Shown piece by piece: positions 1 to 64,000 of a stretch of DNA of 64,000 bases; the stretch's first letter is position 1; every line of letters starts with the position of its first letter. The stretch spans positions 25,778,004 through 25,842,003 of the forward strand of contig NC_089279.1 in NCBI RefSeq assembly GCF_963678975.1, written 5' to 3'. The notes under the pieces are model-generated. The model was not told the origin of the DNA, searched no databases, and saw only the letters and a program-made list of their open reading frames with translations. Source of the DNA: Dysidea avara. Taxonomy: Eukaryota; Porifera; Demospongiae; Dictyoceratida; Dysideidae. Position numbers and translations under genes: made by a program.

Positions 1-193
1 GTGAGATGTAGTTTTTTTTGTGTATTGTAATTTAATTTACCTTTAGTTAATGTAAGTCTTGCCAGGGCTCCTGTACTGATCCATCAGCACATGGTACCCC
101 TGTGTCTAGGCCCCTGTATGCTTGTAATGTATATTTTGTCTTAATCATTAAGACGTTTATCCTCCCTGGGAACCACACCCTTAATTTCCTGGA

Positions 194-457
194 ATGCGCG
201 TAATGCACCCGCAAAGTTTTGCCCCACCTACCCCCATGCAGGCAAAGAGTGACCAAACTCTAAGTCTAATTCCCCTACCCTGGAGCAAAATCGTAGGTCT
301 AAATCCTCCTCCTTCTCCATTATACCATTCCAATACTTTGTTGCAAGCATCGTCTAAACCCCCACATCCGGGGCCAAAATTTTTATCAAATCCCCTCGTT
401 ATGCTCCTCGTTTGCCCGCATGGGGGTAGGTGGGGCAAAACTTTGATAGGCGCATAA
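194..457. mobile_element. Short TIR element (MITE-like)
   Basis: The two ends are inverted copies of about 45 bp. Both contain CAAAGTTTTGCCCCACCT followed by ACCCCCATGC, and both outer ends start ATGCGC. The 264-bp body carries only incidental open frames. I could not define a target-site duplication, so the superfamily is unknown. Confidence 0.6.
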
Positions 458-1690
458 TTTATTTATTTAATTTATCAATGGTACAACGCAATAACAGCTA
501 GGAGTTAGCTATGGCCGAATAATTTATTGGGACATTGGAAACAGCTGAAACTGAAACTGAAAAACTAAAATTGGTCAAAGCTTCACTTCTTGATAAGACT
601 ACTTCTTAATAAGACCATATCGAGTAGGTCCAACCAAAATATGGCTAAGGTGTACTCATAAAGTGCAGTGACACATTGCAACAGCTTTTAAAAACATAAT
701 AAAATGACAGCTGCAGGATAAGCAAATAAAAACAAGATAAAACTGCCTTGAGGCTCTGACGGGCAACCATTTAGAGAAGCTACCATTAACAACTACTCTC
801 TCATATCTCTTAGTCAGAAAATAATAGCTACCACGAACTGTCTCAAACAGTACCTTATAGTATCTCAACCTTGCACGAAAGTTTTGAAAGATAAGGACAC
901 CTGCCTCCAGCTATATGCCTTCTCTCCTGCTCTATGCATTACGCATGCTCCTGAGGAAAATATTTGAAAATACAATAATGCTAAAATGGCTGAATTTGTT
1001 AACATTTCAGTCACTAATACTATTTGATTACATGCATGCAGTATCCCTTATTATCCTATTTGAATATCTCATGTTATACATTTTATTACTACTATTTTAC
1101 ACTGGTAAGTACATTTTGTCTTTTATAAAAGAGGAAATATGTTTGTTATCAGATTTGGTAACTATTGAGTACCACATTTTAGTTCAAGTTGATCATAAAA
1201 GTAGCCTATTTTGGAAACTATGGAATAAGTGATGGGTATCAGAATGACATGATCTCCCCCCACTCAGATTTATACTGCCAACTGCATGTTGTGGGGGATT
1301 AAGTCACCACTGGGTCTGGGATTTTTTTCTGCATTCTTCACAGTTTCAGTTACATGTTTCTGACTCCCTGTATTCACAGGCTTTAGCCTTCTCACAGGTC
1401 CCTAGTGGGATAGCATTTAATAAAAACAGCCAATAACCAAAAGAGCTATTTTTACAGAACTGTTAAAGAATAGAACAAACTACCCCACTTTTGCTATTTG
1501 TAATTAATGCACACACTTTAACCACTTACATGGGTGTAATCAGTATTGCGCTGCACTGCCTTTCCAATTATCATAATCATAATCTTATGAAAATGGCCAA
1601 TATTGATACTTGTCAATACGATAGTACAACATTACTTTGGATCCATGTCAATCAGTGGAAATTTAAAATATTATTACTGCAGCTACAAAG
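458..1690. other. Intergenic, no gene recognised
   Basis: AT-rich sequence with only short open frames that show no recognisable domain. A dispersed repeat copy lies at 1281-1427. Confidence 0.5.
1281..1427. repeat. Dispersed repeat, copy 1
   Basis: This stretch is nearly identical to 25058-25203. Shared landmarks are TGCATGTTGTGGGGGAT, GTCACCACTGGGTCTGGGAT and TCACAGGTCCCTAGTGGGAT, ending in GCATTTAATAAAAA. A weaker inverted relative lies at about 41460-41640. The family is unknown; the A-rich end could fit a retroposed element. Confidence 0.6.
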
Positions 1691-1807
1691 TTGCAGTCAA
1701 TTTTGTAACTTACAATGGACCAATTTCTCATGAAATATTCAAATTACTGTATTTGTGGTCATAAATCAGAAACTCTGTGGAACATATTCCAAACTACATA
1801 AATAAAT

Positions 1808-2251
1808 AATAGTTATACGGGCACAATGTGGAGTCTATGAAATTTATAAACCTGAAGGCCCGGGCTGTAGCGCACGAGCGAAGCGAGGGCGCTACTAAGG
1901 GCCTGAGGGTTTATAAATTTCATAGACTCCACATTGTGCCCGTATAACTGCTTTAGACTCTATTTCACATTACACTCAGATCACTTACCTCATCCATGGC
2001 TGTTTCTGCTGTAGGCTCGGCAAAAGCGGCTGGTTTTCTTACGATAATACTAGCGCCATGGCAACTATGCGTCCTCACGTGACTAAATAATCGCGCTCGT
2101 TAAATCACTGCACGTGAACAACGCATAGCGATTGGACAAATCCGATTTTGAGCATATGTTATATTGTGCTTAAAGGCGTGGAGTATATTAGAAAACAAGG
2201 TGGAGTATATGAGATTTATTACCCACCCAAAACAGTCTAAATAGAGTCTAA
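1808..2251. mobile_element. Hairpin element with GCGAAGC loop, locus 1
   Basis: Arms at 1811-1852 and 1908-1949 are perfect inverted copies over about 41 bp. Between them lies a GC-rich core containing GAGCGAAGCGAGGGCGCTAC. A third, diverged copy of the arm in direct orientation lies at about 2198-2222 (TGGAGTATATGAGATTTATT compared with TGGAGTCTATGAAATTTATA in the arm). The element ends near AGTCTAAG. The same layout occurs at 26838-28375 and 59780-60316. No coding sequence was seen, so it is presumably non-autonomous. Confidence 0.55.
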
Positions 2252-2282
2252 GAAATCATAATTTTGAGGTAAAGTGCTGGAA

Positions 2283-3066
2283 GGAATTTTACACTTGTGT
2301 AGGAAGCATGGTTCCTACATGTGTAGTGCTTTATTGAGAATTTTGCCAGAATTTTGTAGGAAATATTCCCACACTGTTGAATTTTGTAAGAAAGATTCCT
2401 ACACTTGGCACAAAGTGTAAGACATCTTCTTGCAGTGTAGGAATCATTCCTACAAGTGTAGGAATAAGTGTAGGAATCATTCCTACAAGTGTAGGAATCA
2501 TTCCTACAAGTGTAGGAATAAGTGTAGGAATCATTCCTACAAGTGTAGGAATAAGTGTAGGAATCATTCCTACAAGTGTAGGAATAAGTGTAGGAATCAT
2601 TCCTACAAGTGTAGGAATAAGTGTAGGAATCATTCTTACAAGTGTAGGAATCATTCTTACAAGTGTAGGAATAAGTGTAGGAATCATTCTTACAAGTGTA
2701 GGAATAAGTGTAGGAATCATTCCTACAAGTGTAGGAATAAGTGTAGGAATCATTCCTACAAGTGTAGGAATAAGTGTAGGAATCATTCCTACAAGTGTAG
2801 GAATAAGTGTAGGAATCATTCCTACAAGTGTAGGAATAAGTGTAGGAATCATTCCTACAAGTGTAGGAATAAGTGTAGGAATCATTCCTACAAGTGTAGG
2901 AATTGTTCCTATAATTCCTACACTTGTATGAATTATTCCTAAACATTATGTCATGTGTAGGAATCTTTCTTACAAAACTCAACAGTGCAGGAATATTTCC
3001 TACAAAATTTCTTAATGTTGCCCTACACATGTAGGAACCATGCTTCTTACACAAGGGTAAATTTTG
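2283..3066. mobile_element. Foldback element with minisatellite core
   Basis: The flanks 2283-2410 and 2945-3066 are imperfect inverted repeats. Both carry GAAGCATGGTTCCTACATGT (or its complement) and AAATTTTGTAGGAAATATTC-like blocks. The centre is the 33-bp minisatellite listed separately. The repetitive open frames on both strands are a consequence of an 11-codon repeat unit and are not genes. Confidence 0.65.
2436..2910. repeat. 33-bp minisatellite, about 14 units
   Basis: The unit alternates GTGTAGGAATCATTCCTACAA with GTGTAGGAATAA. Each unit therefore contains a 17-bp perfect palindrome, GTAGGAATCATTCCTAC. A few units carry a C-to-T change (ATTCTTAC), and two places drop the short half-unit. 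Confidence 0.9.
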
Positions 3067-3111
3067 GTACATCACAGAAAATTTGCTGTTTTTGAGATAA
3101 ACTTGCCACAA

Positions 3112-6100
3112 CTTAAAGTTTTGGTTTCTTATTTAGTTTGGAATATGTTATGGTTTAAGAGGCAAAAAATGTAGAGGTGATGAGCATCACAGGTACTACA
3201 ATCGCACTAAGTTTTGTAAGTGACTCCTAAAATTCTGGTTGAATTGAAGACTGTTGATTGTCCTTTTAAGTGATCCGTAAATTATGAAATATCACTTTTA
3301 TTAAGTTTCAAAAGTGCTTAGTTTAAAACTTAACTTTTTTAATATTTCAAAAAAAGTTGTTTAAAATTCTTGGAATATTTTTGTGAATAATAATTGGATC
3401 ATGGTCTGTTTGATAAAATTTTTGTGATGGCTGGGACCACAATGGGTTCAAGAGATTTAATGAATTATGTTGTGTAGTGAAATTTGTAGTCTATATTGTA
3501 TGGGAGCATACACCTCCCAATATTATTATTAATATTACTAGGCCCGAGGCACATACAGCCAAGTACAACCACCAATGAGACAACCTACTAATAGTGTATG
3601 TACAAATAGTGCATGACCAACACAGTGTATGCAGGTAGATCGGTGATTTCATTAAGAACATCTTGAGGGAAAGTTCACTCAGCTAAAAAAATTTAGTAAA
3701 ATAGATAAGCTTGGTCTAACCAAGTACATATATTAACAAGTCATTGTGGAAGCAATTTGACTAAGCCAAACATTGTGATACCTCTACGCACGTCAACTTT
3801 CACCATTTTCAAATCCAGTCACATATGTAATTATTGCATGTATTCCTTCAAAGAAGCAGGCCATGGAGAGGAGCTCATTGACAAGTGGATTATGGGGATG
3901 GCTCAAAATACCTGCTAGGAAACAATCTCCACGTTCTAGACACAAAGTTATATCAAACCAGATATAGAACTGAGTGCTTCTGCAAGCATCCTGCTATAAC
4001 AATGTTAAATTTAATCATAATTATTATGTTGTAAAATTATAATCCTTTCTGTTGAAACATAGGATACTGTAGTATTGTGTTGTTCCTCCTTAGGCTTCAG
4101 TGGTATAAACTCCTCAACTGCTTGTGCTAATAAAAAGTGGGATAAATATCTTCTATCACATGGTGATTTGAGAATTAAACATTGATGGATGAGTGGATTG
4201 AATGGACACACAGATAGTCTATCTGTAGCAGTGTGAAAATGAAAAACAAGTGTCACAATAATGCTCTAAAATCCACTTTAATTTGTACTCCCAATAACCA
4301 ATACATTCAACAAAATTATGTTATCTGATATCATTAACAGTAGATGTAGGCTCATTTGCTATATGGATCTATGTACATACGTTGAGATAAGATCCTATTC
4401 AATGTACTCATGCATGAAAAGCATGATGGCAAAAGTTTTAAAAGTAGGTAAATTATGTGCTTACACACCTTACTTTCACAAACCCAGTTAAATGAACATT
4501 AATTGGCCATGTAGCTAATTTTCAACCTTTATAATTAAACAATTATCATGCAAATTACAAAATGAACACCAGTACTGACTCAGAGATATGACCTGTTGTG
4601 TCAAGGTGCAGCTTTCATAGGCCCAGCCACTTCTCTTCGACCATGGCCAACTGCAATTTTATGGAACTACAGTATGATCATTCCTAACAACAGTTAACTA
4701 CTGCACATGTGCACTTGCAGCATCCGCTTCGTACATATATATAGCATACCATTCTATAAGTAGCTGGTGGTGGCAGGCAACATGCAACAGAGAGCATCTT
4801 ACAGAACCTCGAGAACATGCATATGCATCTTCCAATATATATATATATATATATGTTGCAATTGCATGGTGTAACGTTAATTAATGTGTGTGCCCAGAGA
4901 TGGAAGTTATACTGTCCTTGACTGATGACCGCTATGGTAAGGAAGGATAAAAGTAAGACAATATTGTATAACCATCAATATTCCAAAGGTTTCTTAGCTA
5001 GCTTAGTGACTAAGGGTTTTTTTCAAGTTGACCTACTGTAGGCCCAAAAGGCTTGATTACTTAACACTAGTTAGTTGTATGAAATTTGGAAAATAGGTTG
5101 ATAGCATCATTATAGTAGTGAAATAGTACAAGAAAAGCTATTCAATTTGCTTAACCTATAATATGACTATAGTCTTTGCACATAAGTGATGTATTAGTAT
5201 GCAATTAAACCAGTATGAATTCTGATTACCCGACCATGGAGAGGTAAGATGAGATTGCACTTTAAATTGTGAGAATCATGGTATTGAATCTGACGCCTAC
5301 AAGCAGTGAAGCTTAAACATCCAACGAATACTTATTACATTTATGCATTTGTACACAATTTGTGTCACATGATAGGTATAAATGAGGATGAATCAGAGCA
5401 CTGGCTGGAGTTGCCAACGGCAGACTACGGTAAGATTGGGATAAAAGCAGCAGCTATCAAAACTTGGAATTATCATATAGGAAGTTTCACTATTTGGGTA
5501 AAAAAAAATCTGTGCTTGCAGTACTGAAGATAAAATCAGTGGCCAGTACCTATGAATCCCAATATTGTCTTAGTCCCAACATCGTCACATATACATGTAC
5601 ACGTTGAAATATTTTAATAATGCTACTTTTGTAACTACACTTCATGTAAACTAGCTGCAATGGCCTACATTGTAAATAATGTTGTGAGACTCTGGATACT
5701 ATTGCACTATTTTTACAACTGCAGCTGCCTCTGCTCTTTCAAAACCAATACGATTCAGCAGTACTGTGAATTCATACTTATACTTTACCTGCATACAATA
5801 TCATGCATCTCCATTACAGTTTATAGTCATGGTTGAGTCAACTTGCAATTAATTTACATAGCAATTAAGCCATACACAATGCAAATAGCAAAATAAGGTG
5901 TACATACATAGTGACACCTGATCCAGAATGACACTGTTTGCTTAAAGAACTTAACCACATTAACCATATTGGCAATCTATATAATTTTTTGATACCAAAT
6001 CAGATTTGTACAATAAAAGCTCCAGTATACTGTACTAAATTCACATGACATAAAAGTATTTAATTGTTTGCAGTCATAAGAAAACACCATGTAGCATTCA

Positions 6101-6148
6101 AGTACCATAGGACGATGCACACTTGAAGATAACATACAGAATAATGTA
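3112..6148. other. Gene-poor stretch 3' of HOIL copy A
   Basis: No coding signature was found here. A TA microsatellite sits near 4838-4853. The segment 3165-3240 resembles 51240-51310, continuing a dispersed repeat whose first half is at 1700-1785. This suggests the elements at about 1800-3110 inserted into that repeat. Confidence 0.45.
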
Positions 6149-9100
6149 CTAGTGACAGTTCATGCATTCAGGATGACACTTCTTTCCTCCCCAGTAGTTA
6201 CAGCCACAACCCTACAATTAAGTAATAAAGATATTCAAAAATATGAGATGAACATATACATACATGTAGTGTTAGGAAATTCATATACATAGGTGTATAG
6301 GTTAGAAAGCTAGAGTGAGGATTTTAACCACAAGGCAAGCCTAGAGTTTTATGCCCAGAAGATCCATGAGTGCCCGTACTCTTACAATGCGACATTTTAT
6401 ATGGGTTATACAGGTTGAGCCACTGTGGGATTGCATTATGTGATTACACTATATACAATAAACAATATTTCTGACAACATAGTTCCTGAGTCGAAATCCC
6501 ATAGTTTTATTGTTAAGTGGCTTCTTTAGTATACGGATCTGCTGAGGATCAGAAAATTGTTTTGAGCTGACCAGGATGCTTTCCAAGGTAGTTTTTAGGC
6601 ATGCGTTCTATTAGGATTTTTGCAAAATAAAAACATGGACGATCCCTATTTTGAACCCACCATATGATATTACTAGTTACTTTTAATACCATAAACTCCA
6701 GTTATTAGGTACATACGGCTATTAAGTGCATATTGCTTGTTAAGGGCATATGGAATACTTGCGCTGAACACTTCCTGTTAAGCGCATATATGAAATTGCA
6801 CCTGCAAGCTAGTACTATGTGGAATGGTAGTAAAATACCAATAGAACTAGCCAGAAGCGCCACAGTACAGTCGATACTTCACCAGGCACGTGTCTAGCAG
6901 ATACCACCACCTGTATTAACGCAAGCATTAACGATAGCTGCACCTGACTTCAGGACTGTTGTTTCCTCGGCTGAAGTACGCTATTTGACTGATCACCGGT
7001 AACTAAATCACTAGAAAACGTGGTGGACATGAGTAATAGTTTCCTAGCAGACACCCGTTACAATTGTTTATTAAGAACATGCATTTAACAAGTGTAGTGC
7101 ATTTCTCAAATATAATTCTTCTGAAAATTATAAACGCATGCACTTAACAACTAAAGTCTACGGTATGCGCATTACTTTGCACTGTAGTAATGAGTAATAA
7201 GTATTACTTTGTAAAAGTAATGACCCAACACTGTACAGTGTTAGAAACGAAGAACAGTAAATCCAGTCACAACAGAAATTACAACTATAGTACATGTTAT
7301 CAACTACTGAAACGTGAAGTGGCCATTCTGCTTCAGTTTTTCAGCTGTGCTCCATCAATTATACAGTGTCACAAATGAAGAACAAAATGAGAAGTACCTC
7401 TGCAATCAAATTAAAACAATGAAGTTGCCATTACACATTACTGCCAATCAACACATACGCAGAATTGGAGAAATAATGGGACACAAAGGAGGACAAAGGT
7501 AAGTATATGATTCTTGTATTGCAGCTGGTGAAAAGGCATGACTCAGGAGTGACGTCAAACAGTTGAGAAATCAACCCTGTAGCCTTATACTGTACATGTA
7601 CGTGAAAGCATCAGTCGGTTAGTCAGTCAGTCAGTCAGTCAGTCAGTTAGCAGTAACTTAAGTTTAATAATTTTTATAGAAATATGAGTTTGGGGTCACT
7701 CTGAAGACATCTGTATAGGCTTAGATAAAGTACTGACATACAAACTCTTTGCATGAATATCATCTACTCACATTGGGTCCCCTCCTTGGTTTCTTAGTCA
7801 CCCAACAAATTTCTGTCTTACAACTACACATGATCCAGCTACAGCCATCTTTCTTCTGTACAATTAATCCACAATTTTGATTAGGACAATACATGGCCTC
7901 TCCATTCTTTATCATATCCTGAATAAACACATGGAATATTCAGGGACTATATAGCACTTTAATGTACTTCAAGCATCTTCTGAGTCTGTTGCGCAGCCAA
8001 GTCATTAACTGCCTTAATCTTCAAGTCTTCCTGATATTCCTTACAGTTCATCTCAGGATAATGGATGGCTTTACACAATAAACAGTTCCTCTTGTTGCAC
8101 ACTGGACAGTCAAAATCATTCACCTACATAAAATAATATATAACCTCGTAACGATCAAGTGAAAACATACTTCATCCTCATAGATACACCATCCATGGCA
8201 GTCAGGAGTTTTACAGTGGAAGCTCCTTTCTTGCCTTTCAACTAAATCAAGTCCTCGATTATGAACTTTAGCCAATTCCTCATCAGTCAGTAGCTATAGA
8301 GTAAACATGATCATAAAACACACCATCTGAAAACAGAGAGACTAATCCATAAAATAGTTTACCTGCACATTCAACATAGTTAATAGGCACACATTTAGCT
8401 ATAACTTTATTAGCCATAGTCAAGCAAGCAATAGAATTATTTCAGTTAGGATTCAAGAACTCCCTAGAATAAATGATTTGAGTACTCACAAATACTTGCT
8501 ACTATTAGCCACACCTATGTGACATTCTATTTTCAAACAATAACTATACAATTCAAACTAAGGTACACATACTGCTCGCATTTCCAATTCAGTGACAGTT
8601 CCTTTACAGTCGAACTCTTCATTACATGGACACAACACATCAGCATCACGAAAAGCTAAAACATGATCACGTAGACACTCCCTATCAAAAACCAAGTAAA
8701 AACCAGTAGCATTATTCAGTGATGTTGTACATAACATTTGAAGTATCAATAACCCCAGGGGCGGATCTAGGATTTATAAAAGGGGGGGGGCTAACTCAAG
8801 GTACTAATCTCTTGGGTAGAGGTGTACAAAGCACACTTCCCAGCATGCAAAGCATGCTGGAACTAGGGGGGTCTGGGGCCCAGGAAAAGTTTGAAAAATA
8901 GATGCTAAAATACTGCAATTTAGAGACATTTCCACATAAAATTCATACCTGTAGATATTTTATATACTGCCTTTAGATTGTAGGTATGGGTTCTCTGAAG
9001 CATTTTGCTAATGGAAAAGTTTGGGTAGGTACAGACAACCAAGTACATGATGTACAATTGCACAACACTGAATAGGTGCATGTTAGAATAAGATGTTGAA

Positions 9101-12100
9101 AGTGGAAAATTTTGAAATTTGAACTATACAAGATTGAATCTGAAAGCATTTTCTATGGAAATTGTGTACCTGAATTAAGTATTGCCATACATATTAACTA
9201 CACAAGTATAGATGCATGAATGAAGCCCTTTAAACAGACCAATGCACTTCATTGTATGTATAAGTGTAGGCAGATTTGGAAAAATTCCATAACAGAACCA
9301 ACTACATGTTTCCAGTGAATGTTCTATTAGAGTAGTTAGCTGACTGCTCTATTAGAGTATCTCGATCTTGTACACCTCCAATGCTGATCCGGGTCCTTGT
9401 TGCATAAACTTTAGCATAAATCCACTGATAATACCTTGGAAAGATGTTTATAAGGTGGTTTTATGAGTATTTGTATTATTAGTGATCATATAATTATGCT
9501 AAGACAAAATTTCATTATAATACTCAGCATATTGATCAAGTAAAGCCTAAATATGAAGGGGGGGGGGGGGGCTTCAGCCCCCAAAGCCCCCCCCCCCCCC
9601 CCCCCCTGGATCCGCCCCTGAACCCAGTATCTTACATACTTGCAACAATGGTGAAGACATTCTCTCAGTTTCACTCCTTCCCCAACCTCAATTGGGACCA
9701 TACAAATAGGACAGTCAAACTCAACATCATTTGGTACTAGATTCTGATTAGCTACAGCCATCATAGCATCATAATTCTCTTTAGCTTGCTTTGCCTGTAA
9801 CTCTTTCTGCTCTTTTTCATACTACCATAAAAATAAAAGATATTAACAATATGCACAATGGGAATTCATATCATACTTCCTCTAAATCTTGTTTCCCTTT
9901 CTGCTCATCTTGTTGCCACTTCAGTTCCTCCTCGGTAGCTTTATAGTCAGGTGGAGGCTTGTAGTCATCAGGTCGGACAGTCCCACACACCTCACAACCA
10001 GGACGATATGGTAAATTGATCACTGTACACACTGGACATGTCCAGCCAATCGGAGGAGGAGTGGGAGGACGAACCAGTTCTGGTGGTGGCTGCTGTACCA
10101 CAGCTTCTGGCATGATGGGCAATGACTGGTTTTGTGGATTTAGTTGTAGTCCCCTAGTACCAACTGATTTAGGTAGTACTCTAGGACCAGAATCACCACG
10201 ACGCTGTGGTGTTGGCTCTGGTGGTGGAAGTGACTGATTATATCCCTGATTCTGTGATGGATGACTTGGAGAATAACCTTGATAGTTAGGTTGATTCTGT
10301 TGAGAATTAAATTGCTGTTGTTTATATGGTTGCTGATTTGATTGGCCATAATGGCTCTGTTGACGATGCACTGGAGCAGGGTTTGATCGATTGTATTGAC
10401 TCTGTTCTTTTAGATTGTACTGTTGCCCTGACTGTTGATCGTATCTTTGACCTTGATGCTGTTGATATTGCTGCACTGGAGAAGGTTGACTATACTGTTG
10501 ACCTTGATACTGTCTTGATTGTTGATATTGTGTGGAAGTATCATCAACAGATGGAGCATCCTTCCCCATATCTCCTTTACTGATAAACAGGTATATCTCA
10601 GCCCCTTTGCTCTTGATACCAAAACTTTTTAATGTAGCCTCCTTGTCAGTGACAAAGCTTTGACCAACAATCCAATGCTGTTGATCACTACTGATGGAGT
10701 ACTTCAGCTCAATCTTAAGATTATATAAGAATCTGTTAAAGTGAACATTCATCAATTTTTCCCTTACCATTTCCTGTAGCTTCTTGATGGTGTCATCTTC
10801 AGTGACAAACAAGTAACAAGGAATTGGGCCCTCTTCCAAAAACATCTCACGCTCTATTGTTACGCGTAACCTGCATCAATCCATGTAATATAACTACACT
10901 ATCTATGCTATGCTATGGTAAATATAGTTAACTAGTTACCATATGAAACAACAATTCTCATTCAGTATAATACTTTTCAAATTCACTACATATGCTCTGT
11001 AGGCAACTATACAAAATATGTAACTATATTTTGTATTATCATTAAGCACTAATTTGCTATTATGACATAACCCAGGAGGCCCCGCAAAGCAACACTTACT
11101 TGAAAAATTGTTTTCTGTTACCACGAGGGAATACAATGCCAAAGTTTCCTTGATTCTTTTTAGCCTCAATCAGTTTTTCCACAACTACTTTAACATAATC
11201 AATGTCCCCCTCATAAAGAGCTGCCTCCAAATGTTGAGCATAACTCTCTACATGGTAATACCACTAGGCTGTATCCAATTACACAGTTTCAACTTACCTA
11301 GTTCTTCCTTAGTCTTGATGGCTGGTTTTGGTACTTGATCTACTACAGCAGTTGATCTTGGCACATCTTGTGTTCCACCATTGCTGGTTGGTGGGGCTGG
11401 TTGTTGAGCCCCACCCCTCACTGCATAGTTAGGAGGATGGCCATCCCTAACACCTGGACCTGATGGTATATACTGATCCTGTCTTCTACCATATTGCTCT
11501 TTCAGGTAGGAGTTGGATCCATTAAGTGATCCTCTGTAGTTCCCAGCAAATGTTGTGAACTCAGAATGATGGGAGGATGGGGTAGGTCTACCAATAGGCA
11601 TACTAGTAGGTCCTGAGGAAATAAGACAATTACAAAAGATATTCTAATAGAACAGCCAACTACTTTAATAAACAGTCACATCTTTTGAGTTAGCATTTCT
11701 GTGTGTGTACACCAGACGGATCCAGGGGGGTGGGGGGAGGGCACCTCCCCCCTTCAGAATTTTTGTAGTGTTGCTCACTGAACATAGCTAGGCACCTTAG
11801 ACATAATTAGAACATTTTTTAGGCAGTTTAGGACTATGTGTAATATAATAAATGTGTCTATAACAAATTCTTACCCATATTGACACAGCACAAGGGGAAC
11901 TAGGTGGGATGAGCACCCTCTACATTTAGGAATCGAGATACTCTAATACAACAGTAATTTACTTTAATAAAACAGTCAAGAGTAACATAATTATAAAACA
12001 CTGTTTGTCATTTTAAACAACTAAAACACCTGTGTTAATGACTCTATCCACACCCTAGTGACTATAGAAATTCTCTGGAGATGCAGCTGGACACCAAATG

Positions 12101-14698
12101 CCAGGACTATCTATATGCTTTTTGTGATGCTTGTGCAGGGGACCTTATGCTAATTCTAAAAATTTAAACTCAATTTTAGCCAAAATTAGTACCAAAATCA
12201 TTTTCAAAGTCAAGTTTTTAAAATTTCCTTATAGACCTTGTATTGAATTTTCATAAGCATTTACAAATTTTAGTCAAACTTATCTCACAATGTCCAGTTT
12301 TCAAATTTCATTAGGAGGCAGTTTAAAACTAGTTCTCAATATCTTCCAGTGTTTGAACAAATTTCAGTCAAAATTGTCACCAAATTCAATCTCAGAACCT
12401 CAATTTTTCAAAATTTCCTTTGGAGGTGGGGAGGGAGAATGCCCCCAGACCCACCTCTAGAAAGCTCATGCTTCTGGATCCACCCCTGAGACACATACAT
12501 GTGAAGGTTTCACTTGCTCATAGCACACTAAGCATAGTGTCCATTGGGAAGACAAGGAATTATATTGTTGGATTGGGAAGTCTTGGATAATGTAGAATGT
12601 GTATTTTGACACCCTCCTGAAGCTTTTCTTTTCAACAACATTGACACCACTTCTGAAGCCTATTGGTAATCAATAGGACTTTCCACTTCATATTATCAAG
12701 CTGAATGTATCTTTAGACATGTATTGCAAGTTAAAATCAGATCTCATGCTACTATCAGCATATGAGACTAATATATTGGCAGTCACTTTATATAGTTTCA
12801 GCTTCTGTGCTGAAAGTGTCAGCCTTAGCGTAAGCGATCGAATGTCGACTGGTATCTTATGTCGATCACAGGTGTATTTAAAGTCGAATACTGAAATTAT
12901 GAGGAGCTGCCTGAATATTCACTACGGTAAGGATAGTTGGAGACAAGAGCTCTAGAAAGAATCCTAAGAAGTGAAACAGGCCCCCAAGGAATACACGAGA
13001 ACTCTATCATATCCTGGATTCCAAATAAGGAAAATGGCAATCGAGATGCTATAACATTATGGAACGAACCTGAAATCACACTCTGGATGCATAAACAATG
13101 AAATTGTAGCCAGTAATGGCACTGTCGTCCGTTTGAGCCATGTTACAACAGTGTTGAAACCGGGTTGGGTCATCCGGGTCTGACCCGGTTTACAATTTAT
13201 CCGGGTCAGACCCGGATTGGATCACGTGAGAAACGAAATTGTTCGTTTGACGACATGGAACTTATAAACGCTATCGCGTAGCTCTTTCGTGAGCCACGCC
13301 CACTTATCACATTACCAACATATGCTCAGTCACGCCCATTTGTTAGTAAGTGCAGTATGTAGCACGAAACTGAGGGTATCTATGGTGAGGGGTAGCTATT
13401 GTCAGTAGGTGAAGACCTTTTTTTTTTGGTCTTCAACCTACAGCTAGGCTGAAGTTGCAATATTTACTCAACACGAGTCGAACGCTCAAAATGTAGACTC
13501 GTTCGCTCGCTCGAGACTAGCCGAAACACGTCTCGGCTTTAATTAATCCGGGTCACACCCTGGTCAATCCGGGTCAAATCCAGGTTTGACCTGGATTGCT
13601 ATCCGGGTCAGTGGGTCATCCGGGTCAGCAGTAGTGACCCGGTTTCAACGTTGTGTTACAACACTAGATAAGGTCTTTTTCGTGTTTCATTTCACTACTT
13701 CGTTACCACATGGTTGTTACAGACAATACCATATATGGATAATGATCTTGAGAATTGTGGAGTCCGATAGTATCCATTAGTAATCTACTCCGTAAATGCA
13801 GTTACTATGGCAAAGGAAAAAACCGAGGGTGGTCGACTTAAAGATATTGAATAATCTATTATGGTCAAGTTAAAATACGCGTGGTCGACTTTTGATATAG
13901 AGGGAATGAAACCAAAACTGTCTTGACTACTTTTTGCCGGTTAGTTAAGTATAGGCGCAGATTCTACTTACACTTGCAGTGATGTTAAACTAATAAGCTT
14001 TGCCATAGGTTGAATGATATTAGCTTCGTGGAGTATAATTGAATAGTGGTCGACAATCGATCGCTTACGCTATGGAATATGAGGTAACCAGCAATAATGC
14101 AGAGATGTTAACCTGCAGACATAAGCAATTACATGCTCTCCCACTTGAATTGTTAGTGTATTTACAGAGCATTCCTAAAGGGTCACAAGCAGAGTTTATC
14201 AGTAACCCTGGCAACCTTGCACCAACAAGTCTAGCTTTATATTCAAATAGCTGGCACCATAGATAATGATAGCTACGTATCTATGCTGGTACATGACGAA
14301 TTAGAGTTTTGGCCACCCATACCTGGAGCAGCACACTGCTGCAATAATCCCATGAAGCTTCTTGCTTCCATATCGTTTCGGAATCTCATCCCTAAATTGA
14401 TCCTGTCCATTCCATTATTTGTCACTTGTAAGAATCCCTCATCCGTTTGCTTCACTGATATCGATACAGTGTTAGTTTGGTAAATAACCTAACGAGTGAT
14501 ATCGTAATACTATCAGGATAAGATGGTGTATAGTACCTGTCCGTCTTGCTTGCAGTATAACACATGGCCTCTTTCATTTTCTATCAGTTGTATTTCACAC
14601 CTGCGACTGTCACCGTTGATGAAATTTACCCAGCCGCCTTGTTGACTAACGAACAATAATGCGTCGAAACTAGCCCTAATTCTTCCAGAAGTGTTCAT
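6149..14698 (-). CDS. RBCK1-like: HOIL-1/SHARPIN-like RBR E3 ligase, copy A
   Basis: Twelve exons splice in frame into 836 codons plus stop: 14698-14537, 14488-14323, 11612-11298, 11247-11100, 10870-10768, 10713-9877, 9821-9640, 8681-8573, 8293-8171, 8123-7968, 7918-7772, 6211-6149. All junctions are GT-AG and phases match. Residues 1-110 look like a PH/EVH1 fold ([14 protein letters not shown], then [20 protein letters not shown]), as in SHARPIN. Residues about 215-262 resemble the LUBAC-tethering helices of HOIL-1/SHARPIN. The UBL spans about 264-345 (LRVTIE to IYLFIS). Residues 349-520 are Q/Y/P-rich. The NZF is 521-548 ([21 protein letters not shown]). RING1 starts at C614, then IBR, then RING2 with KKDGC, where Cys793 matches the HOIL-1 catalytic Cys460. 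HOIL-1 ligases work with HOIP and add ester-linked ubiquitin. Human HOIL-1 is 510 residues and lacks the PH-like domain. The start is the ATG opening exon 1. A 54-bp intron splits the UBL. Confidence 0.93.
8756..9620. mobile_element. hAT-like element in intron of HOIL copy A
   Basis: The ends are CAGGGGCGGATCTAGG and CCTGGATCCGCCCCTG, a TIR typical of hAT elements, and both are followed inward by G or C runs. AACCC flanks both sides. The equivalent intron of copy B (about 53520-53555) lacks the 865-bp insert, so insertion postdates the A/B duplication. No transposase frame was seen. Confidence 0.8.
11717..12488. mobile_element. Degraded hAT-like element in intron 2 of HOIL copy A
   Basis: The left end CGGATCCAGGGGGG and right end CTGGATCCACCCCTGA are inverted. 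The left tip has lost its CAGGGG. Copy B runs uninterrupted through the same flank (about 55870-55895, CCAGACATGTCCATGTGAAG), giving the empty site. The inside is non-coding. Confidence 0.65.
12828..14070. mobile_element. TA-flanked TIR element in intron 2 of HOIL copy A
   Basis: Inverted ends GCGTAAGCGATCGA and TCGATCGCTTACGC continue into GTCGAC on both sides. TA lies on each side (12826-12827 and 14071-14072). The empty site in copy B reads GCCTTATGGAAT (about 59569-59580). A TA duplication suggests a Tc1/mariner-type transposase. The 1243-bp body has no recognisable transposase and contains a second nested element. Confidence 0.75.
13151..13652. mobile_element. Nested element with CCGGGTC repeats
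   Basis: The ends GTGTTGAAACCGGG and CCCGGTTTCAACGTTG are inverted. TGTTACAACA occurs directly on both sides (13141-13150 and 13653-13662), consistent with a target duplication of about 8-10 bp. The subterminal DNA is rich in ATCCGGGTCAGACCCGG-type palindromes. It sits inside the TA-flanked element. Confidence 0.65.
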
Positions 14699-15240
14699 CG
14701 CTTATGCACGCTTAGAAGGTGTAACTTCGCACTTTTTTTCTAGGAATTTGAAGAGGGAATTCCCAGCTGTTATACGTCGTTTGCGCGAAAACTAGGGTTC
14801 TTCGAGCATGTCCATCCGAACATACCCTGTAACAGACATTAATGGTAACACTTTCTCCCCTCTACGATCTTGTTGTCTAGTTATTCTACACAATAAGGCG
14901 GCTCGTAAACTTTATTTTACACGTATGACCTGATATAGACATGGTTCAAAGTCTGATGGAGGAAATGACGCAATATTGATTTTGGCTCCACCTTCATTAC
15001 CACATTGGCTGCCCATACGACTAGAGTCTGTGATAATACATTTAGTCTAACCACAACAAAATATGCAATTCATGTATTCACTTCTGGAAATGTAGCTAGC
15101 CATTTAGCTATATCATAAACAGGTGTCTTCAAATACTAGAACCTGCTATCAAAGCATTCTCCACACAATCATAGTATTAAAAAAGTTCATTCTGGACCTG
15201 CAGCAAATACAAAGATAGTGTCGGTACACATATACATACT
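14699..15240 (-). promoter_or_regulatory. 5' flank of HOIL copy A, shared with copy B
   Basis: This block is homologous to 60712-61245 upstream of copy B. Both keep TTTGCGCGAAAACTAGGGTT about 80-100 bp before the ATG. Conservation stops abruptly at ACATATACATAC in both. It is the likely promoter region because it directly precedes exon 1. The TTTGCGCGAAA word resembles an E2F-type site, which is inference only. Confidence 0.4.
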
Positions 15241-15246
15241 AATGTT

Positions 15247-15475
15247 GTTCCAGTTCTCAGTACTGGAACTAAAATAATTCCAATTTCTACCCTTTTTATT
15301 CCAGTTCCAGTTCTAGAACTAGAACTGGAACTGGAACAATAATTTTGCTTTTCTTAAGACTGGAACTGGAACTAGAGCTATAATTTTACTTTCTTCAAGA
15401 CTGGAACTAGAACTAGAACTATAAAGAAATTTTATCTAGTACTGGAACTAATACTGGAACTGGAATTGGTCATAA
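15247..15475. repeat. Hexamer-like repeat around GGAACT/AGTTCC
   Basis: Tandem and inverted variants of CTGGAACTAGAACTGGAACT. It begins exactly where the homology between the 5' flanks of copies A and B ends, so it probably marks an insertion or rearrangement point. Confidence 0.6.
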
Positions 15476-15993
15476 CCATACAGCTTTTGCCAATGAGATT
15501 TTATGTTCTTATAAGACCAGAATTTATCTGCTGACAAAAGCACTTAATGTAGTATATAACTTCATAAAAGATGTATGTATTACAACCATGTATACATCAA
15601 TGTGCTAAAAACTGCTTGAAACAACTGATTAGCTATAATATTAGAACAGAATGCAAAATGCTGGCTCAGTTACATGTTATGTCTGGTTCAGTGTTTGATA
15701 ATTACATGTAGCTACAAGTCTTTTAGTACCACCCCATAGAGTGTTAGGGTTATACTAGTTGTTAGTGTAATAATGCTGATAAGTACTATACAGTATTGGC
15801 TACATACTATACAGTATTAGCTACATAATTACAAATGTGTCACGTGCGATCACGTGATCACACTAATATTACAAAGTTGTGAACTCTCTCCTCTTGCTGT
15901 TTTAAGTGGCTATCAGTGCTTCTTGTTGTGTTTCATGGCTGAAAATGGTAAGCTGGCTGTTCTGGTGTACCTAGCTATAAATCTATAGTTGTA

Positions 15994-16621
15994 TGTGACT
16001 GTCTCTGGGAAAACCGGTCTTATCGCCCATTTAAAAGTATCGGTTTTAAATATTCTGTGTGTTGTAGCTGGCCAATGGTGGTAGCTACGCATACCAAATT
16101 TTTACACGTCTCACAACAATTTCTTACCTTCCTGATCATCCACTGAAGAAGTAGTCAACAGCTAAGTTTCCCGCCATTTTAGATAGTTTTTAAACCGAGG
16201 TTGTCTGTATCAGGCGAGCTCCAGAAGGTGGGAGGCAGGGACCCTAGAAGGCGGGCAAGATGGTGTTCAAAAATTGAAAAGAAACGCGCTGGGATGAATT
16301 AGGCCTAGTTATAGGCCATTCATGGCTCAGAACTGGCTAAAATGTAAGGAAATTTACAGCACAGGTCATTGTCCAACACCACGGAGCTGTACAGCCACAC
16401 ACAGCCATCTCCTGGTTGGCCAGGGCTCCATCAAGACCCCAGACCATTCGTACGGCTCGCCACTGTGCTCTAAAAAAGCAGCCAGCAAAAGCAGACCACT
16501 TTACTCTGGTCGACTGTGGCAGTGAAACTTGATAGTGCATTCATTAAGCTTTGTGTTTATGTGAAAAAAATCAAACTTCCTGTCTTGGGCGATAAGAACG
16601 GTTTTCGTAGATCCAGTCACA
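15994..16621. mobile_element. TIR element with TGTGACnnnnTCTGGGAAAA ends, copy 1
   Basis: The left end TGTGACTGTCTCTGGGAAAA continues to GGTCTTATCGCCC, and the right end is its approximate reverse complement. The interior matches the element at 47417-47980, including the ACACCACGGAGCTGTACA block. Both are non-coding copies of one family. Confidence 0.7.
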
Positions 16622-16896
16622 TTTGGTGTTGAATATACATAGCTTGGCTGTAGGTTACTAATCAGTGAGAAGTAAATTTTACAATTAATATGGTCATTTA
16701 AAATACGAAAATACTATTAAAAACCTGCTCTGATAAAACATTTACTCTACTTTTGATATGCAAAAAATACAAGGGAATCTGAGGAACATAATTCTCACTG
16801 ACCAGTATAAAAGTTGCATACACAAAGAATACCAAATATAACTATAGCACAGCATTTAGCTTCACAATTATAATAAAGAAAAGTCAACTCCTTTAC

Positions 16897-18048
16897 CATT
16901 TCTTGCAGATACTTGATGGTGTCGTGTTCAGTAACAAACAAGTAGATTGGAATGGGACCATCATCTGGGAACATCTCTCATTCTATTGCAACACATAACC
17001 TACAAGTGAAAAAAGACACAAAGTCCATTATGTACTACTACATTACCAAGTGTTAGACATTTTGTTGTCATGTTTTGCTTATAGCACATATATAACCCCG
17101 AAACTCTCTAATAGAGCAGTCAGGGAGATAACAGTTGTCCAATCACTGTGACTGGATAAGAATGGAAGCAAATGTTTTTAATACACAATTTTCAAGTGTG
17201 TGTATTGCAGTCTAACACCTTGTCATTGTAAAGGTACATTGTTAATTGACAGGGAAAAACTACATAGATAAGATCTGCTAAAGATATTGGAAGCAATAAT
17301 CATTTCTTTGGTGATGCATACTTACTTTAAAAAACTCCATCCACCAACTGGTAAAAAGACACAGAAAAGTCTCTCTGATTCCTCTTAGCCTCAACTAGTT
17401 CCTTCACTACCACCTTAGCATAATCAACATCACCTTCAAACTGATCTAGAGCTGCCTCCAAGTGTTGACCATAACTCTCTATAACCACACAACACCACAT
17501 GATATCACAATACAGCAGTACAATACTTAATCAATCAACACATACTAGAATTTTACAAAAAAAAAACATATTAAAGAAATTAATCTGGTACTTAGCATTT
17601 AACTAGTTTCACACATGTGTGACATTCCTTGTTCTCACAGCCTATCACCCACTCCTAGCTATTACAGTACACAGTGTACTTAAACTTGCCTTACACTACC
17701 ACACTTTATTTTTACTGACTTACCCAGCTCCTGCTGTGATTTGATTAATGGTCTCTTAGGGTCCTAGTCCCATTACACTTGATCTTGGCACCTCTTATAT
17801 TCCACCTCTAATGGTGGGCGGGGCTGGCTGCCAAGCCACACCCCTAACTGGCTGTGGACCACAGTCACATTGCAAGTCATCTCTAACTCCACTTGGTGGT
17901 ATATACTGATCCTGTCTTCTAACATATTGTTCTTGTGGGTAGGAGTTGGGTCCATTAGGTGATCCCCTGTGGTTCCCTCCAGCAAATGTTGTGAACTCAG
18001 AATGATGGGAGGATGGGGTAGGTCTACCAGTAAGCATACTAGTAGGTC
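16897..18048 (-). pseudogene. HOIL-like copy C, decayed fragment (exons 3-5)
   Basis: Three exon-like blocks match copies A and B in order: exon 3 (18048-17724), exon 4 (17478-17326) and exon 5 (16999-16897), with splice sites still recognisable. Exon 3 loses frame after the [16 protein letters not shown] block and regains it at PLIKSQQEL. Exon 4 is 153 bp instead of 148 and ends in a stop. Exon 5 has an in-frame TGA where A encodes Arg (ERE). No UBL C-half, NZF or RBR exon follows on the left. The PH-like exons were not found on the right. Confidence 0.85.
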
Positions 18049-18999
18049 CTGAAAGAACAAGATAATACGTACACAATCTTTCTTCACAACAGAACATGTG
18101 TTTAAGACATAAAAGCTTTGCTGCATGTCTATATTATGCCTGCTTTCATCATTACCAGTTCAGCATGCACACACTCTGAATAAAAAAAAACACTTAATGT
18201 GGAGAAGTATATCACTTTACATAGCAACTTGCATACAGCCACACATGGAATTATAGAAACCATAACCACTGAATAATACATAATGCTAACCCTTCTTCAC
18301 CTTTAAAAATCATGCAATAAATACTTTGCACTCGATGGTCAGCAAATTCTGCAGTTAGTTACTAAAATTCCTACACGTCATGTAATAGAAACAAATAATC
18401 ACAGGATACCATGTACAATGTCGTGTATGGTTCTGTATAACACAATTTTAAAGGTGCCAATTACAGTAACGGAATGGCAACAAAAAAACATTGAGTGCTC
18501 CATTGAAAGTTATGATCCTAACAGAGAAAACATCATGGTAACTCCAATGCTCAACGAGACACCTGTTCACCTGCCAACATAAAATTGCTGCCAATTGAAC
18601 CACCATCAACAATCAAGTCAATCATTTTTGGGTCATTTCCAAACTTAAATTAGTTTTTCTTGACACAACATCAGTATCAACCAACTTAGTCCATACTGAT
18701 ATGATATTTAATGTATTTTATTTTTACAAAAAGGTTAGCCTACTGGGTCCATAAAACAAGAAAAGGTCAATGTGGTTTTGTCCTGAAAAGAGACTACATG
18801 GCCATGCAACCTCTTGTGCACCCAAGGCAATCATTTGGACAAGGTAGGTTTGCAGGTTAACAGCCATCTTCCAGTTGGCTATGTTTGCTTATTTGCCTTG
18901 ATTTTACCGGTCTTATTTCTTTTCTACAAAATTAACAAACAGGTTTGTGAATGAACAAACATATTCACATTGTTTTTGTTTTGCTTTTAATACAAGTTG

Positions 19000-20120
19000 A
19001 AAAACATAGTGTAAAATTGTTGCTTCCGTAAATAAAATTATCAATATTGGTCAGTTTCTAATAGATCCTTTTACAGCCACCATGAACCAAAAGTATGCCT
19101 CTTCTCTGTCTGTTGTTTCCTGTAGTCTTGTGGAACTCGCATAACAAAGTAAGGTACTCATGTTTGCACCGGAGCAGAAAAGCTGCAGTGTAAAGGCTAG
19201 CTGCTTAACCCTTTTCTCAATGCTTGTGTCCTCCCAAATGTTGGATCTACAGCTTCATCCACTTATAAGGAACAGAAGTGATTCTTTGAGGTGAGCTGAA
19301 GTGATTGGTTCATTATCTACTACATCACATGAAACATGAGTAAGTGATTGATTATTCAGTGTTGCTTCAATCTCGACAACTGGTGTTCGAAGCATGTGTA
19401 GTGATATGTGAGCCCTGCTTAATACTATCTTTAATGACACCTTTGTAATCAACCTCTCCCAAATACCTCCGTACCACAGAACACATTTTGGGATACATTT
19501 CCACAGCATACCTTGTCTACCGGGCTTTCTTCAATGCTTGAGATGCCAGCAATTGCTGACAACTCCTCAGTTGCTGAAAGATATGTAGAACCATTATCGG
19601 AGATTACTACTTGCGGTAGAGACTTGCGGCTTACAAAATGCTATAGAAGTAATGTGTAGGTGTAGCGATCTGTGATAACTTCCAAATGAATCCCTGGTAG
19701 TGGCACAAGTGAATAAGCGAATACACCTTCTGCTCACTGTGATTCTGTTGTGCATTATAGAGCTCCCATGATCTCAACACCTATCAGTCACAGTAAAATT
19801 AATGGTGCCTGTACATGCTGCTGGCTGGGTAAGGTTTACCAATGTGCCGTCTACAGGTGGCGCAGTGCCGTAGAAGTATTCTGATGTACTGCCTGGCTGT
19901 TGGTATCCACTAATTGCTGTTAGGGTGCTGTTCACTCCAGCATGAAATTTTATCATGAGCACTGTATAGAATCAAAGATGTGAAGGGATGCTTGGGAATA
20001 AGTAGATTGGGGAGTTTGGCCAACTGATCAAGTGGAGCATTAGGGATTCTACCCCCACAGCGGATGAAGCCATCCTTGTCTAGGAAAAGCCTAAATTGTC
20101 ACACTAGTGGTAATCAGTTA
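19000..20120 (-). mobile_element. BEL/Pao-type LTR retrotransposon pol remnant
   Basis: Reading the minus strand across frames gives an ordered series of integrase motifs: FIRCGGRIPNAPLD, HAGVNSTLTA, TARQYIRILLRHCATCRRH (HHCC zinc region), IHLEVITD, SLPQVVISDNGSTYLSA, VEIEATLNNQSLTHV, and YLTLLCEFHKTTGNN. This is the order of BEL/Pao integrase and its C-terminus. Frameshifts and stops separate the blocks, so it is dead. LTRs were not identified. Confidence 0.8.
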
Positions 20121-20813
20121 GTTGATGATTGTGAGGTAAGATTAGCCATTTTCTTCTAACAGACTTCCAATCAACAAGCTTTTACCCAATGCATCCTTAG
20201 CATTGTATAGTTCCTCATGAGTGAGCGGTCCACACTCTTTGTTATTATAGGATTCCTTAAATTGGCCAGGATCTATTGACAAAAGCAGTAACAATATCAA
20301 GATTGCTAAGTCTATGCTATGGTTGGCTGAATTACTGTATCCCAGACTTATGATGTGGAGATTCTGCAGCTAGGGATAAAGTCTTCAACAATGGCTGCAG
20401 CTACAAGCAGTGATAGATGATGATAGTGTCCACGTAGGTCATTTTCATATATGTTTCCTAGGGTATAATCACTATATATTTCTCTTGTGCATGCAGCTCA
20501 GTTTTTGCTGCTGTTGTTTGTTGTTGCTGCTTGCTTTACACTAAAACTCAAGCAACAGCATCAATAGCAGCAATATACAAAGACAGTTATAGCAGTATAG
20601 ATTCATGGCATGGGTACTTTCCTTGGGTAAATGCTATCATTATCCCTATGTACATTAGGTTTGCAGTTAAATGCATTTAAACAATACACATATACATGTA
20701 ATTATTTAAAGTCTATGAGTCATATCATCATGTAGAAAAGCACAATGATATTGTTCTAATACTATAAATGCTAAGGCAATGAACACTTCATAGCACATAG
20801 TAGCAGTATTACT

Positions 20814-22168
20814 CTAGTGACAGTTCCTACAATTAGGATGACACTTTGGCCCTTTCCAGTAGTTACCTGCACATTCCTACATGTATTAGATAACATGGTG
20901 ATTCTACTTATATTTACATAATTAGGAGTACTAGTAAATTATTAATTTAAAATGAAGTAGGGTTTCGGCAGTGGTAAAAAGTGGAACTCTAGGAAAATGG
21001 GAACAGAAAGCGGGAACGAGAACGATCAATGGAAAATGCGATCATCATGTCAATGTACAGGTTAGATTTTGCAGCACAATGCTTCTTTGCAGCATTGTTG
21101 GATCTCTCTGCTAAAACAATCAAAACACTCTAATAGAGCAGTCATTTGCATTATAATACTCTAATAGAGCAGTCAAGAATGTTTTGTTACCTATCCCACC
21201 AGGGACCTGTTGTGAATTGATGGACTATAGCTTAAGTAAACAGACTATAGCAAGTTATCAACATTGAAAGTTAGTTACCTCTGATTTCAAAAGATTCAAC
21301 TATTAAACATGAAGAGATTTACAAAGTATTCTAATCAACTGACAGTGCCTATGTATAAGAATACAAGAAAGTTGTACTTGTAGTCTCAGGATGAAAATCA
21401 CATGGTGGCATGTGTATGAGTCAAGCTGATGTGGCTCCAACAAGGAGACCCAGCGGGACAATATGAACAGTCAGTCATGCATACGAGTCCTCTTGGAGTC
21501 TGAAAGTAGCAGGTGCAGTTTCCAAAGCCTACAATAGGCACTGTCAGTTAGCTAATCAGAATACTTTGTGAACCTCTTAATCTGTTTATATACTAAGATG
21601 TTTATGATTTCAAGGGAGTTGTTAGCTTTCAGTATCGATCCCTTGGTATTGATAACTTAATTATACCTAATTATAATCTATGACAGCTATAGTCCATCAA
21701 TTCACAGGCTATCAATGTGGGTCTCTGGTGGGATAGTTAACAAAACATCCTGGACTGCTCTATTAGAGTATTTGTAATGTAGGTGACTGCTCTAGTTTCG
21801 ATCATTTTGGCAGAAGGATTCAACGTGTTACAAAGAAGCAAATAGCCTCGGCTAAAAATAAGACTTTGGTATCAATTGTTGCTATAAAATGAATGCTTTA
21901 TATTAGTTTTGGCTTCACCAAGTTTGAATTTTTTTAATTTAATAGTGCAAGATTCATGCTTTTGTCTGGCATACGCTGCTGGTGCATTGAAATATAGCAC
22001 AGTCTTTTTTATGTACCTCAAGCATTTTCTAAATCTCTTGTACTGCCTTGTCATTAGCTGCCTTAAACCTCAAGTCTTCCTGACATTATAGTTCATCTCA
22101 GGATAATGGATGGCTTTACACAATAAGTAATTTCTCTTGGTGCACACTGGACAGTCAAAATCATTTAC
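20814..22168 (-). pseudogene. HOIL-like copy E, decayed 3' fragment (exons 10 and 12)
   Basis: Exon 12 (20876-20814) ends in [14 protein letters not shown] and stop, nearly as in copy B, but its GCGC is changed to ECAG. Exon 10 (22168-22017) begins [13 protein letters not shown] but is 152 bp instead of 156, so it shifts frame after HYPEMN. The exon 11 that carries the catalytic RING2 cysteine is missing. A foldback element occupies part of the space between the two exons. No upstream exon was found to the right. Confidence 0.85.
21115..21805. mobile_element. Foldback element inside HOIL copy E
   Basis: The left and right halves are inverted over most of their length. ACTCTAATAGAGCAGTC, ATGTTTTGTTA, CTATCCCACCAG and GAATTGATGGACTATAG occur on the left, and their complements occur on the right in reverse order. 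The inner part (CTGACAGTGCCTAT near 21340, complement near 21540) is inverted too. No coding content. Confidence 0.7.
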
Positions 22169-22713
22169 CTACAAACACTAGTATGTATAAACACATGTAA
22201 TTATACAGTTTGGCTAATAATTTTGCTATCTGCTGAGTGACAATATGATTTTATTGATAGAATTCGAGTCAAGTCTTTACACATCAATATATAGCAGTGT
22301 GCAGTTTATGTATTATTTCTCCTTGTATTCATTCATAAACCTGTGGAATGGCCCAGATCCTACGTACTTGCTCTTGTTACCTAGTAGTAACCCTGTGCAC
22401 TTCCAAATTAGATACCCCAGAGACAACACTTCCCCTTCACAGGAGTGGTGGAGAAAGCTAAAGAGTGAGGGGGCCAACTTTGAAGCATACAACAGCTATA
22501 CCATTTTGTGGGGTCTGGAAGCAAGCCCCCAGGAAAAATTTTGACTACGATCACCCTTGGTTACTTAAGTAGCCACCAAAGATGTAAAATTCAACTGTTC
22601 TATTAGAGTGGTTGTCTGCTCTATTTGAGTATCTCAATCTTTTGCTACTAGCATTGACCAATAGAGAAGTACTTTCAAATTTACAGTGTATTAGATATAA
22701 AGGCATCAAATGG

Positions 22714-22905
22714 TCACTCACTCACTCACTCACTCACTCACTCACTCACTCACTCACTCACTCACTCACTCACTCACTCACTCACTCACTCACTCACTCA
22801 CTCACTCACTCACTCACTCACTCACTCACTCACTCACTCACTCACTCACTCACTCACTCACTCACTCACTCACTCACTCACTCTCTCACTCGCTCACTCA
22901 CTAGC
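22714..22905. repeat. (TCAC)n microsatellite
   Basis: About 190 bp of uninterrupted 4-bp repeat, slightly degenerate at the right end. Related short GTCA runs occur at 7615-7650 and 23190-23220. Confidence 0.97.
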
Positions 22906-24530
22906 TGATCACCTCACTTAATTTCTGCTTTATAAATGAAAATTCTAGCAGATTACAAAAGGAAAGAATGAGAAGCGCCACTGCAATTCAATCCAGTCAC
23001 TTTAAAATGGTAAAATAAGTATGATAGTCAGCTACAGGGAAGTTATTTCAAACTGCCATGGATCAATACCTTGCCTGCCAGTGAAAAGAAATAGAACACA
23101 GAAGGTAAGTCCATAATGCATACATTGTACATACTGTTGGCTGAAGTGACATCTAACAGTGAAAACTTAAGCCCGTAGCATTAGTGGTTGCATCAGTCAG
23201 TCAATAAGTCAGTCACTCACTAAATTAAGAATATATAATTATAACTATATTGGAGGCAATTTGGATTGCACTGAAGGTTGGCTATCACTGCCAAGGTGTC
23301 ATAAAGATATGATTTTGGTCAATATTTCATGTTAGTGGTTCTAGATCAATTGAGAAAAGTTTTAGACAATAGTTTTGTTTGTGATCCTAATAATTTTGCT
23401 AGCTGCTGATGTATATAAGTGACAATATGATTCTTATCATCATAATCTTTCCACACATTGAGGTTACATGTATCTCAAGTCTTTGGCTACCAAGGGCATA
23501 TAGCAAGTAAATTGCAAACCTGAATGTTCTATTAGAGTTGAGCAAAAGTAACTGCTCTATTAGAGTATATCAATCTTTTGCAGTACTAAATTCTCTTCAT
23601 TCAAGCCTCGGTTATCTCAATGGTAGTTGCTCCACTGGCTACACATGTGTATATTGCATCACCTAATGCAGTGTGTAGTTATATAGAAACTAAATTTTCT
23701 AATAGAGATAGTTGGGGGTTAAGACAGGCTTAGTATTCAAAAATCTATAAAGATGTTCCTGGCTGCCTGACAGAGCTCTGTGCCTTACCAAACTAGATAC
23801 ACATTCCACTTTTTGTGGCATGCAAACCTCTGGTAGTGGTATGGCACTGGGTTTTTTATTTGGATATAGGCCTTACTAGATACACCTACAGTTATGCCAG
23901 TGTAAATGCTGCTTGCATATAAACATTTGTAATTTCATAGATCTACCAATAGAAGTACAGACCAGTGAAAACGATGTGTAATGGCCACTTAACTTCTCAG
24001 TAATTGATGGTCGAGGCACACACTCAGATGCAAAACCTTACACCATTCTTTCTTTTGATGTGGTAAATGTGAGTAAACAATCAAAAAATTATGATTTTAA
24101 GTTCCATTAGGGATCATAAAAATAGAAAGTAGGGAAACAAGGGAGGTCGCCTACACCTGCAAATATATTAAAGGAAATTTAATTCCTTATTTAGAAACTT
24201 GAGTAAAGTGTTTAACTCGCTGGAGTCCGTGGTATGTAACTAGCTACTGGTATAATCATGAACTGTTCTCATGACCACATCCTATCTCTAACACAAGAGT
24301 GATGGTGGGGTGGGTGGGATGCAATTGGTGAATGAGATTAAGATTATGTGGCCTTACTAGCAGTCTTGACTAAACATTTAAAAGGCGAACATGTATAGCA
24401 TTATAAAATAACAATAAATGTGATGTATAAAGGAAAACTACAACATTTTACACCACAATATGTATGCCTACTACACTAAAAGCTATATGTCACTTCACAA
24501 CTCATATCAAACTGCATCTTCTTTTTGTGT
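22906..24530. other. Intergenic, no gene recognised
   Basis: Only short unsupported open frames. The dispersed CTATTAGAG motif pair occurs at about 23527-23566. Nothing else was recognised. Confidence 0.4.
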
Positions 24531-24923
24531 TTAGCTAAGTGTAATTGTGTATGAATTACTCCTCACAATATTGTGAAACTTTTGATCTTGAGATGGAGTT
24601 ACATGTTGCTCTGGACTTTTACTATGTAGTACTTGAGTCTTCCTTATTGAAGTAAAGTAGTACCATGTAAATGCTATTCCCAAAATTATTAGCAGAACAA
24701 CAATAACAGAAACTGCTATAGTAGCAGTTGACTCATCTGATGACAATGACAACTGTACACGATTACAGGTGTGATCATTTCTATCAAGAGCATAACTGGA
24801 GTTACAAGAACATCTATAGGATCCTGGCTGGTTGATACACACTTGACTACAATTCCCATTACTTCACTGACACTCATCAACATCAAAGCAGCTATTACCA
24901 TTAGATGATACGATAAGTTGTAC
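24531..24923 (-). pseudogene. Last exon of EGF/transmembrane protein with in-frame TGA
   Basis: From a good acceptor (TTAACCAG at the right edge) the frame reads a calcium-binding EGF start (FDVDECQ), a TGA, then SNGNCSQVCINQPGSYRCSC. It continues through a spacer, one transmembrane helix (IAVSVIVVLLIILGIAFTWY) and a cytoplasmic tail of about 40 residues to TAA. The exon is 131 codons in phase. The TGA falls inside the EGF module, where CGA (Arg) would be a plausible ancestor. No upstream exons were found, so this may be a fragment or the end of a gene broken by the stop. It could be a receptor, but the family cannot be named. Confidence 0.6.
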
Positions 24924-25057
24924 CTGGTTAACAATAACATTGATAAGATAGCATTTAATAAAACCCCCTTGATGGCAAGAAGTCAATGATTAAGTAGAGG
25001 TTGAATGTAGAGAAGATCACAGATCCTGGCTGTTGTGGCTCCTCCAGTGTGTGCCTA

Positions 25058-25203
25058 GACTGCATGTTGTGGGGGATCAAGTCACCACTGGGTCTGGGAT
25101 TTTTTTTCTGAATTCTTCAACGTTTTAGTTACATGTTTCAGACTCCCTGTATTCACAGGCTTTAGCCTTCTCACAGGTCCCTAGTGGGATAGCATTTAAT
25201 AAA
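25058..25203. repeat. Dispersed repeat, copy 2
   Basis: Near-identical to 1281-1427 (see that entry). It ends in GCATTTAATAAAAATAAA. A further partial end (GATAGCATTTAATAAAA) lies at about 24940-24965. Confidence 0.6.
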
Positions 25204-26097
25204 AATAAAGAGGTGGTACCACTGACACAGCTGTTCACAGGGAATATTGGCACAATAATCTGGAGAGATGCATTTGTTAGTGGTGGGATCGTATGTAAAC
25301 TGGGTGGAATGACTTGCCAAATTACATTGCTACTTCTTCCACCTTCTGTGGTGTTTTATGTAATAGTTATACCATGGCTGCAGAGATTTTGTTGATATAA
25401 TACACCCAAAATCCCGAAAACCACAGGTAGGCCTGCGCTGATTATGCCAGCATAATTGGGGCATAATAGGTAGCCAAAAGCAATGAGCTTAATGCCAGCA
25501 TAATAGGTACAATTTTTGTGCAGTGGTTATCAGAGAAGCTGAAACTCTGCCTATTTAGCATGATGCTGATTGGAATGGTGTGCAAATACAGTAAAAATCA
25601 GATTTACAGCTACGTTGTGAAGAAAAGATTAGCTAAAGATCGATATACTCTAATAGAACAGGCACCGCATGTTGAAATGTCCTAATAGAACGTTTACAGT
25701 TGCATTAAATACTCTAATAGAGCAGTTAAGACACAATTTTATATGAGCATATTTGGAGCAAACTGGGCATAATTGGAACATATAATAGGAGAAATATTGG
25801 AGCATTGCTCAAAAGCATAAGAGGCAATTTCAAAAGCATAATAGGCTTAGGCCTAGCCACAGGCCTGAATGTATGTACCAGCAAAATCCGACATTGTTGT
25901 CGTATAAGTGATATATATCACTCTAGGTATTTCTTTTGTACATCAGTATTGATGATTGATAGTGGTTTTAATAGCATGGGCTAATAGCCCTCAGAACATT
26001 TTTCATTTTCATACGTCATTATGCTCGTTCTACACACAATGCCAGAAAATTGCGACTGTGGAATCTATGGTGCGAGATGTTAGAAATGACTGAAATA

Positions 26098-26144
26098 CCC
26101 CCCCCCCCCCCCCCCCTCCCACACACACACACACACACACACAA
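26098..26144. repeat. Poly-C plus (CA)n
   Basis: A run of Cs is followed by a CA microsatellite. The open frames over it are artefacts. Confidence 0.9.
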
Positions 26145-26316
26145 ACAGTTAAGAATAACTCCAGTTGTGGTTTGTAAAAATACCACCAAATTTTCACCAG
26201 TTGTAAGATCAACAACTTTTAAAATCAAAAATTCTAACTCCCCTAAGTTTGGGGGAGCATAATGTATGCTTTATTAAAGTATTATGTTTTAACACTTTTT
26301 TAAAAATTTGGTTTTA

Positions 26317-26691
26317 CAGGGGCGTATCCAGGATTTTTCCAAAGGGGTTTCCAGATTTGGTAGTGAACTTATTGCATGGGTCTGGGGCACAGCCTTGACA
26401 GATTTTTAAATAAAACTATACCTATAATCCGTTATGAATGTTCTATTAGAGTACTTTTTGCTGTTCTATTAGAATATCTTGATATTATTCCTTGTATATG
26501 TAATTAAATTCATATCTCCCTAAAACTCTGTTACATGCACTGTAACTCTGCTCTATTTCCATCTTTCTGTATAATTGTGCAGCCAAACTATGATAGTTTC
26601 ACTTTGTTCTTCTTGCTGCAAGCTCACAAGTTCAAATTTCGAAGGGGGTTTCTGGAACCCCAGGAAACCCCCCTAAATATATATGCCCCTG
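26317..26691. mobile_element. hAT-like MITE
   Basis: The ends CAGGGGCGTATCCAGG and ATGCCCCTG are inverted, and the subterminal GGGGTTTCCAG and TTCTGGAACCCC are complementary. Near-identical flanks (GGTTTTA and GGTTTAC) suggest a decayed target duplication. The body carries the CTATTAGAG motif pair and is non-coding. Confidence 0.7.
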
Positions 26692-26837
26692 GGTTTACTT
26701 ACTGGTTTAAGTAAAGGTTCCTTTTCTTAAGACCTACATTTTTGTAAGACAGATTTCTAAATTTTAATTTCATTCTTTACAAAAGTACAGAGTGTCATTA
26801 GCCATGCAGAATAATGTCTCACATTTTGTACTAGTAA

Positions 26838-28375
26838 TAGCATGGGTAGCAGTGAAATTTGGGATAAATATCACGAGTGTTGTATTGGAAATGGGAATAA
26901 ATTTCACGAGGCGAAGCCGAGTGAAATTTACCATTTCCAATACAACAAGAGTGGTATTTATCCCAAATTTCACTGCTACCCATGCTATTCCCAGTTAATA
27001 CCATACTCGCTGCATATGCTGCATTAGCTTTGCTATGTATGCCATGATGATACAGGCGAATGATTGTTACATGGATAGCCTAGAAAGGAATATTGGTGAG
27101 GTCAATTCTATCAACTGCTTATCTCACATGACCACATACACCATTGGTAGTACCAATGGTTACCCCTTACCACATTTCAAGCAAAAAAAAAAAAAAAAAA
27201 AAGTGAAACCGGCATGATGATACAGGCGAATGATTGTTACATGGATAGCCTAGAATGGAATATTGGTGAGGTCAATTCTATCAACTGCTTATCTCACATG
27301 AACACATACACCATTGGTAGTACCAATGGTTACCCCTTACCACATTTCAAGCAAAAAAAAAAAAAAAAGTGAAACATGATGATACAGGCGAATGATTGTT
27401 ACATGGATAGCCTAGAAAGGAATATTGGTGAGGTCAATTCTATCAACTGCTTATCTCACATGACCACATACACCATTGGTAGTACCAATGGTTACCCCTT
27501 ACCACATTTCAAGCAAAAAAAAAAAAAAAAGTGAAACCGGCATGATGATACAGGCGAATGATTGTTACATGGATAGCCTAGAAAGGAATATTGGTGAGGT
27601 CAATTCTATCAACTGCTTATCTCACATGACCACATACACCATTGGTAGTACCAATGGTTACCCCTTACCACATTTCAAGCAAAAAAAAAAAAAAAAAAAA
27701 GTGAAACCGGCATGATGATACAGGCGAATGATTGTTACATGGATAGCCTAGAATGGAATATTGGTGAGGTAAATTCTATCAACTGCTTATCTCACATGAC
27801 CACATACACCATTGGTAGTACCAATGGTTACCCCTTACCACATTTCAAGCAAAAAAAAAAAAAAAGTGAAACCGGCATGATGATACAGGCGAATGATTGT
27901 TACATGGATAGCCTAGAAAGGAATATTGGTGAGGTCAATTCTATCAACTGCTTATCTCACATGACCACATACACCATTGGTAGTACCAATGGTTACCCCT
28001 TACCACATTTCAAGCAAAAAAAAAAAAAAAAAAAAGTGAAACCGGCATGATGATACAGGCGAATGATTGTTACATGGATAGCCTAGAATGGAATATTGGT
28101 GAGGTAAATTCTATCAACTGCTTATCTCACATGACCACATACACCATTGGTAGTACCAATGGTTACCCCTTACCACATTTCAAGCAAAAAAAAAAAAAGT
28201 GAAACCGGCAATCTGTCACTGTACTAAACACGCGTCGACACTAATTGGCGCTACATTGTTAACATAAATTCTAGCCAATGAAATTGCAATTACAACTTTT
28301 TCACTGCTGTCAGTGAAATACGGGATAAATTTCACTGCTACTAATACTATTGAGACTTTTGTACGGGCAGTGAAA
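26838..28375. mobile_element. Hairpin element with GCGAAGC loop, locus 2, carrying a satellite
   Basis: A long hairpin spans about 26848-26986. Its arms carry AGCAGTGAAATTTGGGATAA and TGTTGTATTGGAAATGG and their complements, around the loop GAGGCGAAGCCGA. A direct third copy of the arm (CAGTGAAATACGGGATAAAT) lies at about 28310-28345. The interior is the 7-unit satellite listed next. The design matches loci 1 and 3. Confidence 0.55.
27044..28210. repeat. Satellite, 7 units of about 163-172 bp
   Basis: Units begin at 27044, 27214, 27376, 27542, 27712, 27877 and 28047 with ATGATGATACAGGCGAATG. Each contains the palindrome ACCATTGGTAGTACCAATGGT and ends in a poly-A run of variable length followed by GTGAAACC. 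Length differences between units come mainly from the A-run. The open frames through it are not genes. Confidence 0.92.
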
Positions 28376-28490
28376 CAGGTATGGTATTAGGTACAGAATC
28401 ATATCACAAGGTATGTGAAATCTGGTAAGACAGATTTCTGAAAATCATGACTTTTTTTCTTTTTTTGGTCACTTCTAATGTCTCACACTA

Positions 28491-28626
28491 TAGCTTTTTT
28501 AGTTTTGCCATTTTGTGCTACATTAAGCCTACTACGTACTACGTAGTAGGCTTAATGTAGCACAAAATGGCAAAACTATTACGTAGTAGGCTTAATGTAG
28601 CACAAAATGGCAAAACTAAAAAAGCT
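28491..28626. repeat. Palindrome with one arm duplicated
   Basis: The left arm reads TTTTGCCATTTTGTGCTACA then TTAAGCCTACTACGTA. It is followed by two direct copies of its reverse complement, the second ending in AAAAAAGCTAT to pair with ATAGCTTTTTT at the start. This gives one arm against two. Confidence 0.85.
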
Positions 28627-30332
28627 ATCTGAACTTAGCTAATTGAGACAGTATGTAGCTAGCTAGTTGTCCTCTTTGCGCTGTTCCATGGTCTGCTCAA
28701 TGACTGATCATGACATGTGGTGGGTAGAAGTATGTATCCACACATTATCCAAACAATTGTTTTACTGATCATTATATAATTTTGTAACTATCAACTAGTT
28801 GAAACTTAGCAACTACACTGAGCCTAGCCTAACCTGTAAACTCAAACCCACAATTTAATGCTTTGTGTCACTCAATATAACAAGTCAAAGTGCATCATAA
28901 CTGGGCATTAAGGCCATGAGTAAACCATGTTCCCATGATATATATTGCCTCGGAAATATGTGAGTAAAAACCCCCAAGAGGTGCCTTTGAGCACCTATGT
29001 TAAGGTGGTATACGTATATTATTTTATGTAATAGCTATATATTTCATTTAGTGTATTTTTGTATTTATTGTTTTAATTTGTTGCGATATTGTATGTATCG
29101 AATTGTGTCTGTATGTATGTACATTGCATGTACTTGTGTGTGTATGCTTCTGCATGGATGAACGGTTTTAATTTGAATCAATAAAATCTATATGTAGCAT
29201 TCATTATTAATGTGCACAAATATGGTCAATGTTAACATTCCTTAGTAATTGTCATTCATGTTCTATCATATCATGCAGTATCTCCCAGAGTTTGGTAAGA
29301 TGAGTGGGACAAGGAGAAATTCTATATATCTCCAAGAGCTTGATGTGATCACCTGTGACATGGTTATTTATATTATATAGCTATATCATTACTAGACATA
29401 ATCCAGCCTCTTCCAAAACGATGATATTAAGACTCTATAGTGGCTAAATATTGGGTGCTCACCCATTTGTCCAAGAGATAAAAGGTATGCCAATGTAATG
29501 ATTTTCCTGTAATACTACTGTGTCTCTTGTTTCAGGGCATGGGTATTTACTTCAATATTAAGCGTTAGCTAGTAGTTATTCCATGCATATTTGCACAAGA
29601 ATTAACAATGAAACTAGATATTAACACTTCAACTATTTACTCTTGCAAGTGGTGTGTGCTATGTATGTATATGCAGGCAAGTATGTAACACATAGTAGAG
29701 CAGTGTAGTGCGAACAGTTTATATTTGTGATACAATACGAAACTTTCCATGCAAATTGCACTCCTATGTCATTTATAATGTCATTGCAGATTTGACCTTT
29801 GGTGAACTCTATAACCATTCTACATTGAAAATTCGTCATTTTTGTCTTTTTATTCCTGCTGAGGCATCTTTAAACATGCATGGTTTCTGAATGAATTAAT
29901 TTTATACAGGATTTTACTCCAAGCCATGAAATTCTATAAAGTTATTAGCCTATTGGTATAATCAGGGCAGATAAAATGAAATTTGCTTTTTGCTTTAAAC
30001 AAAAAGTAGTTTCACCAAAGGTCAAATCTGCAGTGGCACTATGTCAAAAAAATGCCATAAGGAGTGTGGAAATTTTCGTAGTTGTATCACAAAGTGCATA
30101 AAATACTCAATTTTATGCTATACCATGCACTCTACTACCATGCACTCTTGGAAGGTTTTGGTCACAGGCTTACAGTTTTAGATCATGCAGTTACTTCTGT
30201 ATTATTGACTAGCATGCCCTTTATAAAGATCAAGTTGTTTATGCACAGAATACACATCATATGTACAAGTATGAGTCTGCAAAGGAACAATTTTAATTTG
30301 TGTATTACAAAAATTTATCCTGAATAGCTACA
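28627..30332. other. Intergenic, no gene recognised
   Basis: AT-rich sequence with no domain-bearing frame on either strand. It lies directly 3' of the TMEM165-like gene. Confidence 0.4.
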
Positions 30333-33300
30333 CTATTCACTATCAGGACTATGCAATAGTGCTGTGAATGAAAACAATAAGAACACTAGTCCTCCTAATA
30401 AAGTGACATTCTTTACTGATATCTTCTGAGCAATCAGCTGTCCACCAATTACTGCTAATGCCGTACACAGAGCATGTCCAATTGTACCACCGATTGTAAC
30501 TCCATAAGGATCCTATAAAGGTATAAAATGTAAGAGTATAAGATACATGAGGTTATATACACTGCTCACAGTGCTCAGGGGAACCATGCAGAATTTTAGA
30601 AAGGTGGGACTAGCAAAAGCAAGTGATCTGATAGGCTAAATATTTCCCCCTGAAGCTAAACTAATGTCACACAAAAGGGTTAAAGGAATAGCTGTTTTGG
30701 TTTAGTTGCAACAACCAACTGCAAAGTAGTAACATTTATACAATGACTTTCTTCTTGCTAAAAGTAACCTTGTGCTGAAGGTACTGTTCCGCAGTGTATA
30801 CAGGAGAAGAAATTTAAAATATAGTTATTTTATGCAATACAGCATCAGTACTTTCAGTGCACATTACTTTCATTCAGTTTATGCAGTGCACATTCTAATA
30901 AAATTTAACATCATTTTAGTTAACAAGGCTACAGCATCTGAGGGCGCAGTCCTCCAGACCTCTTACTTTAAGATATGGTAGCACCTCTAGGTGCTACTAT
31001 ATAGTTTTAACAGCATGACTACTAGATCACTACTACTTTTTTCTTGGATGGATATATACTAGTGAAAAGTATTTAGCAGATGTACCCCTGCAGACTTGTA
31101 TTGCTGCATGATTTTTAATATGCTGTATATCACATTAATATCACTAGTAAAAATGGTGCATTGCATGTTGTGTTCTAACATATTATATGTGTTGATAACC
31201 CCCCTACATATGATCAAATAAGTTAAAATAACATACTTCACGAGCTGCTAGTATGATAGTGGCAAATTGAGACCGATCTCCCCACTCAGCCAGGAATGTC
31301 AAAGTGAAAGCTTGTAGAACAACTGCAGGTAGTAGTCGGAGGAGCCATATTCTTCTCCTGATTGGTGGAGTAGAGTTCACTACACCCTTCTCTACATCGT
31401 CCTATAAAATTTACCACTACATTGATTGTTCAATAAAAGTAGTGCAAAATGTTCTATAGTGACTGCTACATGAACTATATTTTTGTATCACAACCTACCA
31501 TTATACTTCTATACATTATGGAGTTGGGGTAACTACGTAGTTATACTTTTGTAGCTAAGTTATGTAATAGATTATTTGGCATGGCTACAGGGTAAACTGC
31601 TTCAAGGAGCACAGTTATAGCACTTTACAGTGACCAGCACTGAAAAAGTGGTTTGTAGATAGATTAACCATCGTAGGAGTGCCTTTTGGTGGTTTGAGAA
31701 GAATTGACATAAAGGCTATTGAGATATAGCAAAAATGCCAACTGTGCACATGTGTATTAGGCATGCTACCTAGTTTGTAAATAGACTGCTGAAGGGGATG
31801 AGCTGAAAATTAAATGTAAGTAGATTACTCATCATAGGAAGGCCTTTCAGTGGAATAGACAATCTGGGTTTAGTTATAATGCGAAAACCAACTACCTGTA
31901 GCAAGTGTGTGATCAAAACACTCCACAATAGTGCAGTCACAGTCATCTACAAATTCAATTAGAGGTGTCACAATGTATAGCGTTCAGCTGCATAGCAAAT
32001 CATCGTGCAGAGAGTTCAGTTACAAACAAGTCACCCTCTAGAGAGTTCAGCTACAAACATACCAAGTTCAGCTACATATCAAGTCACCCTATAAAGATTT
32101 CAACTATACATATACATTTTAAACTACTCAGAAGAGAGTTCAGCTACAATCAAATTATGCAAGTCACCCTGTAGAGAGTTTAGGTATAAATAGGTCACCC
32201 TGTATAGAGAGTACAACTCATCCTGTAGGAGAGTTTACCTACATTACAAGTCACTCAGCAGAGAGTTCAGCTACATTACAACAAGTCACCCAGTAGAGAG
32301 TTCAACTACATACTTTACAAAAGTCTCCCTATAGAGAGGTCAGTTATGAACAACCTTCCCTGTAGAGAGTTCAGCTAAGTGATATAATTATTTAGTTTTA
32401 TAAGTAACTACAATTTAATTTTTCTTTTTGTCTTGCCAGGGCTCCAGTTATTATTACTTTTTGGACTCCTGACCCCTTATAATTATATTGTGCATGTAAT
32501 TGTCAAATTATGATGTCATCATCATTGTCATCATCATCATAAATAATAAGATCCTGGTCACCAAATGGTTCTACAATTAAGACTTGATATTGACTAGCTA
32601 TACCCTTTGGCTAGCTACTGGCTCAATCTTAATAGTTATGCTGTCAGGACAGGTCACACTGCACCGGCACTGTAACCCTCAGGCTGAGATGGAGAATGTA
32701 GAATGCCTCTGCACTGGCAAGCTAATTACAGTTTGTCTGGATGCTCCCAGTATTGCATCACTGCGTGCACAAATCAGTTAATTACTCTGGTGCAGTGTAT
32801 ACACACTATAGCTATCACATCGAGCTTCATGTAGTGTCACTAGGCTATAGCTATCATCTGAAAAGGGTCAGAACTTTCTGCTCATGTATGCCCATGTCAG
32901 ACATAAAACTGCCAGATGGATGGTGAGTATTCTCTATCTGCTTCTGTCTTGTTGGGTGTCCCACAGGGAACTGTTTTAGGACCATTGATGTTTCCTTTTT
33001 ATATTAATGACATTTCAGAACAAACATCATCTCCATTATGTCTCTTTGCTGACGACTGTCTACTATACAGAGTATTTAGCACAGAAACTGATGCACAACA
33101 ACTACAATCAGATCTAGACTGTTTATCTTGATGGGCTGAAATCTGGAAAATGTCGTTCAATGTTAATAAATATGTGGTCATCAAGTCACCATCTATCGTT
33201 TCTTTTAACTATTTACTTAATGGGCATGTATTAGACATAAAAGCTGAACACACTTACCTATGGATCATCTTATACACAACAGTATGTCATGGGCTTCCAT

Positions 33301-36300
33301 ATAAATAGCATTGTTACTAAAGCTTCCTGGACACTAAATTTTTTTTGTTCTCAAAAAGTCAAAGAACATATTTTACATTTGTTTGTCCTATTTTAGAATA
33401 CGCATCTCATATCAACTCATTGCCATCATTGGAAAATACAGAGAAGTGCAAGACAGGTATGTAACAACTATAGTACATGTAGTGTAACTACTATGGCCGC
33501 TCTAAGAGAACGCCATAAAATTGCTAGATTGTTTGTCTTTCATGATATTGCTAGTGTAGTAAATATACCACAAAATTTTTTTGGACAACTAGGTACACTC
33601 ACCACCACCATCCACTTCATTTTATCCACCCAAGCAAAAACACCACAGCATATCAAAACAGCTACTTCCCAAGAACTATCATTGATTGGAACTCATTATC
33701 AACCTCATTAATTGAAATGACTGATAAGAAATTTTAAAACATTTGTAGCTAACTATATTATGCCCAGGGGGAAGAAAATTACAAGGAGGAGGGGGGAATT
33801 TACAAGGGGAAAACATAATGTACATTTAACTATTTACAAATGATAAACGCTGCCTGCCCAGTAATAATAATAAATAAATAAATGCAAAATTTTCCCAAAA
33901 TTTCTGTGGTCGATGTATAAATGATTCCAGGAAACCTGCACATAGCTATAGCTCCACTGGTAAGCAAATGATTTCTCCAAAATACAGGTGGGCAATGTTA
34001 CACAAACAAATTTAGGAAATAATAAGGCATTTGTGGCAGTAAAAATTACCTGTGTTGTGGATATTTTTTCTTAAAGTTTATACATAACTATAGTCCACGT
34101 ATGTGCTATCTCATGAAATACCTACAATATATAGAGCTATAGCTCATTCATGAAATGAAATAATGTGCCATGAAATTTATTTAATGCATTCATGGTATAA
34201 GATAACATGCCCACAAATCGTTAAATTTTCATAGGTAGCTGTAGGCAGTGTCCATGAAAACTACATGACATTTCATGATATACCATCATTGGAATTTTCA
34301 TAGGCTGTTCAAGAAACTTACTTATAACCATAATTATAGTAATTATATAGCTAGAAATTGTATGCATATATGATTGTACCATTTGGGATTTTACCCTTGA
34401 GAAAACCAGCTGAGCTGATTGCCCAGTACCTAATCTTAAGTCATCTTTGGGTTTCTATTAAGCACAACCATGTGACAAGGTAGGGTATAATTTTGCATGA
34501 TCCTTTCTTGCCTATAGGGTATAAAATCAACGGTATTTGCTACACGGTACTTATCTTGCACATATAAACAAACCTGCAGTAAGCTACATATATTTGACTT
34601 GAAAAGTTATTAAAGAGTATTAGCTTTGATAGTACAAATAGGTAATGAGTTCCAATCATGAAAAGTAATGATAAGGTAATCGTAATAACAGTGGCTGTTA
34701 TGATAATGATTGATTCTAGCTGTTGGTACAGTATTTCCAATGAGATTAAATTATGTAATATATTGTAAGCCTAGAGATATGTCTCCGAATATGTAATGCT
34801 GACCACCAAGCAGCAGATTTTACCAATTCATCACATTTGATTTGTTTAGATTATATTGCATAAAGTTTAGCAACTTTATTGCACTATATACATATAGCAA
34901 TGTTATTAATGTATGGAGAGAATGACATTTATGAATGGAATATATAGGACTCCAATTAAAATATAGCTGTAGATGTTGATTTTTATCACTGTATGAGTAC
35001 ACTGAAGTATTTCATTGTCAATATAACACTGGAACTCAGGTGGTGAGATAGATCTTGAGCAAGTAGATAAGTATGACACATTTGTTGATGTTTAGGCTCA
35101 TCGACCATTGTTTAGTCAATTGAATAATGTGATTTAAATGCTGCTGTAAATGATGATGATCCTGTTTATGAATGATGCTGTATAGTACACAGTTGTCTTC
35201 TAATAATGCAGAAATATTAGTAGTATTGTAGTTGGTGTATATATAATAATAAAAACATTAGTGACCCTTGATGACAACTGGTTGTAATCTCTTGGTAACC
35301 CGGGTGAATCTCCAATTGTAGGCATTACCTTGAATTCCATAGTTTCTTCAGCGAGTTCTGGTATGGTATGGTATCAAATACTTTGTGAAAGTCAGTACAG
35401 GTCAACTGAAAGGCGCATGCATGACAACCCAGTGTTTGTGGAATTTCAACATTAAGTAACTGGGTCTCGCATGAATGGTTGGATCTAAAACTGCATTGTT
35501 TGTCACCAAGGGCGTCAAGTGGTGAGGCTCCAACCAGTGAGGCTGGAGCCTCACCACTTTTTGGCTCACTGAAATAAAAAAATTAAACTTGATGAAGCTG
35601 AAACTAAAAGTAGTTGACATGCGCTTAATTTAATGACAACAATAGACAGAAACAACACTTATCTAACCAGTATTTCACTCAGAACAGCTTCATGTCGACT
35701 TAGTCTGTATTAAGCGCTTCATGCATGTAGTTACACTTTTTCTTTCCTTGCCATGCCCACAACTGACTACTGTGTAGATCAGATCTGTGGTCGCATGTTA
35801 GTCCGAGGATTCACATACTCGTCTCTTTTTTGTTGTACACATTCATCATAATCATGATGGTCTTCTCTCTTAGCATTATACTAGCTATGGCTTTGTTTCT
35901 CTGTGTAACTGCTTTGGAACATTCCTTACAGTTTATTAATAGACTCACATTAATAGACTCACTCAGGTTAGGAGTTAAACAGTATTATGGAGGTACTTTT
36001 TGTCCAGTCTCCAGTTTTGTCATTGAACACCTGTCAGGTAGCTAGCTTGCTCATCTACAGTGTAGGTAACTAGCACTTTGCACACAGTACTACAGCCCAA
36101 AGAGTGCCTTCAAATGACATCTCTAATAATGTGCAATTTTAATAACTTCCTGGGGGTATGACCCCAGACTGAGCCTTACCACTTTCACTTTTACTCTGAC
36201 ACCCCTGTTTGTCACTAATAACTGTCCCATTATTTGCAGTGATAAAGGATGTGTTCTAACAATAATATTTACAACATCATGAATTAAGTTTAGAATTAAG

Positions 36301-39300
36301 TTTAGAAATTGCAAGTATTAATTGCAGCTTTTTTTCTGTTATTGTAAACCAATAAAATGCTTTGGTTGCTTAAAAAATATTTTCTGCGATTGTTATTAAT
36401 GCTGCTATTATTCTTTGTCAGATTACAAAGGTCAAACATATTGCATTTCCAAGTCTAGGGAATCAATATTTTGTGTTGGATTATGTAGTACAGAGGTTGA
36501 GGTTGTTTTCTAGACAAAAGTGTTGGTAAATGACATTTTGGTCAGATTAGAGAGGATTCTGGATTATGTAGGTGTTGGATTAGAGAGGTTTGACTGTATC
36601 CCCTTTTTTGAATGTTGGTGTGACATTGGATGTTAGCCAGTCTTTTCCTAAGTTAAAAGATTGAGTAAATATTATTTTTAAAAATTGAAGCTATTTCATC
36701 CAACAATACTTGAGAATAAGAGCTGGTATGTTATCAGGACCGCATGATTTGGATGAGTCTAACTCAATCAACTGAGGTTGGAACATTGAGTAAAGGTATT
36801 ATGGGAAGTCCAGACCTTTCAGGAGCATTAAATAGATTTTCTTAAGTAAAAACAGATTGAAGTTGTTTGTTGAAGATCTCAGCCCAGTCTTCAGAATGGT
36901 ACACATTCTACTTTGAGTGGTGCTATTCTGTGAGTATATTTACAAATGATTTTGACATATCAGTTTCTTATACATAGTTTAAGTATACTGTTTCATCTGT
37001 TTCTTGATATTATTATTAATGAGTTACCCATGGTAATTCTTTGGCAGGTCTAGACATTGTTTTTTAGTTATGGCATTATTAATGGCCTGTTTCCAGTTTT
37101 CTTGCACGTTATTGGAATAGGGGTCTGAGAAATGAAATTCACCAGATTTATGTATGTAAGTTGAGTCATGTTACCCCTGTTGTACGTATAGAAATATTGG
37201 ATTTCCAATATCGGTCTAGTGTGACTTTACTCGTACATGTACATGAGTGAGTAGTCTAAAACTGTGCTCTATTTATGTATGTGTGACAACACCCACACCT
37301 CAAACTACAGATTCTTAACAATGTTTCTAGCTTCCCAACTCATTTCAGTCATAATCAAGCATATGCATGCATTATATAGCCTTTTAGTTTCTTATCCTCA
37401 CCCACGTCACTACATCAATGATATGGAATGCAGCCATTAAGCAACTTTCTGAGCTAGTATGTAGCTAACTAGCAGACTACATGCATTCTGAGTCATGTGA
37501 ACTACTAAAATTCAGCCATAATGAATCCATCTTCCCACATTGTTATTTTGAATATTAGAAGTAATAAGTTCATGCGGCCTAATCTCAATGATTTCTGTGC
37601 AATAGCTAATAATAAATCAAATATTATATAGTCATATATAGCTAATAAACATGCATGTATACAATTAGCTTATTGTTTGTACCTCATTTGCCTTGTTTAT
37701 CTCTTCATGAGCAGCTTCCATTTCCTCTTTTCCTTCATCAGGACTCATCTTCACTGTTAAAATGAAGAGTAACCACAACTCTCAAGGAGTTCCCAGTGTA
37801 GGGAGGATTTAACACCCCTGGAGAGTAACCATTACTCTAAAGGAGTAACTGGGGAGTAATGCATGCTCTGAAGGTGGTGTCACTTACTCTTCAGAGTAAT
37901 TGTTATTCTCTTCAGAGTGTTGGTTACTCTCCATGGGGTGTTAAATCCTCCCTACACTGGGAACTCTTCAGAGTGGTGGTTACTCTTTATTATTAACAGT
38001 GTTATAGCCATCATAAAGCATTTTAATACCAAGTATTGCTAATAAAATTGTACCAGCATAATGCGTTAAAGTATTTGGCATGATCACAGTAGCAAATCCC
38101 AAGAACACTGATAAAACTGTCATAAATCCTAGTGCAGAGAGTGCACCTGAGAATACTAAACATCGTGAATGCTGCATGGCAAGAATTACAGCAATGAAGA
38201 AGGTCTTATCACCCAGCTCTGTTACAATTATGACTGATAAGGAAGCCACAAATGCATGGACAAATCCAAAGCTCTGTATCAGAACATCTTCATTTTCTTC
38301 ATTTTTCTATGGGTATAGCAGATTGTTGATCACAGAGTTTTATAACATTACAACATGACATTACAACACGTACAGAAAAATTTAACTAAGAAGCATTATA
38401 CCCATATTAAGTGTCTACAGAAACCGCATGGTATAGCTATTGCCTATAATTGATAACGAACAAATATTATAAAAAACCATTTAATTTGCACAAGTCTAAA
38501 TTCTTGGCAGAATATAAGTCATGCAGTTTTATCACATAGTTATATTCGTAGAATATTGTAGTTATTGACACTTGTTCCTGTGTTTACCTCAGACTCATGT
38601 CAAAAATTGGGGAGATACTTTGCTTAAACTATATATATACTGTATCATTTAACACTCAGTGCATGCATGCAGGCCAAGATATGTGATATACTCAAGTGTA
38701 AAATATATTATATGGGCACACATACATGATGTCGCATGGAATGCAATGGTTTACAGTGTGCTTATTTATGCTATGTTATAGCATTAGCTATGCCTGACTT
38801 ATTGAATTGTATGCTGATGCTTTTCTCTATTCATCCAGCATAATATACTCAAATATACACTAAATTATGAAAAGACACTGAAAAACCGATAAATGCATGG
38901 AGTCACAGATTAGGTAACTCTAACAAGGTAATGACTTAATGGCTCTTATAGACTATATGGTATAGTGCTAGCTATGATTGCATTGGTGAGGCATGACACA
39001 AGCAGTGGATGAGATAATATATTTGTAGTGGCAGTTTTATTAAATGCTGCTATTTACAATTTTCAAGGTTTTTATAGTGTAATAAAATTTAATGCAATCA
39101 CCATCTATTTTACAGCATTTCCGGCAATAAATAAAAGAGAAAAAGAAGAATGTCTTTGCCTTGTTCAAACTGTGGGTAGAGAAGCAAACTCTGCCCAATC
39201 CTGTGACGATGAAATTGTCACCATTTCCGATGCAGCATTACCATGTTGAACACCAATAGCTAGTAACCTTCTGAATCAAGAAATGTGTGTCCCTATTGAT

Positions 39301-39457
39301 TGATTGATTGATTGATTTATATATTTAACCTCTGAGCAATCGGCTACAGCCATTCTTCCTTGCCCGGAGGGACACATTACAATACATAAATAATACACAC
39401 AAAACTAAACAAAGCAAGGTATAACCAATACAAAGACAACCAAGGTAAACAACTTAC

Positions 39458-39542
<85 letters not shown>

Positions 39543-40821
39543 CATGTATATAGTTACAATCATGTTAATGTTATCAAAGGAGTGGGTCACAGTGCCGCTT
39601 AAGGACATCCACGTACTCCAGACTGTTCCATGACTCAGGAACTTGTCCGCCGCACCAGTGAACGTGCATGCACAAAATCTCCAAGCACCCATGGTCTCAA
39701 CACACAGAAGGGAGAAGTAAAAAAGGTGGAGTTGGCAGTTCGCACATGTTGCCATCTGAACCTCAACACCACCACACTGTTTTAGTGCAAAGCTATTTTT
39801 ATTCTGTGATCTCGCATCTGGCAATATTAAATAAATAAATAAATGAAAGTTAAAGAAGAACTAGTACATTGAAAAAAATATTAATTTAAAAATGAAGTAG
39901 GAATCCAGCGGAAGTGTAGAAAAAACATTACCGTATATAGCCTAGCTAAATATTTCGGGGGGGAAATTTTTGCTGTTTTCGCGGTTTTGGGGGTTAGCTA
40001 GCTAGCTACCAGCGAAAATTTTATATGCTTGAAATATTTAGACCTCCATACAGTCTAATACATCTTGGGAGTGTTTGCAAATCTGCGAAAAGTTTAACTT
40101 AGGTGTAGCAATAACATTGCTTAACCTCAAAAAATTTGCCCCTACTAGCTTAGTATACAGTATAGATGGGGCAAGGGTGTCTGAACAGGTAAAGTCCAGA
40201 GCAGGGGGTAAGCCCCGCCACCAAGGAATCAATGATCCCGCACCAAGGAATCAATGACCTCGTCAATAACATGCCATCCGGCCTATGGGGAGCAGTCATT
40301 GTGTAAGTGCTACATATCATGTATTAAACACTATAAAGAACCAGTTATACTGAAGAACTTGCATTTTGTGTCCTGAATCAAATATAGCGGCTACGTAGCG
40401 GTATGCCGGCATGCAACGATATAGCTACATAGACTAGCTAGACATACCTTTAATATAAAAATCAAGCTAAAAATAGCTATCTCATGCACGACTGTAGTAG
40501 ACCAGTCCAAGTTAGGCCACCCTACTTTAAATGTGCACGTTATAGTTATATGGCATGTGGCATTGGTACAGTGTTGACGACTAGCCGACTACACTTCCGG
40601 CAGCGTTTTCTGTATCGATGCTAACTATAACTAGCTATAGATGATACTTCCTCACCTTTTCGATTGATAGTTGATTAATGCTCGTGTTTATGTGAGCATC
40701 GTCCTGGCTTACAATGACCGTCACGCAATGACCAAGAAAAATAATACTTATGAAGTAGATCTTATCCAGTCTGAGCACTTCCACTGATGCGAAGCGAAAG
40801 TGTTGGGTATAGCTACGTATA
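30333..40821 (-). CDS. TMEM165-like: TMEM165/GDT1-family cation transporter, exon disrupted by a MITE
   Basis: Exons: 40821?-40656 (hydrophobic signal-like IYFISIIFLGHCVTVIVS, acidic stretch), 38306-37683 (interrupted by a 250-bp element), 31401-31237, 30512-30333 (stop at 30333-30335). Both family signatures are present: ELGDKTFFIA in exon 2 and AEWGDRSQFAT in exon 3. The last exon reads DPYGVTIGGTIGHALCTALA and ends SPDSE. Members are Golgi Ca2+/Mn2+ transporters coupled to H+, needed for glycosylation. Exon 2 without the element and one copy of its TT duplication is 372 bp and joins MLYDGY to KMSPDEG, matching the vertebrate linker. As it stands the frame meets a TAA at 37980 in the element. 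No in-frame ATG was found in exon 1, so the start is unresolved. Confidence 0.88.
32000..32376. repeat. Degenerate tandem repeat of about 30-40 bp
   Basis: About ten imperfect units around GAGAGTTCAGCTACA followed by AAGTCACCCTGTA. It lies in an intron of the TMEM165-like gene. Any open frame over it is incidental. Confidence 0.8.
32900..33890 (+). mobile_element. LINE reverse-transcriptase fragment
   Basis: Plus-strand frames give LGVPQGTVLGPLMFPFYIND and LCLFADDCLLYR, the RT core with the FADD catalytic box. They are followed by a C-terminal block (RERHKIARLFVFHDI, then an end like IDWNSL in another frame). It finishes in an ATAA-rich tail (about 33863-33884) after CTGCCCAGTAATAATAATAA. 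Frameshifts and stops show it is dead. Probably a CR1/Jockey-like non-LTR element. Confidence 0.8.
35040..36900 (-). mobile_element. LINE reverse-transcriptase fragment, interrupted
   Basis: On the minus strand, DWLTSNVTPTFKKGD at about 36590-36640 and CTDFHKVFDTIPYQNSL at about 35350-35405 are RT palm motifs in the expected order. Between them lies a hAT element (35507-36207). Stops throughout. It occupies the long intron of the TMEM165-like gene. Confidence 0.65.
35507..36207. mobile_element. hAT element with 8-bp target duplication
   Basis: The ends CAAGGGCGTCA and TGACACCCCTG are inverted, and TTTGTCAC is duplicated exactly at 35499-35506 and 36208-36215. TIR style and 8-bp duplication are hAT hallmarks. 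No transposase was recognised in its 701 bp. It sits inside the LINE fragment, so it is younger than that fragment. Confidence 0.85.
37752..38001. mobile_element. CACTG-ended hairpin MITE in a TMEM165 exon
   Basis: The ends CACTGTTAAAATGAAGAGTA and its mirrored partner (ATTAACAGTG) start arms of about 70-80 bp that include GGGAGGATTTAACACCCC and its complement. TT is duplicated on both sides (37750-37751 and 38002-38003). Internal variants of GAGTAACC and ACTCTTCAGAGT repeat. CACTG tips with a 2-bp duplication suggest a CMC-type transposase, which is inference. Confidence 0.8.
39459..39540. repeat. (CA)n microsatellite
   Basis: About 80 bp of pure CA in an intron of the TMEM165-like gene. 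Confidence 0.97.
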
Positions 40822-40865
40822 CTGTAAAATGCAAACAGTGACTATATAGTTATAGCCAAAAGCAT

Positions 40866-41229
40866 AGGCGGCGGAAAGGGGGGGGCTAGGGGGCTAAAGC
40901 CCCCCTTCGTGCTGAGGGGGGGCTTAGCCCCCCCTCAGAATGATATCACACCGAAATTATCTTTCTTGAAGACCGTGATAAAGATCGAGATACTCTAATA
41001 GAGCAGTCACTCTAATAAAGTAGTCAGTGTGTAGCGAGCTATGTAAGGATTTTTATGTAGTTTATCAGCTAGAAATGGTAGCTGGTGAGGTGGAAAACTC
41101 TTGTCAGTTGGTTGTGACCTTTTTTTTTTTTTTTTTTTTTTTTTTTGGTCTCACCTTACCAAACTATAGAAATAAGTCTGGGTCAGCCCAGCGGAGCCCC
41201 CCCTCATATCAACTACTTCCTCCGCCGCT
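40866..41229. mobile_element. Short TIR element with GGCGGCGGA ends
   Basis: AGGCGGCGGA at the left and TCCGCCGC at the right are inverted. GC-rich subterminal DNA contains a small hairpin (GGGGGGCTAAAGCCCCCC-like), the CTCTAATAGAGCAGTC motif pair and a T-run. Non-coding. Confidence 0.6.
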
Positions 41230-41739
41230 GGGCCCAAAAGCCAAGAGAGATGCGTCGTTGTTAATTGTCTATATCATATGATGTATATTATTATGCATGC
41301 ATGTCATGATGCATGCACGATAAGATGCATGCTATGGTCACGTGTTATACTTAGCTATACGTATACTGTATATTTTATTTTAAAGGCTTTTTAATTCAGC
41401 AAGTCTGGGTACGCATACAGTAATTACAACTATATTGTTTAACTATCCATCTAGGGACCTGCAAGGAGGCAACAAGTTAGCCTGTGGCACAGGGAATCAA
41501 CCGCCTGAACCTGAATACTATGCTGAATGCAGAAAAAGCTCCCAGACCAGGTGGTGACTTGATCCACATGTAGACAGCTTGCAGTCCAGGCATGTAAGTG
41601 CCTGAGGAGCCACACCGACAGCCTGGGATCCAGGATCCTCTCCGCAACTACAGTATTTATAGATTTATAGTTACACACACAATTAAAAATTAATTACAAC
41701 TATACATATACTTATACATAACTTAAAAGTTTCTGCTTA

Positions 41740-42440
41740 TGTTATCAAAGTTGTGAGGGGATGGGAATGGCACCTTGAACATGGGCACAGAAATGTAGAC
41801 TGCATGAATTATTAGGATCAAAGTAGATGAGAAAATGATTGAGCATGAATGATTTCAGCTGTCTTTTGATGGTGTCCAATTGAGATTGGTAATTGGTAGG
41901 GCATTCCATAGATTGTAATGACAGAAACAAGAATGTCTTGTGACATTGTTCAAAGATAGCATGTGTTTCAGTTCAGTCCTAGTTTTAAAAGTTGAGTATT
42001 TCCATGCAGAGAAAAAGATAATGTAGCTAAATTAATTGTTAATGTTGAAACTGACAGTTGGATTTTTCAAGGATTTGATGAATAATATCATGTCATCTCA
42101 TATCAGTTGATACATAAGTGGTAAATATTTGAGTTTGATTAGTCACTGTCGATATAATCATTGGTAAAGTCATTCAGAATATATTTGGTTGCATGTGAAT
42201 TCTCTTAGGAGTGTTGATATCAGTAATAAGATAAGGGAAAATAGTAAGGTACAAATTAATGATAAGTAGAGCTTGTTTTTGATTTCTAATGCATGGGATG
42301 ATCTAAAAATACAATGGACGAGACCTAAGGTTCTATATGCTTTGGATGAGATGTAAATGTAATGAGAGATTATTAGGAATGATGATTCCAAAGGTTATGG
42401 TGGCTGTCTAGCTTGGGATTTCAAACTGATCAATATAGTA
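41740..42440 (-). mobile_element. LINE 3' end fragment
   Basis: The minus strand reads LFLSLQSMECPTNYQ, IKRQLKSFMLNHFLIYFDPN and NSCSLHFCAHV, a layout typical of the extreme C-terminus of L2/CR1-like ORF2 proteins (WNxLPxx...FKRxLxxxL...FDP). The upstream RT core is missing or unreadable. Confidence 0.55.
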
Positions 42441-43406
42441 GTTGGTGTTCATTGTAGACCTGAAAGAAAAGTATGTTCCGGGTACTAGGCTAACTCTGAG
42501 CTCATACAGATATACATTAGTAGACTATGTACACTGCAGGGACATCTACCATACCACAAATAACCATCATCACATGACTGCATGGTCAGCAATTTTTATT
42601 GTCATGTCATTGTGGAAAAATAACCTTTGTGGTGACAAATAATAATAATAACAATTAGTGCAATGCATGTATGATAGGGGTATTATTTCAGAAGCTATAC
42701 GGAATTATTGTAAAGTTATGATGTAAACCACAACAACAATGTACTGCTTTGATATAATTCCAAGAAATTATACACAATGACAATGTGCCATATAGACATG
42801 TAAAACATATTATTCACTCCCAAAGTTTGGACTAAAAGTTGAATCTTTTACTCAAAATCAGAACAAATTTAATCAATCTGTTTAGTACAATGAACAAAAG
42901 ATCTGGCATTCTAAGTTAATTACAATTTTGCATGCATATCAGCATAGTATATGTAAGTGCAGTATATGTGATATAAATGCATGCATGCACATTATCCATA
43001 CACACGTACATATACATTTTTTGCACACTTTTGATGTCTATTGAAAATGTTTTGTGCACAGATTCCAATAATTATACTGTGAAGCCAAAATGGGCTGATT
43101 TCAATAACAACAAAAGAATCACCATGTATATATTTAAATATTATGTGACTGCATGTGTAATATCAAAATTAAAGGATTGCATAAATCCAAGCTGAGGAGT
43201 CAAAACCTCATGGCTACTAATAGTTCACATAGCATACCGTATGGGCTCTTAGCAGAAAATTCCCTATTAACTACATGTACACCACATGACATATTGACCA
43301 AAAATAAACAATCAGCAATGTGCTATATATAGCAGGGATTATACGTTTATTAGTAAGGGTCAGCAAATCTAGTTATAGTGGTAAGAAATTACAAATAACT
43401 TTTATC
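42441..43406. other. 5' flank of the MPEG1-like gene
   Basis: AT-rich DNA without recognised coding sequence. The open frame of the next gene extends upstream to 43320, but that part has no similarity to the family and is probably leader. Confidence 0.4.
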
Positions 43407-45134
43407 ATGGATACTAAGGTAGCCCTTCTCCTATTATTAGCTGCATCACACACAGCAAAGTGCAGTACACACATGTCTCAGTGTGAAGTTGATAGCAGTG
43501 AAGAATTATCTTTGAGCAGAATGAAAGTGCTGCCTGGAGTTGGTTGGGACAATCTGCGCAATATGGACATGAGTTTGGTATTTGAATATGACTATACTAA
43601 CTGTCAGTTAACTAGTGATAGGAAATTTCTACTCCCTGATGGATATTTTGCCATCCCCATCCAGCAAAGTGATGTTGAAACAATATCTGAGCTGTTTACC
43701 CATTGGGACAATTACACTAGTTTAACATCAGCCTCCATTAATACAGAAGAAAGTACATACTCAAGGATTGCTGGCAAGTTCTCATATGACTACATTAAGA
43801 TGAAGGCGAGCATGTACAATGACAAATCATTTGTTGCTCGAACTCAAGTAAGACGCAAACTTTATACTATACGTTTAATTACTGGCACAGCACTACACCC
43901 TACTTTCAAATCACGATTATTGGACATTGCTGATTATATGGCACAGAATGAAACTGAAATTGTTCAGTATCTGTCGGAACTGCTGGTTCGTGACTATGGC
44001 ACACATTACACATCAGTAGTTCATGTTGGAGCCATACTAGCACAAGAAGATTATATTAAAAGCACATTTATAGAGGATATTGAGGAAACAAAACAAACAT
44101 TAACAGCCTCTGTTAGCACTAATTTTATGAGCAAAATTGGATTTAGTACAGAGACCAGCCATACTACTGATTCAAATTCTACACAGTCATACCTATCACA
44201 GCTTATGTCTTCTCATATAAGAACATATGGTGGACCTCCATATGGAGACAATTTCAGTATAAGCAATTGGGACAATGATTTGGATGATAATTTAGCAGCA
44301 ATTGACAGGGAAGGAGAGTTACTTCATTTTGCCATCACCCCAGAATCACTACATGAGCTCTCACCCACACAGACACAAGAATTAGGGTCGTATGTTGAAA
44401 AGGCTGTTACCAGGTATTACAAGTACAACACACAATATGGCTGCACAAATCCTAGTTTTGAGGGGTTTTATTTTGGTGCTACTGTTGATGATGGATCGTG
44501 CCAGGCCCCAGCAGCCAATTTTAGATTTGGAGGTATCTATCAAACTTGTATGAATCAACAAAACAAGAATGCTGTGAAATTATGTCAACAATGGCACCTT
44601 ACACAGACAAATCCGATAACTGGTGACCATACCTGCCCACCCAACTATGAGCCTATCTTGCTGTATAGTGGAAAAAAGAGCATTGGTGCTGCTATAGTTT
44701 TCTACAAACTATTCTGGTGTGTGGCTACTGCAAAAGTTCTTGATCAATCTGGCTACCTATTTGGAGGTATGTATAATTCTATAATGATGAATCCACTTAC
44801 TCATTCCAAGTCATGTCCCAATCAATTTTACCCCCTAAAATTTGGACAAGATACAAAAATTTGCGTGAGTAGAGATTATGAACTAGGCCTTGCTTTGTCT
44901 ACTCCATTTGGTGGATTTGAAAGCTGTCATGCAGGAAATCCATTGGCGATGTCTTCTGGTTTCAAAGGATTAGATTTTCTCAAATTTGAGCCAAGTGATT
45001 GGCCTCACAGATGTCCTGGTGGTTACACACCACACTTAGCTGGCATAGAAAAATCCTGTGAGATCAACTATTGTGTGAAGGCAGGCTCACTGAATGTGCC
45101 TAGTCTTGCACCTATTATGCGACCTCCTTTCTAG
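43407..45134 (+). CDS. MPEG1-like: MPEG1/perforin-2-like MACPF protein, ends at in-frame TAG
   Basis: Single-exon frame of 575 codons. I chose the ATG at 43407 because it opens a signal peptide (MDTKVALLLLLAASHTAKC); the frame upstream to 43320 lacks one. The MACPF domain covers about residues 25-350, with the signature YGTHY at 197-201. The following part has the cysteine pattern of the MPEG1 P2 domain (FRFGGIYQTC, PITGDHTCPPNYEP). Family members are pore-forming immune effectors of phagocytes that sit as type I membrane proteins in endosomes, facing the lumen. Here TAG (45132-45134) comes just after a proline-rich juxtamembrane segment. The same frame stays open for 87 more codons to TGA at 45396, encoding a hydrophobic helix and a tail. 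The product would be secreted unless the stop is bypassed. Vertebrate MPEG1 coding sequence is also intronless. Confidence 0.9.
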   Translation: MDTKVALLLLLAASHTAKCSTHMSQCEVDSSEELSLSRMKVLPGVGWDNLRNMDMSLVFEYDYTNCQLTSDRKFLLPDGYFAIPIQQSDVETISELFTHWDNYTSLTSASINTEESTYSRIAGKFSYDYIKMKASMYNDKSFVARTQVRRKLYTIRLITGTALHPTFKSRLLDIADYMAQNETEIVQYLSELLVRDYGTHYTSVVHVGAILAQEDYIKSTFIEDIEETKQTLTASVSTNFMSKIGFSTETSHTTDSNSTQSYLSQLMSSHIRTYGGPPYGDNFSISNWDNDLDDNLAAIDREGELLHFAITPESLHELSPTQTQELGSYVEKAVTRYYKYNTQYGCTNPSFEGFYFGATVDDGSCQAPAANFRFGGIYQTCMNQQNKNAVKLCQQWHLTQTNPITGDHTCPPNYEPILLYSGKKSIGAAIVFYKLFWCVATAKVLDQSGYLFGGMYNSIMMNPLTHSKSCPNQFYPLKFGQDTKICVSRDYELGLALSTPFGGFESCHAGNPLAMSSGFKGLDFLKFEPSDWPHRCPGGYTPHLAGIEKSCEINYCVKAGSLNVPSLAPIMRPPF

Positions 45135-45398
45135 GCAGCACCCACTTACCCAGACTATCCTATTTCTCACCGCTTTGGTGGCAGCAGCGCATCTCACAAT
45201 AGAAGAACTATTACTGCAATTATCTTCATTTCCACTGTAGTAGTTGGCTATATCCTTATAGTCTCAATGTGTGGGATGTACTTGTCCAGCGATGCAACAA
45301 TATGGAGAAAAGTACCAGCTCTTATTTTGCAGACTGTGTCTGTTTGTGTTGTCAGTATTGTTGAGTATGCTATATTAATTATGTGGTATGATAATTGA
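45135..45398 (+). pseudogene. Detached transmembrane tail of the MPEG1-like gene
   Basis: Frame continuous with the gene above, beyond its TAG. It has a hydrophilic stretch, a helix (ITAIIFISTVVVGYILIVSM) and a second hydrophobic stretch before TGA. No start of its own is evident. It matches the position of the MPEG1 transmembrane helix. A polypyrimidine run ending CTTTCTAG lies directly before it and could act as a splice acceptor, but I see no good donor that would keep frame. Confidence 0.65.
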
Positions 45399-47288
45399 AT
45401 CTAACAATACTTTAATGAAGTAGATAACAAGGTTGATACATAGCTATAGATCTATGAAAACTCGATATGATTTTGGAAGCTGGTTCTTAAAACTAATACA
45501 AAATTTTATTGCTACCAAATGCTGTATATGTGTATGGCTAAATTACAAAGAAGTGTTTACATGGAATTGAAATGCTTGTGGTTTTCAACTAAGGTTTTGA
45601 TTAATGAAGGAAGGTACATACCAATGAAAATCTAGGCAAAAATGTTCGCCATTGCAAGACAAGCCAATGTGCATGTGTACTATTTTTTTAAATTGTGAAA
45701 TACGAGCACTAGTATATATTTGTTCACAGGGGTCTCAGGGCTTCAAGTAAAATGGCCCTCAGACCTTCACATTGCATGCTAAAAATTCATGCAGTGAATT
45801 GCATTCACACTTCCCTCTACAGCTGTACTGTATGTTACATGTGTGATTTCTTTGGGGTGTTGATCGCCCCCTGGGTGCATTGGCAATTGCCGTCTGCCCA
45901 GTAACAATAAATAAATAAATAAATAGTAAGCACTTCTAGGTATTTGCAAACCACACCACAAATAATTTCCATCCAACACTTATGTCTTCTGCCAATTGAG
46001 GGGGACCTTAAACTTAGTTTTGCCTAGCCCACCAAGACCAACCCTGATTTACAACTTCTTATTTTGAAGAAACAGCAATGCCATAATGTTTGTTTTCAAT
46101 ATACACAGATTGCCTAGCTACTGAGCCTAATGGTAAGGTCGGCTCTGGGTGCAACCAAAATATGGCTACAACAAATCAAATTATAATGTGACATGATGAA
46201 GCTGTTATACTGACATTATCATAATTGCAGCCATTTCTTGGCCATAACCTTTGATATTGCTGTGTGATAATGCAGGTATGCTTAAACCTGGCTACGTATA
46301 TACTTTGGCAACCCTCTAAATAGGTCACCAAAGTCTTCTAAATGCTGCTAAGTTCTGACTGATGTTTTGGACTCGCAAGTTTTAAGCTAGAAGAAACTAA
46401 CACTCCAGTCCAGTACACTCTGGCATGGTGTGGAACCACTATAATTCACACATTGCATGGAATAGCATCACTGACCTTTTCCACATTAACTATATAACAT
46501 CATTTTCAAAAACAACATTCAGCTATTGATTAATTTGTGAAAGAATTCACTGGGTATAGAGCACATCAAGCCCATAAGAGCACCTTAAACTACAAAAAAA
46601 AATACACACACGCATGAATAATTTTGCAGTTTTAAACTTTGCGTATTATTCATTTATAATATATAGTAGATATGTTTGTCTGCAATGGAAGTACACCTTG
46701 CAAGATGTTGTGCATTTAGGTGGATGATGTAATGCAGCAATGGTTGCTATATAATCCAATATGATGCATCTTTGGGGCCCTGGACACTTACTATACAATA
46801 CCTACAGATTTGTATTTATAACCTTGCAAATATTGTTTGAATTGATTGTGGACTTCTGATTGCAAAATGTTGCTAACTATGTATGTTGCAGCACTTTTTC
46901 CTCTTTGAGAATTGAGTACTAAATTAACCAGCTTTATACCTGACCATATACTACCTGAACATCACCTTGCTACCTTATTTCACAAGTTACTTCCCTGGGA
47001 ATAGAACCAGTAAACTTATGCACATTAGTAATTTTAGAATGCTGCAATGCAGGAGAGGTAAGAAAAGATTTAATACTGTGTACTGTATCAGGTTATGGGC
47101 TATAGCTATTAACAAGTCTTCTGATAGTTCAGTAAATGAAATTATTGAATCTAGTATTCACAATGCACTGTATAGTAACATGGGTCAGTTCATTAATTTC
47201 TCACTGACATGCAATAACCCCAACAATCTTTTTAAAATGCCCACACATCACAATCATAATCATGCATCCCATTCCACCATGATCAATT
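45399..47288. other. Intergenic, repeat tail only
   Basis: A short LINE/SINE-like tail at about 45893-45925 (TCTGCCCAGTAACAATAAAT) matches the tail at 33855. A 132-codon open frame at 46967-47365 has no recognisable domain and runs into a tandem repeat, so I do not call it. Confidence 0.45.
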
Positions 47289-47412
47289 CACCTGTGGAAA
47301 TGAGCACATGGCAATCCACTTTATTTTCAAATATAACATCCATGCATATGCACCTGTGGAAATGAGCACATGACAATCCACTTTATTTTCAAATATAGCA
47401 TCCATGCATATG
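47289..47412. repeat. 62-bp tandem duplication, two units
   Basis: CACCTGTGGAAATGAGCACA begins both units (47289 and 47351). They differ at a few positions and end in CATCCATGCATATG. Confidence 0.9.
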
Positions 47413-47416
47413 CATG

Positions 47417-47980
47417 TGTGACCCAGTCTGGGAAAAGGGGCCTTATCGCCTTTTTAAAAGTATCGAGATGTGCCAGTTTTAAGTGTTTAGTGTGTTGTAA
47501 TGGTTGAAGCTACATGTATCAAGTTTTCGAATTTTTTATACCAATCCACTGTTCAAGTAGCCAGCAGCTAAGTTTCCCACCATTTTAGATAGTTTTTAAA
47601 CTGAGGTTGGCTGTATCTGGTGAGCTCCAAAAGGGGAGGGAGGAGGGGGCCCGGAAGAAGGACAAGAGGTTGTTTTAAAAATTGAAAAGGAAGGCATAGG
47701 GATGAATTAGGCCAAGTTATGGGCCGTTCAGGTCTCAAAACTGGCTTAAATGAAAGGAAATTTACAGCATAGGTCTTTATTGAACACCACGGAGCTGTAC
47801 ATCCATATACAGCCACCCTCAGGCTAACCAGAGCTCCATTAGTGCCCCACACTGCATGTATGTGGATCGCCACTGGGCTTGGGAAAAGCAGATAGTTTAT
47901 TCATGTAGCTCTGTGTTCTTGGTGAAAAATCAAATCTGCTGACATGGGTGATAAGACCTGTTTTCCCAGACTGGGTCACA
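47417..47980. mobile_element. TIR element with TGTGACCCAGTCTGGGAAAA ends, copy 2
   Basis: The left end TGTGACCCAGTCTGGGAAAA and its exact reverse complement at the right end (47961-47980) are perfect over 20 bp, followed by GGCCTTATCGCC and GGTGATAAGACC. The interior matches 15994-16621. No clear target duplication or transposase. Confidence 0.8.
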
Positions 47981-50300
47981 TATCACCTAGTAAGTAGCTA
48001 TAGCAAATTGTAAAATCTTTCTTGAATTTATATAACATAGTATTACAGAGATGAGTAACTTATTCCTAAAAGGCTATATATTTCACAAAATAGCAATGTG
48101 CATTAATTGCAGAACACTTAGTCACACCGAAGAATTCTACAAGAGTGAATCATCAAAATACCACAGAAACAGATAGCTAGCTATCCCTGTGACATCATAA
48201 CTAGCTATCCCTGTGACATCACTTTACTGCATGGTGTTACATATACACTACTCTTGTACTGCCAAACTTAATGATGTGTTTGATTTGTAATGTTCATAAT
48301 GCGCAGACTAAATTTCATAGGGCCTTGGAAACCTACCCTATATACACACTTCTGGAAGCCAGTAAATCAATCGCAAAACAGTGCAAAACAACTGCCACTG
48401 CAAAGATCAGTCAATGACAGTGGTTTATTTAACACTTTACAGTGGCCCTAAAGGTCACGAAATGTACCATTAACTAAGCAACAATCTCAGTGACAATATC
48501 CATGCAATGACCATCCATAGGAGAATGACTAATGAATCAACAGCCTTACAAGCATTTTGCCTCCCTACTATCTGATAAGTGGGACTCAAATTACACAACT
48601 GTAATAGAATGAGTACAGTGCTGCTTGCTTTTTTTACTTAAGGTCAGCAGTTAGATGTTTAATGGGATCCAGACTCTCCAAGGGCAGCGTTTGTTACTTT
48701 TCCAGAGCAGTATTGATCTCATCCAGCCTGATCCATGTAGAGACCAGACTCAGTGCTATAATAATGTAATAACTGTTATGATCTTTATTTTTGTACACTT
48801 TGAAATCATTTAAATTGTTTTGGTAATATTGTTTATTGTGCCCTTTGTCAGTTCACTAGCAGTTACTTCATCATTAAAAAAAACTGTGGACAATATTGAT
48901 GCAATATGGTAGACAATAACTATATATGTGACAGTAGACAATAGCTATAATAATACTGATGCGACAGTCAACAATAATTACGATGATGTGGCAATCAATC
49001 ATAACTATGTATATATACACAACACTACTGGGTTCTAAACTGCTTAAAAGTATATTAAAAAGCAATGAAATTGTCTTCAAACACATTAAAATGTTGTGAA
49101 TTCCTATTTCACAACCTTTTCACATATGGATTTTGGGACAGTATTAGTAATTAAAAAGTAATGAATTAGTATTGAAATCTCAAAAAATTGTGAAATATCA
49201 TTATCACTGCATTTTCATGAACTATACTGTTGAATGATAAAGTAATGAAAATGCAATGAATTGCGACTACACAATCACTGGTAATATTTTCACATCATTT
49301 TCATATGAAATTGATATACTGAAAATGTAATGATTTTTTGAGTACACATTTTCATGACATTTTCATGTCCAGTGTTTTGAACTATAACATGATGAAAAGT
49401 AAATGAATTTATTCTAATAAATATTTCATGAGATTTTCATAAAGTGCCAAAACACTTATGGTGTGGTTGAATGAAGAGAGCTTTACTGCAAACGATTGAT
49501 ATTCCGGCTAATAGAACAGTGTGAGGTTAACATTACCTTCTAAAATTTTCTGGCTATACGTCTACACTAGTAATTATCTAAAACACAATAGAAGCCTATT
49601 CAAAAAACTTTTAAAATTCAGCACAGGCCATACTATAGAAATGATGACTCAGAAACCACAGATACAGACCAATTATGAGTATCTACTGAGCTACTGTCAA
49701 GAAGACAACATGGAATCTTCAAGACCTCAACAGTGAAACATCCAAATCAACAAGAAAAGCCAAGTATTTAAACTAGTTTGAATCTGATGTAAAATAATTC
49801 TACAGTATGTTATACATTATGTGACCAAATTTGCAAAAAGGGGTGTTCCACACACAGCCAATTTTTATGAACTCAAAAGACTGTAATTCAGAAATATTAC
49901 CCTGAAAATTGCTTCATCAACCAAGCTATGTTGGTGCTAACTACTGACCATCAATAGCTTTTCCAATGTGAAGTTATGAGTCTTCAAAGTTGGTAAATTG
50001 GATGTGTGTGAAAGACCCCTTTTCACAAATCCGGTCAAATATATGTGTGCACGCACTTTCAGTATTGTACTGACACATAGATAATATTTATGATTTGATG
50101 TATAAACTGGAAAATCATTTAGACCACAAATTAACAGACACAGCAGTAGCTGTAATATTGTCACAGGATAAGAATCTTACCAGGACACCGGCTGACTATG
50201 AGGACCTGTGACAGTTAGCATCTATACAAACCAGGGAAGAATTATGGCTGACATATGGTGATTTAAATTATTATTATTATTATTAATGGACAAAAATTGC
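47981..50300. other. Intergenic, low-complexity AT-rich
   Basis: Repeated words such as CATTTTCATGA and AATGAAAATG fill 49090-49440 without a clear period. GCTATCCCTGTGACATCA is duplicated at about 48180-48222. No gene recognised. Confidence 0.4.
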
Positions 50301-50304
50301 TTGG

Positions 50305-50790
50305 CAGTACAAGACTGTCAAGCTAGGCCACAGGCCTTTGAGAGTGCCCATATCTTGTTGTTCTCCATAAATCATCAAGATTCTTCTTAAACAATGCCAC
50401 GGTTGGTGCAGAAATAACATCTGCTGGAAGAGAATTCCACAAATTAACTACTCTGTTGGTGAAAAAATTATGCCTCACTAGCAGCCGAGATCGAAATTTA
50501 AAGAGTTTACGGTGATGACCTCTGGTGGTATCCGTATTACTCAAAGTGAAAAATGAGGTAGAGTTGATGTCATAGTAACCATTCAATATCTTGTAGGTCT
50601 CAATTAGATCTCCCCTTTGACGTCTACAATACAGTGAATATAAACCAAGTCTCTCTAGACGAGTTTCGTATGGTAAATCAAATAAACTCTTGGTGGCACG
50701 TCTCTGTACTTTCTCTAGATCAATATCTTTCGCCAAGTAAGGGCTCCAGACCTGGATGCAATACTCCAAGTGAGGTCTGACATTGTGAGA
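50305..50790 (-). mobile_element. LINE ORF2 C-terminal fragment
   Basis: An open minus-strand frame of 148 codons reads MEYCIQVWSPYLAKDIDLEK, VQRRATK and, near the end, NRVVNLWNSLPADV. This is the conserved post-RT region of CR1/Jockey-like elements. It is less decayed than the other LINE pieces. The RT core is absent. Confidence 0.85.
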
Positions 50791-51888
50791 AGCAAAGTTG
50801 GCATGGCCTTATCAGCAGTGGTTATTAGAGGTGTACACTCCCATATAGCAATAATAGACTACAAAATTCCACTACATACCACAACATATTTAATTATATC
50901 CCTTGAACCCATTGTGGCCCACCACAAAAAAATTTCCAACAGTAGACCATAAACTAATTATTATTTACTAAAAATTCAAAGAATTTGAAGCAGCACTTTT
51001 TGAAATATTAAAGATTAACGTTTATAATGGAACCTTTTTGAACCTTAATTAAATTGATATGCCATAGTTTATGGATTACTTGAAAGATCAATTAACAGTC
51101 TTTAATCACTGAAACTTTTATTTTAAAATATTAACACAGTGGTGAGCTACAGTTGATTTTGTAACTCGAGACTAACCAATTTTTCATGAAATATTCAAAA
51201 TATTTGTGGTCATAAATCAGAAACTATGTGGTGCATGAGGCTAAAAATTGGTATGGATGATGAGCACCATAGGTACTACAAACACACCAAGTTTCATCAA
51301 AATTCGAGAGGTGACCCTACAATTTCTCGGTGATTTGACATGGAATCACCCCTAAAGCAAGTGCTCACAAAAATACCATGGCATTATCACATGTATTTTG
51401 CATAGGCAATTGCATTTTGCAACAATTATCGCGTTGATAATCTCATATTTGATACAGCTCATGCATATTATTGCTAACTATGTCAATTGGTTAACTTATT
51501 AATAAAGAAATTCTCAGTGAAAACAAGCAGTCATATATGGACTTTGGTGGTTGCGTTTCAATTTTCACATGCAATATTGCAATGATCAAATTAAATGCAC
51601 TCATGCAATAATTGCATGCCACAAATTCAATATCGCCCAACCCTAAATTCACAACAACAGTACTATAGATTTTTATGACATAGGTACTTTCCAGGCATCA
51701 TCAACACTATCATTAGTTTTTGCAGTTAAAAGATTAGCAAGTCAGTAGTATTTACACAATACACATATGAATGTAATTACTTGCAGTCTGTGAGTCATAC
51801 CATCATGTAGTAAAGCACAATGATATTGTTCAAGTACTATAAATGCTAAGGCAATGATATGTCACAGCACATAACAGAATCACTCGAT

Positions 51889-54800
51889 CTAGTGACAGTT
51901 CCTACAATTAGGGTGACACTTTGGCCCTTTCCAGTAGTTACATCCGCAGCCCTACATGTATCAAAAAATATTACAGTGAAGTGATAATCAGTGGATGACT
52001 AAATGTTCAACATTTCCAACATTTGACTAATTACTTAAACCTCAAGTCCATGTAGGGCATTCATCCTATATTCACTGCTATTCAGTGGTTTATTACATCA
52101 TCACCTTCAAGCTGTTTCTTTTCAAAGGAACCGAAGATGAGTCTAACAACTCGTGTGCTATTTGTAAAATAAAAGAGCCTGAACAACTCAAAGCAGTGAA
52201 CTAAGTAACCATATCTTTTGTAAGCTCTCTGTGCTGTAGAGGACCAGAAACAGAGCTGTCTTTTAATTACCCTACCAGTATTACTGACACTCTATGGCTG
52301 CATATTAACTGTTAGCACTGTTAACATAACCAAGCACAGCCCAGGAAATTACTGCTCTCTTTATAAGGACATGTTTCATTAACAAAAGATAGAACACAGC
52401 TATATCCTGAGTGTTACGCTCCTTTACGCCTTGTGGTGCTTATGAGCTCCTTAAGATAGAATTAAAATACCTCAAATAACATAGCCTTCTGTAACAGACA
52501 CACTATGTTGAAAATTAGCTTTGAAAATTCAGTCAGTGCATGCATGGTTAGCAAATCTGACTTGCACATTTAGTTATGGTTATTTCCATTAAGTCCATAC
52601 TCTTCTGCTACGTGCATTGAAATATCATGAAAGCTATATGAAACTCACATTGGGACCCCTCCTTGGCTTCTTAGTCACCCAACAAATTTCTGTCTTACAA
52701 CTACATTGTATCCAGTCACAGCCATCTTTCTTCTGTACAATTAATCCACAATTTTGATTAGGACAAAACATGGCCTCTCCATTCTTTATCATATCCTGAA
52801 TAAACAAATGGATTATGCAGGAACTATATTAGTTTATAATTACCTCAAGCATCTTCTGAGTCTCTTGTGCAGCCTCGTCATTAGCTGCCTTAATCTTCAA
52901 GTCTTCCTGATATTCCTTACAGTTCATCTCAGGATAATGGATGGCTTTACACAATAAGCAATTCCTCTTGTTGCACACTGGACAGTCAAATTCATTCACC
53001 TACAAACAATAGTATGTAAACACGTGACCATCAGCTGGCTAAAAAATTATATACATACCTCATCCTCATAGATACACCATCCATGGCAGTCTGGTGTTTT
53101 ACAATGGAAGCTTCTTTCTTGTCTTTCAACTAAATCAAGTCCTCGATTATGAACTTTAGCCAATTCCTCACCAGTTAGCAACTATAGGGTAAGTATAATA
53201 TACTTCATATATTGTTATACATACAATACCACCTCCTACGTACATGTAACAAAATAGAGAAACTTAGTATTGTGGCAATACAATGATTATTATTTGGCAT
53301 AATTAATAACCTTTGGCAATTTGTTTTCATGCATTATACAATTCAAACTATGGCAGGTACACATACTGCTCTCATTTCTAATTCAGTGACAGTTCCTTTA
53401 CAGTCAAACTCTTCATTACATGGACACAACACATCAGCATCACGAAAAGCTAAAATGTGATCACGTAGACAATCCCTATAAAAGAACAAGTATAAATCAC
53501 TCAGTGCTGTTGTTGTACATAGCATTTGTGTGTAACAATACCATAATATCTTACACACTTGCAACAATGGTGAAGACATTCCCTCAGTTTCACTCCTTCT
53601 CCAACCTCAATTGGGACCATGCAAATAGGACATTCAAATTCAACATCATTTGGTACTAGGTTCTGATTAGCTACAGCCATCATAGCATCATAATTCTCTT
53701 TAGCTTGCTTTGCCTGTAACTCTTTCTGCTCTTTTTAATACTACCATAAAAAATAAAAGATATTAACAATATGCACAATGGGAATTCAATTCATACTTCT
53801 TCAAAATCTTGTTTCCCTTTCTGCTCATCTTGTTGCCACTTCAGTTCCTCCTCGGTAGCTTTATAGTCAGGTGGAGGCTTGTAGTCATCAGGTCGGACAG
53901 TCCCACACACCTCACAACCAGGACGATATGGTAAATTGATCACTGTACACACTGAACATGTCCAGCCAATCGGAGGAGGAGTGGGAGGACGGACTGGTTC
54001 TGGTGGTGGCTGCTGTACCACAGCTTCTGACATGATTGGCAATGACTGGTTTTGTGGATTTAGTTGTTGTCCTCTAGTACCAACTGATTCAGGTAATACT
54101 CTAGGACCAGAATCACCGCGACGCTGTGGTGTTGGCTCTGGTGGTGGAAGTGACTGATTATATCCCTGATTCTGTGATGGATGACTTCGAGAATAACCTT
54201 GATAGTTAGGTTGATTCTGTTGAGGATTAAATTGCTGTTGTTGATACGGTTGCTGATTTGATTGGCCATAATGACTCTGTTGACGATGTACTGGAGCAGG
54301 GTTTGATCGATTGTATTGACTCTGTCCTGGATTGTACTGATGCGCTGACTGTTGATCGTATCTTTGACCTTGATGCTGTTGATATTGCTGCACTGGAGAA
54401 GGTTGACTATACTGTTGACCTTGATACTGTCTTGATTGTTGATATTGTGTGGAAGTATCATCAACAGATGGAGCATCCTTCCCCATATCTCCTTTACTGA
54501 TAAACAGGTATATCTCAGCCCCCTTGCTCTTGATACCAAAACTTTTTAATGTAGCCTCCTTGTCAGTGACAAAGCTTTGACCAACAATCCAATGTTGTTG
54601 ATCACCACTGATGGAGTACTTCAGCTCAATCTTAAAATTATATATATAAGAATCTGAACATTCATCAGTTTTCCCCTTACCATTTCCTGTAGTTTCTTGA
54701 TGGTGTCATCTTCAGTGACAAACAAGTAACAAGGAATTGGGCCCTCTTCCAAAAACATCTCACGCTCGATTGTCACACGTAACCTGCATCAATCCATGTA

Positions 54801-57800
54801 ATATAACTACACTACACTACACTGTGCTATGCTATGGTATATATAGAGCCATGTTTACTAGTTACCATTTGAAACAGCAATTCTCATTCAGTATAATACT
54901 TTTCAAATTCACTAAAATATGCTCTATAGGCAACTATAAATAACTATTTGTATCATCATCAAGAAACCCTATAAAATAAATAAATCGCTAATTTGCTAAT
55001 ATGACATAACCTAGGAGGCTCCGCAAAGCAACACTTACTTGAAAAATTGTTTTCCGTTACCACGAGGGAATACAATGCCAAAGTTTCCTTGATTCCTTTT
55101 AGCCTCAATCAGTTTTTCCACAACCACTTTAACATAATCAACATCTCCCTCATAAAGAGCTGCCTCCAAATGTTGAGCATAACTCTCTACATGGTAATAC
55201 CACTAGGCTATATCCAATAACACAGTCTCAACTTACCTAGTTCTTCCTTAGACTTGATGGCTGGTTTTGGTACTTGATCTACTACAGCAGCTGATCTTGA
55301 CACATCTTGTGTGCCACCATTGCTGGTGGGTGGGGCTGGTTGCTGAGCCCCACCCCTCACTGCATAGTTAGGTGGATAATCATCCCTAACACCTGGACCT
55401 GATGGTATATACTGATCCTGTCTTCTACCATATTGCTCTTTCGGGTAGGAGTTGGGTCCATTAGGTGATCCCCTGTAGTTCCCTCCAGCAAATGTTGTGA
55501 ACTCAGAATGATGGGAGGATGGGGTAGGTCTACCAGCAGGCATACTAGTAGGTCCTGTGGAAATAAGACAATTATCTAATAGAACAGCCAACTACTCTAA
55601 TAAAACAGTCACATTTATATCACTTAAAATCTGTACGTGGCTACTTAATTTATCTATAATAGCAGAGTAAAACATAGTCCAAAATATTATCTTGGGGTTT
55701 CTAAAATCTAACAACTTCCCTGGGGACATTCCACCAGAATAATATCTTTATGTTTCAAACTGTGTTGCCAACATTGGTCCCTTCACTCTTTGGCCTCTCC
55801 CACCACCCCTGCTTAGCAATCTGACATTCATTTTTATATTACGTTAAACCTTTTGAGTTTGCATTTTTATGTGTGTATACCAGACATGTCCATGTGAAGG
55901 CCTCAGTTGCTCATAGCCAGGCTTGGGGTCAAATACTTTGATAAGTATTTAAATACAAATACTCTGAAAGTATGAAATACAAAATACAAATACTTTTGTA
56001 CTTTGATCTGAACTAGTTACACAACCACCCAATAGTATACACCTGTTTTAACATTGTTCTAATAAAATTTCAAGTGTATGGTAAAAGCAACTGACCACTT
56101 AAATAATATATAGGACTTTCCACTTTAATGTATCATTACAGACATGTCACTACAAAAACGGATCGGATTTACGTATATTCCCTTGTTTCAGGAAACTCAT
56201 GGAAAGACGATCTTTCAAGCCCTCTAACTTTCCATATAGTTACATTGCACAGTAAACATATGTACAATTGTTAAGTTTGTAAATGTATACAATGGAAGTT
56301 CAAGTTATTTTAGCTGAGAATTTAATACTGGTGAACTGAATGAGACTGACTAGCTATAGCTACAAAGCGCGAGCTATAGACTGCTGACGTCAAGCAGCCA
56401 TGCCAGCGATTGCTAGAACTGGGCGCTCCGCATGGCCACTCTGATTTAGATCTAGTCTACCTATATGGCTATTATCACCAGGAAGTCTAGTTGAAGTCGT
56501 TATCGCCATTGCAGAGTAACTTATCCTCACCACAAAACTTGCAGCAGCGCGTCATTGCGTTAATTCTTCTAGGAAATGTTAGTTTATTATAGTTTACGGA
56601 AGTTGTAACAAAGAAGCTGCTGTTGGCGAGGCTGACGGTGATCGTGTGTGATACAAGTAGAACAGTTAATGATCAGGTTTAACGCTGAAGTATAGTGTGA
56701 TGGTGGCACGCATGGTTGGGGGAGAAAGATTGCAGCTTGTTGACCCGAAATCCTGCCGTGGCCTTCAGACTATTGTGGCGCCATCACCTTGTACCGAGTC
56801 TGTTTCCCGACTTTCAGTTTTGGACACTCAAGTACAATAGAGGCAAGCATTAATTTGCCTGTGTTTGTTTGTTATAGTTGGTTTTAGTGTAGCAACACGG
56901 ATCGCGAGATTTATGAACTAGTCTAGGAGTTTCAGACCGCAGTTTTAGTGAATGACTGAGGGTTATGCTTGAGGTAAGTTTTATGTATGAGATACTGCAC
57001 GTACTCCTTTGCATTGATTTTTTAGGGATGAGACACAAGTCAAGAATGGACTACCACATGAGAACTTTTAAAGTTTCAGGTTAGTGGTTTTTATTAATGT
57101 GATTACTGGTTGTTAGCATGGAATGTATGTCAATAAGTGTGTCTCCTCTAACACATACCCATGGCTCAAGTGTATTATCAACTTTACTAGTTAGGCACTG
57201 GAGGGCAAACACAGAAGGTAGAGCTTGTGTGAGGCATTTACCACCAGCCAGAATGTTTTTTTTAAATAGAAATATAGTGAAATTATTCTGCTTGACCTTG
57301 GCAGTATTAGAAGTTTAGGACACAGCATACTCAGTTTTTTGACATTTCTGATGCTAATGTATAGTTGTTTTTTTTTGTAGTAGTTTTTTTTTTTTGTAGT
57401 AGTAGTAGTAGTAGTATTCACCATGCTGTAACATTCGGTTCAATTATTTTTAGGTACAATGATGTGAAAAATCAGCTATCTATATTATAATCCAACAAAA
57501 AGTCGAAAGGTGGCTTCAAAATCTGAGCTTTCATACACATCATTGTTTACTACACATCAGATAAAAGTACCCCTATCGCCACTGGCCTACACAAAAACAT
57601 AGTGCTACTGTGGTCCAATATTAAAAAGGCAACTGCTTTTGTATAGTACTACTGTATGCAGTTCTATGCTTATGTATTTATACTCAGTTTATGTAATTTA
57701 TTTCAGCACGTTTTTGAATGAGATCCATATTGGCTGCAAGGCACCTGGTGAAAGACAAAAGGGTCTCCTGGTAAAAGACTCCCTCCTCCACAAGCTCCTG

Positions 57801-60711
57801 CTGGACTTCTCTATGGGCTCCGGTGAAAGACTCCTGGGCTCCTGGTAAAAGACTCCTGGTCTGCTCTTAGTAAAAATCTCTCTCTATGGACTCCTGGAGC
57901 AAGATAAAGAGACTGACACTGAACATTGCACTTTACATGCATGTAGTTATATAATATTGCCTTGTATGGTATAAACAATCAATATATTTACATATAAATT
58001 ATTTTACATAATTAGGGGAGTATTGGAAGTATACATATACGATGGAATTTCCATTATGTTCCTTACATTTCATTATCTTTCCTTGTGCTTCCACAAAGTA
58101 AAGCCAAGGAAAAACAGCTGAATCTTTAACAGGAAAGTTCTGTAAATACCATATTCCCTTACTCTAGGAAAGCTAGATTTATACATGGAAATATGACATT
58201 TCCATCATCTTTCCATCCTTCAAAAAGCCAATGGAAAGCTATACAGTTTTTGTAGTGTGTATTGCAAGTTAAAATCAGATCTGATACTACTATCAGCATA
58301 TAAGACTAATATATTGGCAGCCACTTCATATAGTTTCAGCTTTTATTGGGGTGAGCCTAAGCGAGCCCCACACTAGCGAGAGAGCTGTCAGTCATCGTCT
58401 ATTACACGGCAATATACGATTAAGTACGAAAAACTGTCAGTATACGGCAACTCCACGATTAAATACGAAAAACAAACCCTACAAGTTGTCTAGTGTCACA
58501 CAAGAATGCGATAGTATAACAAGAAGTGTCTGTCGTCAATGTCACAGAGGAAATTAACGGCATAGATTACTGGACTTCCTTATTTGTACTTGTCATCGTC
58601 AATGCCACAGGAAAATTAACGGTATAGATTAATGGACTTCCTTATTTGTACTTGTCATCGTCAATGTCACAGTCAAGTTGTACCACGTGTTGCTACCAGT
58701 TTTCATAATGGAAGACACCAATCATGGCTGACAACGAGCGTAGAAATGCTAGGAGAAGAGCAGAGAACTGCAGAAACACCTACAGAGACAGAAGAAAGGA
58801 GACGTAGACACCGTGAATACATGCGAAGAAGACGAGCAAACATTAGTTCTGATGAACAAAGACAATAAACCGAGAGTACACGCAAAGGAGAAGAGCAAAC
58901 AATGCAAGTGAACAGCGCCAACATACAGATCACGCACCATTCATTCTTTCGGATTGTACGAACATCCTGATGATAGCTAACATCACAGAACAAGAGCACC
59001 GTGACCAACATAGCTACGATTTTGAACAAGACCAATGTAATAGTGAGGAAGAATTAGATGGTGAACGGGATAACTTAGACAGTGAAAAGGAACGATTAAA
59101 TGGTGAAGATGAAGAATTAGTTAGCGAAGAGGAAGAATTAGATGAAGAGAATGATTTTTTGAGCGAACAACAATTTCATAGTGAACACACAGACATAATT
59201 ACAGCAACAATAAAATTATTTGTATGTTACATATATGTAGCAATCATGAGTAATTCATATTTAAGTGTCATCATAAAATAATTATTATAACTTATTACAA
59301 AATTCTGTGTGTGGTGGAAGGAAATCGTATTGTAGTAGCTAAATCATTCCCTACGTTAATAAATGAATTAAACACAATTACTAGGTATAGCTATACACTT
59401 GCAGGTTATATTACACAATACTTTTCAGAAGCTCTTCTTAGTTGTAAATCCAAGCTGCTATCATACTGCAACGTCCTTAATCATAATATGTTGTACCCTG
59501 CACACACAAAATACTCGCCCCTTGATGCTGGTAGCATCTGTCTAGTAACATGTTATGCTGAAAGTGTTAGCCTTATGGAATGTGAGGTGATAATAATGTA
59601 GAGATGTTAACATGCTGACATAAGCAATCACATGCTCTCCCACTTGGATTGTTAGTGTATTTACAAAGAATTTCTAAAGGGTCAAAAGCAGGAGTTTATG
59701 ATCTGTAATAAGTCTAGCTTTATATTCAAATAGCTGGCACCATAGATAGTGATAGCTACGTATCTATGTCGGTACATATAATAGTTAGACACCAAGACCA
59801 AGGGAACTAAGCGATTTAGTAACCCCAATGGCCCGAGGCTGTAGCGTCCCAAGCGCAGCGAGGGCGCTACTAAGGGCCAGAGGGGTTACTAAATCGCTTA
59901 GTTCCCGTTGGTCGCGGTGTCTAACTTATTTAGACTATGGTTTAAAGTACATACCTTTATAGCCAGAGCATTGGGTGGTGTGAAAGAGCAATGCAGAACA
60001 GCAGAACGGTTTCTTTCTGAAGTCCTTACAGCGCCCACAAAAATAATTATTCGACTGGTAACCAGAGTAACGGCTAGAGCTACAGTAGATACGCCGTTTA
60101 GTCTACTATTCTCCAGAATTATTCACAGAACAAGGAGAAGAATTGTATTACAGTATTATCAAGTACTCCAGTGTACCTGTCGTGTTATAATTATTTTTCA
60201 CGTACAAAATTGCCTGAGGGCGGGTTACTAAATGAACATGTGTAGGTGACTAAATGAGCATGTCAGGTGACTAAGTGATTTAGTAACCCTCTAAATGAGC
60301 TATATCATAGTCTAAGATGAATTAGAATTTTGGCCATTCATACCTGGAGCAGCGCACTGTTGTAATAATCCCATGAAGCTTCTTGCTTCCATATCGTTTC
60401 GGAATTTCATCCCTAAAGTGATCCTGTCCATTCCATTATTTGTCACTTGTAAGAATCCCTCATCCGTTTGCTTCACTGATATCGATACAGTGTTAGTTTG
60501 GTAAATAACCTAACGAGTGATATCGTAATACTATCAGGATAAGATGGTGTAGTACCTGTCCGTCTTGCTTGCAGTACAAAACATGGCCTCTTTCATTTTC
60601 TATCAGTTGTATTTCACAGCTGCGATTGTCTCCGTTGATGACCCACCTGCCTTGTCGACTGACGAACAATAACGCGTCGAAACTAGCCCTAATTCTTCCA
60701 GAACTGTTCAT
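51889..60711 (-). CDS. RBCK1-like: HOIL-1/SHARPIN-like gene, copy B, with in-frame TAA
   Basis: Exons: 60711-60556, 60509-60344, 55554-55237, 55186-55039, 54783-54681, 54630-53797, 53740-53559, 53475-53367, 53181-53059, 52999-52844, 52795-52649, 51951-51889. Phases match copy A and the total is 835 codons. Domain order is the same: PH/EVH1-like, LTM-like, UBL, Q/Y-rich linker, NZF, RBR. Exon 1 lacks two residues present in A. The UBL intron is 50 bp (54 in A), which supports it being a real intron. The second codon of exon 7 is TAA (53737-53735) where A has GAA, so translation would stop after 576 residues, keeping PH, UBL and NZF but losing the RBR. An acceptor CAG 15 bp inside exon 7 would remove the stop in frame. 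It may therefore be a pseudogene, a truncated SHARPIN-like product or a spliced-around ligase. Confidence 0.88.
56148..58257. mobile_element. CACTA (En/Spm-type) element in intron 2 of HOIL copy B
   Basis: The ends CACTACAAAAAC and GTTTTTGTAGTG are perfect 12-bp inverted repeats. TGT is duplicated (56145-56147 and 58258-58260). Copy A keeps the empty site at about 12717-12725 (ACATGTATTGC). Subterminal ATGGAAA/TTTCCAT words repeat in both ends, as CACTA elements typically show. The 2110-bp interior has no recognised transposase, so it is probably non-autonomous. Confidence 0.85.
58525..58676. repeat. Tandem repeat of about 60 bp, 2-3 units
   Basis: Units carry GTCATCGTCAATGTCACAG, AAATTAACGG, then TAGATTAATGGACTTCCTTA. 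It lies within B-intron DNA absent from copy A. Confidence 0.8.
58700..59220 (+). mobile_element. Arg-rich repeat coding remnant, possibly Helitron-like
   Basis: Two frames give related blocks, [20 protein letters not shown] and [17 protein letters not shown], then a Glu/Asp-rich run. Repeats of the form R-x-Y-x-R-R-R-A-N-x-S/T-x-E-Q-R occur at the start of many Helitron-type proteins. A stop and frameshift lie between the blocks. The assignment is tentative and no Helitron ends were found. Confidence 0.35.
59780..60316. mobile_element. Hairpin element with GCGCAGC loop, locus 3
   Basis: Arms at 59783-59826 and about 59883-59927 are inverted with only a few mismatches. The core has GTAGCGTCCCAAGCGCAGCG then AGGGCGCTACTAAGGGCC, nearly the same as locus 1. 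A direct third copy of the arm (GACTAAGTGATTTAGTAACC) is at about 60269-60290. The end is ATAGTCTAAG. Copy A reads straight through this position near 14286-14302, so it is an insertion. Confidence 0.6.
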
Positions 60712-61273
60712 CACTTATGCAAGCTTGGTAGGTGCAACTTCGCACCTTTTTTCTCGGAATTTGAAGAGGGAATTCCCAGAAGTTATACGTTTGCGCGAAA
60801 ACTAGGGTTCTTCGCGCATGCCCATCAACATACCCTGCAACACAGATACTAATGGTCCCACTTTCTCCCCTCTACTTATTCTACACAATAAGACGGCTTC
60901 TCGTAAACTTTATTTTGCACGTGTGACCTGATATAGACATGGTTCAAAGTCTGATGAAAGGAAATGATGCAATATTGAAAATTATTTTGGCTCCATCTGC
61001 ATTACCACATTGGCTGCCCATATGACTGGAGTCTGTGAATATATTCATAACAAAAATATGCAATTCATGTGTTCATTTGCTAGTCATTTATATCGTAAAC
61101 AGGTGTCTTCAAATAGACCTATTAGACCCTGAAATTTTTGCTATCAAAGCATTCTCCACATAATCATACAGTAGTATAAAAAAAAGTTCATTCTGGACCA
61201 GCAGCAAATACAAAGATAGTGTCGGTACACATATACATACATGAACACAAATATATACAAAAAATATAAAATA

Positions 61274-64000
61274 TTAATGACAACATCCACAGTTAGGATG
61301 ACAAGGTCTTCCAGCAAAAAAGTTACACTTGCAACCTCCAGATGTGTCACCATTACCCTGTGTAAAAAATAAACAAATAAAAAAAACAGAAAAGAATAGT
61401 GTAGTTTTTTTTCTTCACAAAACTGTTATCACAGGGAAATTTCACCCTCCTATTTATCATAGCTCTAATTCACACTTTATGAAAAACCACCTATGGTAAA
61501 GGATGAGCATTTTCACACAGGGTCGAATGCGCATTGAACGATTTCACATAGGAAATGCCTTAATACAAATTCACTTTACTTTGTATGTGCAGTCAAATGA
61601 AACCGCTTCCCGAGGTGGTTTGTGCGGACCCAATGCACATTGAGTAGGGCATGCCCTTACTGCACATGATAGCTTGTGCAATTACAACAGCAGTGAAAGG
61701 CTGGAGCAATGAAGCTATAAAAGCTTTAATAGCAATATGGGGTGAAAGTAATGTACAAGAAAAGTTGGACTAGGAATAAAGTCATTTATGAAGAAATCGC
61801 GGAGAAGATGTGTGCCCAAGGATATGACTATTCATGGTAACAGTGGACTAAAGTGAAAAACCTTGCATAGGGCTATCGTAAGGTAATACTTTTCTGTTAA
61901 ATGAATGTTGTGTAGCTATAGAAAACGTTGTGCATCATGTGATAACTTGTTCCAATTACTTATCGAGTTAAATGGTTAATTTGCACTGTTGCTGTATGTC
62001 TTTCTAGGTCAAAGATGAAAATCAAAAGACTGGAAACAAAAGGCGTAGCTGTCTTTTCTATGAAGAAATTGATGCTATCCTTAGTACTAGCGCTACCTCT
62101 CAACCAGTCATGATTCTTGAGAATATAGGAAATGTTGTAGCATCTCCACAATTATTCAATCAGAATGGTACCATTTAGCTCTAGTTTTGGCATTGCTTAT
62201 TATAAAATAAATCTGAATAGTAATTGTCACCGTCAGTGGCATCATCACCTTCTCGGGAGGGTGCTTCAACTGTTGTGTCTTAGAGCTTTCACAATGATCA
62301 TGGGACAGTCACCGACCATGAACACCCAGCTGATAACAATCAGATAGGTGAGAATCATTGTGTTTGTGCTTCTTACACTAGGTGCTATCAAAGGAGCTGT
62401 AAGTGGTGTGCAACTGCTACTAGTTCTGGCCAAAGCACTTCTACTACCACTACAGAAGACAGTATTGCTATTTCTACTGTTGCTACTACTTCTACCACTA
62501 ATACAGAAAGTGCTACTGGTGGAAAAGTAAGCATGTTGTTATCTACTGTTCTACAGGATTAAAGCATAAAAGGAAGGACAACTCGGACCGTGTGGAGAAA
62601 ATCATGAAAATGGACCAGGAAGCTGAAAAGAGGACAGAAGAGCACACCAGAAAATGGCTTGAGCAGGAAGAAGAGCATGAAGCAAAGGGAACAGGAACAT
62701 GAGCAACCCATGATTTCTTGCTTTTAATTGTTTATGTCTCAGATGACATCAATGCTACATCCACCAGCTGAGACTGCATATTCACAATACCATATTTTCT
62801 TCCCATATTCCAGTAGCAAACTTCCACCACCTCCAAATCGTTCACAGATGTATGGTAACCAGACCTTTGGGTCTTTTCCTAATGACACTTCCTAACAGTA
62901 CCTGCCTACATCAACTGGTTTAATGGAGAATCAACGATGCCTTGTACTATTATGGAATAATATCCCTTTCAGTTGTAGTAATCTGAAGGGTATTCTGTTG
63001 GTTTCAGGATGGGAATGTGAGTTGCACCGACTACTTGGGGAAATCCCTAAAGTGTCTCAAACTCATCCACTACTTCTCTTAGACATTGTTCTGGGGGTAG
63101 TTGCTTTACATACTGAGGTAAAAGGTTCTGAGTTATACATCCTATATACCACTTTACAAATGGTGGGAACGCCTAATCCAAACAATGCAGCTATTATACG
63201 ATATTGGCTAGCCTCCAGGTTGTAAGTGCTACTTAGACATCCATAGTGACAGCTTTCTTTAGATGAGGTTGAAGCTCAGTACACAATTGTATAAAATCCA
63301 AATGCTACAGTTCACTTTGTATCTATAGAGTAGTAATTAAGCACAGCCTAGGCAAATACCTTAATTAATTAAGAATATTTATACATATAGCAGTACAACA
63401 ATAAAGTAATGCAAGCAAGTGTAACATTAAAATAGAATCGCTGCTAAAGCATTTATTGAATAGCAGTAGAATAGCTGTAGGGCAATTTACAAAACTTGTA
63501 TTGCTTATCTATATCAATGTCATTCCATGCCACGTTGTCATTGGTCGGTCAACTTCTTCAGTAGTATGGAATGCCTTTTCCGTCTGTTAAACAAGTATCT
63601 TCTCCGAAGTTGAATGATTCGCCAAAGAAAGACTAGCGATAGAGAGACAAACACGATACTCTGTACCAAGGAAGCCACATGCACTTTACATAATTCTTCT
63701 GGCACACGACATCTTCGCCACAAACAGATGCGCTTTCAAATATTGCTGTATGAAATTGAGCAAAGCGCATTACATGCAAATAGGTGTCAATTCGCATTCA
63801 GTTTGCATCCTGTGTGAAAAGGCTTTAAAATCCACATAGTAGCCTGGGTAAAAAGTTGCTCGAAAGATTTAAACACTTGGGCCATCATTTGAGACAATAC
63901 AGTAGACAACCACCTCACACAGAATATACCTTAGGTCCCCAACGAGGTCCTTTGGTCACCCAACAAATCTCAGTTCCACAACTACACTGTATCCAGTCAC
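61274..64000 (-). CDS. RBCK1-like: HOIL-1-like gene, copy D, 3' end only
   Basis: The last exon (61357-61274, 28 codons) reads GNGDTSGGCKCNFFAGRPCH then PNCGCCH and stop. The preceding exon (from 63930 to beyond 64000) reads [20 protein letters not shown] then GPK. Both are clearly closer to vertebrate HOIL-1 (GPRWGP, DTSGGC, CHPxC) than copies A and B, which read KKPRRGPN and a shorter last exon. The 2.6-kb intron between the two exons holds a Harbinger-like element. The gene continues past the window, so the catalytic cysteine, just upstream, is not visible. It sits 563 bp upstream of copy B's start, head to tail. Confidence 0.85.
61512..63822. mobile_element. Harbinger-like element in last intron of HOIL copy D
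   Basis: TTTTCACACAGG at the left and CCTGTGTGAAAA at the right are inverted, followed by related GAATGCG words. Inside is a Myb/SANT-like coding remnant on the plus strand. An Arg-rich minus-strand frame near the right end (63538-63723) could be the start of a transposase, but I cannot confirm it. Harbinger elements typically carry a transposase and a Myb-like protein, which supports the class. The target duplication is not clear. Confidence 0.55.
61690..62895 (+). pseudogene. Myb/SANT-like DNA-binding protein remnant
   Basis: The first block (61715-61881) gives ALIAIWGESNVQEKLD, RNKVIYEEIAEKMCAQGYDY then KVKNL and YRK, interrupted by a frameshift and TAA/TAG codons. A donor-like GTAATA follows. 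After an acceptor (TTTCTAG at 62007) the second block reads VKDENQKTGNKRRSCLFYEE, IDAILST. A third block near 62556-62690 is a charged coiled-coil (DRVEKIMKMDQEAEKR). This is the layout of Myb/SANT-like proteins linked to Harbinger elements. The stops make it non-functional. Confidence 0.7.

Follow-up and report, generated by a model that had tools for sequence, protein, structure and literature searches.

A HOIL-1-type RBR ligase gene with a probable PH-superfold N-terminus in a tandem array of the sponge Dysidea avara

HOIL-1 (RBCK1) and SHARPIN are the two accessory subunits of the vertebrate LUBAC complex, and both carry LTM, UBL and NZF parts in the same order, HOIL-1 having an RBR in addition and SHARPIN an N-terminal PH domain. 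The PH domain is described as a unique SHARPIN feature, unlike HOIL-1, in the available part of a 2024 LUBAC paper (PMC11322871), and among the titles and abstract openings listed from the open-licence literature, a part of the results, none describes a PH domain on HOIL-1. A gene of Dysidea avara, lying in a stretch of 64,000 nucleotides of contig NC_089279.1 (the whole stretch analysed, called the window here, whose positions are used throughout), was predicted from its sequence to put the parts of both subunits in one frame. It is thus interesting to know whether this gene holds together as a single gene, what its N-terminus is, and whether HOIL-1 and SHARPIN were once a single gene.

The gene, its HOIL-1 parts and its copies

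The gene, called gene A here, is a real gene. Its twelve exons on the minus strand (14698-6149) have matching phases and join into a single 823-residue HOIL-1 (RBCK1) frame, whose stop codon ends at 6149; all the introns (11/11) are GT-AG, and the same layout is found in a second copy of the gene, copy B, so that the twelve exons in one frame of the original prediction are borne out. The exons of gene A are as follows.

14537-14698, minus strand: exon 1, residues 1-54, with the start codon and the N-terminal half of the PH-like domain
14323-14449, minus strand: exon 2, residues 55-96, with the C-terminal half of the PH-like domain, ending in phase 1, with a weak acceptor (AAG/C)
11298-11612, minus strand: exon 3, Pro/Ser-rich linker, residues 97-201, Gly97 being the split codon
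11100-11247, minus strand: exon 4, LTM-like region, not significant alone
10768-10870, minus strand: exon 5, first part of the UBL
9877-10713, minus strand: exon 6, remaining UBL, Gln-rich linker and NZF (about residues 508-540)
9640-9821, minus strand: exon 7, helix and start of RING1
8573-8681, minus strand: exon 8, RING1
8171-8293, minus strand: exon 9, RING1-IBR helix and start of the IBR
7968-8123, minus strand: exon 10, remaining IBR
7772-7918, minus strand: exon 11, RING2 with catalytic Cys780 and Trp782
6149-6211, minus strand: exon 12, C-terminal Cys cluster, final residue His823 and stop

An in-frame TAA stands two codons 5' of the ATG in both copy A and copy B, so the Met of gene A is the earliest possible start within exon 1. 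The joint at 14323/11612, where exons 1-2 were expected to meet exon 3 through a glycine codon split across the exons, is present as such in the gene model. The fifth intron is 54 nt long, open and in frame, and its equivalent in copy B has 50 nt; because of this length in copy B the open stretch of gene A is an intron and the exon count is twelve, and exons 5-6 as a single exon are ruled out.

The predicted UBL, NZF and full RBR are confirmed by sequence matches to HOIL-1. The RBR (residues 563-823) matched human HOIL-1 (8eaz_A) at an E value of 3e-75 in a sequence search of the PDB, and the NZF with its HOIL-1-like tail (residues 503-556) matched 8im5_A at 2e-12, while in a phmmer search the UBL matched the best of the HOIL-1 UBL structures at 4e-7 and the SHARPIN UBL at 0.15. 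In the RBR alignment gene A and human HOIL-1 are 55% identical (123/225 gap-free columns), and the active-site columns C186, W188 and H229 are invariant; Cys780, Trp782 and His823 of gene A are the equivalents of human Cys460, Trp462 and the C-terminal His510. The Trp462 of HOIL-1 stands in place of the usual His. The roles of the catalytic Cys460, of Trp462 and of His510 as the base are described in the available parts of PMC9853177 and PMC11962058.

Gene A is like vertebrate HOIL-1 in having the LTM-like region, UBL, NZF and RBR in the same order and the C-terminal Cys residues as well. It differs by an additional N-terminal PH-like domain and Pro/Gln-rich linkers, and by the RING2 spacing, which is Cys-x4-Cys and Cys-x-Cys in gene A, whereas human HOIL-1 has Cys-x2-Cys at both; moreover, the GDTSGG stretch of human HOIL-1 is missing from copies A and B. 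The predicted LTM-like region is correctly placed and retains the equivalent of Ala18, but its sequence match alone is not significant: among 5000 shuffled sequences, 520 reach its score against HOIL-1 and 639 its score against SHARPIN, and no match to the PF25393 profile, which human SHARPIN matches at 4e-18, was found at E values up to 10. Relatives were also sought in viral contigs and bacterial genome contigs, which led nowhere.

At least four copies or remnants of the gene, A, B, C and D, are located within the window, all on one strand, a tandem array that the original prediction did not mention.

51889-60711, minus strand: copy B, the same twelve exons as gene A
60711-60556, 60470-60344, 55554-55237 and 55186-55039, minus strand: copy B, exons 1-4
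54783-54681, 54630-53797, 53740-53559 and 53475-53367, minus strand: copy B, exons 5-8
53181-53059, 52999-52844, 52795-52649 and 51951-51889, minus strand: copy B, exons 9-12
16890-18051, minus strand: remnant of copy C, exons 3-5 with stop codons
20817-22213, minus strand: remnant of copy C, fragments of exons 10 and 12
61274-64000, minus strand: copy D, final two exons, 64000-63930 (truncated at the window end) and 61357-61274; the remainder of copy D is outside the window

Coding status and fold of exons 1-2

Exons 1-2 are genuine coding exons under purifying selection between the copies. Copies A and B differ here by 17 substitutions in 94 codons, which fall on codon positions 1, 2 and 3 as 1, 5 and 11, respectively, and amino-acid changes as few as observed were given by only 0.3% of the neutral simulation runs (P 0.003). 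The dN/dS between the two copies is 0.17 in exons 1-2, compared with 0.126 in the RBR, 0.105 in the LTM-UBL part and 0.34 and 0.53 in the linkers; by the codon-position pattern and dN/dS, a chance open frame is ruled out. Intron 1 (14450-14536 in copy A and 60471-60555 in copy B) is identical over 85/85 aligned bases, though the flanking exons differ at 17/282 positions.

No Pfam family, the Sharpin_PH profile included, was matched by the approximately 97 residues of exons 1-2, and a sequence comparison with the PDB gave no match either. Of two structure models of the N-terminus, the first was of low confidence and its match list was of mixed folds, and the second, which includes the exons of copy B and an intron-derived insert, had a mean pLDDT of 48. 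The structural matches listed for the second model, however, belong almost wholly to the PH superfold, EVH1 coming first, followed by PH, PTB and Ran-binding domains, and both models show strands and then a C-terminal helix, the PH superfold being a two-sheet beta barrel that a C-terminal helix closes. The matches listed for the second model do not include the structure of SHARPIN itself, an absence that is uninformative because the best matches alone are given.

Judged from these models, the front end of gene A is probably PH-like. As for the PH/EVH1-like N-terminus of the original prediction, a low-confidence model does match the PH superfold, with EVH1 best, and profile support is absent. 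The central idea, SHARPIN and HOIL-1 architectures in one gene, is supported as a gene model, while the kinship of the front end to the SHARPIN PH domain rests mainly on position.

One ancestral gene, a fusion or two proteins

Gene A is read here, with somewhat more confidence than doubt, as an RBR ligase of the HOIL-1 type that has an N-terminal domain of the PH superfold and is most likely a co-orthologue of vertebrate HOIL-1 and SHARPIN, that is, these two may once have been a single gene. Like vertebrate SHARPIN, it has an N-terminal domain of the PH superfold (probable), followed by the LTM-like region, UBL and NZF. SHARPIN ends after the NZF, whereas gene A keeps a full RBR, and gene A further differs from SHARPIN in that it has no Sharpin_PH profile match and in that its UBL is nearer to that of HOIL-1. 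Over the LTM-UBL part human HOIL-1 and human SHARPIN are 51% identical, and gene A is 27% identical to HOIL-1 and 24% to SHARPIN, which fits a split of HOIL-1 and SHARPIN after the lineage of gene A branched off, although a faster rate in the gene A lineage would give the same pattern.

A comparable case, as described in print, may be that of Aplysia. In the available part of PMC9334734 a single HOIL-1 gene of this mollusc (LOC101863809) is reported under both HOIL-1 and SHARPIN, a separate SHARPIN gene is reported to be absent, and one isoform of the HOIL-1 lacks the TRIAD domain (RBR); a PH domain in this HOIL-1 is not mentioned there. A single gene with an RBR-less isoform, as far as that source describes it, fits one ancestral gene.

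The alternative that deserves most attention, though it is considered rather unlikely, is a lineage-specific fusion, in which an unrelated domain of the PH superfold was added upstream of a HOIL-1 gene in this lineage and resembles SHARPIN by convergence. The missing Sharpin_PH match and the list of the better model, in which EVH1 stands before PH, PTB and Ran-binding domains, agree with such an event, and the site where it would have happened is intron 2, the longest intron in both copies (2710 nt in A and 4789 nt in B). The UBL tree also leans, without decision, to gene A with HOIL-1: in the outgroup-rooted tree this grouping is supported at 81/82 when two outgroups are used and at 88/100 when one is used, values that the program stars in neither case, the branches are long, and HOIL-1 and SHARPIN as one clade are not rejected (p-AU 0.31 and 0.26). 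A fusion, however, would have to have supplied a domain of SHARPIN's superfold in SHARPIN's place, ahead of LTM-UBL-NZF; in addition, the PH domain of SHARPIN may simply evolve fast, and the reported lack of a separate SHARPIN gene in Aplysia, within what is available of PMC9334734, speaks against it.

The reading of gene A as a co-orthologue of both subunits also presupposes that exons 1-2 are spliced to the rest. It is quite unlikely that they encode a separate short PH-like protein and that the RBR exons start at the Met of exon 3, but several features of the joint point that way. Read on past the exon 2 donor into intron 2, the frame would gain a short tail before it meets a stop, within 17 codons in A and within 12 in B, and the exon 3 Met (residue 101) is kept in copies A and B and in remnant C, near which (16890-18051) no PH-like exons were seen by tblastn. 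Furthermore, of the 22 acceptors scored, that of exon 2 comes last in copies A and B alike; it sits 5 nt behind a better CAG, the use of which would give a stop, and the exon 3 acceptor is only 14th-15th of 22. Against this, the donor of exon 2 is 6th-7th among 22, the phases match in both copies, and the stretches common to the two second introns are without coding pattern. There are five such stretches at E values up to 1e-3, two with frame-breaking gaps and three ungapped (85, 37 and 36 nt), and the stop-free frames of the ungapped ones contain 3-4 amino-acid versus 0-1 silent changes each; none of the five shows a coding pattern. With this, a hidden coding exon within intron 2 is rejected with care, the check covering the stretches common to both copies, so that copy-specific exons would be missed.

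That exons 1-2 encode a domain of some other fold is improbable, for although the models are of low confidence, exons 1-2 have no profile hit and the first model's list mixes folds, the strands and C-terminal helix recur in both models and the matches of the second are almost all of the PH superfold.

A proposed mechanism and the other copies

According to the available part of PMC6044281, mammalian HOIL-1 and SHARPIN co-fold through their LTMs, and the UBLs of both bind HOIP at its UBA region. In the sponge, the UBL of gene A would bind a HOIP-like partner, and its LTM-like region, perhaps with the PH-like domain, would pair with another product of gene A, B or D, by which the paired accessory subunits would bring two UBLs to one HOIP. 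The NZF would recognise ubiquitin chains, the RBR would put ubiquitin on hydroxyl groups, either of Ser/Thr or of sugars, and the PH-like domain would serve as a docking or pairing part. If one gene supplies both roles, the simplest arrangement would be a pair of like subunits per HOIP. Vertebrates would later have split the roles by duplication, HOIL-1 losing the PH domain and SHARPIN losing the RBR.

If this is true, a PH-bearing HOIL-1 gives a simple origin for the three-part complex, namely one accessory gene that was duplicated, with opposite losses. Moreover, the question why vertebrates have two accessory subunits becomes testable in an animal for which one may be enough, and a single accessory gene predicts self-pairing of the accessory subunit.

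The second codon of exon 7, GAA in copy A, is an in-frame TAA in copy B (53735-53737). This stop lies between the NZF and RING1, so the modelled product of copy B is a 563-residue PH-LTM-UBL-NZF protein, which, as modelled, ends after the NZF and a linker and thus has the layout of SHARPIN. An in-frame AG 15 nt past the TAA could skip the stop. No additional stop was seen in the RBR exons of copy B behind the TAA, and the aligned RBRs of copies A and B have 15 amino-acid differences; the TAA may be recent, spliced around, or an assembly error. The synonymous divergence between copies A and B is about 0.1 in the UBL and linkers, 0.20 in exons 1-2 and 0.31 in the RBR, and this unevenness may be due to gene conversion of the middle part.

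With one copy of the tandem array modelled as stopping after the NZF, a split of the HOIL-1/SHARPIN type may be under way in this sponge. The fullest version of this idea is that the single ancestral gene of the two LUBAC accessory subunits is preserved in the array, which also shows, through the nonsense codon of copy B, the step to SHARPIN, that the full-length and SHARPIN-like copies could pair like vertebrate HOIL-1 and SHARPIN, and that the vertebrate arrangement arose, or re-arose, by duplication and RBR loss; it is put forward as a speculation and is regarded as unlikely in this complete form.

Copy D also ends in the C-terminal His of HOIL-1, and its identity to human HOIL-1 over the last two exons is 37/50, compared with 28/43 for A and 29/43 for B. 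The last two exons of copy D (61274-64000) keep the GDTSGG stretch of human HOIL-1, unlike those of A and B.

Several other features are present in the window.

43401-45134, plus strand: MPEG1 (perforin-2) gene, between the HOIL-1 copies (MACPF 3e-20; MPEG1 in the PDB 1e-136)
37983-38306, minus strand: exon of a GDT1/TMEM165-type gene, the name TMEM165 being our reading
24534-24863, minus strand: exon with an EGF-like part, then, in our reading, a likely membrane helix

In addition, tandem arrays with units of 33 nt and about 170 nt are found at 2487-2903 and 27043-28210, respectively.
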